From the NCBI GenBank assembly GCA_949358305.1, contig OX442314.1, positions 47,562,581 through 47,626,580 on the forward strand: a stretch of 64,000 nucleotides of DNA. The letters are read 5' to 3'. The position numbers and the translations under genes were made by a program. The stretch comes from Strigamia acuminata (taxonomy: Eukaryota > Arthropoda > Chilopoda > Geophilomorpha > Linotaeniidae). Shown piece by piece: positions 1 to 64,000 of the stretch (its first letter is position 1; each line of letters starts with the position of its first letter). Below the pieces are notes generated by a model. It made no database searches. It saw only the letters and a program-made list of their open reading frames with translations, and was not told the DNA's origin.

Positions 1-823
1 AATGCACAGGTAACACGCCGGGTTGGTAGCCCGTGAGTAATATCTTCAGATGTTGCGTAAAATAACTACCTGGATAATGGTAATCCAACGGCAGTGGCCA
101 AGTAATATTTTACCCGGTGCTCGATCAGTGGATCCCGCCATCGTAAGGCATGCTGGCGGATGGAGGAGTCAAATCCTCCCGCGATGGTTCTCTCAACCGT
201 CGTGACGGTCCCCGCCCCATTGTACCCTCCGGGTTAGTAACCCGTGAATGATATATAAAATATATCGTGTTAAACAAATTACTCAGGCATTGGTAATCCT
301 GTATTGGCAATATCTTTTAAACCCGGTAAGTCCATAGAAATGTTTACCTGGTGGTTGGTACCACCGATAGCGAGTTAAAGCACACAATTAAATACTCGGC
401 GCCTAATCACGAGATCTTGTCGTCGTAAGGCATGCTGGCGGATGGAGTCTCAACAACTCCCGCGACGTTCTCTCAATTGTCGTGACGGTCCCCGCCCAAT
501 TAATATTTATACAACAATTCATTTGTTGTATTCCACTAATTACTTTACTTTTATTCATTTGGAACATGGAATATTCTGCTGAATATTCCTACTTATGCGA
601 AGGACTCTTCGCATTATTAGATACTCAAGCTGCGGACCAAATACGTCTCCGTAGCGATATTTGTGACGATGCCGCAAGTCAGCCGTATCCCTCTGGCTTC
701 GCCCAGATCCTCAACCAGTTGATGCCGCCCGTTTACACGCGTCAAGAACCCATCTTTGTTATCATTAATATTTAGTAATAAATATGTTATGTCACACTAA
801 AACTGTAAGTTATTTCTACTTGA
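1..823. repeat. Duplicated modules of unknown origin, no gene
   Basis: Two modules each occur twice in the same order. Module X (CCGGGTTnGTAnCCCGTGA) is at 18-43 and 228-253. Module Y, containing CGTAAGGCATGCTGGCGG, is at 131-164 and 412-445, each followed by CGTGACGGTCCCCGCCC at 200-216 and 481-497. The spacing differs (210 versus 281 bases), so the second unit holds about 70 extra bases. The style resembles the internally repeated LTRs of element E1 (21595-21751), so this may be the right part of an LTR or leader cut by the window edge; I could not show homology. At 498-823 I see no gene; the short open frame there has no recognisable domain. Confidence 0.45.
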
Positions 824-1485
824 TAGACCTGTGCGCCGAGTCGGCTTAGCCGACTCGGCTCGGCGGCTGGTCGGCTGGACCCCAGCCGCCGCCGCCGTGT
901 GGCGAGTCCTGGCGACAATTTACAAGCCGCCGCCGCCGCTGATTTTCCGGCGTCGAACGGCTGAAATTTTTTGTAAAGCCTGGTTCACACTTGCGGATAC
1001 GCCACGGATACGTTGCATCCGTGGTTTGCTGCAAATGGGCTGTGATTGGCTGCGGAAATATTTTCTAGTTTTCCGCGCAATTTTTTTTTCGCAGCCAATC
1101 ACAGCTCATTGTAGCAAACCGCGGATGCAACAATTCCGCAGCATATCCGCAAGTGTGAACCAGGCTTAACAAAAAAAACAACATATTTTTGGATTTTCTT
1201 TCTTTTTTTTTAATTTCACTTCTGTTTTCATTTTTTTTTCTTTTCTTTTTTTGGTTTGGAAGTTTTACAGGTTTATTTCGTATTCGTTTTGTTATTTTCA
1301 TTATTTTTTATCGAAAAATTTCGGCTTAGCCGATCAGCTGGCTGGCCGCCGCCGATACCATACGTCATCGGCTGAGCCGCCAGCCGCCGGCTCCTACGAA
1401 CGAAGCCGATCCGAGCCGCCGCCATCTCGTGGCGATCAGCCGCAACAAGCCGCCGCCGACAAATTGGGCTCGGCGCACAGGTCTA
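824..1485. mobile_element. Non-autonomous hAT-type DNA transposon
   Basis: Terminal inverted repeats TAGACCTGTGCGCCGAG at 824 and its near-perfect reverse complement ending at 1485 are flanked by the 8-bp direct repeat CTACTTGA (816-823 and 1486-1493). An 8-bp duplication with TAG-type ends is the hAT signature. Both ends are GC-rich and packed with short CGGCTnAGCCG and GCCGCC motifs, which could be subterminal transposase-binding repeats; the middle is AT-rich. No transposase is encoded, so the element must be moved in trans. It contains a second element at 977-1166. Confidence 0.85.
977..1166. mobile_element. PIF/Harbinger-like MITE nested in the hAT element
   Basis: A 190-bp foldback element begins AGCCTGGTTCACACTTGCGG and ends with the complement. 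Its imperfect inverted repeats are about 80 bp long, almost the whole element. It is flanked by TAA at 974-976 and 1167-1169, a 3-bp TWA-type duplication typical of PIF/Harbinger. It has no coding capacity. It sits inside the hAT element, so it inserted later. Confidence 0.75.
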
Positions 1486-1645
1486 CTACTTGATCACATA
1501 TTCATGTTTGTAAAGACTTCCGTAGCTTATCTCGGTTAGGTTGTTGCTAAACTTAGCAACGTCTTGTATAAACCGAATTATCTATCTCAAAAGGACTAAT
1601 AAATTAGCCCAAAAGTAGAATCGTCACAAGTTAGATACAGTATTA

Positions 1646-1925
1646 ATTCGTGTGGGCCCACGATTTTATACTTTGTGCGAACGTACTTAATAAACCGAGA
1701 CTGGATGCAACATGCACACCCTTTTGATCTCAGGCATTGTTGGCTGTGGGACTATGGGAGATAACTCGCAAAACTTTGCAACCGTTTGATCCGGACAGCG
1801 AAGACGAGTTAGTAATGTAGAAAGAGTGTTGTGCAATTCGTATTGTGGTTACCCGGGTTCGTCATTTAGAAAATCCACGATTGCTTCTTGCTACCTTTCT
1901 GTTTAATTTTTTCTGAGCGATTTCT
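1646..1925. repeat. Locus A block 1, duplicated at 48146-48470
   Basis: This block is highly similar to 48146-48470 over about 270 bases; for example, both hold TTTGATCCGGACAGC and AGACGAGTTAGTAATGTAG. It has no open reading frame of note. In locus A it lies before the SRPK fragment. In locus B the matching block lies after the 3790-4010-like block, so order has changed between the two copies. The stretch 1494-1645 and the rest up to the SRPK fragment (1926-2130) show nothing recognisable. Confidence 0.7.
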
Positions 1926-2138
1926 AATTCGGAGTCGCTCTTTGCAGCGTCGCTATTACGTCCGTCGCTAATATTGCTCTTCGTCCCTTTAATAATTGAC
2001 GGGTCTAACCCACGTGCTTGGACGTGCATCTTGGGCACACCACACAGCAACCAACCCGTCGCACACAGTTTTTTCTTTTCTTTTATAGGAACTACTCCTC
2101 GTCGACTGTCAATATTGTTCAGGACTTGGATCAGTGTC

Positions 2139-2550
2139 CTATGAAAAAGATGTGGAATTGAAATCCAGCCGTATCGTTCTCCCGAGGTTATCCTGGGAGA
2201 GGATTATGAGGCAAATGCGGATGTTTGGAGTGCCGCTTGCATGGCGTTTAGTTTGGCAACCGGTACGTATCTTTTTCTGGCTAGAGAGGTTGTGTTTGTA
2301 AATGGAGTAGTCGCCACCCGAATTGAAAATCATTTGGCTTTAATTGTGGAATTGCTCGGAGAGATACCGAGAGAAATGGCCTTCTTAAGAAAGAAATTAG
2401 TGACCTCGAAATTTTTTATCTAAAATTCAAAACTTTCCTTTTCTGTAGGCGCAACCATTCTGTAGGCCAGGAAAACCTATGGATCTTAAGGGAATCCTTG
2501 AAAAAAGCATCAAAACGGATTTAGAAATCGAGGAAGCAATTCATGAGTGA
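2139..2550 (+). pseudogene. SRPK-like kinase fragment, locus A
   Basis: A reading frame from 2166 gives YRSPEVILG...ADVWSAACMAF.LATGTYLF, then HLALIVELLG.IPR. This is the C-lobe of SR-protein kinases (SRPK: [43 protein letters not shown]). The frame stops at 2421. A splice-acceptor-like CTGTAG at about 2449 precedes a short frame (KPMDLKGILEKS) ending at 2550, which could be the remains of the next exon. Only about 85 kinase residues remain and the catalytic N-lobe is absent, so this is a pseudogene fragment. A paralogous fragment is at 45285-46265. Confidence 0.75.
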
Positions 2551-2759
2551 ATTCGAACTCATACTCGACATCTGAACTGACGCAAATTCAACGGCAAAGA
2601 TACACTCCCGTCGATTAACGCGGAGTCTTTGTACGAGCGCTGCTGGAAGCGATTATTTTCGGCCATGAAATAATTATACCTTAGGCCTTTATTTTTGCTA
2701 CAAGGTGCCCATAAAAAAATTTGTATAGAATCCCAAACAACCTTAATTCGCTCCTGCAT

Positions 2760-3114
2760 CCAGTTTTATACGCGCACATTCCAAAATTCATTTATTCCAG
2801 AATGAGCAAAATAAGGTTAGGACACGATAACTTGCCGTTTTAGCAACCATTAGGGTTGCATAAAACAGTCAGAGAAACTACATTGTACTAACACTTGAGA
2901 GCACACAGTAGGGATTACAATACTGAGGCTTTAGTATGTTTAGTAGTTTTGATCCATTTATTTAGATATCTTATTTAGTCATAATTGTAATTGTTATAGA
3001 GGGGCGAACAGGCGAGTACAATCAGTAAATTCAAAATGCTCGCCTAGCAAGTTGGATTGACAGATGCAGCCAATCGCTTACTGTGACTATGATTGGTTGG
3101 TTATTTCGTTTAGC
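2760..3114. repeat. Locus A block 2, duplicated in locus B
   Basis: This block matches 46583-46960, and part of it also matches 47100-47170 (shared text around GATTGGTTGGTTAT and CAATCGCTTACT). No coding signal. The end of the block is where the hAT element at 3123-3656 inserted. Confidence 0.6.
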
Positions 3115-3122
3115 CTGATAAC

Positions 3123-3656
3123 TAGAGACCGGATAAATGCATAAATGCATACAAATAATTTTTATTGAATAAAAGCCCGAAATTGGCTATAAATGCATAT
3201 TTCGAAAAAATCAAAAATAAATGCATAAATTGCCATTTTTCCAAAAAAAAATGGCGATTTGTGATCTTTTTTTACGATACGTAACGAGTACGTATCAATT
3301 TCTGCCTTTTTTAAGAAACGTATTGTGTACATTTCTTGTACGTTTTATGTAAGTATGATTTGCGTTCGGAACTGAGGACTTCGCCAAAAACAGAAATCAG
3401 GGGAAGACACTAAATGTGTGAAATAAACAAATAAAAAAATAAAAAATATAAAGAATGAATTGTAATTACTAATTATAATTCATTTACATCAAGAACACTT
3501 GGAAATGATATTAAGTTGTTATTTAACACCTGATTTAAATCGAATAAATTATTTTATTTTGCATATTTTTATTTTTATTTTGCATAAAATGGAATTTTTA
3601 GTGCATATTTTATGCACATAAAACAAATTTTATTTTGCATCAATATCCGGTCTTTA
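3123..3656. mobile_element. Non-autonomous hAT-type element in locus A
   Basis: The ends TAGAGACCGGATAAATGCA and ...ATCCGGTCTTTA are inverted repeats. They are flanked by the 8-bp duplication CTGATAAC (3115-3122 and 3657-3664). Locus B lacks the insert: at about 46955 the text runs straight through (CGCCTGACAAGTTCAGAGTG), an empty site. The interior is AT-rich with recurring TGCATAAA words and no open frame. Confidence 0.8.
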
Positions 3657-3664
3657 CTGATAAC

Positions 3665-5000
3665 TTTATAGTGTCATTTTATCAATTTTGAACTTGTTTA
3701 ATGTATTTTCTGCATTTACAACTGTATTCCTAATAATTTTTAAATCTTAGATGTCATATTTTTGCATTCTTTCATTGTGTAGTTAAATTCATTTACATTG
3801 ATTTTTTTTTTGGCCACTGGACCCTTCACTGGTCGTTCAAGCGGACGAACGAGCCGGCGGAAAAAGAATAAAATTATGGATTTTGCCAATCCTAGCGCCA
3901 GAGCACTGGCAGCTCATTAAATTCGATTGGAGCAATTTTGTTAATATGATCCATCTGGACCATTGGATTTGAGTTACCAACCATAGAAACTAGTGCAAGT
4001 GGAAAAGTGGGAAAATTTAAGCATGTTGTAGAGAAAACACTCCAAAAACTAAACATAAATGGAACCATTCAAATGAGAAATTCAATCTTGACTTAATCAA
4101 ACAAAGACCAAGAACAACAGGATTAAAATTTAAAAATATTTGCCAGAAAATGTAAATGCCACATTCATATGGGAATGCAGTCCTACAATAAAAATTCAAT
4201 GTAAATGCCGCACGTTGCGGTCTTACAATACAAAAAATATACCAAATAATGTAAATACAAGAAATGTGAAAAATGAAAAATAAAACCCAAATCAGCGGAT
4301 GACCAGAGCTCTCTTTTGGTTCCACTGAATCAACTCATGTCATCAGTTTCCCCAGGGGTGACCACGAGGAGGTACAGAGTTGGATTTTACACCCCCATTA
4401 AACAAATTACGTGATGATCAGAGATTAAAACCGTTCGAATCCAAATTAGGCCCTCGAATTGACCGAGTGAAGTTCGGCCATTGAAGTTCAAACACGAGTG
4501 AGATAACGCAAAATGCTAAAACAAAAAACAATTCTCTTTAGAATCAATACCCAAATATTACATATAATCAAGCCGAAATACATATTACCCAATAAAACAT
4601 ACCAGTCACCAATTCTAAATCAAATTCCAACGAATTTTCTCGGCCCGAATCGACACGAAACACCGCTGCTTAACGACGAGGATGTGACTACGGGGTTTCC
4701 CGAGAGAAAACACGATCAACCGCTTGACGTAGAAACAATCCTTAACACAGTAGCAACAGAGAGGACAATTCCTCACGACAACTTTTATGTTCATTAGGTT
4801 GACTACAATTTAACCCGAATTAAAAAAACAATTTCAAAATCATGAAGCAATAAATATTTCAGATTTTAATTCACACTATTACAATTTATGACATAAAAAA
4901 ATTTTAAAAAAAAATCCATTTTAATCGTGGTTACAAGTTGCAACCACGGAGTGAGCCATGGAGAAAGAAGATTTCTCCTTTCATTTGGAAGGAAAGAGCG
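3665..5000. repeat. Locus A block 3, duplicated at 47880-49298
   Basis: From GTGTCATTTTATCA onwards this matches locus B, including a segment with TTCACTGGTCGTTC and GCGGACGAACGAGCCGGCGG (3790-4010 versus 47950-48140) and a long AT-rich segment (4017-5000 versus 48480-49298). Two open frames occur in equivalent places in both copies (minus strand 4017-4325 and 48453-48758; plus strand 4513-4797 and a decayed counterpart), but none shows a known domain, and they may be open by chance in AT-rich sequence. I see no supported gene. Confidence 0.6.
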
Positions 5001-5130
5001 CGCGAGAGCGCTCATACCTTTAAGCGTTGCCACAGACCTGAAAACATTCGTCGATGATGAATTGATGAGTGTTAATTTTATTTAGATAAAAATTTTTTTT
5101 AAAAGTTTGAAATTGCAATGGAAAGAATTA

Positions 5131-5210
5131 AAATTTTATTCAGAAAAATAAAATTTTATTCAGAAAAATAAAATTTTATTCAGAAAAATAAAATTTTATT
5201 CAGAAAAATA
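5131..5210. repeat. 20-bp tandem repeat, four copies
   Basis: The unit AAATTTTATTCAGAAAAATA is repeated four times without change, with partial degenerate copies on each side. No spacers separate the units, so this is a minisatellite, not a CRISPR array. Bases 5001-5334 are otherwise AT-rich and empty. Confidence 0.9.
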
Positions 5211-5334
5211 TAATTTTAATGAAAAAATTGAAATTTCAATCAAAAACAAGTAAATATCTGTAATGCATGGGCGTATGGTTTATGTACAGTCGATTTGAGA
5301 CAATACAAAATGTATTAAAAACAAAAAATTCTTC

Positions 5335-5700
5335 TTAAAGCATTTTCTTACAGATGTCAGTATCAAATATTGCGGCAGAGCTTAGATGTAGTGAAAAAAA
5401 CCATAAGGAAATGGTCACCAAAATGGAGAGAAGAACATAATGTCGATCGCCAAGTTGGAAGTGGAAGACCCAGAATAACAGATGAACAGGAAGATGAAGC
5501 AATAGAAGGCTTGCACAAATTAGGTTTGCGCATTTGGCACTTGGTGACGCCACCGTCGAGGTTTGGTATTGCACAGATTGCAGGAAGCAAAATTAGCGGC
5601 AAAACGACAGTATTCAATCTTAAAAACGAATTAAGAGCATATGGGGCAAAGCTTAGAGGCAATAAAAAGGTTCTAGGAGAAAGGTAAGACAAATTTATTA
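5335..5700 (+). pseudogene. Tc1/mariner-like transposase N-terminal remnant
   Basis: The frame contains a helix-turn-helix-like region followed by QVGSGRPRITDEQED. The GRPR-type linker between paired HTH motifs is typical of Tc1/mariner transposases. The sequence before it (SNIAAEL near 5365) reads in another frame, across a run of A at 5393-5399, so at least one frameshift is present. No DDE catalytic region follows: the copy ends where element E3 begins at 5711. Which family it belongs to within Tc1/mariner is not resolved. Confidence 0.5.
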
Positions 5701-5710
5701 GCAGTGTATA

Positions 5711-5914
5711 TGTTAGATTCTGATGATAAATTGGTTGTTAAGTGCAATATGACGGTTGTAACAATATGCCATGGCTGGTAATTGTTTGTAAACTAGCCAT
5801 GGCAACACATACATTCTGGAATTCAGTCGTGAGCGACAGTTCAATAAATGAAGAAGTTGAGTGCATTCTTCCTATCCAAATCTAGAGTTGTGTATCATTT
5901 ATAAGGATTTATCA
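5711..5914 (+). repeat. E3 5' LTR
   Basis: 204 bp, TG...CA ends, identical by eye to 11239-11442. It contains AATAAA near 5845. The first TGG after the LTR is at 5916 (TGGTATCCACGATAATAG), the expected position of a primer binding site; I could not assign the tRNA. Confidence 0.9.
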
Positions 5915-6035
5915 GTGGTATCCACGATAATAGGACAGTTTTAAACCATGCTGTGGTTTAGTGGACATTTGGAAGTTGTTTGTGCATGAGAAATCAGCAA
6001 ATTGTGAGTTTTTTGGCGTACCTTTGTTACGATTG

Positions 6036-7001
6036 ATGAAGTCTGCGTCGGCGAGTCGACGTTCGGGCGGAGTTTTGAACAGTTTTGTGTGGCGTACGGC
6101 GTGCGAGCCGTCGGCGACGTCGGGTAGACGTGCGCAAGAGAGATTTCGACGTCGAGACGAACGTCGGGCCTACGTGATCGAACACGGGTCGTCGAACACG
6201 AGGTTTATCGGTTTGTGTGGTTGTGCGTTGCTGTTGGTCATGGCACAATTGATGCTTGGCGGCATTCCGCCGTTTTCTGGTTCCACGCTGCATGAGTGGA
6301 CAAGCTGGAAGCAAACTTACCAGCAGTTTGTGCTGTTGAATAAAGTGGAAGCAGACAGACAGGTCCCGCTACTTTTGACTGTGATTGGCATACCAATGTT
6401 TGATAAAATCAAACGGTGGGCGCATCCGAAGGAAGTCGTCACGATGGGTTTGGATGCGATTTTGGACGTAGTTGAGGAGCACTACACGTCAGTTGACACC
6501 CCGTATATGGCTCGGCAGCGATTCGGAGCGCGCAAGCGCCACGAGGGAGAGTCGGTGGAAAAATACATCGCAGAGTTAAGGATTCTGTCTCAACGTTGCG
6601 GATTCGCAACCAAGGAAGAAACGGACGGGGCGATCGTCCATCAGGTTGTGCGAGGATCACGGAATGAGGTTTTGGTCCGCGAGATTCTTCTGAACATGCC
6701 GTTGACGGCAGAACAGGTGACAAAACGTGCCGTCGCCCACGAGATGGCCCACATTGCGGCGTCGGGACGCGAAGAACCGTTGCCATTCACGGATGAAGAG
6801 CCAACCAAGGCGCCAGTTTCGGCGGCATTGATGCAGTTGGCGAGGGTGGCCGCCGCGGTTCACAGAGGGGCCGTGGAAGAGCCAACCAATTCGGTTCACC
6901 CGGTTTTTCAGGCGCAGGGACCAGTGCTCCACGTGGTTCGCTTCAGCGACCTTGGCGCGGGCGCCAGGGACAGAGTAGTGGGCGAGGCGGCCAACCTGTA
7001 A
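6036..7001 (+). pseudogene. E3 gag (capsid region), frameshifted before the nucleocapsid
   Basis: Capsid-like text from about 6240 (AQLMLGGIPPFSG, EADRQVPLLLTVIG, YMARQRF, GESVEKYIAELR.LSQRCGF) fits mag-group Gag. Starts at ATG 6036 or ATG 6240 are both possible; the second begins right before the recognisable capsid. The frame stops at 7001 without a zinc knuckle. The knuckle and an RG-rich stretch before it are in the -1 frame, which is open from 6797. In related elements, including E4 in this window, gag and pol form one frame, so the simplest reading is an indel between about 6797 and 6841 in this copy. I see no convincing slippery heptamer there. Confidence 0.7.
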
Positions 7002-10000
7002 AAAGGGATGGCACGCCCGTCGACTGTTTTCGTTGCGGCGGACCGCATTTCGTTAGGGATTGCCCTTTTGAGCCAGCATTGGGACCAAGAGCCGGTCAAG
7101 ATCAACGACCGGGTGGCCGCATGATTGGTGAGTGGCGTAAGAAGGCGAACGATCAGGAGGGAGCGTGCCCACCGGCGACGTTTCCAGCCGAAGTTGACGG
7201 CAGTTTTGGTGGAGCAGGAGGTTCTGATGAGAAGTGGAGGCAGCGGAACGTTCCAATCAACGTGATACAGGAGCAAGACGAGGATTTCGCCTTGTTCCAT
7301 GTCGTTGGAGCGAGAGTGAGGTCGCCGCCCCTTATTGTGCGGGTGATTTTGAATTCTTTCAGGCTTAACCTATTGTTGGATACCGGTAGTGAGCTGTCGG
7401 TGCTGAATGCGACTGATTGCAACGTCTTGCTGACCAAGCGATTGATTACAAGGAGGGCGATTACCCCCACTTCAGTTAAGCTGTTTGCATACCAACACCA
7501 GCCCATTGAGGTGTTGGGACAGGTGTGGCTGAATATGCATATGGGTGAGGTAACAGCAAGGGTAAATTTTGTAGTGGTGGGGCGTCAGGGCCCTAGCCTT
7601 ATTGGTCGGGATGCTGTACAAAAGTTTGGTTGGCATAATATTTCTGCCGCTTTAATTTCAGGAGATAGACGTGACCCGGCGCCGCCAGCGGAGGGTGACG
7701 GAGCTGCTGTGAGTGGTCAACACCCGTCGGCGAGCCCAGTGGATCACGTTGAGGTGTCGAGTGCGAGTGCCCAGAGAGCTGGTTCCTTGAGTGAATTGTT
7801 ATTGCGTTACGCACACGTGTTTAGCGAGTGCCTTGGAACTTACAAAGGTGAACCGGTTGATCTTATTTTAAGACCAGATGCGGTTCCCAGATTTTACAGG
7901 CCGAGGCCTATTCCATTACCGCTTAGAGATGCGGTTAGTTTGGAGATAGACGATTTGATTTCTAAAGGGGTGTTCAAGCCTATTCCGTTCTCTGTGTGGG
8001 GGACTCCCCTGGTCACCGTGCAGAAGAAAGACGGGGGGGTTCGCCTGTGCGGGGATTACAGGTCCACCGTGAACGCTAATTTACAGCCTGACCCGTACCC
8101 CCTGCCGCGCATAGCCGAGTTGCTTGCGTCTATTGGCAGAGCGCGGTTCTTCAGTACGCTTGACCTCAGGCAAGCGTATCTGCAAATTCCGCTATCAGAG
8201 AGGTCTGCTGTTATTGCGGCTGTGAACACCCCAAAAGGCCTTATGGCCGTTACCAGGCTCCCGTTTGGGACCATGCCATCCGCTGGGATTTTCCAGCGGA
8301 TTATTATTTCAGTCCTGGACGGGGTGCCCCGCATCTTCGTCTACTTGGACGACATTCTTGTTGCAACGTGGGATTTGCCAGAACATTTGTGGGTTTTAGA
8401 GCAGATTTTTCGTAGATTGGCTGATAGGGGTTTACACCTGGCTAGGGAAAAATGTTTGTTTTGTGAGAGTGGCCTAAATTTTTTGGGTTTCTCAATTAGT
8501 CAGAAGGGGGTCAGACCGATCTCGTCAAAAGTTGAGGCAGTTTTGGCAATCCCACCTCCTGTTGACGTGAAGCAGCTTAGAACATTTTTAGGGATGGTGG
8601 CGTTTTACGCCGTGTTCATTGAACACTTGGCCGACAAGGCGACCCCGCTATACGAACTATTGTGTGCGGAGGCAATTTGGGTCTGGAACCAGCGCAGGCA
8701 GCAGGCATTTGACGGGATCAAACGAGCTTTGACATCCGCTCCCATTTTGACGTACTACGATCTTCATCGTCCGCTGGTGATCGCCGCGGACGCGTCCCCT
8801 TATGGGGTAGGGGCGGTCTTGGCCCATGTTGACAAACTGGAAAGAGAGCATCCAGTTGCTTTTGCCTCGAGATCCCTCAGCCGTGCCGAGAGTAACTATG
8901 CGCACATCGACAAGGAGGCGCTGTCGGTTGTATTCGCGGTGAAAAAGTTCCATATATACCTGATGGGCAGGGAGTTCACCATTTACACCGACCACAAGCC
9001 CTTGTTGGGCATTTTGGGGCCTGACCGACCAATTCCGTTGGTGGTCAGCCCCAGAATGCTCCGCTGGGCCCTCCTTTTGTCAGCTTACTCTTATGTGTTG
9101 CGGTATCGCAGGGGAGCCGACAATTCCAATGCTGATGTCCTCAGCAGATTCCCTTGCGATCCGGCACCAGCTGAGGTCGATGATCGACCGGTATTTTTGG
9201 TCGAAATGGAGGGGGAGAACTTGTTGACAGCGGCGGAAGTCGCAAAGGTGACGGCGATCGATTCAGACTTAATTACGGTGGTCGCTGCGGTCCGGGAAGG
9301 AGATTTTGCCTCGCTTGCAGGTCGCCCTGAGTTGGCTGTTTATGCCAACCGTTTTGAGGAACTTTCACTTATGGCGGGAGTCCTCTTGTGGGGGGCCAGA
9401 GTGGTGGTGCCCGGGGCCTTGCAGCCTAGGATGCTGCGGCTCCTTCATGAAGGTCATCCCGGCATCGTGGCCATGAAAAAGAGGGCCCGCAGCGCCGTGT
9501 GGTGGGCGGGAATTACCCCGCAAATCATTAACTTCGTGCAGAAGTGCGTCATCTGCGCGCAAAGCAGACCTTTGCCGCCACACACACTGCCTATTTCATG
9601 GCCGCGTGCCGAGGAGCCGTGGGCCCGTGTGCACATCGACTACGCCGGTCCCATTCAGTCCCAGATGGTTTTGGTGTTGGTTGACGCCTACTCTGGATGG
9701 ATCGAGGCGAGGGCGACGCGAACGGCCACTTCAGCGACCACAATTTCGATTCTCAGGCGTGTGTTTAGCACTTTTGGGCTCCCGCACCTTTTGGTCAGCG
9801 ACAACGGAGCCCAGTTCACGTCTGCAGAGTTTGCCAGTTTTTTGAGGAGAAATGGGGTTGAGCATATGTTCTCTCCCCCATACCACGCCCAATCTAATGG
9901 GCAGGCCGAACGCTCGGTGCGTTGGGTCAAGGACCGTTTAGCAAAGTTCACCAAGAGAGATTTGGAACTGCGTTTGCTCAGACTCATGCTTTACCAACAT

Positions 10001-11008
10001 ACGAGTTTCCGCGGACGGGACAATCAGTCGCCAGCGATGCTATTCATAGGGCGACAGCCGTTTACTTTTTTGGATTTGGTAAAACCCAGGTGCTCGGTGA
10101 GTGTGGCGGCTACTAACTCTCGTTTCAGGAACTTTACCGTGGGCGACAGACTATGGTACAAGTCGTTTCCGGCAAGTACCCCGCCGTGGCGGCCGGGGGT
10201 TGTTTTGGAGAGGAGTGGCGAGGTCGTCTATCGCTTGAGGGATGTCCAGACCAACAAGCAAGTGGTCAGACACCTGAACCACGTGAGGAGACGTGATGCG
10301 GCGGACCCGAGCGAAGTGGTGACTTCAGTGCCGGTCGTGGCGCCGGTTACACCCGAAGGTGGGGGCGAGCAGAGGCTTTACACGTATGCGCCGTTGCCAG
10401 GGACGCCACCCGTCCTGTTGCCCCCAACACCACCAACACCACAGACGCCACCGCAACCTTTTCTCACCCCACCGCAAGTTGTGAGGCTCCCAACACCCGT
10501 GCAGGCACCTGTAGGAGCCCAAGTGGTACCAGTGGGCGGTCAAGTTCCAGTGCTAGCCCCGGAGGCGCCACCCGTGCCGACGATGACCGAGGAGGTAGCG
10601 GTCGATCAGCAGATGGAGGAACCCCACCGCGACGCCGTCAACTTGGGGCCGAGACCGAGGACGCGCGCGGCCAGAAACATCGAAATTAATTACAAAGACC
10701 TGTCCTCGGGGGAGGAGGAAGATGACGAGGAAACGGTTTTGGCCAGCTACCGCAATGCACCAGTGGCGAGACTACCCAAACACGGGCTAAAAGTCGCTGA
10801 GATGGTGCGGATGGAGCCCATACAAGATCTAGACCAACCTGGTCCAAGTGGGACGGCGGATCCTTTGGAGAGAGGGGCACCACGCACCACTTTGCCGACG
10901 AAGAAGTCTGGTAAAGGACCCCCAGATAAAGCGCAACTTTACAGCAAGGAGGACGCGGAACGGACCCGCCTGCTGCTGAAACGCATGGCAGATAAGGGAA
11001 AGCAGTAA
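6797..11008 (+). CDS. E3 pol polyprotein with nucleocapsid at its start
   Basis: In order: RG-rich stretch (6842-6990), zinc knuckle CFRCGGPHFVRDC (about 7025), aspartic protease LLDTGS (about 7375), reverse transcriptase with VYLDD (about 8341), RNase H with AADAS (about 8785), integrase HHCC zinc domain (HEGHPG...CVIC, 9448-9560) and DDE core with HIDYAGP, VSDNGAQF and GQAERS (9630-9915). A Pro-rich tail (about 10380-10580) and an acidic segment (10700-10740) extend the C-terminus. All catalytic motifs look complete. The frame overlaps gag by about 205 bases in the -1 register. The first in-frame ATG is not obvious; it was probably made as one Gag-Pol protein before gag broke. Confidence 0.9.
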   Translation, partial: RANQGASFGGIDAVGEGGRRGSQRGRGRANQFGSPGFSGAGTSAPRGSLQRPWRGRQGQSSGRGGQPVKRDGTPVDCFRCGGPHFVRDCPFEPALGPRAGQDQRPGGRMIGEWRKKANDQEGACPPATFPAEVDGSFGGAGGSDEKWRQRNVPINVIQEQDEDFALFHVVGARVRSPPLIVRVILNSFRLNLLLDTGSELSVLNATDCNVLLTKRLITRRAITPTSVKLFAYQHQPIEVLGQVWLNMHMGEVTARVNFVVVGRQGPSLIGRDAVQKFGWHNISAALISGDRRDPAPPAEGDGAAVSGQHPSASPVDHVEVSSASAQRAGSLSELLLRYAHVFSECLGTYKGEPVDLILRPDAVPRFYRPRPIPLPLRDAVSLEIDDLISKGVFKPIPFSVWGTPLVTVQKKDGGVRLCGDYRSTVNANLQPDPYPLPRIAELLASIGRARFFSTLDLRQAYLQIPLSERSAVIAAVNTPKGLMAVTRLPFGTMPSAGIFQRIIISVLDGVPRIFVYLDDILVATWDLPEHLWVLEQIFRRLADRGLHLAREKCLFCESGLNFLGFSISQKGVRPISSKVEAVLAIPPPVDVKQLRTFLGMVAFYAVFIEHLADKATPLYELLCAEAIWVWNQRRQQAFDGIKRALTSAPILTYYDLHRPLVIAADASPYGVGAVLAHVDKLEREHPVAFASRSLSRAESNYAHIDKEALSVVFAVKKFHIYLMGREFTIYTDHKPLLGILGPDRPIPLVVSPRMLRWALLLSAYSYVLRYRRGADNSNADVLSRFPCDPAPAEVDDRPVFLVEMEGENLLTAAEVAKVTAIDSDLITVVAAVREGDFASLAGRPELAVYANRFEELSLMAGVLLWGARVVVPGALQPRMLRLLHEGHPGIVAMKKRARSAVWWAGITPQIINFVQKCVICAQSRPLPPHTLPISWPRAEEPWARVHIDYAGPIQSQMVLVLVDAYSGWIEARATRTATSATTISILRRVFSTFGLPHLLVSDNGAQFTSAEFASFLRRNGVEHMFSPPYHAQSNGQAERSVRWVKDRLAKFTKRDLELRLLRLMLYQHTSFRGRDNQSPAMLFIGRQPFTFLDLVKPRCSVSVAATNSRFRNFTVGDRLWYKSFPASTPPWRPGVVLERSGEVVYRLRDVQTNKQVVRHLNHVRRRDAADPSEVVTSVPVVAPVTPEGGGEQRLYTYAPLPGTPPVLLPPTPPTPQTPPQPFLTPPQVVRLPTPVQAPVGAQVVPVGGQVPVLAPEAPPVPTMTEEVAVDQQMEEPHRDAVNLGPRPRTRAARNIEINYKDLSSGEEEDDEETVLASYRNAPVARLPKHGLKVAEMVRMEPIQDLDQPGPSGTADPLERGAPRTTLPTKKSGKGPPDKAQLYSKEDAERTRLLLKRMADKGKQ

Positions 11009-11238
11009 GAGTCAAGTGCCCATATGGTGTAATTTTAAAACAAAAAAAAAGTGTCTGAAATTGTATAAAGAGGTTGTTTTTATTAGCAAAGAGGCAAGAG
11101 TTGTAGGTTGTGGTTTCTTGGTGGAAAGTTGAAATTATAAAGTGTTGTATTTAAGAAGTTTTAATCACTAGATCTATAGATTTTGATTAAGTTAAAAATG
11201 TGAAATTACAAGTGATAAACATTGTAACTGGGGAGGAA
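11009..11238 (+). other. E3 3' noncoding region and polypurine tract
   Basis: After the pol stop there are 230 noncoding bases. Directly before the 3' LTR lies GGGGAGGAA (11230-11238), the polypurine tract that primes plus-strand DNA synthesis. Confidence 0.8.
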
Positions 11239-11442
11239 TGTTAGATTCTGATGATAAATTGGTTGTTAAGTGCAATATGACGGTTGTAACAATATGCCAT
11301 GGCTGGTAATTGTTTGTAAACTAGCCATGGCAACACATACATTCTGGAATTCAGTCGTGAGCGACAGTTCAATAAATGAAGAAGTTGAGTGCATTCTTCC
11401 TATCCAAATCTAGAGTTGTGTATCATTTATAAGGATTTATCA
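11239..11442 (+). repeat. E3 3' LTR
   Basis: Same 204-bp sequence as 5711-5914, ending at TTTATCA, followed by the GTATA target duplication. Confidence 0.9.
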
Positions 11443-11447
11443 GTATA

Positions 11448-13000
11448 CAGAGTGTCCCAAATGACCAAAGCCAGTCAAATAATGAAAAGACAATTTGAGT
11501 GCGATGAATTAATCGAATGTAGTACTGTACTAGTAAACTGAGTGAGGGTATTTCAAAAAGTTGACCTCTGACCTTTTCTTCAAGGTCATTCCAACTCTAA
11601 CTTTTAAACTAAGACTGGTAGAGCAAAATTCTCAATTGAAAAAAGAAAGAGCACCTTCTGTTCAGTAGAAAACTGCTCATCAAATTTACTTCGACACAAT
11701 AACAGATAAAATTACGAAAAAAATAAATCGTCAAAAAGTCAAAACATTCCAAGAAAAGTGCTTTATTTTGCCGACTTTCTAAGTACTTCTGCAAAAAGTT
11801 CTCAAAGTGGCCACCATTCACATCAACGTTTACTATTGCTTCTTGTAGCATTGCAACATGTATCGAATGGCAAGCATCTCTCACCCGTTGTTGGAGATCA
11901 TCTACATCAGTTGGTGGAGTTGAGTAAACCTTGTCCTTCAGATATCCCCACAAAAAGAAATCAAGGAGTGTCAGGTCCGGAGATCGTGGAGGCCATCTGA
12001 CAGGTCCATACAGGCCCATCCAGTTAGGGTTTCGGTACCGGGAAACCGGACGAGAAATCTCGGTACCGGGAACCGGGAAATTTCAAAAATTACCGGTTCC
12101 GTCAAAACGTCATTGAAACGTTACATTTTTATAAAGTTTCAATGATGATCCAGTTATGTCCAAAAGTATAATTCAGAAATGCTGTTACACTGCGGAGTTT
12201 ATGGGGTGGTGCTCCATCTTGTTGGAACCAAGTCGTTTGTAAGTTGCCAAGGGCAAAAAGTCGCCCCATTCTGATCTCCCACGTGCTCTTGCAAGAGTGC
12301 CTCATAACGACATCCATTCAGTGTACCAGCACAAAATAGAGGTCCAATAATTCTGCCATTCCAAAATCCTGCCCACACATTTATTGATCACTGAATTTGG
12401 TGGCCAGTTTCCTGAATCTAATGGGGGTTTGTTCCGGCCCAAAAATGTTGATTGTGTCGATTAACGATTCCATCCCGTGAAAATTTAGACTCATCTGACC
12501 ACAAAACAGTATTTAGAAACCCAGGATTCTCATCTAGTTTAATCAACATCAGGTTGCACCAATCAAAGCGTGATTGGTAATCATTGTCATGCAATGCCTG
12601 TACTAGTTGCATGTGATATGGATGGAGTTTGTTTCTATGCAGTATTCTCCACACTGTTGATTTCGGCACACCCGACTGGTCCGCAACATCACTGACACTA
12701 GTGTGTAGATTTTGTTGAATGAATGCAAGAATATCTGCATAGTCAACATCTGCACATCTTTAGCTTGGTGCTGGTTTTCGTTTTTTTAAACTGCCAGTTG
12801 TTTGTAGGCGATTCACGATTTCTGTAATGAAAGCTCTTTAAGGATGTTGGCGAGCTGGATACCTTTGTATGTAAGTACAGCCTTGGACGTAAAAAACGTC
12901 CCAGTCCAGCTTGAAGCTCACCTGCAGAATGAGTGTTTTCGGCTGTATCCACCAGGTAGTGCAAAAACTCACTGATAAGTTGTGACAAATTGACATTTAA
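11448..13000 (-). pseudogene. Decayed IS630/Tc1-like transposon with broken transposase
   Basis: The left terminus CAGAGTGTCCCAAATG at 11448, next to TA, is the type of end common in arthropod IS630/Tc1-like elements. Minus-strand transposase pieces appear in order: HTH linker and PKSTVWRIL (about 12660), VLWSDESKF (first catalytic Asp, about 12495), FQQDGAPPH (second Asp, about 12215), then PVRWPPRSPDLTLLDFFLWG (third acidic residue, about 11995). They lie in different frames separated by stops, and the copy is further split by a 121-bp insertion at 12027-12147. The right terminus is not visible, so the element is truncated. Confidence 0.85.
12027..12147. mobile_element. Small inserted element in the transposase remnant
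   Basis: A 121-bp insert is flanked by the direct repeat ATCCAGTTA (12018-12026 and 12148-12156), and it interrupts the conserved region between the second and third catalytic residues of the surrounding transposase. The interior repeats GGTACCGGGAA-type words and ends with a hairpin (CATTGAAAC...GTTTCAATG). An 8 to 9-bp duplication suggests hAT or Mutator mobilisation; the ends are too short to decide. Confidence 0.55.
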
Positions 13001-13952
13001 ATGATGTCACACAATCACCTTCACATCATGGGTTTGGATGCATTTCATGTCGTGCGCTGGTGCGGTGAGGATCGATGTATCCCGGATGTATCCGGTAAAA
13101 AATGGCGCGACCCGAGAGAGATAGAGAGAGACAGCATTTAGTTTTCACGTTTGAGGGTGAGTGATTTTTTCTCAAAATGTTGAAATGTTGAAATAAAGAA
13201 ACGTATGGTACCGTAACATTTCGTGTTGTTTCATTTGATTTCTATTGTGAGCGAAATGATGAAAAATGGCGAGCGAGAGAGATGAGATGACGTTCGAGGC
13301 GACGAACGTCACGTACAGTACGGTTTTGTTTCAGACAAATTTCAGACAAATTTATTTATTTATTTATTTCAGACAAATTTCAAATAATTTTTCCAAATTT
13401 TTTTGAGAAATTTCAACTACTTTTCCCAGTTTTCGTGCAATTTTGCCAAAAATATCGACATAATTGCTGAAATTTCTCAAAAATACTGCTTGGTTAGAAA
13501 CATGTGGAGCGGAACGAGCAGTTTGGAATTGCCGCAGCATTAATGTTTACGTTAACGTTAACGCACCGGGGCGGATACGGAACCGCGCGGAAAAGGAACC
13601 AAGGTGTTTATTATCATTTCATTATTTCTTTGATTTATTCTTAAATTCAACGCGGAATAGGGACAACGCGGAATAGGGAGTTTTTTGACGCGTAATGGGG
13701 ACACGCGGATCGGGCCCCCGCGGATTAGGTCCTGGCCGGATGAGAGGAGATACAGAAAATCTTTCGTTACGAGATCGAGAGACGGTTTTATTTCACAAGA
13801 GGAAAGAAGTCGCGAGAAGTCATCGCCATCTTGCAACGTCGTGACGTCGATGTCGGGAAGCCAGCGCCATTTCATTAAGTATTTCGTTTAGTCATTTTAT
13901 ATTTTGTTTAACGGTAAAACGTAATCTCTTAAGTAAAAGCATGTATTTCATA
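13001..13952. other. No gene seen
   Basis: Bases 13001-13952 hold AT-rich DNA, a short (ATTT)n run at 13350-13366, GA-rich patches, and a GC-rich patch with repeated CGCGGAATAGGGA words (13655-13680). Short open frames on both strands show no domain. I see nothing that supports a gene. Confidence 0.5.
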
Positions 13953-15197
13953 CAGTAGCGGTCAAAAGTATGCATCCAAACGGTTTTTCTTGAATAACTT
14001 TGATTTGGATTTGCCAAAGGGTTTGTAATTTTAACCACTTACTACCAGCACTAAATAGAATATTCATACAAAAAATTGGATCAATCCATCAATAACTTTT
14101 TTTTTATTGCTAAAAATGTCCAAATGCTGTGATCAAAAGTAAGCATCCATTGCAATGTTGGGGGGAATCGAATAAATAGTGCCACAACATTTGCATATTT
14201 GGACCTTTTGACTATTCAATACACTAGTCTCAATGGCTCAGCGCAAATATTTAGCTTCTCCTATCAAGAATGCAATTGTGAAAAGCATAAACGATGGAAA
14301 TATCTACAGCAAGTCAATTTGGGATTGCAAGAGAGTCAATTAGTGGAATTATGAAACGTTTTAGGCAACGTGGTGAAGTGAACCGAGCCCCCAAATCTGG
14401 CCGACCTCGAGCAACAACAACTAGAGAGGATAAGTTGATTAAAAGACTCTCCATGGCTGCCGCCACAAAAAATGAATCAGACATAAACCTTGAAATGAAG
14501 GCTGATTACTAGATAAATGTCAGTGTTTCTACAACAAAACGTAGACTTAGTGATGCTGGACTCCATGGTAGAAGACCAGCTAAGAAAACGTTAATTTCAA
14601 AGAAAAACAGGAAGGCCCGACTGATGTTTGCACGTGAGCACAAACATTGGACCTCAAAACAGTGGGCCAAGGTTCTGTGGAGCGATGAATCAAAGTTCTT
14701 ATTATTTGGGACCGATGGAATAAAGTATGTTCGTCGTCCTGTTGGCCAGAAATTCCATCCATGGGCCCAGCAACCGACTGTGAAGCATGGTGGAGGCGGC
14801 ATCATGGTTTGGGGCTGTTTCAGTCGTGAGAGGATGGGACCACTTTTCTGTATTGATGGCATCATGGACAAAATTATGTACAGAGACATTCTTGAAAAAC
14901 AAATGTCACCATTTGCTGCCAAAAGTTTTTCTATAAAATACTAATGTGTAAATAATTGCTAATAAACATATGTATTATTTGAGTGAAGTTAACTAACACT
15001 GGATGCTTACTTTTGATCACAGCATTTGGACATTTTTGGCAGTAAAAAAAAAAGTTATTAATGGATTGATCTAATTTTTTGTACATATATTCTATTTGGT
15101 GCTGGTAATGAGTGGTTAAAATTACAAACTGTTTGGCAAATCCAAATCAAAGTTACTCAAAAAAAACCGTTTGGATGCTTACTTTTGACCGCTACTG
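13953..15197 (+). mobile_element. Tc1-family transposon, defective
   Basis: The ends CAGTAGCGGTCAAAAGTA (13953) and its complement ending at 15197 form long inverted repeats of roughly 220 bp, flanked by TA duplications (13951-13952, 15198-15199). The 1245-bp element contains one transposase gene in pieces. It is shorter than typical full-length Tc1 elements (about 1.6 kb) because the C-terminal third of the gene is missing. Confidence 0.9.
14234..14943 (+). pseudogene. Tc1 transposase, frameshifted and C-terminally deleted
   Basis: It begins at ATG 14234 (AQRKYLASPIKNAIVKS), shifts frame near 14300, continues as FGIARESISGIMKRFRQ and KSGRPRATT (paired HTH with GRPR linker), stops at 14512, then resumes with TTKRRLSDAGLHGR, VLWSDESKFLLFG (first catalytic Asp), HGGGGIMVWGCFS and IMDKIMYRDIL. 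Text corresponding to the second Asp (DNDPKH-type) and the Glu is absent, and the frame ends at SFSIKY. It cannot be catalytic. Confidence 0.85.
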
Positions 15198-15458
15198 TAT
15201 CTTATTGTATTTTTCATGATTTATTCAAAGCAACAGAAAAAATCCTTGTGTGAGTTAATTGAAACAACTTTGTGTTTATTTGTCAAGTTAGTTAAAATCT
15301 GTTTAAGAAGTAGAATTAGTTATATATTTAGTTTTAGAGTTTGTGTAAGTCCTGTTACGTCAATCCGTAGTGATTTTAATTTAAGTATAGTAACTTTGGG
15401 AGATTAAGTCAGGATCACTACAATGTGAACTACATACTTTCACATGTTTGCTGATTGC

Positions 15459-15593
15459 TGTAGTGTTCTGAATCAATGACACAGACGCATCGGTTGTAGT
15501 GTTAAGAATGAGTGAGTGCATACGCACTCGGCATTTAGCCTTTAATCATGCTGCCACCTGGTGGCAATTATCTCGTGTCCCAAGGACACTACA
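15459..15593 (-). repeat. E4 3' LTR
   Basis: 135 bp, TG...CA ends, same sequence as 20062-20196. On the minus strand it is preceded by the polypurine tract at about 15596-15612. Confidence 0.95.
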
Positions 15594-15810
15594 TCACTCT
15601 TTTCTTTTTAAAGTTTATCTTCACATACAATCTTTTTTCAAATAATAACATCATAATAACAATACATTTCCATGTAAACAAATAAATAATAACAATTCAA
15701 TTTTAAAATAAACAATATTAATTTGAACATTGTCCAGGCCTGAACTCTTTTCTTTTAACCCTTTACACAAATTATTAATTACTTAGTTATTTCTTTAACA
15801 CATCAACACC

Positions 15811-18800
15811 TTATTTTGGAACCCATTGCCCATACCAATCCGGCGGCTTCTTTTCTCTTGCTGACCGCCGTGGCACGAACTCAGCTGGCGCCTCAACTCG
15901 CTGCTCTTCTTCAACCCTCTCCTCCGCGTCCACGTCGTTCAAAACAGGATATTGATCAGTTTCCCCTGCTTCTCCTTGTGTCGCTTCCTCGAGAGCTGGA
16001 TCTGGAACGGTTAAGATGTCATCTAATTGCTCTTGTTCGTACCTTCTCACGTGCGTCACATTCCGCCTAATCAGTCCTCCATCGGGAGCTCTTAATATTA
16101 CACAATTGCCTTTCTTATTGTGTACAATAAAGGTGTCTCTTTCAAAAGCTAAGTCTAATTTGTGTTTTCTTGGTTTTGACACCAAAACGTGGTCACCAAT
16201 TCTAATGTCCATATGTACGCTCCTACGATTTAAATCGGCGTACTCTTTTGATTTCGACTTTTCCAACGCGTCTCTCTCTTTTACACGTTTATGTAGTCCT
16301 CCTTTTTGTGGTCGCAGTAAATACGGGATCTTGTTGTTCATCAAACGCCCCGTCATTAATTCATACAGAGAAACTCCCGTCGTCCTGTGCGGCGTGCTAC
16401 GATATGACTGCAGGAATTCGCCCAACGCCTTTTTCCAATTTCCTTTTTCAATTTGCGCAGAGCGAAATGCCTTTACGAAGGACTTATTCAAGCGTTCAAC
16501 TTGGCCATTGGCCTGGGGCCAGTATGGCGTGACCCTTCGGTGTTCAATTCCGCATTCCTCCATAAAGTCCTTAAATTCCGCAGCTACGAACTGTGGGCCG
16601 TTGTCCGACGTAATGGATTTCGGCAAACCCCAACCATCAAACACGTAGCTCAACCACGAAATTATTTTCTCCGTCTTGGTCGATTTTAGAATCGCTGCTT
16701 CCGGCCAACGCGAATAATAGTCTACCAGCACCACAATTGAGCAGCCATTTTGAAATGGCCCGCACAAATCGATAGCAAGATCTCTCCACGGTCCCTCCGG
16801 TAGTTTTGTGCTCCTGATTGGTTCTGGCTTTTCAGTTGGTCCGTTGAACTGGCATGCCCGACACGCGCGAACCATCCGCTCTACATCTCTGTCCAGTCCC
16901 GGCCACCATACCTTTTCACGAAGGCGCTGTTTCGTTCTAACAACCCCTTGATGTCCTATGTGTGCCAATTTGATAATTTTGTCTCTTAATTTCTTTGGTG
17001 GTACGATTCGCGTCCCTCTCAGCAAAATTCCCCTCATCATTGTCAATTCCAATCTCACCGACTGAAATCTGGCCAATTCTTGTGGAAACTTCTTTCCCTC
17101 TGTCAAAAATTTTCCAATTTCTTGAATTTCTGAATCTGCTTTTGAAGCTCGGCCAATTTCCGTCATTGCTTTGGGAACTGCATTGTTGACAATAAAACAA
17201 ACGTATTTTTCGCTTTCTCCAATTATCATCTTTCCTTCATCGGTTGGAAGTAAACGTGACAAAGCATCGGCAATGTTTGATGTTCCTGGTTTATGCCTCA
17301 CAACAAATTGGAATGGTTGCAGCCGTAACACCCATCTTTCTATGCGAGCCGACGGCTTTGAGCGCGCTGAATAAATAACTTCTAGTGCCTTGTGGTCGGT
17401 CACTAGTTGAAACTCGAGTCCAATCAAATATAGCCTGAACTTTTCACAAGCCCAGACTACTGCCAACGCCTCTTTCTCAGTTTGCGAGTACCGCCTTTCT
17501 ACTTGAGAGAGTGTGCGGCTTGCAAAAGCGACTGGTTTCTTTTCCCCACCGCTCTGACGCTGTAAAAGTACCGCTCCGAGTCCCACCGGTGACGCGTCGA
17601 CCACTAACTGCGTTTCTGCATCCTTCCTGAAGAAAGCTAATGTCTCAGCTCTGCACAACATGTCCTTTAAGGCCTGAAACGCTCTTTCCTGCACGGCTGT
17701 CCACTCAAACGTCACGTCCTTTCGGGCTACGCTCCTCAGCGGTTCAGCGACTGACGCAAAATTTCTAATGTAGCGCGCGCAATAGTTTGCGAGGCCCAAA
17801 AAGCTTCGCACTTCGGTTGTTGTCTTCGGCGCTACTGCGTTCCGTACCGCTTTCACCTTCTGTTCGGCAACCGATATTCCATCTTTCGAGATAATGTGTC
17901 CCAAAAAATCCAGTCGTTTGAGTCCAAACCGACACTTTTTCAAATTCAGTGTTAAACCATTTTGCTCCAACACCGTCAAAACCTTTGCCAAACGAATATC
18001 GTGCTCTCGAACTGTCTTTCCATAAACGACAATGTCGTCTAGACTATTTCGTGTGCCATCACACTCTTTTAAAATGTTCTGCAGAATTCGTTGAAACTCC
18101 TCTGGCGCTGAGGCGATCCCGAAAAACAATCTTTTGAAGCGATATAACCCTCGGTGGGTTACAAAAACCGTATATTTCCTTGAACTTTCTCGCAATGGGA
18201 TTTGCCAATAACCCCACTTGCAATCCAACTTCGTGATCAACTCCGCGCCGTCTATTTCTTCAAGAACTTCGTCCATTGTTGGAAGAGGGTGTCGAGATCT
18301 TTTAACCGCTTGGTTGACGGCCCTCATATCCAAACAAATTCTGATACTTCCATCCGGTTTTGTCACCGGGACCATGGGTGAAACCCATTCCGTCGGCCCC
18401 GTCACTGGTTCGATTATATCTTGTCGTAATAAATTGTCGATTTCGTCGTCCACCATCTTCCTGATGTGGAAAGGAATTCTCCGCACTGATTGCGCGACTG
18501 GCTTCACTGCCTCATCGACATATAGGTCCAATTCAAAGTCCCTTAATTTTCCTACTCCTGAAAATATATTAATGTGTTTTCTCACTTCTTCCGCTAATTC
18601 TGGTCGCATTCCATTCAAAACCGCGTCAAAAGCATCGCTCTCCTCGATTGTGCACACTGTCGCCTCTTTCAAACTCATCAGCTCCAATTGTCGTGATGTC
18701 TTCTTCCCCAACAACGGCATGTTTCCTTTCGGCACAACAATGAACTTCGAGTGTACGCTCTTTCCTCCGGCTCTGATTTCTGCGTTAAATTGTCCCCTCG

Positions 18801-19917
18801 TCTCTAATGGTTGTTCAACTCCATAAGCGAACAGTTTTGTCCTCACTGGTTCCAACCGCATTCCCTGTACTTTTAACAAATTCCATGTTTTTAAATCAAC
18901 TACATTTACCGTCGAACCTGAGTCCAATAACACGTCCACTTTCTGGTTTTCAATCATGACTTCTACTTTGTCTTCCTTGTCGTGGGACGCCACACGGAAA
19001 ACGTATTCATTGTCGTCGTCTTCCTCTCGTTCTCGAACTCCAACGTATCGTACGCGTTCCGTTCCTCTCTGGCCTCCTCGTCCTCGTGGAAATTTTAATC
19101 TGCATACCTTTTCAAAATGTCCAACTTTGTGGCAAAAACTACACTCTTTACCTTTCGCAATTTTGCAATCATTTGCAAAGTGTCCTTTCTGCCCACATCG
19201 AAAACATTCCAAATCTGTTTTTACACCTTGTTTTGAATCTCCTTTTCCTTGTTTCCAAGTTGCTTCTTCACTTTTCCGAAAATTTCCACGGTTTTTGTTA
19301 CTTCCTCGTCCTCGAAACGACGATTTCCCTCTCTCAACTCGATTCACCGTTTCTTCTTTAATTTTAACAACGTTTTCAATTTCCATGACGGTCGCGTGCC
19401 GTTCACTTGCTTCTCCCGCTCTTGCTAATTTTAATAGCGACGCCAAAGTGAGCTTATCCTCCCGTAGCAGTCGTCTCCTTAGCGTCCTATCTCTCCCTTT
19501 TTCTAGAATCTGATCCACAATTAAATCTTCTTCTAAAGTACCGTACTCACATGCTTTGACAGCGGCCTTCAACCGTGTCACGTACGTATCCATAACCTCC
19601 GTCGCTTCCTGGCTCAGCTGTCTAAACGCATGTCGTTCGTAACGTAAATTTTTCCGCGGGTTGAAATACTTGGCCAACGCTTCCGTCGTCGTCTTGTACG
19701 TCTTTTTTTCATCGTCCAATAACGTGTCGTAAATATCTTGCACTTCAGTACCTGCTAAATGCAATAAAATGGCCTTTTTCTGCGCCTCATCCGTTATCGT
19801 GGATGCAGTGAGGTAAAATTCCAGTGACTTCATCCATTTAGTCCACCTTTGATCCAGATTTCCCTCGGAAATTACGAATCCGCTCAACGCTGGCAAGGTC
19901 AAACTGGACGTCGCCAT
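15811..19917 (-). CDS. E4 Gag-Pol polyprotein, 1368 residues
   Basis: Retrotransposon polyprotein for particle formation, reverse transcription and integration. Capsid-like region 1-180; two CCHC zinc knuckles at about 238-251 and 259-272; protease LLDSGS with Asp near 332; reverse transcriptase with NSLDDIVVYG near 625-633; RNase H with VVDAS (Asp near 774); integrase HHCC domain (HIGHQG...CRAC, 986-1022) and DDE core with Asp 1050, Asp 1105 and Glu 1141. The YxDD tyrosine of the polymerase is replaced by Ser, a variation known in this group. The ATG at 19917 gives MATSSLTLP, a natural Gag start. The single gag-pol frame has no stop or shift. Everything needed for an autonomous element is present. 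Confidence 0.95.
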   Translation of the reverse strand: MATSSLTLPALSGFVISEGNLDQRWTKWMKSLEFYLTASTITDEAQKKAILLHLAGTEVQDIYDTLLDDEKKTYKTTTEALAKYFNPRKNLRYERHAFRQLSQEATEVMDTYVTRLKAAVKACEYGTLEEDLIVDQILEKGRDRTLRRRLLREDKLTLASLLKLARAGEASERHATVMEIENVVKIKEETVNRVERGKSSFRGRGSNKNRGNFRKSEEATWKQGKGDSKQGVKTDLECFRCGQKGHFANDCKIAKGKECSFCHKVGHFEKVCRLKFPRGRGGQRGTERVRYVGVREREEDDDNEYVFRVASHDKEDKVEVMIENQKVDVLLDSGSTVNVVDLKTWNLLKVQGMRLEPVRTKLFAYGVEQPLETRGQFNAEIRAGGKSVHSKFIVVPKGNMPLLGKKTSRQLELMSLKEATVCTIEESDAFDAVLNGMRPELAEEVRKHINIFSGVGKLRDFELDLYVDEAVKPVAQSVRRIPFHIRKMVDDEIDNLLRQDIIEPVTGPTEWVSPMVPVTKPDGSIRICLDMRAVNQAVKRSRHPLPTMDEVLEEIDGAELITKLDCKWGYWQIPLRESSRKYTVFVTHRGLYRFKRLFFGIASAPEEFQRILQNILKECDGTRNSLDDIVVYGKTVREHDIRLAKVLTVLEQNGLTLNLKKCRFGLKRLDFLGHIISKDGISVAEQKVKAVRNAVAPKTTTEVRSFLGLANYCARYIRNFASVAEPLRSVARKDVTFEWTAVQERAFQALKDMLCRAETLAFFRKDAETQLVVDASPVGLGAVLLQRQSGGEKKPVAFASRTLSQVERRYSQTEKEALAVVWACEKFRLYLIGLEFQLVTDHKALEVIYSARSKPSARIERWVLRLQPFQFVVRHKPGTSNIADALSRLLPTDEGKMIIGESEKYVCFIVNNAVPKAMTEIGRASKADSEIQEIGKFLTEGKKFPQELARFQSVRLELTMMRGILLRGTRIVPPKKLRDKIIKLAHIGHQGVVRTKQRLREKVWWPGLDRDVERMVRACRACQFNGPTEKPEPIRSTKLPEGPWRDLAIDLCGPFQNGCSIVVLVDYYSRWPEAAILKSTKTEKIISWLSYVFDGWGLPKSITSDNGPQFVAAEFKDFMEECGIEHRRVTPYWPQANGQVERLNKSFVKAFRSAQIEKGNWKKALGEFLQSYRSTPHRTTGVSLYELMTGRLMNNKIPYLLRPQKGGLHKRVKERDALEKSKSKEYADLNRRSVHMDIRIGDHVLVSKPRKHKLDLAFERDTFIVHNKKGNCVILRAPDGGLIRRNVTHVRRYEQEQLDDILTVPDPALEEATQGEAGETDQYPVLNDVDAEERVEEEQRVEAPAEFVPRRSAREKKPPDWYGQWVPK

Positions 19918-20035
19918 TTTTAAATGTCTCGGAAATCACTTCACACTTGCGCAAAAATCCAATTTTTTCCACAATAATTTAATCCACACACACCTGCATT
20001 GTCATTAATCCTTTTTCACCGTATTGTTTTAAAGT

Positions 20036-20061
20036 TCGTTCAATCTCATCATCGTCGCCAT
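20036..20061 (-). other. E4 primer binding site, tRNA-Ser-like
   Basis: On the minus strand, one base after the 5' LTR, the text TGGCGACGATGATGAGATT starts. The first nine bases and several later blocks match the complement of the 3' end of metazoan tRNA-Ser(GCT) (TGGCGACGAGGATGGGATT). mag-group elements are known to use tRNA-Ser, so the assignment fits; mismatches leave some doubt. Confidence 0.6.
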
Positions 20062-20196
20062 TGTAGTGTTCTGAATCAATGACACAGACGCATCGGTTGT
20101 AGTGTTAAGAATGAGTGAGTGCATACGCACTCGGCATTTAGCCTTTAATCATGCTGCCACCTGGTGGCAATTATCTCGTGTCCCAAGGACACTACA
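20062..20196 (-). repeat. E4 5' LTR
   Basis: 135 bp, same sequence as 15459-15593. On the minus strand it is followed by the primer binding site and a 144-base leader before the polyprotein start. Confidence 0.95.
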
Positions 20197-20429
20197 ATTG
20201 CTTTGCCTGTTTTTGTACTCCTTCATCAAATTTGTATTTTTGGGAAAGAAATAGAAGCTGATACCTTTCGTTTTGTACGAATTTGTGAGGCATCGAGGCA
20301 CACAACAGTTATAGGACATATTTTATAAACTTAGAGCAAAAAACAATCCATGTGAACTAAGGATTAACCTAACCGGATGTTTATAATACTACCAGCCTTC
20401 ATCATGCCAAAGGTAAAATTTTCTTAAAT

Positions 20430-20964
20430 CATAAAATATTTGAAAAAATCATTAATTTTCAATCTAGTTAACATTTAATTCTAGAAAAGCAGTGGTCGGT
20501 TTGGCTTTAACCTGGGTGTCTCAAAGAAAACTTGGGCAGATTTGCCGGCTAACTGGATTTTTGAATTCAGTTACAGTTATGTATGTTGAAACACTTAGCT
20601 GGACCCTACTGCCCAGTGCTGAAAGACAATTTGGTGCCAAGCCATGGGTCTTTTTGCATGACAGAGCACCTCCACACACAGCCCGAAATACCCGACAATG
20701 GATGGACCAAAGCATGAGACAAAATATTGAAATTTTGGAGTGGCCATTAAAAATATCTGGGCAATTTTTAAGTCCAACCTCCAGATGAGAGTAAATTAGC
20801 TACAAATAGAAATAAATTCTTGTTTTTTTTTTAATTCAGTAAATTATTTCAGCTAATGGCAATAAATGCAAATGAATTATGGATTCAAATCCAAGATGTA
20901 TGTCAACATCCTGCCCTGGATGCACAGCTCGTGCCAAATTTGATCCTCTCAATGCCAAGTAGAC
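20430..20964 (+). pseudogene. Tc1/mariner transposase C-terminal remnant
   Basis: A plus-strand frame from 20492 contains WVFLHDRAPPHTARNTRQWM and IEILEWP. The DxxPxH motif followed by the W-P region marks the catalytic C-terminal part of a Tc1/mariner transposase. A second piece near 20875-20964 (ELWIQIQDVCQHP, LVPNLILSMPSR) is the usual C-terminal end. The copy was split by E1, whose ACTG duplication begins at 20965; the remnant resumes at 41298. Bases 20202-20429 show nothing else. Confidence 0.8.
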
Positions 20965-20968
20965 ACTG

Positions 20969-22617
20969 TGTGACAAATTAGCAATAGATGGCGCCACTAG
21001 TACTGGCGGCAAATTCAACCTCGAACTTACTATTTTACATAGAAATAGTTCACAAACATATTATTATGTTTGATACGACCAAATGTGATTCACATCGATA
21101 ATATAAAGATATATTATCAATACTTAATAAGATAAAATAGGTGTTACTGCTTTATCACCGATACATGACGAGAAACACAGTTTCGAATGTATTTCCGTTC
21201 TGTGTATCCATTTCCTGTCCCCGGTATCCAGTTCCGGTTTATGCTAAGATTAGCATAATCCAAGTTTGCATCTCCGTATCCACTTCCTGCGATACGAGAT
21301 TGGTGGAACTTAATCCCACCGAGTATAAAACTCCCTGACAACAGGAAGTTAAGTTAGTTCTTGATTTCTGGTTATTTGGTATGTTCCGCATGTCAAATAA
21401 CTGTTTCTTACTCAGGGCATGGTCCTACCGGACTATGCATAGCATGGCTCTGCTGAGCCATGCAACCCCCGTCAACTGAAGGCGAAGTTCGGACTGTTAA
21501 TGTTTCCGTCAAACGGTCTTGCCGAGGAGAAAGCCTCCCGCATAAGTATCCTCGTGGTCGGACAATAGAATCACGTGTGATACCAAAGTATTTAGTAACC
21601 GTTAGTAGCACTGTTACTGAAAGAGATTGACTCCATCACTTGATGGTGCCAAAGCAGTCTGCATGCAAAACATGTAGTAACCGCCAGTAGCACTATGTGT
21701 TTGGGAAAGTTATATCTCTTCGGTGATGGTGCCAAAGCAGTCTACTTATGAGTAGTATCTCGGGTGATTAATTCTGTTGTGCAGAACTGCGGGCTATATC
21801 CCCCTGAATACCAGTGCCGTCTCTCACCGCACTGTTATTTAGGGCACGCGCGATACTGTTCTGCTCAGCAAGGCGAACTTTGACGGCAATTGTGTGTTGC
21901 GATGTTTAAACCTTTTTATATTTTGTAGTTGATAATAAACCTTAATTGTTTAAACTTGGCAACAAGTTAACAACCGAAGTAAGTCACGAGACTTATTTCA
22001 CTGTATGACGAATCAAATTCGTAACAATAAATTGAATACAATTTATTGAGTCAATTTATTAAACTCACAACATCGCGAATTAACTATAATTCGCAAGTGG
22101 AACCTTGGCGAATAAATGACTTCATTTATTCATTACCAATTTCCAACTCTAGTTGTGGCGGTGCACATGAGTCAACCGCACCTCTCGGATCGAACCAACA
22201 GCATTACATGGACCATTACAACAGATACGAACCAGGAACGCGAGGGAACGCGAAGGAACCAGTTCCACGATTACGAAGCGCCGACGGAAGCCGCGAGGAC
22301 ACAGCCAGCCCGGCTATCTGATGACATCTATACTCGGTCGAGCGGGCGTTTTGCCGTTCCCGAACCCCGGATCACCAATAACCGTAATCATATTATTTTA
22401 GGGCTGTTTCACAGCCAATTAGTTGTATAGTTTAACTTGTATTTAACTTGCCAAATGTCGGCATTAGAATTTGTATAACTTTTAGATTTGATTCTATTGT
22501 TTGACAACAATAAATATTATGTTTTGAGAAACTTGTTGTCTTTATTTTATCTCGTATTATTCACTATTTCACGCGACTTATACCCGGTACTATCATGCGA
22601 TAGGAGTTGTGGTCGTC
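20969..22617 (+). repeat. E1 5' LTR, main part
   Basis: It holds a TATAAAA box at 21324-21330, two imperfect internal repeats of about 80 bp (21595-21674 and 21676-21751; both contain AGTAACCG and GGTGCCAAAGCAGTCT) and AATAAA at about 22510. The last nine bases of the LTR (29724-29732) were displaced by the nested element; GTGGTCGTC at 22609-22617 is repeated at 29715-29723. Short open frames inside are present identically in the other LTR and are not genes. Confidence 0.95.
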
Positions 22618-22732
22618 GGGACAGGATAATTTGCGGAACCGCGGAACTGGCGGAACCGGCGGAACCGATGGGTTTGCGGAAAACCCGGGATCACTCTGAT
22701 ACTGCGGAAACGGCGGAACGGCGGAACAAGCT
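22618..22732 (+). repeat. MULE left terminal inverted repeat
   Basis: About 115 bp. Apart from the outermost AT-containing 14 bases it is built largely of repeated GCGGAAC/GGCGGAAC words (about eight copies), possibly clustered transposase-binding sites. It matches the complement of 29602-29714 with a few differences. Confidence 0.95.
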
Positions 22733-23461
22733 GAACAAGCTGATCGGGAAAAAATAAAATTTGTATATTACTGTACCACTATGTTGAAAAAAATCTGCCA
22801 TTAAACAGATAGATACTAATTGCTAGGAATAAATCACTTATTAGAGAATGCCATATTCACACTGAGCTCAGGTTTGAGATCGATTTCGTTTAAACGCTTA
22901 ATTTTTTAAGCTTTTTACGTTAAATTTTAAAAAGTTGTAAATCTTTTTGCAGTTGCAACTATAGATAAATTTTATGTAGTTCTTGGGATGGTAGTTTTTT
23001 TTAAACCTTACAAAATAGTTGATTAATTTCACTGAGACTAAAACTGCTGGATGTCATGGGGAGTTTTTCACATTAAGCGTTAAAATATTTTCAACAAATC
23101 AGTTCTGCATTTCAATTTTGGGGCTTTTGGTAGGGCACTTAAATTGATGTATCAATTAGTCAAAACTTATCAAATTGAAACAAAAACATCAAAAACAAAG
23201 AATACCCAACTCGTTACCTTGGAATTTGTAATTTTGTAAGATTGCTTTTGTAAATTTTAATTTTTAATTTTAATTAATTTTGTAGACTAAGAACATATTA
23301 TATAATATACAAAATAAAAATTTATTAGAAAATGGACAATAACTCAGTCACACCTCATTTCTTTTCACTCGTCATTTTAATTGCAGAAAATATATTACCA
23401 AATATACACACTACAAATCTATATACACTACAAATTTGCATTTTACACACAAAATTTTTAG

Positions 23462-24302
23462 CTCGATTCTTTAGAAGCAGCATTCATTTGATAAATATTG
23501 CCAGCCATCACACCTATTGAAGATATACTCGATTCGAATGTTGTAGCACTGCCTGATTCGGCGACCTCGGGAAGACATCCATCTTTCTTTGCCAAGGAGT
23601 CACTCATCCATTCTACTTTGTTTATTTTGTTTCATGGAGTCTGTCACGATCCATCGCCATTTGATGAGACAGAATTTCAACTTCAGCGGCGTAAACAGCA
23701 GCCTGAAAATAATATTTACTCAAATTTAGAATTTATTATCATAAAGACGAATTTGATACTCATAATACCTGCCATGTAACTCCTCATTTTGCAATTTCTC
23801 TTCCTGTTATTCTGGCTAGTACACGTATAAATCTAAAAAAAAATGTAAGAAGTACGAATAAAATATAAACGTGCTAATTTTAAATAATTTTTCTTACTTT
23901 TTCGATTGTTCACCAGTTTGTATAGGGATGCATTTAACGTTGTTAATCCCTATCGTGCATAAAGGTTAATTAAACGTTACAACATCTTAAAAAATTGAAA
24001 TTGTTAATAAATTACGTTTGTATCAGCTTCATCTATGAGAAGCAAGAGCCCTCTTCTGCTAGTTGTAATCCAGTCAAACAATTTGCGCATAGATGTGACC
24101 CCTTCGCGCGCCATTGTAGCAACATCACCACGCGGCATGATGGCGTAGTCCATTCCAGAATGTAATGCCAACCTCTGCAAATATGTGTAAATGTAAATAA
24201 AACCTCCTTTTTTAAAAATGTAATATTACCTTCGCAAAAAATGTTTTATTTGTTCCCAGTGGGCCATTCATTTTAATATTACGGAACATGCCCTTATTTG
24301 GT
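23462..24302 (-). pseudogene. Captured fragments of host ATAD3 (AAA+ ATPase) inside the MULE
   Basis: Four exon-like segments lie on the minus strand in the right order for ATAD3, a mitochondrial inner-membrane AAA+ protein. Segment 24230-24302: MFRNIK...GPLGTNKTFFAK, the Walker A region (normally GPPGTGKT). Segment about 24018-24074 upward to 24074: [43 protein letters not shown] (Walker B). Segment 23769-23832: LARITGREIAK-stop-GVTWQ. Segment ending 23702: AAVYAAEVEILSHQM, then a C-terminal tail to about 23462. Introns with GT...AG borders separate them. Walker A is altered, one in-frame stop is present, and the frame breaks in the last segment. The introns show that genomic DNA, not mRNA, was captured. 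Confidence 0.85.
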
Positions 24303-24904
24303 AAGATCAAAACAAACGAATTTTGGAAAAAAAGAGAGCTTTGCCAAAAATTTGCCTTTTTAAGACAAAATTTCAAAAAGAAACTGACTTGTGAGATTAA
24401 TAATTTTGAGACTTCACCACATTTCTCCCTTTTATCCTATTTTGCCTTAATGAAATGTCTAATTGGGGCAGATAAAATTTCCACAAAACCTTATCCAGAG
24501 ATAGGGGTTCCCAGGATAGGGGCAATTTAACGGTTTTTTGCAGCAAAAAATTAAGCTCTCTATTAGGTCAGGTCCTTAATGAGTCCTGGGTATCCAGTTC
24601 CTGTTGATCAGGATTGGAAGGATTCTTGGATGCTTGGATTCCATTGGAAATTCACATATTCTTGAATTTCATTGGAGATTCAAAATCCTATGTCTTACTA
24701 TATATATAGGGTGCAATGCATGCCTTCCTGTTGGCAGTCTGCAATCACAATTCACTGTTTGCATGTCTTGCTTTCCTTTGGCTTTCATTTGGCTTTCCTT
24801 TGGTATATTGAATTTTCATTTTGACTTTGGTGTTGTTTGGAATTGCTTTGTCAGACAATTAGAGTATAGCTGCCTTGTGCTTACTGCGCAAGATAAATAG
24901 CTTG

Positions 24905-25215
24905 CTGTCTGGCTGCTTTTTTCCATTTTCCATTTGATTTTCTGCACTAAGTTTGTGCTGAAGTAGCTGTCTGGCTGCTTTTTTCCATTTTTCATTTGAT
25001 TTTCTGCACTAAGTTTGTGCTGAAGTAGCTGTCTGGCTGCTTTTTTCCATTTTTCATTTGATTTTCTGCACTAAGTTTGTGCTGAAGTAGCTGTCTGGCT
25101 GCTTTTTTCCATTTTTCATTTGATTTTCTGCACTAAGTTTGTGCTGAAGTAGCTGTCTGGCTGCTTTTTTAATTTGATTTTTAATTTTCTGCACTAAGTT
25201 TGTGCTGTAGTAGCT
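24905..25215 (+). repeat. 62-bp tandem repeat upstream of the MULE gene
   Basis: Five copies of a 62-bp unit containing CTGTCTGGCTGCTTTTTTCC and GCACTAAGTTTGTGCTGAAG; copies start at 24905, 24967, 25029, 25091 and 25153, followed by a partial one. The last copies diverge. The array ends about 28 bases before the start codon at 25243, so it lies in the promoter or 5' untranslated region. No hairpin-separated spacers: not a CRISPR array. Confidence 0.95.
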
Positions 25216-25242
25216 GTGTGGGTGCTTTCACTTTTTTTGATT

Positions 25243-28200
25243 ATGGCTGCAGTTCCAATTTATAAACAGATGGGTGGCAAAGAGTTGTCTTCAAGGGATG
25301 CTTTAACCATTTTGTTAGATGCATCAAAAGGTAAAATTGAAGAATCGTTGATTGCTCATGTGCCACCAGTTTTTCCAAAAGGGGGAGAGGTGTACCTTTA
25401 TAAGGCCCAAGACGGTGATGGGAAAAAAGATTTTCGATATGACCAATACCGTTGGAGAGCACAGGGGAGATCCAAAGCAAATTCAGAAGTAATAAAACGT
25501 TATTTCTGGTTAAAAGATCCAGCAGGATCAGGAAATGATTGTTTGAAAGAATTTAAAAGATCTGTTTTTAATCTTCCAAATAATGAAATTTTTTTTTTAA
25601 TTTCGTATACTGGTGACCACTCACTACATATTCCTAGCAACCATGGGAATAGAAAAAGGGGAGATAAACCGTATGTCGCATCACAAAAAAAAGTATTTCA
25701 AAATTTAATCACTGAGATTAACAATAAACAAAGTACTGCATCAACTATATATAAATCCTTGCTTGCTAAGCAGAGCACTTTAGGTGATGCTGCTCACATG
25801 CCTGTCGATCGTCCAAGAAACCTGGATCAAGTAAAAAATGCAATCAGAATAGAAAGAGAAAAATCACGCTTATCAAATGATGCCATTTTTGGTTTGAACG
25901 AAATAGCCCACCAGTTAGGAAGTATAGAATCGATTGACATTTTTCCTGATTTGAATGTGATTTACTCATTGCCCAGTGCGATAAGCTATGCAAAGAGCAT
26001 TATCACAACAAGTAAGAAGAATCCATTGCTTGGTCAAGTCGTATCATATGATACAACTTTTAATCTAGGGGATTTTTATGTGTCTGTTCTTGTGATAAGA
26101 AATATCCGCCTGATTGACAATCCCATATTTCCAGTTGCTTTCATGATTCATGAGAGAAAGTTTAAAAGTTGTCATAAAAAGTTTCTTGAATCCATTCTAA
26201 AAAAAATTGGCATGGATAAATCATCAAACATTCCATTTGTCTGTGACCGTGAACAGGGAATAATATCATCTTTGAATGAACTGTTCCCTAATATTCCTCT
26301 CATAATTTGCCAAAATCATTTGCTTAAAGATGTTGAGCATTGGCTCAAGAAAAATGGAGGAAATTCCTGTGACATTAAAGTGTTGAAAGATGATATTGAA
26401 AGGTTGCTTGATTGTAATTCTAATGAATCATTGTTAGAGATGTACGCAGCTTTTGAAGTATCTTGGTCAGATAAATTTAAGTGCTACATAAAGGAAAACA
26501 TTTTCCCCCACATACAAAAGCACAGTGCAAAATTTATTCGACAAAAATTTGGAGCATTTCAAGGAATATCTGCAACTAACAACATTTCTGAGAGTTTTAA
26601 TTATGTTTTAAAGCGTGAAGTGAACTGGGACGAATTGCCTGCTGATACTTTTGTGCTTATTTTTCACTACTTAATTTGCTATTATCTGAATGAGTTTCAT
26701 CGGGCAGAACTAAAGCTGGGGAATTATGAAATGAAAGAATCTTTTAAAAGTCCAATTGTCATCGATATCCCACCATTTCTTCCACCTGAAACCATTGTAG
26801 AACAATGCAATTTAGCAAAAGGGAATCACACAGTAGAAAAGAGTGATACCTACAGGCTAACACAAACAATGATAGCCCAACTGTGTGTAGAGCGGGATTA
26901 TGTTGGGCTTCATCCCAAATTCAAATGTTTTCTTGTGAAAAGTGTTAAAAATAATTCAACCTATTCAGTTATTTCAGCACCAGGAACAGGAAAATGGATA
27001 TGCACATGTCCAAGCACTGGGAAATGTTATCACATTTTGGCTGTCGAATTATCTACCAACATCAGCAAATGTGACACAGCCACATACAACTTATCAGTGC
27101 TACGGAAGCAGGCTAAAGGACGAGAAGGAAAGGCAGGGCGAAAAAGACCTAGGCCTAAAGATTTCGATTACGACGTAATTGCAGCTCCTGATTCGCAATT
27201 AAGTAAACAGTTCCTAGACGAGGATGAGTGTGAAATGCATGCCTCGTTTAGTGATTCTGAAAATGTGTCTAGCCCTTCTCTAGAAATAGCTTCATCTTAT
27301 AATTTGAATTCAACTTTTGACAAACCAGTTTGCAAAGATCAAGGTTTCAGCACTCCTAAAAGCAAGCTGAAATTTTCATCATCTACCCCACAGACAGAAA
27401 TACATGTCAAAAATGACAAATTGCAGCAATGTTTACCATGGAAAAACCCTTGTCCATCATCACCGATGAAAATTCCAAATACTATTAAAATGGACTTGCT
27501 AAAAGAGTTAGAAACTCTGAAACCAGAAGTGTGGCTTTCAGACATAATTTTAGACAGCTTTATTACAGCTGAAATTAATAATAATGATTTGAAAGAAGTT
27601 GCATCATTGTGCCCTGCTTATTTTGTGTCATTTTTTGAATCACCAAAGAGAGTGAAATCAAAATGGGATCCTATTCTTAAATACCTAAATAATGCAGCTG
27701 CACTAGAAAAAGAAATTCTCCTTGCACCAATCAACGTTGACAATGATCATTGGTTTCTCGGGATAATTTATTTCAAAACCAGATGTGTTTATATAATAGA
27801 TTCTGCGTACTCCCCTGAGAAAAACTATGATAAGTACATATGCTACCTTACAACTTTAGCTGCTGCTTGTCATCTGATAGCAGATTTACCATTCCAAGTT
27901 AATCTGTGGCAAGCCAAAATTTGCATAGATGCAGAAAAGCAAAGAAACACTTTTGACTGTGGCGTTTTTGTATGTGTGTACGCATCGGCAATATTGCAGA
28001 ATGTTTTGGACTGCAGTTTTGTCAGCAAGAATGCCCGATTTTGGATTGGAACTGCGATAATGTCAAATGAAAATGTTAAATCATCACCAATTAAAAAAAA
28101 AATTAATTTAAATAGATCATTGAACCAAAAGTTCTACAATGCTGCTGTGTCCTTAGATAACATCCAAGATAGGATTGAAAAAAATCTTCAAACTTTGGAA

Positions 28201-28425
28201 GAGACAACTTTCAATGAAATCGCTAGTTTACTCAAAGAATCTGATAATTCGAAGAATTGGACTATCTGTGAAATTCAGGACTGTAAAAAAAATGAAAGCC
28301 ATGGGGATAAACAAGTGTTTTGTGTTCTGTGTCGGAAATGGTTTCACCAAGGTTGTATTTCAATAGCTGATTCAGTCTTGAAAGCAACAAAATATTTTGT
28401 ATGCAAGACATGCAAAAATCTGTGA
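25243..28425 (+). CDS. MULE transposase fused to SWIM, Ulp1-like protease and PHD finger (1060 residues)
   Basis: Transposes the 7.1-kb element. The start at ATG 25243 (AAVPIYKQMGGK) is preferred to the GTG-initiated extension. Domains: N-terminal region of unknown fold (1-250); MULE transposase core with DTTF (Asp 270), CDREQGI (Asp 335) and SESFN (Glu 450) as candidate catalytic residues; SWIM zinc finger CxC...CxH (Cys 587, Cys 589, Cys 595, His 597); a basic linker GRKRPRPK; Ulp1/C48 protease with NDHWFLG (His 836), YIIDSA (Asp 853), Gln 900 and TFDCGVF (Cys 906); PHD-type zinc finger from Cys 1009 to Cys 1057 with the usual WFHxxC. All signature residues are present and the frame is open, so the protein may be functional. 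Mutator-like elements that encode Ulp1-type proteases are known; a PHD finger at the end of the same chain is, to my knowledge, unusual. Confidence 0.9.
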   Translation: MAAVPIYKQMGGKELSSRDALTILLDASKGKIEESLIAHVPPVFPKGGEVYLYKAQDGDGKKDFRYDQYRWRAQGRSKANSEVIKRYFWLKDPAGSGNDCLKEFKRSVFNLPNNEIFFLISYTGDHSLHIPSNHGNRKRGDKPYVASQKKVFQNLITEINNKQSTASTIYKSLLAKQSTLGDAAHMPVDRPRNLDQVKNAIRIEREKSRLSNDAIFGLNEIAHQLGSIESIDIFPDLNVIYSLPSAISYAKSIITTSKKNPLLGQVVSYDTTFNLGDFYVSVLVIRNIRLIDNPIFPVAFMIHERKFKSCHKKFLESILKKIGMDKSSNIPFVCDREQGIISSLNELFPNIPLIICQNHLLKDVEHWLKKNGGNSCDIKVLKDDIERLLDCNSNESLLEMYAAFEVSWSDKFKCYIKENIFPHIQKHSAKFIRQKFGAFQGISATNNISESFNYVLKREVNWDELPADTFVLIFHYLICYYLNEFHRAELKLGNYEMKESFKSPIVIDIPPFLPPETIVEQCNLAKGNHTVEKSDTYRLTQTMIAQLCVERDYVGLHPKFKCFLVKSVKNNSTYSVISAPGTGKWICTCPSTGKCYHILAVELSTNISKCDTATYNLSVLRKQAKGREGKAGRKRPRPKDFDYDVIAAPDSQLSKQFLDEDECEMHASFSDSENVSSPSLEIASSYNLNSTFDKPVCKDQGFSTPKSKLKFSSSTPQTEIHVKNDKLQQCLPWKNPCPSSPMKIPNTIKMDLLKELETLKPEVWLSDIILDSFITAEINNNDLKEVASLCPAYFVSFFESPKRVKSKWDPILKYLNNAAALEKEILLAPINVDNDHWFLGIIYFKTRCVYIIDSAYSPEKNYDKYICYLTTLAAACHLIADLPFQVNLWQAKICIDAEKQRNTFDCGVFVCVYASAILQNVLDCSFVSKNARFWIGTAIMSNENVKSSPIKKKINLNRSLNQKFYNAAVSLDNIQDRIEKNLQTLEETTFNEIASLLKESDNSKNWTICEIQDCKKNESHGDKQVFCVLCRKWFHQGCISIADSVLKATKYFVCKTCKNL

Positions 28426-28429
28426 TAAA

Positions 28430-28591
28430 ATTATCGGGGATCGTTTTTTCGACAGGCAAAAAAATAAGCTTGTTTTTTTTGTAACGTCTGTTTAGCCTCT
28501 TCATTACATACACTGTGAAGAGAATGTAACTGATATAAATTTCCATTTGAACTTTGACTATTTTCATTTAATCGTAAAAGCATTAACTCAT

Positions 28592-28626
<35 letters not shown>

Positions 28627-29601
28627 GAAATAATGAATTTTGAAAATATGAACATCTAAAAGATAACTAGGGAACAAATGACCAGAGAAAAATGAACAGG
28701 AAACAAATGACCAGAGAAAAAATGAACGGGGAACAAACGGAACAAACAACCGTCGAAAAAACGTTACGACTTCAAATTATCATATCACTGAACAAATTTT
28801 CCTGATTAGAATAGTTCAGCTGCTTCTCGGTACTCGGCATTCTCCTGTTGCACTGTTGTCTTTCTCTATAGACCATGGAACATCCCCGTTCCAATATTGC
28901 CTAGCAATTGGAATTTTTATTTCTTATTCATGTTGAGTTTATAATTTTCTTTGAAAACAATAATTACCGTTTTTAATAAACTATCAACTTACCGTAATGT
29001 TTCGATTCTAAGCTACACCAACCCCTTATTATCATAGTTCAGTCTGTTGAAGTTTTTGTTTCTTTTTTGTTCCAATTCCGATGTTCGATTCCCGTATTCT
29101 CGTTCAGTTTTCAGTTTTCTGGTTGTTTGAATGGAAGAAATAGTTTTTAAGAATCAATTGTAGTTACATACCTAATTTTTTTATCAAAAATAATTTACTC
29201 ACCTTTAATCGTGTTATTACCATGCTTCATGTTCATGTTCATGTTCATGTTTTCCTTTCTGGGCGCCATTTTTGTTTGATTTTATAGCATTTTGCCACCA
29301 TATGGTGCTGCTGTAACTCTTGTATTATACCACTTGCGGATCGTTTAATTACACGCTAATTGTTGAAAATTTCTATATAATTTATTAATAATCGAAAAAA
29401 TATGCATACTGAGTCATTATAAAATTTGAAATTTTTTTTTGGAGAAATGAAATTAATTTTAAGGAAAAAAAATTGCAAATTTTTTATATTTGTTTGTTTT
29501 TCTTTATTTTTATTTTGTTTGTTTTTATTTGTTTTTATTTTTTTTTCTTATTTATTTTTAGTTTTGTTTATTTTTAAAATTTATTTTTCCCTGACCTCCA
29601 T
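28430..29601. other. MULE 3' noncoding region
   Basis: It contains a 28-base A run (28597-28624), two near-copies of an (AAC)AAATGACCAGAGAAAAA unit (28670-28725), a CATGTT hexamer run (29226-29253) and a T-rich stretch (29430-29590). No gene seen. The corresponding 5' stretch 22733-23461 is AT-rich and also empty. Confidence 0.6.
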
Positions 29602-29714
29602 AGCTTGTTCCGCCGTTCCGCCGTTTCCGCAGGATTGGCGATTCCGGGTTTTCTCCAAACCCATCGGTTCCGCCGGTTCCGCCAGTTCCGCGGTTCCGCA
29701 AATTATCCTGTCCC
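29602..29714 (-). repeat. MULE right terminal inverted repeat
   Basis: Reverse complement of the left terminus, ending AAATTATCCTGTCCC at 29714, followed by the second GTGGTCGTC copy (29715-29723). Confidence 0.95.
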
Positions 29715-29734
29715 GTGGTCGTCACCGTCACACG

Positions 29735-29752
29735 TGGAGGTTCCACCGAGAT
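29735..29752 (+). other. E1 primer binding site for tRNA-Gln
   Basis: Two bases after the LTR end (29732) stands TGGAGGTTCCACCGAGAT. This is an 18-base match to the complement of the conserved 3' end of metazoan tRNA-Gln (acceptor GGTTCCA...TGGAACC, plus CCA). It primes minus-strand DNA synthesis. The assignment is from memory of the tRNA family; the agreement over 18 bases is strong. Confidence 0.85.
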
Positions 29753-30599
29753 AGGTTGCAAAGTTTAAATTTACCGAATTTAATAGAAAGTGAAAATTGA
29801 GATAAATAAAGATTATAACATTTTGAAACGAATTATATATTTCTACTTTTGCGAAGTAGGAAAATGTCTTTAAAAACGTTGGAATTCGTAAGAAATCTAA
29901 CATTAAAGGGAATGTTATGTTGTGTTATAAAACACTCCAATAATTGAAAGAATTTATTTTCTAAATTTTCACGGAAGGTCTGTAAAACAGTTTCAATGTT
30001 GGTTGAATATTTTCGAAAGAATTATCCAATCAATAACGAGATTGACCAGACCAAAGTGCGGACGTGGTAGAAAACTACTGTAAGTAAAGGATTAGTCTCC
30101 ATTTTATCATTGGATAAAATGACTCTCCACCAATAAAATATCGAGGGATTAAAGGATTATCGATCCTCGATGCCACGCGGATCCAGACGGCAGAGGACCA
30201 TTCGTATCCAGACCAGACCCGCGTACACGTGTTCCAGTAGCCATCTTGACCACGCCGTCCCGTTTAGTCCCGATTCGAAATTTCCACGCCGTAGACCAGC
30301 AAAGTTAAGTGTATTCCATTTACTATTCTAATAATAGTTTAAAGCGTATTTCTTTCCAAACGCTAGTTTACCTGTAGAAGATTTCGTTTGATTTTATTCT
30401 AGTTTGGTAATAGTTTAACGCGTATTAAACCACGCGAAGTTTAATTTCCTTTTGTTTAAAGTTTGTCGATAGTTTAACACGTTTAACCACCACGTGGAGT
30501 TTAAGCTTAACCTTATCGAAGTGTATTGTTATTTTGAAGTGTATTTTTTATAAAGTGTGTTATTGTTCTTTAGTAATAAAGAATTTAAAACTTTTATTA
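29753..30599 (+). other. E1 leader
   Basis: 847 bases between primer site and gag ATG. The only notable signal is a consensus splice donor, ACT/GTAAGT, at 30080. It could pair with the acceptor just before the third ORF (TTTGTAG at 37643-37649) to make a spliced subgenomic RNA. No ORF of note. Confidence 0.5.
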
Positions 30600-32089
30600 T
30601 GTCTGACGAAAACATTCATATGAATGAACGAGAAGTCGATGACGGAAACTTGGAAAATAGTTACGTCCGACTCGAAGACCAAACGGATTTAATTCCGGAC
30701 GATTTGACAGAGTATTGTCAACTCTATAATCTAAATCGGGCTGATTTCAAAACAATAACCGAAGCGGTTAATCATGTACGCGTACTTGAGAAAAGAAATC
30801 AAAGAATTAGACCCGATGAAGATGAAGGTTCGGAAAACGAAAGTCGGCATTCGCGGACTTCACACCGAACCCCACGAAAAACGATTCCCACGAATCGTAA
30901 GCTGGACTTTCCCTCTCCTAAAAAGAGGTTGGGATATCAAGCCCGGATAGTGTCGACTCCACAGCTAAACGATAGAATGGTACGCGAACCATCGTTTAGC
31001 CGATCCCGTAGTCAACAAAGTTCTGGACAAAGAGCACCCAGTTCTAATAGTCCTTTAAATCTAGCCAAACCAAGGTCTAGATCAACTAGTGTTAATCGAA
31101 CGATTAACAATAGTAATTCGGTTTTTATCCCCCAAACTTCAGGGAATAGACAAAATGTCTCCCAAAACTCGGGACATAGACAGCATGTTACTCCAACATC
31201 TGGAAATAGACATTATGTCCCCCCGACACCGGGGAAAAGACAGTTTGTCCCCCCAACGCAGTCAATAAGAGCGTCAAATCAAACTCCAAGGAGATCCGAT
31301 CCGACCTCACCATCCCCCGTTATTCAAAATTTACCGGCGGGAAGGACTCGTTCAAATCAGACACTCCCAGAACGTGTACAAAATAAAAGTAGTGTTCCAC
31401 ATGGACAACATGTACCATCTGGCAGTCATACACAGCATGAGAATTATGTTCCTCCAAGGAAAGAAATCCCCCAGGATAATCAGGTCCCTAAGGGAAATCT
31501 GCCCAATTTTGAACACAATTCTGGCTCGGCATCCTCCGCTGGTAGTTCATCTCAAGCGAGATTTTCTACCGACGACTTGGGAACCATCCTTACCTATGTG
31601 CGAAATATTCAAACTGATTGTGCACATCAAGTACAACAATTTATGCAGAATAATGCACAGCAAAATAATAATGAAAACAATTCGAACAAAACCTTTTTCA
31701 AAGGTCAGGATATGCCTGTTTTCGATGGAAAACAGAAGGACGTGGCTAAATTTTTGGCTACAGCCAAAACAGTCGCTGTCGCTAAAGGTTTAACTCTGGA
31801 TGAGATGGTAAAACGCGGAATACCAACTTATTTATCTGGTATAGCCCACGAATGGCATACCGATAACATTGACAAATTTATTGACTGGAAAACTTTCGAA
31901 AAGTTGTTTTTGGCAGAGTTTGACATGATCCCTGTCACTCGAGCCCGAAAGCTTCGAAATTTAATCCAGGGCCCAGAAGAGCCACTTTATACATTTCTTT
32001 TGAGATTTAAACAAGCTCAAGGATCTTATTCAAAAAGAGATGAAGCTCCCACTCTTCTCGAGAATTTGAACTTAGTTACAATCGAATAA
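30600..32089 (+). CDS. E1 gag, N-terminal and capsid part
   Basis: It starts at ATG 30600 (SDENIHMNE). A long hydrophilic Ser/Pro/Arg-rich N-terminus (about 1-330) contains four degenerate 12-residue repeats of the type P-x-S-G-N-R-x-x-V (31130-31260). A capsid-like region follows (MPVFDGKQKDVAKFLATAKT, FEKLFLAEFDMIP, EPLYTFLLRFKQA). The frame stops at 32089, but coding text continues in another frame that is open from 32044 (LSYNRIIDRGLYEESF), so this copy has a one-base-type frameshift at about 32050-32060. Gag in this element is much longer than usual (over 700 residues with the second part) because of the N-terminal extension. Confidence 0.8.
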
Positions 32090-32706
32090 TCGATAGAGGT
32101 CTCTATGAAGAATCATTCAATGACATATTTCAATTTGTCAGACAGAATAGGGCTCTTTTTGAAGCCCAAAATGCTAGTGTGGACACTATTGCCAATAAAG
32201 AGGACGAAACTGTCCCGTCAAACACTCAAAAAGGTAAAGATGCCAGGAGTTCGCGCCCACTCATACGATCTACTCAGACGTTGAACGCCGAACCAGAAGT
32301 TGTACCTATGGAATCTGACGAGACAGACAATATTGAAAATGATGTTGGATTCAACAACATGGTATGTGCCCTATCGGAGAAAGCAACTGGAAAATGTTTC
32401 CATTGCAATCAACCAGGACACTTTAAGAGGGAATGTCCTTTGTTACAAAAAAGAAAATTTGTTCAGGACAAGCCCCAAGGTACTGGTAATAATACCAATA
32501 CCAATCCCGCCTCTGATCTTTTTAAACGACAGAGACAAAATTGGGTGACCGCTGAATCTTTGGACCAAAAACTTGAAGATTTCAAAACTACTATGCAAAC
32601 TAGTATGACAAAATCCATGTCGGATTTATTCACTAAATTTTTGGATCCAAAGAATGCAACCACTCCGCCTTTGGCGATTGAAGGTCCACCGGCTCCAAAA
32701 AACTAG
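32044..32706 (+). CDS. E1 gag, nucleocapsid part (shifted frame)
   Basis: It continues the Gag protein after the break described for 30600-32089. It carries one zinc knuckle, CFHCNQPGHFKREC (about 32396-32437), which binds the RNA genome. The frame ends PAPKN-stop at 32704-32706, directly after the slippery heptamer A AAA AAC. This is where pol is entered by -1 frameshifting. Confidence 0.8.
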   Translation, partial: SSHSSREFELSYNRIIDRGLYEESFNDIFQFVRQNRALFEAQNASVDTIANKEDETVPSNTQKGKDARSSRPLIRSTQTLNAEPEVVPMESDETDNIENDVGFNNMVCALSEKATGKCFHCNQPGHFKRECPLLQKRKFVQDKPQGTGNNTNTNPASDLFKRQRQNWVTAESLDQKLEDFKTTMQTSMTKSMSDLFTKFLDPKNATTPPLAIEGPPAPKN

Positions 32707-32731
32707 TAGAGGGGGCTACCAAAAACCCCCT
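32697..32731 (+). other. E1 gag-pol -1 ribosomal frameshift signal
   Basis: The heptamer A AAA AAC (32697-32703) is in the correct register: gag codons are CCA AAA AAC TAG. Six bases later a hairpin can form from AGGGGG (32710-32715) and CCCCCT (32726-32731) with a 10-base loop. Pol is open in the -1 frame straight through this site. The X XXY YYZ heptamer plus spacer plus stem is the textbook -1 signal. Confidence 0.8.
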
Positions 32732-35700
32732 AAAAGACCAGAGTAGTACATTGTCCTCTGAAATAGAAAATGTTCTAAACGAAACTCTGAATAAACTAGT
32801 AATACAAGATGAGGAAATTAAACGACCTAATCGTAAAACTAGGAAAAGGAATCCAAAGTATGTATTTAAGGAACCTTATCCCAACACTCCTTTTTCGATG
32901 GAAGAGACCGAAAATCCATTTACATCATTCGATGACGACCTCTTTCCTGCGGATAAGGGGGACGAATCTTGGCGAGAGTCCCTGAATGCAATAATTGAAA
33001 GCGCTATAAATCCTCCTGTTCGAGAAGAAACCACGAGTTCTAGTGGAGGAGTATGCGAAAGTTTGGAGGCAATGATGGAAAATTTAGATATCTCCTCGAA
33101 ATTATCTAGACATCATAGACTCCGCAAATATGTCAAAGAACATCAGCTCAAGAGAGCTGAAGTAGTTGAACACATCAAACGTTTGGGAAATAGTGTCGAC
33201 GACCCCCGAATGAAAGTAACAATAGGTGGACTCACCTATAATGCTTTAATGGATTCAGGAGCCACCCAATGTTTTATTGGATTACAATTGCTTGATAGTA
33301 CTTGTGCTTCCCCTGACTTCATTCAAGATTGTCCACGAAATATGAAAGTGTGTGCCGTCGGTATAACTCATATCCCTCTAGGACAAATAACCCTTTGTGT
33401 TCAATGGGCAGATGGAGTAGAATTCACTCCAATGAATTTCATCATTTTAGACCGAAATGTGTGTGGCCTAATTTTAGGACACAATTTTATGCGTCGTACA
33501 ACAATTAATTTAAATCCAGCACGAGCTGTATTTGACTGTGACAACAAACCTGGCTGGACTGCGCCTTACGTGGATAACGACTTTAATGACAGTCTAGCGA
33601 GGTTACGCACAATAAAAGACGACGGAACAGTCACTCATACACCCGACAATTGGGAAGAATTGTTGGTGAAGGATTGCGATTGCTCCGACGAGGAAAAGAC
33701 CAAATTACTAGAAGTAATTTCCGGAATCAAGCACGTCTTTCGGGACAAAGTTGGTTGTACGAACCTTGCTAAGCATAAAATTACGTTTAAGAAGGACGCG
33801 AAATGGAAAAAACAACCGTTTCGCATGTACAATCCAGCTAAAATTGCTATCATGACCAAACTAGTTGAAGAGCTAGAAGCAGAGAATCTCATTGAGAAAT
33901 CCACGGGACCTTACATAAGTCATCCCGTAATAGTTGCCAAACCAAATGGCACATATAGGTTATGTATTGATTACAGATGGCTAAATGCGATCACCGAAAT
34001 CAATGCAATCCAAATGCCCAGTATTGATTTGCTCATGCACAATACTAATCAGGCAAAATACTTCACCTCACTTGACCTTACAAAAGGATATTATCAAGTA
34101 GAGATGGAAGACGAAGATAAGCAGAAAACTGCTTTCTATACTCCAAAAGGCAACTATCAATTTGTACGTATGCCATTTGGGTTATGTAACGCGCCGTGTA
34201 CATTTCAAGCTCTAATGGAACAAGTTATGGGTGACGCGTTATATAAACACGCATTAGTCTATTTAGACGATGTAATTATCTTTTCTCAGACCTGGGACCA
34301 ACATCTAGGTCACATTAAAGATGTCTTAGAACGACTAGACAAAGCAAACTTGTCCGTAAATAAAGAAAAGTCTAAGTTCGGCAGAACTACGCTAAAATTT
34401 CTGGGACACTTAATCACGCCAAATGGATTGGCCCCGGATCCTGACAAAATCGCGTCAGTACGAAAATTTCCAACCCCAAGAACATCGAAAGATGTTCAAA
34501 GGTTTCACGGGTTGGCAAATTTCTTTAGGAAGTTTATTCCTAACCACGGTGAAATTGCTACTCCACTGACTAGCATAATGCATGAGAAAGCAACTTTTGT
34601 CTGGGGACAAGAGCAAATAGACGCTTTCGAAAGAATTAAAGACATCTTATGCGACGAAACTCAAGTTTTGTTAATGCCTAACATGCTCGAACCCTTTGTG
34701 ATTCTAACAGACGCTTCACATTCAGGATTAGGAGCGGTGTTATGCCAAGATGTGGACTTTCTTGACAAAAACAAGGACAAATGGATTAAAACTCCAAGAC
34801 CCGTAGCTTACGCTAGTCGCGTACTTCGAGGAGCCGAGCAACGTTACACTACTCCCGAACTAGAGTGTCTAGCAGTAGTATGGGCTGTAGAACGTTTCCG
34901 CCCCTACATAGAATACACGTCTTTCACCCTAGAGTCAGATGCAGAAGCCTTAAAATGGCTAATGGGAACACCAGAACCTTCTGGTCGTTTTGGCCGATGG
35001 GCGATTAAACTGCAATGCGGCGCCTTTAAAATTAAGTATCGTCGTGGTACCCAAAATCAAGTTGCAGACGCATTTTCAAGAGCTCCTTTGAGTATTGAAG
35101 ACATTCCGAAGGATGATTATATCGAACCCACGGAAATAACTCAATTCTGGCCCGAGTGGGACGGAAATAAGGAAGTTACTCGTAGAGAAGAACCAAAACC
35201 CTGTCAGTTCTTAACAAACGTGTCAATAAAGTTTGATTATTCCAAAAAATTAGATAATTCTTTGGAAAAGGGGGAGAAAGGTCATGTAGAACCAGAAACT
35301 TTATTTAGTGCTTTAACCGAAGTACTAAGTATAGTTCCTCCTACCAGAGCAGAAATCATCGAAGCTCAGCTCAAAGATTACGAATGTAGAAAAATAATAA
35401 CTCATCTAAAATTAGATGAAGTTGAGCAAAAGAAAAATAAGAAAACCAAGCGATGGATGAAAGACATCAAAGGCTACCAACTAGATTTCAAAGAAAATCA
35501 TGATAATGAAGATGAGAATAGTAATGATTCTGAAATGTTAATCTTCTTCAAACCAACATTTGAAGAAGAATTAAATGATTCCGGCAACGGATTTAAAGCG
35601 GTGATTCCACCGTCTTTAGTACGACGAGTGTTGTTCGCATGCCACGGACATCCGTTAAGTAGACACGCGGGGATGAGTAAAACGCTCGAACGAGCGAAAC

Positions 35701-37064
35701 TCATCTATTATTGGCCTAAAATGAGCAAAGACACGTGTAATTATGTTCGTAGTTGTGTTCATTGCCAACAATACAAACCTAGTCAACACCGCAAACACAG
35801 AGCGAGTTATACTCCTCACAACATGGCACAGCCATGGGAAGTTCTTTGTTTAGACTTCATGGGTCCCAAACCCGCTGGTCAACACCAACATAAATATATT
35901 TTAGTAGGAATTGATCAATGTACTAAATGGGTAGAATTAGCCCCATTAAGCAAAGCTTCAAGTGAAGCAATTATAACAAAGTTAGGTGATATCGTACATA
36001 GATGGGGATACCCCAGGAAAATTATCAGTGATAATGGAAAACAGTTTGCATCTACCATTTACGAGGGTTTCTGTAAAAGGCACAACATTAAAATGACTCA
36101 TATAAGTCCTTATCATGCTCAGGCCAACCCCACAGAACGGGCTAACAGAGATATCAAAATAATGCTTGCAATTTATTCTGATGTGCACTCTCACTGGCCA
36201 CGATTTCTGAATGAATTTGCATTTGCATCCAGAACGGCAAAATCCGAAGCAACCGGATCGACGCCATTTTTATTAAATACGGGAAGAATAGTAACACTAC
36301 CTTTCGACCCGCGAATTATTCAACATGCGAATAAATTCGATAAAAATAACCCTGAGGAATTCGTGTTTAATTTACTCGGGATTTTACGAAGAGCACACCA
36401 AGAAATGCACCGTAGGATCCAACTAAATTACGAGAAACACGACAGAATTCATCGTAATAAATTTCATATTTGCAAATATGAAGTAGGTGATTTAGTCTGG
36501 AAGAATACACATATTCTTTCCAATCAAGACAAAGGCATTACAAAAGGATTTGCTGAAAAACGAGACGGACCGTGGGAAATCACGGCCGTATTAACAGGAG
36601 GTGCATACGCCTTACGAAAATTATTAGATGATTCAATTGAACCATCAATAAATACGGATGATCTCACCCCGTATATCCCTTCATACCCGATTGAGACGTG
36701 GACTCTGGGTCAGAAAAAAGGAAAGCTGGAAGATCATCCAAATCCTGATTGGATGTCATCAAATTCCGAATTTAACGAATCTAATTCACAAGAATTAGAT
36801 AATCAAGATATGGAAGAAACCCCTCGTGAAAATCTTGAAAAAGATATGGAAGAACTTCCTCAAGAAAGTCTTGAACAAGAAGAAAGAATAATTCCTACCT
36901 CAAATGAAAATGGAAACGAGATTATCGATCCACGAAGTAATAACTCAAATAAACGGAAGCGAACAGCTGACCTTCCGGAGATAATCTCGAGACCGAAAAG
37001 AACTTCGAAGCCAAATCCGAAATATACAACGGATTTTGTGCAGATGATTCAAGAACGTCGTTAA
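32703..37064 (+). CDS. E1 pol polyprotein
   Basis: Entered by the -1 shift at 32697-32703; the frame is open to 37064 (about 1450 residues). In order: linker of about 180 residues, aspartic protease MDSGAT (about 33250), reverse transcriptase with YLDDVIIFS (about 34260), RNase H with LTDAS (about 34710), integrase HHCC zinc domain (CHGHPLSRHAG...CVHC, 35640-35767), DDE core with LDFMGP, ISDNGKQF and NPTERAN (35850-36140), then a chromodomain-less tail rich in acidic residues (36750-36960). All catalytic motifs are intact. Reverse transcriptase and integrase text is clearly related to E2 (shared MPFGLCNAP, NxTERxNRxIKIML), more than to the mag-like E3 and E4. Confidence 0.95.
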   Translation, partial: LVEGATKNPLKDQSSTLSSEIENVLNETLNKLVIQDEEIKRPNRKTRKRNPKYVFKEPYPNTPFSMEETENPFTSFDDDLFPADKGDESWRESLNAIIESAINPPVREETTSSSGGVCESLEAMMENLDISSKLSRHHRLRKYVKEHQLKRAEVVEHIKRLGNSVDDPRMKVTIGGLTYNALMDSGATQCFIGLQLLDSTCASPDFIQDCPRNMKVCAVGITHIPLGQITLCVQWADGVEFTPMNFIILDRNVCGLILGHNFMRRTTINLNPARAVFDCDNKPGWTAPYVDNDFNDSLARLRTIKDDGTVTHTPDNWEELLVKDCDCSDEEKTKLLEVISGIKHVFRDKVGCTNLAKHKITFKKDAKWKKQPFRMYNPAKIAIMTKLVEELEAENLIEKSTGPYISHPVIVAKPNGTYRLCIDYRWLNAITEINAIQMPSIDLLMHNTNQAKYFTSLDLTKGYYQVEMEDEDKQKTAFYTPKGNYQFVRMPFGLCNAPCTFQALMEQVMGDALYKHALVYLDDVIIFSQTWDQHLGHIKDVLERLDKANLSVNKEKSKFGRTTLKFLGHLITPNGLAPDPDKIASVRKFPTPRTSKDVQRFHGLANFFRKFIPNHGEIATPLTSIMHEKATFVWGQEQIDAFERIKDILCDETQVLLMPNMLEPFVILTDASHSGLGAVLCQDVDFLDKNKDKWIKTPRPVAYASRVLRGAEQRYTTPELECLAVVWAVERFRPYIEYTSFTLESDAEALKWLMGTPEPSGRFGRWAIKLQCGAFKIKYRRGTQNQVADAFSRAPLSIEDIPKDDYIEPTEITQFWPEWDGNKEVTRREEPKPCQFLTNVSIKFDYSKKLDNSLEKGEKGHVEPETLFSALTEVLSIVPPTRAEIIEAQLKDYECRKIITHLKLDEVEQKKNKKTKRWMKDIKGYQLDFKENHDNEDENSNDSEMLIFFKPTFEEELNDSGNGFKAVIPPSLVRRVLFACHGHPLSRHAGMSKTLERAKLIYYWPKMSKDTCNYVRSCVHCQQYKPSQHRKHRASYTPHNMAQPWEVLCLDFMGPKPAGQHQHKYILVGIDQCTKWVELAPLSKASSEAIITKLGDIVHRWGYPRKIISDNGKQFASTIYEGFCKRHNIKMTHISPYHAQANPTERANRDIKIMLAIYSDVHSHWPRFLNEFAFASRTAKSEATGSTPFLLNTGRIVTLPFDPRIIQHANKFDKNNPEEFVFNLLGILRRAHQEMHRRIQLNYEKHDRIHRNKFHICKYEVGDLVWKNTHILSNQDKGITKGFAEKRDGPWEITAVLTGGAYALRKLLDDSIEPSINTDDLTPYIPSYPIETWTLGQKKGKLEDHPNPDWMSSNSEFNESNSQELDNQDMEETPRENLEKDMEELPQESLEQEERIIPTSNENGNEIIDPRSNNSNKRKRTADLPEIISRPKRTSKPNPKYTTDFVQMIQERR

Positions 37065-37653
37065 AAGATTCTAAATATAAAAAGAATATTCTAAAAGATA
37101 TTGATTTAATTCAGATATTGAATATTCAAATCGAAATTCGCGAAGTCACCTGATAAATTATGACCCCGGGTGGAGAGTAAAAGATTCGTTCTATACTCAG
37201 TCTTCTAACACACACGTGAGAGAAGAAGACCTTCGTCGAGTTCAACAAAAATCACGGTCAAGCGCGTTGACATTGTTAACTATCAATCAACGAATACAGG
37301 TATTATGATTATGCATATAAAGTTATATATATATCATGAAATTTCTTTGAATATTCGAAGAAATACAAACCAGCGGAATTCGTTTACTAGCGGCGGAGGA
37401 TTTGAAAGCCACGTGCTCTAAACTCCAAGTTGTCGTCGAGGCGAATACACTCATAATTCCACAAGATACGCTTCTAAAGGAAGCAGGACATTTTCGTAAG
37501 TTCGATAAAATTATCAATACACGAAAATATAAAGTTGTAACGAATTATAATTATAAAATTCGTAAATTCAGTTACGCGTTTTCTCAATAGAGGGCGCGCG
37601 CATACAAAAGTATTGCAAATAAAAAATAAAACGTTTTTTATATTTGTAGAATT
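37065..37653 (+). promoter_or_regulatory. E1 pol-ORF3 spacer with splice acceptor
   Basis: 589 noncoding bases. Just before ORF3 is a pyrimidine-rich tract ending TATTTGTAG (AG at 37648-37649), a good 3' splice site four bases before the ATG. With the donor at 30080 it would yield a spliced mRNA for ORF3, the strategy retroviruses use for env. This is inference from two consensus sites. Confidence 0.45.
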
Positions 37654-39264
37654 ATGGTCAAGAAGATACCAATTAAAAAGCGGCGAATTGTGATCCAGTC
37701 GAGTTCTTCGGAGGATGAAAACACGCCAACAGTCAACCCGACCATCGTAACGGTCCCGGGAGCGCCAAACACCCCTATTGTGCTCGACCAAAAAGGATGG
37801 GACATATTAACCTGGGCCCGAAACAACCCAGATGCTCTCCCAAAAGAAATTCGCCCAAAGACGGCGGTACCCAAAACGGCGATGGAGGTTACCCAAGAAA
37901 CCTTCATTATACCAAAAAAGGACAGTTTCTCCAAAAGCCATCCTTTACAGCCGATCCAAAAACCAAGCACGAGTCGAATGGAAGATTCGTCGACCTCTCA
38001 TGAGAGAAGTCTGGACGAGATTGTCAAATTAGAGGCAAATCGAAATCCCGAAGGAAATCGCCATCATGACAACAAACGTAAACAGCGAGAGTACGTTCAT
38101 TACGACTCGCCGCCACCCACGACTTCGCGCGAAGTAGTGTATACCCCTAGATATAATACGGCTAAAGGGAAACGTACGTTTGTGTCCACCAGAGCCCCCA
38201 AACTGCAGCCGATGACTGCTCAACAAAGAGCAGCTAGTAAACAAGAGAAGGCACTACGTCGAAAAGCCGCCTGCGATCGCGACCTGGAATTGGGAATTCC
38301 ACACGACAATTTGGAGCTCGCGAAGGGCGAAATACCGTGCCCTTTCTGTTTCGGGGTCGGCTGGATGTCCGGCTCCGGGACCGGATGCCATTTGGCATCG
38401 TGCGGTAATTGTCTCGGAACGAAACGACGATTAAAAATCCAACCCTGGAACCCCAAGTTTGTTTCATTTGTGGTTAAAGGGTTGTTCGATCCACAACCCC
38501 GAAAATGGGCAACCTGTCACCTTTGTAAAGCTTTATTATCGAATGATGGCAAAGCTGTATATGAGGATCCCGAATTTATGAATTCGCGAAGAACGCCCCT
38601 TGGCCTTCAAATGGGTGTGGAAAAAATGCCAAGTGTTGTCCGCGTAGATAATGCGACCCAAACGGAAGAAGCCGCATTAGTTCCCATGCCAAATATCGTG
38701 GAACACGGGATTTCGAACGAATTCTTAATCGAACCCTACCAAGTTCCCCCGAACACCAAGATAGGACAGTTATTCGTTTGGGAGGTCGAATACTACTACC
38801 CCATCGTAGCTCGACTTGCGATAATAATTTCTCGCCAATTGATTACGGGTCTTCCCGATCAAATAACGGTAGGATACGTGACCAGGATCATGCAAATGAT
38901 CTTGAATCCACGTCGCGTCGAGGGCTTCAACATTTTGGAGCACCTTTGGAATCTGCTCGTGGGAAAAATCGCAGATGAGCTGAAAAACCAAATATGTGAA
39001 GGCTGGATTTTGGTTTTGCCCCCGGTGATTGACATCTACGAAGATCTCAAAAAGATGATCAATGAAGAAGACGGATCGACTGATCAGCCTGAAGCAGGGG
39101 ATAAAGCACCCGAGACTCCCATCGCCACGGAAGTTGTTGCGACCACTGCATTTTTCATAGATCGGCAACCGGAAGAACCTCTTCCCGCCAAGAAACGTGG
39201 CAAAGGTTCCTCTTCGAAGGATAGGCAAAAGCCCGCCACGGAGACCGAAAAAGGTCAAGATTAA
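37654..39264 (+). CDS. E1 ORF3: basic protein with CPxC...CxNCLG zinc module, function unknown
   Basis: 536 residues in the envelope position of a retroelement, but it is not an envelope: no signal peptide, no clear membrane anchor, no furin site. N-terminus: basic (KKIPIKKRR), Ser-rich and low complexity to about residue 190; a basic helix-like stretch (QQRAASKQEKALRRKAACDRD) follows. The zinc module is Cys 229, Cys 232 (CPFCFGVGW), Cys 245, Cys 250 and Cys 253 (CGNCLG), with a further CHLC pair at 288-291. C-terminal half: mixed helices (about 340-465), then a Lys-rich tail. The Cys pattern recalls DnaJ-type CxxCxG fingers. E2 has a protein with the same module (62753-63928). Function unknown; nucleic-acid or protein binding is plausible. 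Confidence 0.75.
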   Translation: MVKKIPIKKRRIVIQSSSSEDENTPTVNPTIVTVPGAPNTPIVLDQKGWDILTWARNNPDALPKEIRPKTAVPKTAMEVTQETFIIPKKDSFSKSHPLQPIQKPSTSRMEDSSTSHERSLDEIVKLEANRNPEGNRHHDNKRKQREYVHYDSPPPTTSREVVYTPRYNTAKGKRTFVSTRAPKLQPMTAQQRAASKQEKALRRKAACDRDLELGIPHDNLELAKGEIPCPFCFGVGWMSGSGTGCHLASCGNCLGTKRRLKIQPWNPKFVSFVVKGLFDPQPRKWATCHLCKALLSNDGKAVYEDPEFMNSRRTPLGLQMGVEKMPSVVRVDNATQTEEAALVPMPNIVEHGISNEFLIEPYQVPPNTKIGQLFVWEVEYYYPIVARLAIIISRQLITGLPDQITVGYVTRIMQMILNPRRVEGFNILEHLWNLLVGKIADELKNQICEGWILVLPPVIDIYEDLKKMINEEDGSTDQPEAGDKAPETPIATEVVATTAFFIDRQPEEPLPAKKRGKGSSSKDRQKPATETEKGQD

Positions 39265-39633
39265 GCCATGTTCGAATTTAAAAACAATTAGCAGTTTGTT
39301 TGTGTGTTCTGTGATAAAAAAAATTATTATAATTTGTAACCGAAAATTACTTTAACCGAGATTTTTGTAAGAAGTGTTTTTCGTTATAAGAAAATAACTT
39401 CATGTTTATTTTTTTAAAATAACCAAATTATTTTTATAACCGTCTCTGTAAAAGAGAAAATAAAAACAATTTTTGAGCATCCTAATGATAAGAACATGTT
39501 TATTAAAAACACTCATGAGCTTTATGAAATTAAATAGTAAAGTATTTAATAATATGGATGAATTTGGCACGAATGATATTCCTAAAGAATAACATAAAAT
39601 ATAAGAGTATATGTTTAGTTATTAAGGGGGATG
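39265..39633 (+). other. E1 3' noncoding region and polypurine tract
   Basis: AT-rich, no ORF. It ends in AAGGGGGATG (39624-39633) directly before the LTR, the plus-strand primer. Confidence 0.8.
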
Positions 39634-41293
39634 TGTGACAAATTAGCAATAGATGGCGCCACTAGTACTGGCGGCAAATTCAACCTCGAACTTACTATTT
39701 TACATAGAAATAGTTCACAAACATATTATTATGTTTGATACGACCAAATGTGATTCACATCGATAATATAAAGATATATTATCAATACTTAATAAGATAA
39801 AATAGGTGTTACTGCTTTATCACCGATACATGACGAGAAACACAGTTTCGAATGTATTTCCGTTCTGTGTATCCATTTCCTGTCCCCGGTATCCAGTTCC
39901 GGTTTATGCTAAGATTAGCATAATCCAAGTTTGCATCTCCGTATCCACTTCCTGCGATACGAGATTGGTGGAACTTAATCCCACCGAGTATAAAACTCCC
40001 TGACAACAGGAAGTTAAGTTAGTTCTTGATTTCTGGTTATTTGGTATGTTCCGCATGTCAAATAACTGTTTCTTACTCAGGGCATGGTCCTACCGGACTA
40101 TGCATAGCATGGCTCTGCTGAGCCATGCAACCCCCGTCAACTGAAGGCGAAGTTCGGACTGTTAATGTTTCCGTCAAACGGTCTTGCCGAGGAGAAAGCC
40201 TCCCGCATAAGTATCCTCGTGGTCGGACAATAGAATCACGTGTGATACCAAAGTATTTAGTAACCGTTAGTAGCACTGTTACTGAAAGAGATTGACTCCA
40301 TCACTTGATGGTGCCAAAGCAGTCTGCATGCAAAACATGTAGTAACCGCCAGTAGCACTATGTGTTTGGGAAAGTTATATCTCTTCGGTGATGGTGCCAA
40401 AGCAGTCTACTTATGAGTAGTATCTCGGGTGATTAATTCTGTTGTGCAGAACTGCGGGCTATATCCCCCTGAATACCAGTGCCGTCTCTCACCGCACTGT
40501 TATTTAGGGCACGCGCGATACTGTTCTGCTCAGCAAGGCGAACTTTGACGGCAATTGTGTGTTGCGATGTTTAAACCTTTTTATATTTTGTAGTTGATAA
40601 TAAACCTTAATTGTTTAAACTTGGCACAACAAGTTAACAACCGAAGTAAGTCACGAGACTTATTTCACTGTATGACGAATCAAATTCGTAACAATAAATT
40701 GAATACAATTTATTGAGTCAATTTATTAAACTCACAACATCGCGAATTAACTATAATTCGCAAGTGGAACCTTGGCGAATAAATGACTTCATTTATTCAT
40801 TACCAATTTCCAACTCTAGTTGTGGCGGTGCACATGAGTCAACCGCACCTCTCGGATCGAACCAACAGCATTACATGGACCATTACAACAGATACGAACC
40901 AGGAACGCGAGGGAACGCGAAGGAACCAGTTCCACGATTACGAAGCGCCGACGGAAGCCGCGAGGACACAGCCAGCCCGGCTATCTGATGACATCTATAC
41001 TCGGTCGAGCGGGCGTTTTGCCGTTCCCGAACCCCGGATCACCAATAACCGTAATCATATTATTTTAGGGCTGTTTCACAGCCAATTAGTTGTATAGTTT
41101 AACTTGTATTTAACTTGCCAAATGTCGGCATTAGAATTTGTATAACTTTTAGATTTGATTCTATTGTTTGACAACAATAAATATTATGTTTTGAGAAACT
41201 TGTTGTCTTTATTTTATCTCGTATTATTCACTATTTCACGCGACTTATACCCGGTACTATCATGCGATAGGAGTTGTGGTCGTCACCGTCACA
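39634..41293 (+). repeat. E1 3' LTR, uninterrupted
   Basis: 1660 bp with a TATAAAA box at 39989-39995. It matches 20969-22617 plus 29724-29732 almost base for base; the one clear difference I found is two extra bases (CA) near 40627. It gives the empty site for the MULE insertion. Confidence 0.97.
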
Positions 41294-41297
41294 ACTG

Positions 41298-41589
41298 GAT
41301 ACACTACTGAAAACAGAATCATCAAGTGATTACGTGACTAATTGTTTAAGTGTTAGTGATTTTGTTATTCATAAGTTGACAACTTTTACTTTACTTTAAG
41401 ATTCGTTCTTGCTAGTATTGTATAATTTCGTCTCTTTATAAATCACATATGATACCTTTTATAAATACATGATTTGTTCTCTGTTTTTTTCGGAGATGAA
41501 CAGCTTGAATAAAAGTCTTGGCGGCCATTTTGAGCTTTTTCCATGCCTAAGCAGAAAATTCGCTTTTTCAATTGTGTTTTTCCGTCAAC
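41298..41589. other. No gene seen; right flank of E1
   Basis: It continues the Tc1 remnant broken at 20964 for a few bases, then AT-rich DNA without a recognisable feature. Confidence 0.4.
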
Positions 41590-41985
41590 ATGCATCAAAA
41601 GGAGGCCAACAGTATGTACTTTCCTTCCTGCTGCCCTGCACTTATTTTGCAGACCTGCTTGGGAAAATGTTGTGATGCAATTTGTTCTTATGATGGAGAT
41701 GTCGTACTTATGGACGACTTTAATATCCCTAAGATCTCCTGGTTTCCTTGTCCCATTGTGGATGCTACATCCCTGGCACGTGCTTCAGCATTTACATTTT
41801 ATGAGTTCATTAATCTTGCTAATCTACCCAGATTAATAATATTCTTAACACCTCTGAGGGTCTTTTGGATCTTATTTTCTCTAATATTGTGGATATTTGT
41901 GTTGCTTCCTCTTTTTAGTATTGATCCGGTTGATGGATTAAACTCCATACTAAAGAGGAGAAGTCAGTCTCTGCGTGAGAGTTAG
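41590..41985 (+). pseudogene. Non-LTR retrotransposon endonuclease fragment
   Basis: VVLMDDFNIPKISWF matches the GDFNxP.I.W motif of LINE apurinic-type endonucleases (the usual Gly is Asp here). Further on, in a shifted frame, INNILNTSEGLLDLIFSNI fits the region before the SDH motif (xxGxxLDLIxSN). About 130 residues of the domain remain, with one frameshift near 41825. No reverse transcriptase is adjacent, so this is a truncated Jockey/CR1-like or related copy. Confidence 0.65.
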
Positions 41986-42499
41986 CACTTCCGGAAGTGT
42001 AACTTTTTTCGTAATGCCGGAACCGGAAATGCGTCATTTTTTGTGGTTTTTTTCCGAAAGTGGCGCCACCTGTTGGCGGTATCTTCCGGTAATGTGTAAC
42101 GTCAAGATGGCCACCAATTTCAACACTTCCTGTTTTGTCATTTTTTTTTTTTAAATAAATTCTATTGATTTTTCAATCAAAACTACCAATTTCCATTGTA
42201 TTTGAGTGTTTCAGCAATTAGTATGCTGAAGCAGTACAACCATAGATACTATCAGTTTGGCTTATATAGTGGGATGTTGGTGAGATGTAATAGAACGGTG
42301 CGTCGTATGTTCACCTGATGAATAAATTGTTTAAAACGACTTTTCAGTTTGGAAATTAGATTATTCCGGTCTATTTTTACGTTTTCTACTTATTAATGAA
42401 GAGAAAACAAACATTAATTATCGTTAAAAGGGAGAAAAGGCGAAATTACGGCAATTTATGTAGACCGCAGCGCCACCTGACGGGAGCCGTTCGTACCAA

Positions 42500-42870
42500 T
42501 AGTCCTGTAATGTTCGCTTCGATTCGTTTTTTGACCTTTTCTACGTCGAAAAAAGATTTATACATTCTGAAACCAAGACCATTGGAAAGAGGGGACAATT
42601 TCACATCAGGCTGTATATTTTTTATTTCCATTCGGGTGAAAAAAGTACCGATTCAGGGCGATTTTAGCGGGTGCCCGAATGGAAATTCAGGCCTAAATGT
42701 TCGTCCCGTATCGTTTTTTATTGTTTTCTATGTCAAGATGAGGTCCGAAAATTCTGGAACTAAGCTCATTTTGAAGAGGAGACAATTCTGCACAAGCCTG
42801 TATATTTTACTTTTTGATTCGGGCGAGGAAAAGTGCCGATTCGGGCCATCTTAGCGGGCGACCGATTGAA
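42500..42870. repeat. About 187-bp degenerate tandem duplication
   Basis: Two diverged units, roughly 42500-42685 and 42686-42870, each holding AGAGGnGACAATT, CTGTATATTTT, ATTCGGGnGA and TTTTAGCGGG-type text in the same order. The open frame across both is a by-product. Bases 41990-42499 and 42871-43090 show nothing else. Confidence 0.6.
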
Positions 42871-43099
42871 AAATTTATGCAAAATTTAAATTTCACCATG
42901 TAAAAACCCAAAATTTGTAAAATTCACCAAAAAAAATGTTTGAAACATGTTTCCAGAGTAGAAAATTCCGCTGAAAACGATGGTGGCAATAACTTTTTGA
43001 TCTGACTTATGGTTGGCGTTTAATTTGAAAAAAACAAACTTTTTTGGGTAATTTTATCCAAAAAATTGAAAAAAGTGATTGCATAATAAAACAAAACAA

Positions 43100-43256
43100 A
43101 ATAGCGGGTAAATCGGAGAAAATAGCGGGTTAATATGGGAAAATAGCGGGTAAAAACATAAAATAGCGGGTAAAAACATAAAATAGCGGGTAAAAACACA
43201 AAATAGCGGGTAAAAACATAAAATAGCGGGTAAAAACATAAAATAGCGGGTAAAAA
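43100..43256. repeat. AATAGCGGGTAAAAACATA tandem array
   Basis: About eight units of an approximately 20-bp repeat (AAAATAGCGGGTAAAAACAT); the first two or three are diverged, the later ones near identical. No spacers. The open frames it creates on the minus strand are repeats of FYPLFYVFTRY type and are not genes. Confidence 0.9.
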
Positions 43257-43278
43257 AAACATTTGGTTGAGTGAATTG

Positions 43279-43590
43279 GTACGGCGACTATTCATCGCGC
43301 GACCATTCATCGGCGCTAAGTCATCGCGCGGCCAACTCATCGCGTGACCAACTCATCGCGTGACCAACTCACGACAAGTTGGCTCAAAGAAGTGGTTTGC
43401 ATAAAAAAACCAGCAAGGTGAGGTTCGCGGGGGGTCAAGGGGGGGCGCAGCCCCCCCTTGTTAGCCCTTCTTGGGGTTTTAGTGTTATTATTAGTGCCGT
43501 TTTATGTCGCGATGAGTTGGCTGCGCGATGACTTAGCCGCGCGATGACTTAGCGCCGATGAATGGTCGCGCGATGAATAGTCGTGGATTC
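43279..43590. mobile_element. Inverted-repeat element with 9-bp target duplication
   Basis: The two ends carry about 75 bp of inverted repeat made of ATTCATCGCGCGAC / CTAAGTCATCGCGCGG modules. A second small hairpin (GGGGGGGCGCAGCCCCCCC) lies in the middle. The direct repeat AGTGAATTG flanks it (43270-43278 and 43591-43599). The 9-bp duplication suggests Mutator-type mobilisation, but its ends do not match the MULE at 22618. No coding capacity. Confidence 0.65.
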
Positions 43591-43619
43591 AGTGAATTGT
43601 GATGTAATTTCATCACAAT

Positions 43620-43900
43620 TATTCAAAATGCCGGATCTATGCGGGGTCTATGCGGGTTTATGCGGGTCTTTGCGGGTGGCTGCAGTGGCATTTGGGTTTT
43701 GGTCTGGTTTGGTTTGGGCCAAAATTGTATTGGCTGCATTGGCGTTGGGTTTTGGTTAAATTTTGGGTTTGATTGTGTTTGGGTATTGGCCGGATTGGCG
43801 TTGGGTTTGATTCTGTTTTGGTTTGGTGTGGTTTGGATTTGGGTTGCATTTTTGTGTGGTTTATGCAAAAATGTATTTTTACATTTGTTTGATCTATGGT
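43620..43900. repeat. GT-rich low-complexity tract
   Basis: Repeated TATGCGGGT words, then TTTGGTTTGGG-type text with strong strand asymmetry (almost no C on the plus strand). The long open frames on both strands come from this composition. Bases 43901-44300 contain nothing recognisable. Confidence 0.7.
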
Positions 43901-44300
43901 TTTGAGTGATTTATGGCTCTGCGGGTGAACAGCTAGTATCATCCTGTTCTGCTTTTTGTTGTCCCTTCTATTTCTCCTATATCTTATGCTGGTAAAGTCT
44001 TTCCCTGCTATCATGCGGGCTACTATTATTCTCTCTACAGCTATGTTGGGCTCTTTCGCATGCTCGAGGCACTAAGACACGAGCAAGGAATTTCAAAAGT
44101 AGTTTCATAATTTTCTGTATTAATTTTGTATTTTAGTGTATTTTTTATCGCATGATCATGTTTAGTCTCCGAGGTTTTACTCAATGACATCATAATTTAT
44201 CTTTACTTAGACAGAATTGTACGATAACTGACATCATCTTCACTGCTAGGATGTGTGATTCGCTACCACCGAAAAGAGATTTACCAGATCAAAACGTGAT

Positions 44301-44702
44301 TTGAAAAAGGAAAGATTCATAGAACTGTTATTGGTAGTGACAAATCTCCGGGGTTATGTGAATGACACGGAGATTCTACGCGTTAGTGCTCCGAGTACAG
44401 ATCATTCGATCCCGGTCCCGGAAGAATCAACGATCCTATATTCAAGTAATTTCGACATGCGACCACCAGAGGACTTTGATAGATATTTCTATCAGCTTTG
44501 GAATATGTATTTGAGGTTTCCAATGAGTGCTCAAGCATTGTTGACTCCCAATATGCATATGTATCAACGAGAGCAATTGCAGGAAGCAGTAAATGATTGG
44601 CGTAGGAGGGCAGAGGAATTTAAAAGACGATCTTTACCTGACTACATGGAGAAGTTTCAAACACCAGCATTTATTCGCTGTACGCAAGCCTCCATCAGGT
44701 AG
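44301..44702 (+). CDS. Unrecognised ORF, 133 residues
   Basis: The predicted protein looks like real coding text (balanced composition, FDRYFYQLWNMYLRFP, QLQEAVNDWRRRAEEFKRRS), with a hydrophilic helix-forming end, but I cannot match it to a family. Coding-like text continues in another frame to 44865. After it comes AAAAAGGAGGAAAG directly before TGTGGTGACCCGG (44937), which looks like a polypurine tract followed by an LTR start. The ORF may therefore be the 3' end of a decayed retroelement. Low confidence in either view. Confidence 0.3.
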   Translation: MKKERFIELLLVVTNLRGYVNDTEILRVSAPSTDHSIPVPEESTILYSSNFDMRPPEDFDRYFYQLWNMYLRFPMSAQALLTPNMHMYQREQLQEAVNDWRRRAEEFKRRSLPDYMEKFQTPAFIRCTQASIR

Positions 44703-44996
44703 CAAAGAACAGTACGATATGAATTACGACTGTACATTCCCAAAAGTTTGGTTACACATTAACACGGGCGTCTTATCCGGCCCCAACGGCAGTTTGCCAA
44801 AACTCTCAGTGTACGAGAACGAAGTCCCCGCTGCGAGCTTCGCTGACACCCGTTACCACCAATAAGAAGTGTGAACGGCCCAACCAAGATGGAAGGGTCA
44901 GTCTTGGGAAGACTGCCTCTAAAAAGGAGGAAAGTGTGGTGACCCGGCAGTCACCATGGGTGGAATAAAAATTAGTTATATATTTACTTATAGTTA

Positions 44997-45032
44997 CCTA
45001 ACCTAACCTAACCTAACCTGACCTGACCTAAC
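44997..45032. repeat. Interstitial telomere-like (CCTAA)n repeat
   Basis: Seven consecutive 5-bp units, five CCTAA and two CCTGA, i.e. TTAGG on the other strand, the telomere repeat of most arthropods. It is too short to be a telomere; it could be a relic of telomerase-mediated break repair or a retroelement tail. Confidence 0.75.
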
Positions 45033-45284
45033 CTAACAATGGCAAACATTGGGGCAGATGTAAAGAACATCCTTTTATTCACCAGAATTGTTTGTTTTTT
45101 ATACATTTTTTATCATGCAATAATGGTCCATTAATAACTTTTTTTTTATAGGAAATAAACCTCATGAAAAGTCCATTATGTTCTGGAATTGGAGAAGTGT
45201 CTTGGGAAAAACATCTAGAATGGAGTAATGGACATCCAAGCAAAAGCGTGTGCGTGTGCATCAAAGTAGTCCAGAGTGATTCAA

Positions 45285-46265
45285 ACGTGGCCGTATCGTT
45301 CTCCCGAGGTTATCCTGAGAGAGGATGTTGTGGTCAACCACTGACCGTGGGAATGGTTGGCCACGACATCAGGTTGATAACACGCAAACCGCTTTTGCAG
45401 TTTGGACGTGCTGTCCGCAGCTCGGCGGACATGTTGGCGGGTCGGGTGAGCTGCACGCTGCAGCTCGCGACTGGTCGCTCGCTTAAAACAGGAGGAGTAA
45501 CTCGCTGTTGGAAAAGAAATCCACTCCTGCCGTCTAACGCAGGAAATGGCCGCACATCTCGAATTAGTCTATGTCGACCAAGAACGGAACCAACAAACCA
45601 TTTATTTCCGAGAAATACTATTTGGAGTCGGTTGGAGCGATAATCGCCTCGCTCAAGGAATCAGCGAGAGATCAGAGATCAAGGCCAACTGCACGTAGCA
45701 GACGACGCAACAAGAAACGAGGCAAACGGGCGGGTTTTGGGCTTACAAAACCCGGCGAAGAAGATGAGAACTTGTACTAGGTGAGTCTGAGTACCAAGTT
45801 CACTATTGAAGCTAAAATCAAAGAAACTTCACTGAAAACCTCCTTTTGCAAGCGTGGAAGGCGAACAGCGTACCGAACCGGATCATGGACCGAAACCAGC
45901 AGCTATGGCAAGCCAACAAAAGGTAAGTTTGAGCGAACTAGCAGGGAAAATCAACTGAAAACACTAGACAAATTGGTTTACAACTTTTATTTCTAGAAAT
46001 CGAATAAATGCAACCTGGTGCAATAATTCGAAGCGATTCAAATGCAACACTGAAAATTCCAGTTGCAAAGCTGGTTTGCAACAAGGATTATGAGGCAAAT
46101 GCGGATGTTTGGAGTGCCGCTTGCATGGCGTTTAGTTTGGCAACCGGTTCGTATCTTTTTCCGGCTAGAGAGGTTGTGATTGTAAATGGAGTAGTCGCCA
46201 CCCGAATTGAAAATCATTTGGCTTTAATTGTGGAATTGCTCAGAGAGATACCGAGAGAATTATGA
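45285..46265 (+). pseudogene. SRPK-like kinase fragment, locus B, split by a solo LTR
   Basis: Same fragment as at 2139-2550: GRIVLPRL-region text at 45290-45325 and, after the 758-bp LTR, YEANADVWSAACMAF.LATGSYLF and HLALIVELL.EIPREL to 46265. Without the LTR the text joins exactly as in locus A. The kinase catalytic lobe is missing. Non-functional. Confidence 0.75.
45326..46083 (+). mobile_element. Solo LTR of an LTR retrotransposon
   Basis: 758 bp with ends TGTTGTGG...TTGCAACA, flanked by AGGA (45322-45325 and 46084-46087). Locus A (GGGAGAGGATTATGAGG near 2197) is the empty site. It contains AATAAA at 46003-46008. The TGTTGTGG start is common in BEL/Pao LTRs, so that superfamily is a reasonable guess. 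Internal sequence was lost, presumably by LTR-LTR recombination. Short open frames inside are not genes. Confidence 0.85.
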
Positions 46266-47242
46266 TGTCATTACTAATAACATCATAATTCATAATCATA
46301 ATTGTGACCAACATCTATTGGTGGCTCCAGAAACCCAAAAGTAAACTTTGCCAGTTTAATGGCCTCCAATGAATTAACACTGGATTATTACCACTGGATT
46401 GTTGAGAGACAAGTGTTTGTATTATTTCTCATTATTTCTTAGTTATTTTCTTCACTTTTATTAATTTCTTACTATATAAATAATGTTTAATATTTGATAT
46501 TTTGGTTTTTAATAAATGTTACTGCATTTTTATTGATTGCCTTTTTATTGGTTTTTATTAATTTTTTTTGATATTGATTGTTTATACAATTCATTTATTC
46601 CAGAAAGAGCAAAATAAGGTTAGTACACGATAACCTGCTGTTTTAGTAGCAACCATTACACTAACCATTGTACTAAAATTTTAGAGCACATGGAGACAGA
46701 ATGGACCACAATACGAAAAACATGTACGTGCATGTGCAGCAAGCCTCCATGCCTTAACTGGGGACATTAGTATGTTTAGTAGCTTTGATCCATTTATTTG
46801 GATGTCTTATTTAGTCGTATATAGGTTGTATAATTGTAATTGTAATAGAGGGACAGTCAGGCGAAGGCAATCAGGAAAATCAAAATAGTTGGATCAACGG
46901 ATGCAGCTAATCGCTTACTGGGGCTATGATTGGTTGGTTATTTCAGTTACGCCTGACAAGTTCAGAGTGTCATTTTATCAATTTTTTACTTGAAACTCCA
47001 ATTATAATGAACATCATCAGCATAATTTTGATAATTGTCAATATTTTGACAATAGGAAAAGTATTATTTATTTAACCTTGGAACTTTTCCAAATTGGGCG
47101 CAAGTTAGATCGACGGATTCAGCTAGTCGCTTACTAGGGCAATATGATTGGTTGGTTATATCGGTTAAGCCTAACTATCTAGTGTCATTTTATCTATTTT
47201 GAACTTGTTTAATGTAATTTCTGTGTTCTGTATGCCTGATCA
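46266..47242. repeat. Locus B counterpart of 2760-3780, with an internal duplication
   Basis: It matches locus A from AATTCATTTATTCCAGAA (about 46589). A segment with GATTGGTTGGTTAT and AATCGCTTACT occurs twice here (46890-46960 and 47100-47170) but once in locus A. No gene. 46266-46580 is AT-rich and empty. Confidence 0.6.
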
Positions 47243-47250
47243 TTTTTAAA

Positions 47251-47874
47251 GAAGTCACTTCATTTCGTCGCCCTTATATTTTTTTTTAATAAAGGGTATG
47301 TTAGCAATATTTTTTTCATTTCGTCGCCCTCATTTCGTCACCATATAATTTCGTCGCCATTTACATAGAGCACGCCAAAGCATAACGTCGTAGCCTGTAG
47401 TTAAAGTGCTCGGGCTCGACCTCGACCACTGCTAGCATTTCAACTGCGAATACCGACGATGTCGACGCACCTCCCACGACCCAACCAGCAGCTACATCTA
47501 TTCTGGCAGTAAAGCGTTCGACCGCTGCTGCAGATACATTGCCACCAGGACAAAAACGCAGACTGACAACTAAACCTCCAGTTGCACCGAGAACGTCGCC
47601 GCCAAGACCCACTCGCGCATCTAAAAGACGAACAACATCCAGTTGCATCGAAATCAGCGTCACTGGCGACCACATCCTGAGTTGTAGTGGGTACTTAGCC
47701 GTATCATTTTGTCGCCCTTTATTTCGTCGCCGTGTCATTTCGTCGCCCTTCTGTTCGGTTTGGGTTCTTTTGGTTGTTCAACCGTATCATTTCGTCGCCC
47801 TTTTTCCGTTTTGGATGTCATTTAGTCGTCAAAAACGGCGACAAAATGACACGGCGACGAAATGAAGAAACCCC
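47251..47874. mobile_element. MITE-like element with repeated CATTTCGTCGCC
   Basis: The ends are inverted (CTTCATTTCGTCGCC at 47257 and GGCGACGAAATGAAG near 47860). The 8-bp duplication TTTTTAAA flanks it (47243-47250 and 47875-47882). Locus A (AATTTTTAAATCTTAGATG, about 3735) is the empty site. The motif CATTTCGTCGCCCT recurs about eight times inside, mostly near the ends, like subterminal binding repeats. An 8-bp duplication suggests hAT. The GC-rich middle (47360-47690) has chance open frames on both strands. Confidence 0.65.
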
Positions 47875-47879
47875 TTTTT

Positions 47880-49298
47880 AAATCTTAGATGTCATATTTT
47901 TGCATTCTTTCATTTTGTAGTTCAATTCCTCTACATTAATTTTTTTTTTTTGGCCACTCGGTCTTTCACTGGTCGTTCGGGCGGACGAACGAGCCGGCGG
48001 AAAAGGAAAAAGCCTATGGATTTTGCCAATACTAGCGCCAGAGCACTGGCAGCTCATTATCAAATCGACATTTTGTTAATATGATCCACCTGGACCATTG
48101 GATTTGAGTTACCCAACCTTAGAAACAAGTGCACGTGGAAAAGTGGGATCCTCCACGGATGCAGCAGTTCGATAATAATAATGAATGGGCCCACGATTTT
48201 ATACTTTGTGCGTGGGTACTTAATAAACCGAGACTGGATGCGACATGCACACCCTTTCGATCTCGGGCATCGTTTGGTATGGGACTATAGGAGATAACTC
48301 GCGAAACTTTGCAACCGTTTGATCCGGACAGCAAAGACGAGTTAGTAATGTAGAAAGAGTGTTGTGCAATTCGTATTGTGGTTTACCGGTTTGTCATTTA
48401 GAAAATCCACGATTGCTTCTCGCTACCTTTTTGTTGAATTTATTTCTTTCAATCATTTTTTTTTTCCGACACAAGAGATGTACACCCAAAAATGAAACCA
48501 TTCAAATGAGAAATTCAATCTTGACTTAATCAAACAAAGATGAAGAACAGAAGAATTAAAATTTAAAAATATTTGGCAGAAAATGTGAATGCCACATTCA
48601 TATGGGAATGCAGTCCTACAATACAAATTCAATGTAAATGCCGTACGTTGCGGTCTTACAATACAAAAAATATACCAAATAATGTAAATACAAGAAATGT
48701 GAAAAATGAAAAATAAAACCCAAATCAGGGGATGACCAGAGCTCCGTTTTGGTTCCACTGAATCAACTCATGTCATCAGTTTCTCCAGGGGTGACCACGA
48801 GGAGGTACAGAGTTGGATTTTACACCCCCAATAAACAAGTTACGTACGTGATGATCACAGATTAAAACCGTTCGAATCCAAATTAGGCCCTCGATTTGGC
48901 CGTGAAACAAAAGGGCGGCCATTGAAGTTCAAACACGAATGAGATAACGGAAAATGCTAAAACAAAAAACAATTCTCTTTAGATTCAATGCCCAAATATT
49001 GCATATACTCAAGCCGAACTACATATTACCTAATAAAACATACCAGTGACCAATTCTAAATCAGATTCCAACGAATTTTCTCGGCCCGAATCGACACGAA
49101 ACACCGCTGCTTTACGGCGAGGATGTGACTACGGGGTTTCCCGGGAGAAAACACCGTCAACAGCTTGACGTAGAAACAATCCTTAACACAGTAGCAACAG
49201 AGAGGACAATTCCTCACGACAACTTTTATATTCATTCAGAATTCGGTTGACTACAATGTAACCCGAATTAAAAAAAAAACAATTTCAAAATCATCAAG
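47880..49298. repeat. Locus B counterpart of 3735-5000, with a transposed block
   Basis: Similar to locus A, but the block matching 1646-1925 sits here at 48146-48470, between the counterparts of 4010 and 4030. The two loci therefore differ by a rearrangement besides point changes. No supported gene. Confidence 0.6.
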
Positions 49299-49301
49299 CA
49301 A

Positions 49302-49693
49302 GGGGCCGTCCATAAATTACGTAACGCTGATTTTACGATTTTTAGACCCCCTCCCCCCTCTTGTAACAAGGTCGTAACAAATCCACAAACCCCCCCTAGA
49401 ATATTAATATTACGTAACAAAACTCACTACCCCCCCCCCCCCAAAAAAAAATTTGATACAAGCTTATACTACAAAATTTTACACAAATTTAAAATTTTTT
49501 ACAAAAATTTCAAAATTTTTTTACAAAAATTTCAAAAATTTTTTAAAAAATTTCAAAAATTTTCAAAAATGCTAAAATAAATTTTGTTACGTAACATTAT
49601 TAAGACCCCCCCCCCTCCCCGTCGTAACAACCCGTAACAAAATTTGAAACCCCCTCCCCCCCTCCAGGCGTTACGTAATTTATGGACGGCCCC
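49302..49693. mobile_element. MITE with GGGGCCGTCCATAAATTACG ends
   Basis: The ends GGGGCCGTCCATAAATTACG and its exact complement (ending 49693) form terminal inverted repeats; the next bases (TAACGC) also pair. CAA flanks both sides (49299-49301, 49694-49696). Locus A (GAAGCAATAAATATTTCAG, about 4846) is the empty site. The interior is C-runs and AAATTT-rich text with no ORF. MITEs with this end are, from memory, widespread in arthropods; the superfamily is not settled by a 3-bp duplication. Confidence 0.75.
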
Positions 49694-49696
49694 CAA

Positions 49697-50023
49697 TAAA
49701 TATTTCAGATTTTAATAACAACTTCTACACTTTGGTTTGACTGGGTTTGACTTTCCCTCCAAAATCCAAATAAAATATACCGATTTTTTTTATAGTTGTT
49801 AATTATTGCCAATTGGTGACGCTGTGTAGTTCCGTTGAGGTTACGTTCAAGTCTAATCCGTTTGAACCACAGCAACGTATATGTGGTTAAATTAGTATTG
49901 TTTTATTACTAAATCTTACTTCCAACTTGGACTGGCTTGGACCGTTGGCATACCGTTTACGAATTGCAGTATTTCACAAGAAAAATAAAACATTCTAAAA
50001 TCTTGACGGACGTGCGCTAAATA
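49697..50023 (+). promoter_or_regulatory. CPSF3 5' flank
   Basis: 327 bases between the MITE and the CPSF3 start codon. AT-rich, no clear TATA box at the expected distance. It must hold the promoter and 5' untranslated region of CPSF3; I cannot mark the start site. Confidence 0.5.
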
Positions 50024-52113
50024 ATGACAGCGAAAAGGAAAGCCGAAACCACCATACCGGCCGAAGAAAGCGACCAACTGATTATTCGACCACTGTAAGT
50101 CAATACAAAACTAAATAATTCTTGTTTATCTTCAAGTCTTGATTCATTACGCCATTTTCTTTTTTTTTAGCGGCGCTGGCCAAGAAGTTGGTCGATCATG
50201 CATCATGTTAGAATTCAAAGACAAACACATCATGGTAAATAATTTAAATTGTTAAATTTAAATTTTAAATTTTTTTCAAATTGTTAAATTTAAATTTTAA
50301 ATTTTTTTCAAATTGTTAAATTTAAATTTTAAATTTTTTTCAAATTTTTAAATTGTTAAATTTAAATTTAAATTTTCACTAAATAATATTTAATACGGAG
50401 TAATTAATTTTTTAATAGCTGGACTGTGGTATTCATCCCGGTTTGTCAGGTATGGACGCGCTACCGTTTGTCGATCTCATCGAAGCGGACGAAATCGATT
50501 TACTAATAATCAGTCAGTAAGTATAAAAAAAAACAAATACCGGTAAGTTTATTGAATAAAAAAATTGATTGATTGACATTTTCAGTTTTCACTTGGACCA
50601 TTGCGGGGCTCTACCGTGGTTTTTAATGCGAACAACCTTCAAAGGACGTTGTTTTATGACACACGCCACAAAAGCCATCTACAGATGGCTGTTATCAGAT
50701 TACATCAAAGTCAGGTATGAAAAATCGAATTTAATTCGGTAAAATTGACAATAATTAATTCTTTGCCTCCTTAGTAACATTGCAACGGAACAAATGTTGT
50801 ACACTGAAGCGGATTTGGAAGCGAGTTTGGATAAAATCGAAGTGATCGATTTCCACGAAGAAAAAGACGTGAACGGCATCAAATTCTGGTGTTACAACGC
50901 GGGCCACGTACTCGGAGCGGCCATGTTCATGATAGAAATTGCCGGTGTCAAAGTTCTGTACACCGGTGATTTCTCGAGGCAGGAAGACAGGCATTTAATG
51001 GCCGCCGAAATTCCAAACGTTCATCCTGATGTTTTAATCGTGGAGTCCACGTATGGAACGCACATTCACGAGAAACGAGAGGAGCGCGAAGCTCGTTTCA
51101 CGGGCCTCGTGCACGACATAGTCAATCGGGGCGGAAGATGTTTAATTCCGGTATTCGCTCTTGGTCGAGCGCAGGAATTGCTTCTTATTTTAGACGAATA
51201 TTGGTCCAATCACCCCGAATTGCACGACATACCGATTTATTACGCGTCGTCACTGGCGAAAAAGTGCATGATGGTATACCAAACGTTTATAAACGCCATG
51301 AATGATCGCATTAAAAAGCAAATTGCTATTAATAACCCGTTTGTGTTCAAACACATATCCAATTTGAAGGTAAAATCGATTTAAATTGGTAAAAAAAAAT
51401 TTTAATCAATTAATTAATTAATTAATACAAATAAAATTGCAGGGAATTGATCAATTTGAAGATGTCGGACCGTGCGTGATTATGGCCACTCCTGGAATGA
51501 TGCAGTCCGGTCTATCGCGCGAATTATTCGAGAATTGGTGCACGGAAGCCAAAAATGGCGTCATCATTGCCGGTTATTGCGTGGAAGGAACGTTAGCTAA
51601 GGTAATAACTAATAAATGATAAAAACTGAATTCATAAGGTGTTTTTTAAAATTTAATTACTAATAAATTGTATTTTTTTGCAGCATATTTTGTCAGAACC
51701 GGAGGAAGTTTCATCGATGTCAGGCCAAAAATTGGCTTTAAAGATGTCGGTCGATTACATATCGTTTTCCGCTCACACCGATTACCAACAAACGAGCGAA
51801 TTTATTCGGGCTTTGAAGCCACCTCACGTGGTTTTGGTTCACGGCGAACAAAACGAGATGGGCAGATTGAAAGCCGCGATTATTCGAGAATACGAAGACG
51901 ATCCGGACATGCAAATGGAAGTTCACAACCCGAGAAATACTCAAGCCGTCGAGTTATACTTCAGAGGAGAGAAATTAGCCAAAGTGATGGGTTCGTTGGC
52001 TAAGGAGAAACCCAGACCGGGCCATAAATTATCCGGAATATTAGTCAAACGTAATTTTAATTACCATCTTCTTGCGCCTGGAGATTTACCAAGTAATGTT
52101 AAAAAAAAAAAAT

Positions 52114-52144
<31 letters not shown>

Positions 52145-52841
52145 TTATTAATTATATTTGATAGAATACACGGATATGGTGATGAGTACGGTCACGCAAC
52201 GACAGAGCATTTCCTACACCGGTTCTTTGCAGTTATTGCATTATCTGCTCGCTCAATTAACGACTGATATCGAACAAACTGTGGTTCAGGAAAAACGAGC
52301 TTTGCGTGTATTTAAAGCGATCACGATAATTCACGAATCCAAAATGGTGGTTTTAGAGTGGAATGCGAGTCCCGTGAACGATATGTTTGCCGATTCAGTT
52401 TTATCGATTATTTTACGCGCCGAATCGTCGATTACGTCAAAATGCGTGCAGAGTGAGTTGTTTTTTTTGTGTAATCACTGTTGGTCGATTTAATTAATTA
52501 ATGATTTATTGTTATTAGATATGAATTTGGCGATTAAGGTTGACAAGATGCACTTTAAGGAATGTCTAATCGAGATGTTGATGGAAATGTTTGGCGATGA
52601 AGCAGTGAGTCAAGTAATTAGAGGCGATGAGATGAGTGTGGTTGTTGATGGCAAAAAAGCGACTATCGATCTGGAATCATTGGTAAGAAGTGGTGATGCA
52701 GTTGGTGCGGAAAGTAATTTTAATCTTTTTTTTCCGTTTTTGTAGCAAGTTTTTTGCGATGATGACGAGTCGTTACACCAAATGATTCACACAGCTGTAA
52801 ACAAATTGCATCAATCGTTATTGCCCGTGAAAATAAAATGA
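50024..52841 (+). CDS. CPSF3: Cleavage and polyadenylation specificity factor 73 kDa subunit (ten exons)
   Basis: The endonuclease that cuts pre-mRNA 3' ends (and histone mRNA) in the nucleus; a metallo-beta-lactamase/beta-CASP protein. Exons: 50024-50094, 50171-50234, 50419-50516, 50586-50714, 50775-51369, 51443-51601, 51684-52092, 52165-52452, 52519-52682, 52746-52841. All nine introns are GT-AG and 60-184 bases long. The joined frame gives 690 residues (human: 684). The zinc-binding motif HFHLDH is at 78-83; by alignment with the human protein the other ligands fall at about His 165, Asp 186 (LYTGDFSRQ), His 403 (SAHTDY) and His 425 (LVHGEQNEM). [15 protein letters not shown]-type and [16 protein letters not shown] blocks are nearly identical to vertebrates. 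The start [17 protein letters not shown] is seven residues longer than human. An intact, conserved housekeeping gene. Confidence 0.97.
50236..50375 (+). repeat. Tandem repeat in CPSF3 intron 2
   Basis: Three copies of an about 38-bp unit of AAATTGTTAAATTTAAATTT and TTTTTTTC text. It enlarges intron 2 to 184 bases, the longest in the gene. Intron 7 has an (ATTT)n run (52111-52147). Confidence 0.8.
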
Positions 52842-52852
52842 TAAAATGATCC

Positions 52853-52858
52853 AATAAA
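52853..52858 (+). terminator. CPSF3 polyadenylation signal
   Basis: AATAAA 12 bases after the TGA stop (52839-52841); a second AATAAA follows near 52870. The 3' untranslated region is very short. Confidence 0.7.
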
Positions 52859-52938
52859 ACGAGATTTTAAATAAAAAAAAATTGAAAAATTCATTTATTT
52901 TACAATTTTTAGTAAACTAATGAATAAACATATTTATT

Positions 52939-53194
52939 TCATTTCAACGTTTGTCCACGTTCACGTATTTGAGCCAGACTTAGCATAGCGCAATCAGGCG
53001 CAGTTTGTCTACCGAATTGAAATTGTATTGGCCGGTGGCGTAAACGTGGCCTTCTAGCATGAGTTTTTTGTAGATTTTGAGTGGTGCTGGTCGTAATTGC
53101 AATCGAGGATTTGAACGATGAATTCTTGCCTGATTGCTGCAAATGAGCTTGAATGAGGTTGTCGCGCTTTAACTCTTTCCTCTTAATTCTTCCT
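52939..53194 (-). CDS. Possible last exon of a tail-to-tail neighbour gene, unrecognised
   Basis: On the minus strand the frame reads SVGRIKRKELKRDNLIQAH..., then ...RRPRLRHRPIQFQFGRQTAPDCAMLSLAQIRERGQ and stops at 52939. AATAAA on the same strand follows near 52930, and a possible splice acceptor (TTTGCAG/CAATC) lies at about 53145. Position, composition and poly(A) signal fit the 3' exon of a host gene transcribed towards CPSF3. The upstream side is interrupted at 53195 by inserted repeat DNA. I do not recognise the protein. Confidence 0.4.
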
Positions 53195-53200
53195 ACGCTA

Positions 53201-54104
53201 ACTCGTGGGCAATTCACTTATTCTCTTATCTTACCGCTTTACTCAAGCGGTTACCCAAAGAAATGACGATACACAATTGCGTAAAAGATAAAATATAATA
53301 CGGGATTTATTATACGGGAAAAATACAAATGTATAAAACGGAAATAAGAATGGGATAAAATTGGAAGCTGGTACGAATCGGGCGAAGTCGTCCTTTGTGC
53401 GTCCTGGTTCCAAGATGGCGTCCTCGTCTTTATGGCGTGGCGTCGTCTCGGGCCGGCGTGGCAATGGCGTCCTCGTCTCGGTTCGTATCGGTCTCGGGCT
53501 CACGTTTGCGCGCGAGTGAATGCCTAAAAATGGTCTTAGATTGGCTGTTGTCTAGGTTTGTAATTGTGCGGTGTCCGGCGGTCACACAGCGGCGAACTCT
53601 TCTGTTTCCCGGCGATACACACAGCGGCGGGAAAGCTTGTCGTGGTGTTCACCTCAGTTAGGCTTGCGAGACCGAGACCGTTTGTCTTCGCAACTCGCTA
53701 AATGAGGTGGTTTTACTGCTTCTAGCTGGCGTGCTAAAGCAGTGTGGTTATTTTGTCTTGTAGTTAACGCTACGGAGTTTAACACAAATCGAATTTACTC
53801 ACGGTAAAGTATCCCTTGTCCATGGTCACTCCTACTTTGGCTTGATCATGTAGGACGATAGATTTTACGTGTATGTTGTTCGGTTTTCGTGTTGGTTCTG
53901 CCCACTCTGTGTGGAGGCACATTCCTGTACACAAAGCTGGGTTGACAACCAAAGTCATCCCCACCCCCTCAGGGCAGATGCCTGTCCATTGACTAAATGT
54001 CAATGCACCAAGGGAAGGGAGGCAGGCTTGTGACTCCCCCTTTACCCACAAGTGGGTCACGGGAGAACTGCTCAGTTTTGACCCACCCCAGTCGGGTCAC
54101 TACA
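53201..54104 (-). repeat. LTR-like inserted DNA, structure unresolved
   Basis: Two readings compete. (a) A 566-bp insert 53201-53766 flanked by ACGCTA (53195-53200, 53767-53772), with promoter-like and AATAAA text on the minus strand, i.e. a solo LTR. (b) A 346-bp unit 53759-54104 with ends TGTAGTTAACG...GGGTCACTACA, a 6-bp inverted TGTAGT/ACTACA as in LTRs, but without a target duplication. They overlap by eight bases. The TGTAGTGACCCG end on the minus strand resembles the TGTGGTGACCCGG at 44937. Several retroelement ends have clearly piled up here. Confidence 0.4.
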
Positions 54105-54161
54105 AGATGAGATCAAGAACAAGAGCAGGGAGCAGGGATTGGGGATTGGGGAGCAATTGCG

Positions 54162-54936
54162 TGTGACGTAATATTTGTTACTCGTTCCAGAGTTAGCATT
54201 GGATAGCATGCGAATGCTAAGCCTAGTTTTGAAGAGTTGTGATAAAAATGTGTATGTAATAATATAAGGGTATTGGTCTCTTAGTATCCGTATACTGAGT
54301 ATATATACTACAGTGTGACCGGCTGCCCGCTCAGTCCGCTCACTTGCCTGCAACACACGGCGCTTCCACGGCTCTCGCGCACCTCGTGTGTTTCTCGCGC
54401 GCACCTGTTGCGGACCCCCGCACCAGGTGGAGCTGATGGTCGTTGGCCCGGCCAATTGGGAACCGGAAGTGCCCCTTCCGGAAGTGGTGGGCCCCGCAGA
54501 GGCCCAAGAGAGTTCTCTAACTTCCAGCATGGCGAACGGTCGCTTCCACGATCGCTCTTCCACGCTGGCGGCAATGACGAATCCAGTTGGCGTAGCGACT
54601 CTGTCGCCCGCCGGGACTTGATAGTCCACGTTCCCCATGTCCGTCCTGCGTTCTCCGTGAACGTAGCGGCGACATGGCTAAACGGTATTCCGACCACGTG
54701 TGTCATGGCGGCCATTGGCCGCCGTGCCACGCGGTCTTGTTAGGGACGGCTGTTCGCAGCCGTCGCATTGGGAAATGCACTGGGAGACACCACATCATAC
54801 CCCTAGACATCAATAAAGCTTACCTTAAACTAAACTTGTGTCTCTTGTGTATTTCGGAGTGAATTCTATCGTGTGTGTTGTGTCCAGCGCCTCGTGGCTC
54901 TCCCCCGACCACGTGGCGACCGTCCAAACACTCACA
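54162..54936 (+). repeat. Putative E2 5' LTR
   Basis: 775 bp with ends TGTGACGTAAT...CACTCACA (TGTGA/TCACA inverted; E1's LTR also begins TGTGAC). It contains TATATATA at 54300-54307 and AATAAA at 54812-54817, as expected for promoter and poly(A) signal. Open frames inside on both strands are GC-rich by-products. No second copy in the window, so the right border rests on the adjacent primer site. Confidence 0.6.
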
Positions 54937-54940
54937 ATTG

Positions 54941-54965
54941 TGGGCCCGTCCTGGATCTTGAACTC
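54941..54965 (+). other. Putative E2 primer binding site, tRNA-Pro-like
   Basis: Four bases after the LTR end stands TGGGCCCGTCCTGGATCTTG followed by AAC. The complement of the metazoan tRNA-Pro 3' end reads TGGGGGCTCGTCCGGGATTT followed by GAAC. The two agree over most positions with a 2-base gap. Suggestive, not proven. Confidence 0.45.
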
Positions 54966-57173
54966 TTTGCGATTTTTTTTTCTATTTTCTGGTTGAGTTG
55001 ATAACTCAACATTGAATGAAATTTTTCGATCAAAAAGGGGGAAATTTCTTTGGTCATGGTTGTGATAGGGAATCAGCAGGCGAAACGGCCGCTAATCGCT
55101 GATTTTGGACCCTAACTTGACAAAATTGGTGGCTGTGCATGTCCAGCTTGCCTGGGTACTGGCAAGCCGGGACTTACATTGGCCACACTTTCCAACGGTC
55201 TTCTATTCCTTTCTAGCTTAGCCTAAAAAACTGAGTGGTTGGGAGGGGAATATAATTCCAAACCTTCTTTATTATTTTTATTTCTTGGTGCGCAGCCCAA
55301 GTAAAAGTAATGGAACAGTCTGCAGCGTATTCAAACTCGATTAGTGGAGGAGGCGCGCTGGTGGCCACCAGCAACCCAATTCCCACGGGGGAGAAGCGGT
55401 CATATTCTAATTGCCACGCTGCAATCGCTGGTTCCATTATGGGCCGGGCGAGAAGGCGATGTTGAACTGAGCTTTGAGTGACACCAAACTTCTTGTAGGA
55501 CGTTTAGTCGCTTGGATGCAGGTTGCTAGCTTAGTGGTCGCTGGCGCGGGAACAGTCACGTGCGGTGAGTTGGCGTGTAGTTGGACCCGAGTAGCAGCGA
55601 AGTGTCCGCACACATGGGAAGACTGCCTTGATTTTTGTTGCAACTCATAATTTATGAGTTGCGTTGTGGCTGCTCGAGGCGCTCATCCGGGTTCACATCG
55701 GTCATAATCCTACCCTGTCCCGTGTACTGGTTGGAAACAGTTGCAAGTTGGATACAACCCTAGAACTGTGGAAAATTGGGACACGGACAGCAGGGAGAGC
55801 TGCCGGAGGTACGGGGATACCGATGGTGAAGTGCTCAAATGGCACAGAGAGTTCGTTAGGGCGTAGGAACGATATCTGTGCGTTCAGGTAGCTACCAGCT
55901 TTGAAAAAAGACTGGGAATCTAGCCTGTAACTTTTGTTTCTGAATTTTATTCACCTTCATTGGATTTTCAAGTTGTTTCAGCTTGTTTTCGAGGACTGTG
56001 CTCGAACCACAGTTTTGGGCAATCTCTACAATTTGGAAGTTTGTTTATTTTACGACCTTTTTTTGTTTTTTCTCTTTATCTTCGATTTTTTTTCCCTATC
56101 TATGATTTTCATGGTTCTTTGGGACGCCACACCGGACAGTAGACATCGTTGTAACTGAATACACGTGTTTCATGACCTGGAGGTAGACAGCACCAAATAG
56201 AAGGTGACATGGCTTTAAGTTGGCAGCTGAAGGGTGGGCCCCCAAAGCAACTAGGGACAGGAGATGCATTTCCTTCTTACTTTAAGTGCAGCTGACTGTC
56301 CCACAAAAAACACCATTTCATTGGGATGAACAGACATCTCAGTGTAGGCACGTTTCTGTCGAAAGGCAGCCTCGTGCAGACTGGAATGAGTCTCCGAAAG
56401 GGGTGAGCGGGCGCGTTTGTTGGTCTCTTGGGGCAGAAGAAGAGATTGCAACAATATCCCCGTAATGTAAATATCTGAAAAAACCTTCTGCTAAAAATTG
56501 GAACTTTTTGAGTGTATTTTATATTAAAAACACCCAGTATTTTGTGATTTTTTATTCATTTTCTTGTCTTTCTTCTCTGTTTTTCAATGTTGCTGTGCAA
56601 TAAAGAAACGTTTTTGTCTGCGCGCTAGCGCGGTTAGCTTTCTATTGTTGGAAACGACGATGGAAATCTCTGGTTTGAAAATTTAGAAGTTCTTTGGACA
56701 CGATTTCGTACCTTTTTTGGGCACAAAAGTCATGTTCTCATGGAATCAGACCATTTTGATCTGGTTCTGAACTTCTAGTTCCAAACCGAAAAATCACTAT
56801 TGTTTTTTCAAAAAGTGTTGTTTTTTCTGCAGAAATGTAGGAATTGGAACATTAAAACGGTCGAAATTTTGTTTTTATTTAAAAATCAAACATGGCGACT
56901 GGAAAGACAATAGAAAAACATGTGGAAATCTCGGAATTTTCGAGAATGATTGGAATTTCAAATTTCGACATTTTCTTGGAACTCTGGGAAATCAATTCTA
57001 TGAATTAATCCAAATTTTCTACCAATGGGAAACCAGGGGGGGGAAGTGACATCACTAATCCCTCTCTCAGAAATGGCTACTTGAGCCTAATCTCCTGTCT
57101 CCTCATTGGTCGTGACTTAATTCCACTTGTTCACTTTGCAAGCTGCGGTCCTGCTTTTGGTCACATTGTGTCA
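54966..57173 (+). other. Putative E2 leader, no gene seen
   Basis: 2.2 kb of mixed composition with only short open frames and no known domain. A run of eight G at about 57038 and AATAAA at about 56600 are the only notable words. GTAAGA at 57191-57196, just inside gag, is a possible splice donor for ORF3. The length is unusual for a leader; it may contain unrelated inserted DNA. Confidence 0.4.
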
Positions 57174-58775
57174 ATGCCAGCGACCAGAACTGGTAAGACC
57201 ACGTGGGACTCTCCTGCACCTAATTCTTCCACACCCGCAACGGATTCAGACTTGAACGACTCGGATAATAATTCGATTGCTTCTTCAAACGACAATATGT
57301 CAGTCCCTAAAGTTAAATTGTTGGATCAAGCGATGCTTGAAACAACTTGCAACGTCTTTAATCTAGTTATTGATGATATGACGACCTACGAAGTGTGGGA
57401 AGACACGCTTCTGAAAGTAGCCGATCACTTGGTGGAACTCCAAGACAAATCGGATAGCACTATGCGTCAATTAACGCAAACGCGCACGGAATTCGGTGAT
57501 ATTAGCGACCGGTTAACTCATGCTTTGCAGGAGTTAGACTCTGCGAAATTATCGAATGAAAGCTTGTTGAAGATGATAGCTAGTCAAAAGGCTATCGTCG
57601 ACAGCGTGGTGGCGGCCGGACAGTCGAATTTGAGGGCACAATCTGCAATCTCAAACACGATTTCTTCCACCGCAACAACACCAGTTGCTGGAGCCGCTCC
57701 AGGCGCAACGCCTACGACTGGTAATCCACTTTTCCTAGCTTGGGGAGACAAGTTTCTCCACAAGACTGACCAGGCTATGCCTGCTCCCAGGCCAATGGAT
57801 GAAGTAGAGCTAAGTAAACGAGTCAAATCCATTGGAATTGAAGCGTTTGCAGGGGACAAGACGAAAGCTAAATCTTTCCTTATTGATTTAAAACGTTCTC
57901 TACGCTTTGCTTTGCCTTATCTAAACCAAGTGCTCGCTGAGCATTTGTTTAAGTTTTTCCGAGGAGATGCGGCCACATGGTTCTCTTCTCATGCCAAAAC
58001 GAATTGGGAGGAATTCGAACATGAATTTATCACCCATTTTCGTCCGAGCGATGCGCTGCTTTTAGCAGAAATTGCTAAAACACAGCAACTGTCTCATGAG
58101 TCCGCCACCCAAGTGGTGATAAGACTCGAGAAGTTATATGCTCAATTGACTATTCCTGTGCACGAGAGCCAGCAAATTCAAAAAGTGCTGGCAATTCTGC
58201 GCCCAGCGGCCAAGAACATGGTCGCAAATGCCATTAATTTGGAGAACACTTGGGCGTCGCTCAGGAAAGCTTGCATTGCTACGGAGGCCGCGATTATAAA
58301 TCAGGAAACTGTGACAAATGCAGCAATCATCGAAGCGGCAAAAACAGAAACTGTTACGCCAATTCAAAAAACCAACCAGCAAATGGTAACAATACCAAAT
58401 GCTGCGGGTGGAGATAAACCGAAGTTTGTTCCGTTTGGATTGAGAAATCCAAACAATAGAACACTGTTCCCTGCGCCTAAAAATGCTGCGATAGCAGCAA
58501 CAAAGGCCGCAGAAGGAAACGAGAAGGCGCTAGTCCCGAGCAATAGGCTCAAAGACTATGCGACAAAACCAAGAGTTGGCGGTTGCTGGGGCTGCGGTGG
58601 CGCACACTTTGAACGGGATTGCCCCCTCAAGGTGGAAGCCGCCAAAGCAGCAATGGAAACAATCGCCGCTGCCCAACACAGCATGATGCAGGCTATGCTT
58701 GCAGCCAACGAGTTTGGTGGCTGGCCTGACATGTCGGGAAACGAGGAGTCGCAGTCGACAGAAACTCCCGAGTAA
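57174..58775 (+). CDS. E2 gag
   Basis: Structural protein of the retroelement particle, 533 residues from ATG 57174 (PATRTGKTTWDS). The in-frame upstream extension to 57081 begins with a non-ATG codon and is not needed. Acidic Ser/Asn-rich N-terminus; coiled-coil-like region (about 57410-57600); Ala/Thr/Gly-rich linker; capsid-like core (IEAFAGDKTKAKSFLIDLKR, DAATWFSSHAKTNWEEFEHEF); single zinc knuckle CWGCGGAHFERDC (about 58586-58622). The slippery site lies 33 bases before the stop, so most ribosomes would finish Gag and a few would continue into pol. Confidence 0.9.
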   Translation: MPATRTGKTTWDSPAPNSSTPATDSDLNDSDNNSIASSNDNMSVPKVKLLDQAMLETTCNVFNLVIDDMTTYEVWEDTLLKVADHLVELQDKSDSTMRQLTQTRTEFGDISDRLTHALQELDSAKLSNESLLKMIASQKAIVDSVVAAGQSNLRAQSAISNTISSTATTPVAGAAPGATPTTGNPLFLAWGDKFLHKTDQAMPAPRPMDEVELSKRVKSIGIEAFAGDKTKAKSFLIDLKRSLRFALPYLNQVLAEHLFKFFRGDAATWFSSHAKTNWEEFEHEFITHFRPSDALLLAEIAKTQQLSHESATQVVIRLEKLYAQLTIPVHESQQIQKVLAILRPAAKNMVANAINLENTWASLRKACIATEAAIINQETVTNAAIIEAAKTETVTPIQKTNQQMVTIPNAAGGDKPKFVPFGLRNPNNRTLFPAPKNAAIAATKAAEGNEKALVPSNRLKDYATKPRVGGCWGCGGAHFERDCPLKVEAAKAAMETIAAAQHSMMQAMLAANEFGGWPDMSGNEESQSTETPE

Positions 58776-58787
58776 CTGACGACTGCG
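58736..58787 (+). other. E2 gag-pol -1 frameshift signal with stem and possible pseudoknot
   Basis: Heptamer G GGA AAC (58736-58742) in the correct register (gag codons TCG GGA AAC). Seven bases later an 8-bp perfect stem can form: CGCAGTCG (58750-58757) with CGACTGCG (58780-58787). A second 5-bp stem, GGAGT (58745-58749) with ACTCC (58764-58768), interleaves with it in H-type pseudoknot topology. Pol is open in the -1 frame from here. No other way into pol is visible. Confidence 0.8.
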
Positions 58788-61700
58788 CTCTTACTATTGT
58801 GTTGATTCCAATGGAAGAAGACATGGAGGATGCTCTATTTGATGACATTTCATCCACAGAACCAGATCCTCGCGTGGTTTTTTCCACAGAACCTGAAATC
58901 GACCATGTAAACGTTGCATTGAAGACAGGAAAGAGTATTACTCCCCTGCCTTACATCAAGGCAACACTAAACGATTTAAAGGTCACCGCTCTGATGGATA
59001 CTGGGGCAACCCACAGGTACATCAGCGGGGGAATGCTTAAAAAGCTAAACCTCTTGCACTTTATGACTCCATTTTTAGAAAATCGAGTTGTATACACTGG
59101 CGATAGGCCAACACGTCCAATCGGGACAATCACGTTGCCACTTAAGTGGCGAGGTGGTGAGCTTCCGGTGACATTTACTGTTCTTCCATCAGCTTCCAAA
59201 TTTATACTATTAGGTTGCTCTTGGATTATCGAAAATAAGATTGTTCTCAATCTAACAGAGCGAGAATATTTCCATATTGATTTTCCACATGACACATTTC
59301 CCTTCGACGACCCACCATCGCCTGAAGAACTTGGAAATGCAATAATGGATCGATGGGATGCTTTGGTTGCAGAATCAAAGTCACCTGTTATCTCTACGGC
59401 TGATTTAAGCCAGAAACTGCTAGCAAAAAGCAAATTGTTGCCAAGACAGAGATTTCAAATCTCAACTCTTGTAGAAAAATACAAACATGTGTTTAGTGAC
59501 AAAGCTGGCTGCCACCCCACGTTGGAACATCCAATTCCGACTGGAGATGCACCTTCATTTCGATGCAAAGATCGACCAATGAATCCCAAGAAAGCTGAGA
59601 TTTATCGCGAATTGGTTGCTGAATTGCTGAGAGATGGTTGGGCTGAACCTTGCGAGGGGAGTTACAAAAACCCCCCCGTGATTGTAGCAAAGAAAGATGG
59701 AGGTTACCGCCTCTGTATTGATTTTCGCTGGCTAAATAAGATCACAATTAAGGACGTCTATCAGATGCCCTCAATTTCTATGATTTTGGCCTGTTTAGGT
59801 GGGAAAAAGTTCTTTTCTACTCTTGATTTAACTAAAGGTTACTACCAAATAAAGCTTAAACCAAGTGATAAGAGGAAGACTGCCTTTTCTACCTCTGATG
59901 GAACATACCAGTTTACTCGTATGCCTTTCGGACTGTGCAATGCACCCAGTGCGTTTCAGAGAATGATGGATCAAGTTCTTGGAACTGCACAACACAAGTG
60001 GGCACTCGCTTACCTCGATGATATTATCATTTTTAGCGACTCATTTGAGGAACACCTTCAACATCTAGATGACATATTGTCAAAACTAGATAAAAACAAA
60101 CTGACAGCTAGTCCGTCAAAGTCATTTCTTTGCCCAGAAGAATTAAATTTTCTTGGTTTCACAATGTCAAATGGGAGCTATAGCCCAAACAACGACAAAG
60201 TGGAGGCAATTTTAAAATATCCAACCCCTTCCAGTATAAAGCAGCTTCAGCGTTTTATTGGAATGGTAGGTTTCTATGCTGCTCTAATTCCAAAATTGAG
60301 TATTACTCAAAAACCATTCTTTGCCCTTCTAAAGAAAGATACAAAATGGGAATGGTCTGAAGAATGCAATGTTGCCTTTGAATATTTGAAAAATCAACTT
60401 GCAAAAGGAATTATGCTGCCTCTGCCTGATTTCGCACGCAACTTTACCATCCATACAGATGCTAGTGGCGGCGGGCTTGGAGCTGTCCTCATGCAAATTG
60501 ATGACCATGGTGCTTTAAGACCAGTTGCATACGCCAGCAGAACTCTGCAAGGCGCGGAAAACAACTACAGCACCACCGATTTGGAATGTTTAGCTGTGGT
60601 TTGGGCTGTTGATAAGTTCAAACCATACATTGAATATTCTGAATACCAAGTTGAGACTGACCATCACGCTCTGAGATTTCTCATGACAATGGAAAATCCA
60701 GCTGGAAGACTGGCTAGGTGGGCAATGAAATTGCAAAATGAAAATTTCACCATCAAGTACCGGAAAGGCACCGACAATCAAGTCGCAGATGCCTTATCCA
60801 GAGTCTCTCTTGATAATGGCAATCCATTAGAAGGAAAAGCAACTCTAGCAGAGATTATAGAACCTGTTGCTCTAGCTTATCTCACAAATGAGATCGATGA
60901 CTCAATGTCATTCGAGAACATTATATTGCAGCAACGTGCAGATAAACATCTTTCAAAACTAATCGAATGGTTAGAATTGGATGATGGACAACCTCGACCA
61001 GAACTTCCTAAGTTCTTGGAAGACAGGCAGTACGACTGCACACTCACTAGAAAAGGAATGCTTATTATTTATGCACCTTTTAAAACTGATTTCTTTGTAG
61101 AGGAAGAAGATTTGGGAATTGGATTTAAAATCTTTATTCCCCCGTCTCTGCAACTCGCAGCCCTCCAACTAATTCATGATCACCCAATGGCTGGTCACGG
61201 AGGAGTTGAAGTAACTTTGGAGCGATTGAAAAGAATTTATTTCTGGCCAAATATGCAAAAAGAAGTTAAACTTCATGTAGCTAGCTGCAATCGCTGCCAA
61301 CGCTGTAAACCGATTCAGAGGAAACCAAAAGGATTAATGGTCCCAACCTCTCCAAAAATTGGTCGTTTTGAGAAGATAGGAATTGACCTAATTGGTCCAC
61401 TGCCTAGAACTCCAAACAGAAATCGCTTCATTCTGGTTGTGGTGGATTATGCCACTGGCTGGATGGAAGCTACGCCGCTAAGATCTGCTAAAATGACTGC
61501 AATTGCACCAATTTTAAAACGATTTTTTAGCTGTCATGGGTGCCCTCGTTTCATGTTGAGCGATAATGGCCCCCAATTCATTTCTGACGTTTATCAGACT
61601 CTCTGTGACGATGCTGGGGTTGTCCCAATAAAAACGACACCTTATCATCCCCAGACTAATCTGACTGAGCGTGTAAACAGAAATATCAAGATCATGCTTC

Positions 61701-62509
61701 GAATCTTTACTTTTGAGCACGATCACTGGGACAGATGCATTGACCAAATAAATTTTGCTTTGCACTCTGCTCCAAATGTGTCTACCGGCTTTACACCAGC
61801 AATGCTAACGTATGGCAGAGAAATTCGACCGTTTTGGGACAATCGAGACGTGTCTTATGACACCCCTTTCGACCCAAATAGGCCCTACGACGCTGTCAGA
61901 ATGCTAGTCGCTAGACACCGTACTCTGATTGCTGCAGCTCTAAAAAATAAGAGTCTAGCCCAAGCAAAACAGAAAACTTATTACGATCGACACCGCAGCG
62001 ACGATAAATTCGAAGTTGGAGATTTGGTTTTACTAAAGACCCACCCATTGTCCAATGCTGCTAATCGATATGCTGCGTCCCTTGAGGATCGCTTTGAAGG
62101 ACCATATGTAATTACTAAAGTCTTTAATAACAATGCGTATGCCGTTGCAACACCAATCACTTTGCAAGCGAGAGGCACATACAATATTGTAAAACTCAGG
62201 AGATTCGTCCCCTCAGAAGAAAAGGCTCAATGGCCCATTTTAGATGAGGAAGATGAAGAAGTTCTTGAGAACCGACCTGTGAACACTGGAACAGCAACAA
62301 TCTTGCCACCACCAGTGCGACCAACAGAATCTGGTATCGCAACCAAGTTGCCAACACCAGTAGAACCTTTGGGAAATCCAAAAAAGAAAAAGGCTTTGCC
62401 TCTGCCACGAGTGGATTCACACAAAACCACGGCAGCACAGTCAAAACCGAATTCGGATTCGAAAAGACCATCGAGAAATCATATTTTGCCGATACGATAC
62501 AGAGATTGA
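58742..62509 (+). CDS. E2 pol polyprotein
   Basis: Entered by -1 frameshifting; about 1256 residues. In order: protease MDTGAT (about 58994), reverse transcriptase with MPFGLCNAP (about 59920) and AYLDDIIIFSD (about 60007), RNase H HTDAS (about 60454), integrase HHCC zinc domain (HDHPMAGHGG...CNRC, 61173-61300), DDE core with GIDLIGP, LSDNGPQF and NLTERVN (61380-61680), then a C-terminal segment with VGDLVLLKTH (about 62015) and a Pro/Lys-rich tail. All signature residues are present with no stop. Closest relative in the window is E1. Confidence 0.95.
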   Translation, partial: RGVAVDRNSRVTDDCALTIVLIPMEEDMEDALFDDISSTEPDPRVVFSTEPEIDHVNVALKTGKSITPLPYIKATLNDLKVTALMDTGATHRYISGGMLKKLNLLHFMTPFLENRVVYTGDRPTRPIGTITLPLKWRGGELPVTFTVLPSASKFILLGCSWIIENKIVLNLTEREYFHIDFPHDTFPFDDPPSPEELGNAIMDRWDALVAESKSPVISTADLSQKLLAKSKLLPRQRFQISTLVEKYKHVFSDKAGCHPTLEHPIPTGDAPSFRCKDRPMNPKKAEIYRELVAELLRDGWAEPCEGSYKNPPVIVAKKDGGYRLCIDFRWLNKITIKDVYQMPSISMILACLGGKKFFSTLDLTKGYYQIKLKPSDKRKTAFSTSDGTYQFTRMPFGLCNAPSAFQRMMDQVLGTAQHKWALAYLDDIIIFSDSFEEHLQHLDDILSKLDKNKLTASPSKSFLCPEELNFLGFTMSNGSYSPNNDKVEAILKYPTPSSIKQLQRFIGMVGFYAALIPKLSITQKPFFALLKKDTKWEWSEECNVAFEYLKNQLAKGIMLPLPDFARNFTIHTDASGGGLGAVLMQIDDHGALRPVAYASRTLQGAENNYSTTDLECLAVVWAVDKFKPYIEYSEYQVETDHHALRFLMTMENPAGRLARWAMKLQNENFTIKYRKGTDNQVADALSRVSLDNGNPLEGKATLAEIIEPVALAYLTNEIDDSMSFENIILQQRADKHLSKLIEWLELDDGQPRPELPKFLEDRQYDCTLTRKGMLIIYAPFKTDFFVEEEDLGIGFKIFIPPSLQLAALQLIHDHPMAGHGGVEVTLERLKRIYFWPNMQKEVKLHVASCNRCQRCKPIQRKPKGLMVPTSPKIGRFEKIGIDLIGPLPRTPNRNRFILVVVDYATGWMEATPLRSAKMTAIAPILKRFFSCHGCPRFMLSDNGPQFISDVYQTLCDDAGVVPIKTTPYHPQTNLTERVNRNIKIMLRIFTFEHDHWDRCIDQINFALHSAPNVSTGFTPAMLTYGREIRPFWDNRDVSYDTPFDPNRPYDAVRMLVARHRTLIAAALKNKSLAQAKQKTYYDRHRSDDKFEVGDLVLLKTHPLSNAANRYAASLEDRFEGPYVITKVFNNNAYAVATPITLQARGTYNIVKLRRFVPSEEKAQWPILDEEDEEVLENRPVNTGTATILPPPVRPTESGIATKLPTPVEPLGNPKKKKALPLPRVDSHKTTAAQSKPNSDSKRPSRNHILPIRYRD

Positions 62510-62752
62510 CCACTAGGTGGACACCTCCGAATTCGAAATTCCTACGGACCAATCACGAGACGACAACATAGCGTTTCCGGTTTCGTACACGTTGCGTAAA
62601 AGACGTTATTCTGCGGTACTTAAGAAGGAATCTTGGCAACATCAAATCATTCTCGTTCCAAGCAAGTGACTGTCCAGTTCGTCTCCTCCGCACGAATCCC
62701 GTCGATTTCCTGTTCCGTATATTTGATTTGATCAATTCATTTTTATTTTCCA
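62510..62752 (+). other. E2 pol-ORF3 spacer
   Basis: 243 noncoding bases. CTGTCCAG at about 62672 and a long pyrimidine-rich run before the ATG could serve a splice acceptor, but unlike E1 no AG sits right before the start codon. Confidence 0.4.
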
Positions 62753-63928
62753 ATGGAAGAATATCCAGCCGGCACTCGAGTCGTATGCCCAGTGTGTTTA
62801 GGAAGTTGCGTAACCGAACGCAACAACGGCGCGTTAACTCCGTGCGAAAACTGTCTTGGCGAAGGACATGTGGATCGCAACGAACCTTTGGAACTCTGGT
62901 TCCGTCATTTTATGACGGTATCCGGACGCCCGATTCCAGTAAGAAACCGCGTGGTCGGTTGGATGCGAGTGCGTTCTCGTAGAGAAAGAAAGAAGTCAGA
63001 AAAGGCGTTTTACGCCAATTCCGGCGCCTCGACTTCGGCCCAATCGCCACGAACGGGATCAAATCCCAATTCCACGTCAAAAGCTGACGATACAACGACT
63101 GGACGAGTTTCAAAAAGAGCGGTTTTACGCTTGAAACTAGCCGAATTTGCGGCGAATCGTTCGCAAACGTCGCAGACACCGAAAACTTCAACTTCGAGTT
63201 CGACTAAAATCCTTCGACCACCGAAGAAAGTGACTGTAAAACAGTCATGTTCGACGGTGACAGAATCGAAAGCCAAACCACGCTCTGAGATTTCGGCGGC
63301 CCTCGTCGCAATGCGACTAAAGATCCGCGAACGAAATCCAAAGATGGCGGAAGAGACAGTAAACGCTTTAGCCAAAGAACGTCTCAAGTGGGAGAAGGTC
63401 GCTGATTATAAACAGCGACAAGCCGCCCTCGCCGTGAGCCAACGAGTGACCGCTACGGTTACGTCATGTACGCAAGCGGCGAAGAAATCAATCCCACCAC
63501 CGTCGTGTACGATCGTCTCAAACGATACGAGCATGCCGACGGAATTCGTTTGTTCCTCGACTGTTTTACAGTCAATTCCAAATCCAGCGGTCATTATGCC
63601 GCCGATATTCGGCGAGAGACCAACGGACATTTCATTTCAGAATCTCCAGACCGCTCCGATGTCAACCGAAAATGGCGCGGCCGCCACCGAGACCGTCGCC
63701 GAAGCATCGAGTGCGATGGAAACCGAAGAATCGCATACGCCTCCGCCGCCTCTTCCACCACAATCGAAGGCAGAGAAGGCGGAGAAAAAAGCGGAAAAGA
63801 AAACCAGATCCGCCGCGAAGCGAGAGCAAAAGACGCGTCGTAACCTGGCGAAGGAGCTGCCGTCGATAAAAGAGAACGAACGTGACGACGAGACGCCACC
63901 GACGCCCGGCAAGACGCTACAGATATAG
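62753..63928 (+). CDS. E2 ORF3: basic protein with CPxC...CxNCLG zinc module, function unknown
   Basis: 391 residues from ATG 62753. The zinc module is at the very N-terminus: Cys 12, Cys 15 (CPVCLG), Cys 19, Cys 31 and Cys 34 (CENCLGEG), followed by a short aromatic stretch (LWFRHFMTVSGRP) that parallels PKFVSFVVKG in E1 ORF3. The rest is basic and Ser/Thr-rich, with helix-forming segments (63290-63450) and a Lys/Glu-rich tail with AEKAEKKAEKK. No signal peptide or membrane anchor, so not an envelope. Same position, similar composition and same Cys module as 37654-39264: the two are very likely homologous. Function unknown; the nearest familiar pattern is the DnaJ-type CxxCxG finger. Confidence 0.75.
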   Translation: MEEYPAGTRVVCPVCLGSCVTERNNGALTPCENCLGEGHVDRNEPLELWFRHFMTVSGRPIPVRNRVVGWMRVRSRRERKKSEKAFYANSGASTSAQSPRTGSNPNSTSKADDTTTGRVSKRAVLRLKLAEFAANRSQTSQTPKTSTSSSTKILRPPKKVTVKQSCSTVTESKAKPRSEISAALVAMRLKIRERNPKMAEETVNALAKERLKWEKVADYKQRQAALAVSQRVTATVTSCTQAAKKSIPPPSCTIVSNDTSMPTEFVCSSTVLQSIPNPAVIMPPIFGERPTDISFQNLQTAPMSTENGAAATETVAEASSAMETEESHTPPPPLPPQSKAEKAEKKAEKKTRSAAKREQKTRRNLAKELPSIKENERDDETPPTPGKTLQI

Positions 63929-64000
63929 AAGAAGTGGCCAGTTTTTCTCAAAACTTTATAATGCCAATAGTGTTGATAGTTTTTACATTTTTTAAATGGT
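63929..64000 (+). other. E2 3' noncoding region, cut by window end
   Basis: 72 AT-rich bases after ORF3. No polypurine tract or LTR start yet, so the 3' LTR must lie further right. Confidence 0.7.

Follow-up and report, generated by a model that had tools for sequence, protein, structure and literature searches.

The accessory genes that envelope-less retrotransposons carry in the env position are mostly unexplained. In the passages of the published report used here (PMC10309623), CERV is encoded in the env position of Cer1, a gypsy/Ty3 element of C. elegans, is expressed from a spliced mRNA and is nuclear; it has a possible C4-type finger, and its cysteines are required for gathering on nuclear genomic RNA and for export. 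Env-position genes and selected pol-less elements are already in print. The most unusual features of the gene family described here, termed ORF3, are its exchange as a cassette and the existence of elements carrying ORF3 only.

The window, i.e. the whole analysed stretch of 64,000 nucleotides (C1:47562581-47626580), contains two Ty3/gypsy elements, E1 and E2, each with an ORF3; the host genome was searched over 237.5 Mb in 157 contigs.

Two elements and the ORF3 families of the host genome

The features of E1 and E2 are collected in Table 1. In both pols, Pfam matches followed the order protease, RT, RNase H and integrase, the protease matches being weak, and both elements are flanked by LTRs, as is expected of Ty3/gypsy (Metaviridae) elements. 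Since the two LTRs are near-identical in E1 and identical in E2, both insertions would be recent. E2 gag has, by eye, a CCHC-like knuckle close to its end. The two pols align colinearly with 35% identity over 1195 aa, placing E1 and E2 in one Ty3/gypsy lineage; because this pol lineage is shared, ORF3 probably came down together with pol and underwent exchange afterwards.

Table 1. Features of elements E1 and E2 (window coordinates unless stated otherwise)
Feature	Position	Strand	Remark
E1 5' LTR	20967..22617	+	99.88% identical to 39632-41284
E1 leader, candidate 5' splice site GTAAGTA	30080..30086	+	sequence match
E1 gag region	30557..32706	+	two different frames in window copy: 30557-32089, 32179-32706
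E1 pol	32751..37064	+	open-frame list, Pfam, alignment to E2 pol
E1 candidate 3' splice site (TTTTTTATATTTGTAG)	AG 37648..37649	+	4 nt before ORF3 ATG
E1 ORF3	37654..39264	+	536 aa, fully open
E1 3' LTR	39632..41284	+	1653 bp; pair identity 99.88%
E2 5' LTR	54314..54937	+	624 bp; 100% identical to tail of L001
E2 gag	57174..58775	+	ATG at 57174; mechanical ORF begins 57081 with TTG
E2 pol	58799..62509	+	protease, RT, RNase H, integrase; Pfam matches
E2 pol-ORF3 spacer	62510..62752	+	putative internal promoter boxes; alternative: 3' splice site ~90 nt before ATG
E2 spacer boxes (putative)	GACCAATCAC 62547-62556; TACTTA 62617-62622; TCATTC, A at 62649	+	
E2 ORF3	62753..63928	+	391 aa, fully open
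E2 3' LTR	beyond window end, L001 3160-3783		624 bp, 100% identity to 5' LTR

Other features of the window were recorded as well. A DNA transposon at the inner end of the E1 5' LTR (window 22617-29715) has 116-bp inverted ends (93%) and a 1069-aa ORF, which we take to be MULE/Ulp1-like; within it, 62-bp units form a tandem array at 24904-25228. Two more LTR elements lie around gag-pol ORFs at 5710-11444 and, on the minus strand, at 15459-20196; their LTRs are short (207 bp and 135 bp, respectively, each pair 100% identical), and the cysteine module of ORF3 described below is absent from their frames. Exons at 50794-52151 presumably belong to a CPSF73-like host gene, as judged by eye.

Searching the genome revealed several ORF3 families, for which the copy counts are lower bounds with intact copies over-represented, only the best candidates having been scored. 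Among the matches listed for the E2 ORF3 query, family A accounted for 19 full-length copies (98-100%) and family B for 13 (44-45%); C was represented by 65 matches to the N-terminal part (30-35%) and D by a single one (53% over residues 8-101). The full-length A and B copies listed were stop-free throughout (32/32). With the E1 ORF3 query, at least 52 copies were found over the full length, 49 of them stop-free, along with family E1b (37-39%; 13 matches, and more with E1b's own query). Families F (L055, L058), G (L056/L066) and E1c (L060) were found downstream of more distant pols. E1c gave at least 90 matches over the 471 aa queried, 87 being stop-free, from a partial query locus with frames extending to ~555 aa. 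The G query recovered E2 ORF3 (E 1.5e-6, 27% identity) and led to two further groups with frames of ~664 and ~774 aa, as seen in match tables only.

ORF3 was present in other copies of both elements. Among the matches listed, an ORF3 match stood behind 82 of 85 E2-type pol 3' ends, 208-251 bp beyond the pol end (pols at 78-100% identity, full match), and behind 55 of 56 E1-type ends, at a distance of 520-608 bp (pols at 93-100%); for E1b this was the case at 46 of the 59 ends listed, all three counts including partial or stop-bearing ORF3 matches. C1:64457689, a full-length E1b row with stops, was left out of the E1b count; its ORF3 match lies 776 bp on. One of the three E2-type misses (C1:41105823, L059) has a C-type ORF3 with a broken frame. 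At 13 of the 59 E1b ends, the 2.5 kb that follow contained no ORF3 match; one of these is L061, where direct reading of 2.4 kb revealed no ORF3. When sense frames of at least 70 aa in nine downstream stretches were inspected, the module was found in five (L055, L056, L058, L059 with its frame broken, and L060) and was absent from four (L057, L061, L062 and L063).

Three side observations concern the distribution and context of these copies. E2-type pol copies are located mostly on C1 (68/85, on 67 of the 237.5 Mb) and there mostly beyond 28 Mb. L046 has an open frame of 1082 aa, in which an in-frame deletion has fused the RNase H region of pol, here E2-like, with a C-type ORF3. L031 (C1:47522400-47527600) holds the single-copy D ORF3, which has its own C-terminus. 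The 3 kb upstream contain no pol, and a zinc-finger-like ORF and a short remnant resembling gag were seen upstream; this ORF3 may be a relic, or else may have been adopted by the host.

The ORF3 protein and its paired cysteine knuckle

An earlier sequence-only reading of this DNA had proposed that both elements carry, behind pol, a third gene other than an envelope gene. This was borne out by the two ORF3s, which lie on the same strand as pol; the one in E2 is fully open, as had been stated, and so is that in E1. The reading had also placed the cysteine module correctly (residues 12-34 in E2, 229-253 in E1), while its description of both proteins as basic applies to E2 (63 K+R, 41 D+E) and fits E1 less well (74 K+R, 66 D+E).

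The module reads C12-P-V-C15-L-G17 ... C31-E-N-C34-L-G36 in E2, followed by F50xxF53, and C229-P-F-C232-F-G234 ... C250-G-N-C253-L-G255 in E1, followed by F269xxF272 and, further downstream, by an additional C288xxC291. Its consensus across families is CPxCxG-x13-15-CxNCxG, with the first G replaced by A in E1b. E2 ORF3 is composed of the module (12-36), an aromatic stretch (45-57; a helix in a low-confidence structure model), a low-complexity middle and a C-terminal TPPTPGK motif, and has a conserved stretch at residues ~177-218. Positions invariant in A, B, C, D, F and G include C12, C15, G17, N25, C31, N33, C34, G36, F50 and W70 (E2 numbering). PAVxMPPxxGxxPT and a C-terminal TPGK motif are common to A, B, C and F, and ISxxL...R......P...AK to these four and D; the E1-type proteins share CPxC...CxNCxG, then [SP]F[VI]V.G, then another CxxC.

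The sequence-only reading had it that the flanks had diverged while the module was kept. Convincing E1-E2 alignment was confined to ~50 columns. Aligning the profiles of the two ORF3 groups (4 E1-type, 8 E2-type) gave a P value of 3.6e-5 and a probability of 71.6 over 50 columns, which correspond to the module plus the aromatic stretch. In a blastp search of E1 against E2 ORF3, the module scored E 0.005 and a low-complexity stretch E 0.011 (single comparison). In an HMM search, E1 (E 0.004), E1c (0.02) and E1b (0.05) all ranked above 9000 shuffles (best 0.29). The module regular expression matched two of 762 window frames, namely E1 and E2 themselves, and none of 9000 shuffles of three E1-type proteins, whereby a chance motif was rejected. 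These data bear on the possibility, which cuts across all other readings, that the third genes of E1 and E2 are unrelated and acquired the knuckle independently, with different reasons for selection. The lack of a convincing alignment outside the ~50 columns, the commonness of CxxCxG...CxxCxG knuckles and the different module positions (229 in E1, 12 in E2) are compatible with it, but the profile P value, to which the aromatic stretch contributes, the same slot behind pols of one lineage and the rank of the E1-type proteins above all shuffles make us regard it as unlikely.

The sequence-only reading knew of no named family for ORF3, but the module itself has weak kin. PF00684 (DnaJ CXXCXGXG) matched A, B, F and G with 13.5 to 15.9 bits, below the curated cut-off of 32.7 bits, and no match to it was listed for C, D, E1, E1b and E1c; family C showed a weak match to anti-TRAP (PF15777), likewise below cut-off. 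Because of these matches the module is not without kin, and, going by its residue pattern, it is best called a DnaJ/anti-TRAP-like paired knuckle. The likeness consists in the paired CxxCxG knuckles; the differences are the scores, the partial match to the DnaJ domain and the lack of a J domain, neither this nor a known DNA-binding domain being found in the ORF3s with Pfam. E1b gave a weak ZNF512 C2HC match and E1 a weak Lar match; apart from the latter, no zinc family of note was found in Pfam for D, E1 and E1c. The mean pLDDT of the predicted structures was 61 for the E2 module and 39 for the E1 module; Foldseek with the low-confidence E2 module model returned no match, and a PDB sequence search with the E2 module nothing credible. 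The module probably binds zinc. It is distinct from the Gag nucleocapsid CCHC knuckle, C-x2-C-x4-H-x4-C, since the ligands are wrong: the ORF3 modules are paired CxxC without such a His.

Stretches of transmembrane strength usually exceed a mean hydropathy of ~1.6. The best 19-residue means were 1.03 for E2 ORF3 and 1.28 for E1 ORF3, and, with no hydrophobic anchor in either protein and no Env match in Pfam, an Env or fusogen identity was rejected. The broader idea that ORF3 replaces Env, or that it serves transfer between cells as MDG1-group sORF2 does, draws on the env position and on sORF2 lying downstream of pol in some Lepidoptera elements, as mentioned in the part of PMC11952523 used here; it is highly improbable, given the missing transmembrane-strength stretch and the length of the ORF3s, at least 364 aa as compared to 63-107 aa for sORF2-like proteins. 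The short ORF with a transmembrane domain that defines sORF2/FAST-like genes was not seen in ORF3.

Selection, defective copies and cassette exchange

ORF3 occurs in hundreds of copies and several families within one genome, and selection was assessed from pooled Nei-Gojobori pN/pS within families. The values were far below 1 (0.10-0.27), i.e. 0.21 for A (171 pairs, 19 copies), 0.10 for B (10 pairs, 5 of 13 copies), 0.24 for C (171 pairs, 19 of 65), 0.10 for E1 (21 pairs, 7 of 52 copies, pS 0.15) and 0.27 for E1b (6 pairs, 4 copies). For the last 400 codons of pol, pN/pS was 0.12-0.19 within B, within C and between families; A pol had zero synonymous differences and hence no ratio, and between families the synonymous divergence of ORF3 was too high for a useful one. 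This purifying selection supports the earlier suggestion that conservation of the module implies a selected function. On the low pN/pS, together with the pol-remnant control given below, a neutral leftover ORF was rejected. ORF3 is present, conserved and under purifying selection, and we regard it as a true accessory gene carried by a single Ty3/gypsy lineage.

Defective copies retain the gene. Mere pol scraps lie upstream of ORF3 in five C copies and in six of the full-length A copies. Four of the five C-type pol-less copies (L036, L037, L038, L045) have the 3' part of gag open to its end, with 97-99% protein identity to E2 gag, and the fifth, L049, has ~100 gag residues. The A-type pol-less copies have lost gag too, the leader being less than 400 bp from the pol scraps in the four compared (L009, L014, L016, L019), and they retain leader, spacer, ORF3 and LTR. 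The upstream stretches of two A-type copies (L073, L074) consist of LTR and leader at 98% and contain no open sense frame of at least 150 aa, so that ORF3 is the sole open frame of this size in the stretches read of two gag-/pol-less copies. L073, L074, L014 and L016 represent ~7-kb elements with LTRs and a long leader, for which no open frame of at least 150 aa other than ORF3 was seen in the stretches read.

In these copies the pol remnant serves as a built-in neutral control, which makes selection on ORF3 directly visible. The A-type remnant (95 codons) had a pN/pS of 0.68 against autonomous copies and 1.25 among the defective copies themselves, with a shared in-frame stop, as compared to 0.20 and 0.26, respectively, for their ORF3; this control is based on small counts and non-independent pairs, and a few of the differences stem from a short slip in the alignment. 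The ORF3 of the C-type pol-less copies gave 0.26 and 0.29. Since ORF3 is constrained while the pol remnant drifts, ORF3 in enzyme-less elements is either kept by selection or refreshed from autonomous elements; recombinational refreshing does occur, because two of the six A-type defective copies have an ORF3 identical to that of an autonomous copy.

The open gag beside ORF3 in four of five C-type copies, together with the weak PF00684 matches of A, B, F and G and the anti-TRAP match of C, could point to a structural or chaperone-like partner of Gag, whose DnaJ-like knuckle would bind nascent or unfolded polypeptide and aid particle assembly. However, every such Pfam match is below cut-off, with the DnaJ domain matched in part, and the A-type defective copies keep ORF3 without gag, which lowers the odds; we regard a Gag partner as distinctly improbable.

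Comparison of the families revealed an abrupt change behind pol. A and C are ~92% identical in DNA through pol, where dS is 0.36 and dN 0.035, as opposed to ~31% protein identity in ORF3, with a dN of 0.69 and saturated synonymous sites; the local A-C alignment ends at window 62524-62527, 15-18 bp past the pol stop. Between A and B, pol dS is 0.72, ORF3 pS is 0.74 and the ORF3 proteins are 44-48% identical. With its LTR counted in, the 3' end of A shows ~78% identity to that of C and ~85% to that of F over 320 bp, despite only 65-70% protein identity of the F pol. The A-type and C-type defective copies have one common core (86% over ~875 bp), with a pol scrap 79% identical to E2, which is combined with an A-type ORF3 in some copies and a C-type ORF3 in others. 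Judged from these alignments, the E2-type elements are mosaics jointed near the pol stop, and the collapse of E2-C identity directly behind that stop makes ORF3 an exchangeable cassette. Such mosaics usually arise by template switching between co-packaged RNAs. That cassettes exchange suggests a unit of selection smaller than the whole element.

At the pol stop of E2-type elements (window 62510-62520, and the spacers of L026, L048 and L055), a common CCACTAGGKGG-like motif was observed, which resembles a CTCF site.

Expression signals, proposed role and known systems

E1, E1b, E1c and G have a pyrimidine-rich tract and an AG 3-5 nt before the ORF3 start. On a simple score, this AG ranks first of the 34 AGs in the 589-bp spacer of E1, 1/49 in E1b (1/55 in a second copy), 3/52 in E1c and 7/74 in G. 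G has no ATG before the module and its frame opens at the AG, which calls for a spliced first exon. At the gag start of E2, GTAAGA was found at 57193.

In the E2-type spacers, GACCAATCAC is kept before ORF3 in A, B, C, D and F. A TATA-like TA[CT]TTA follows this CCAAT-type box after 67-75 bp in A, B, C and F, and 31-32 bp past the TATA-like box comes TCATTC in A, B and F or TCACTT in C; D has CCAAT and TCATTC with no TATA match. We take the boxes of E2 to be a CCAAT/TATA/Inr promoter layout with a leader of ~100 nt. A, B, C and F have no rank-1 splice acceptor adjacent to the ATG, their best AG being 56-101 nt upstream at no single common place. The similarity of the A spacer to those of C and B may in part be plain common descent.

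These boxes would suit an early nuclear regulator, either an LTR transactivator or a counter-silencer, with its own internal promoter, as is the case for foamy virus Tas, a regulator expressed from an internal promoter. In line with this, the boxes stand at near-constant spacing, the E2 LTR contains no match to the TATA pattern, and a locus-linked regulator would explain why gag-/pol-less copies retain leader, spacer, ORF3 and LTR. On the other hand, the E1-type and G spacers have splice acceptors and lack the CCAAT/TATA/Inr footprint, the CCAAT-type (NF-Y) motif, taken by itself, shows no enrichment over the window (10 occurrences as against 6.8 expected), and Pfam revealed no known DNA-binding domain; we therefore consider an early regulator rather unlikely.

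Our tentative preference, held with somewhat less than even confidence, is a soluble nuclear protein acting on the element's own RNA in analogy to CERV. ORF3 would be a soluble, non-membrane protein with a C4 zinc-knuckle-like module, an aromatic stretch and low-complexity flanks, translated from its own short mRNA. In the E1-type elements and G, this mRNA would be formed by splicing to the acceptor next to the ORF start; in the E2-type elements, it would come from the internal CCAAT/TATA/Inr promoter or from a splice site 56-101 nt upstream. In the nucleus, ORF3 could aid the export of unspliced genomic RNA or its channelling to Gag, and it would serve chiefly the copy that encodes it, which would explain why pol-less and gag-/pol-less copies retain it; such cis action is favoured by the ORF3-only copies. 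The mRNA form, the nuclear location, the export role and the cis action are what we infer from the signals, the CERV analogy and the defective copies. Several points speak against this CERV-like role: the cysteine spacing is unlike that of CERV, the internal promoter, if real, suits an early regulator equally well, the E1-E2 similarity rests on ~50 columns, the ORF3 of defective copies may be recombination-refreshed (the two identical ORF3s among six), and 13/59 E1b pol ends are without ORF3 within 2.5 kb.

Taken as a whole, we would cautiously, and not quite as confidently as the CERV-like role itself, read ORF3 as a large, undescribed zinc-knuckle family that occupies the env slot of an animal Ty3/gypsy lineage as an exchangeable cassette favoured in cis, with its own expression signals, on autonomous as well as gag-/pol-less elements, so that gag-pol backbones which are nearly identical bear widely differing ORF3s. 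If this is true, ORF3, and not Env, would determine the way in which these elements gain mastery over the host nucleus, and the ORF3-only elements would be selfish units supplying nothing else.

The ORF3 family was not found in the literature as searched by title and abstract start, and it may sit unnamed in subscription papers or Repbase. E1 ORF3, E2 ORF3 and the six-family alignment had no homologues beyond the host genome in collections apparently poor in animal genomes, a result of little weight, with the best ~8000 candidates scored for E2 ORF3 and the six-family alignment; neither E2 ORF3 nor the two-pol alignment matched viral contigs, again in a collection apparently poor in animal genomes.

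Among known systems, sORF1 and sORF2 of the Drosophila MDG1 group resemble ORF3 in that they are accessory to insect Ty3/gypsy elements and evolve under purifying selection; they differ, according to the part of the report used (PMC11952523), in being ~110 and ~70 aa long, in lying upstream of gag and in their predicted helix-turn-helix and transmembrane character. Athila of Arabidopsis shares recombination between distant families, as well as pol-less copies whose gag or env genes are under purifying selection, but is a plant lineage with an env-like gene, and no zinc module is mentioned in the passages drawn upon (PMC2410132). The additional ORFs of plant LTR retrotransposons, as far as covered by the sections of PMC7264820 considered, are conserved, lie between pol and the 3' LTR and, in some families, are shared by most if not all copies; unlike ORF3, the sense ones include Env-like proteins, and others are antisense. 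With CERV, as described in the passages used, ORF3 has in common a third gene between pol and the 3' LTR, the lack of Env homology, a possible C4-type finger, strong divergence between relatives and a separate spliced mRNA, the latter inferred here for the E1-type only. In contrast, the cysteines of CERV are C193, C195, C200 and C269 (C-x-C-x4-C ... C) where ORF3 has CxxC ... CxxC, and CERV, with which ORF3 was compared by description, is a protein of 517 aa comprising an H, an M and a G domain. ORF3 is not classed as CERV because the cysteine spacing differs. Should ORF3 prove to be a nuclear regulator or to act in RNA export, it would represent a CERV counterpart outside nematode Cer1-type elements, and Rev-like or Tas-like functions would have arisen repeatedly in Ty3/gypsy.
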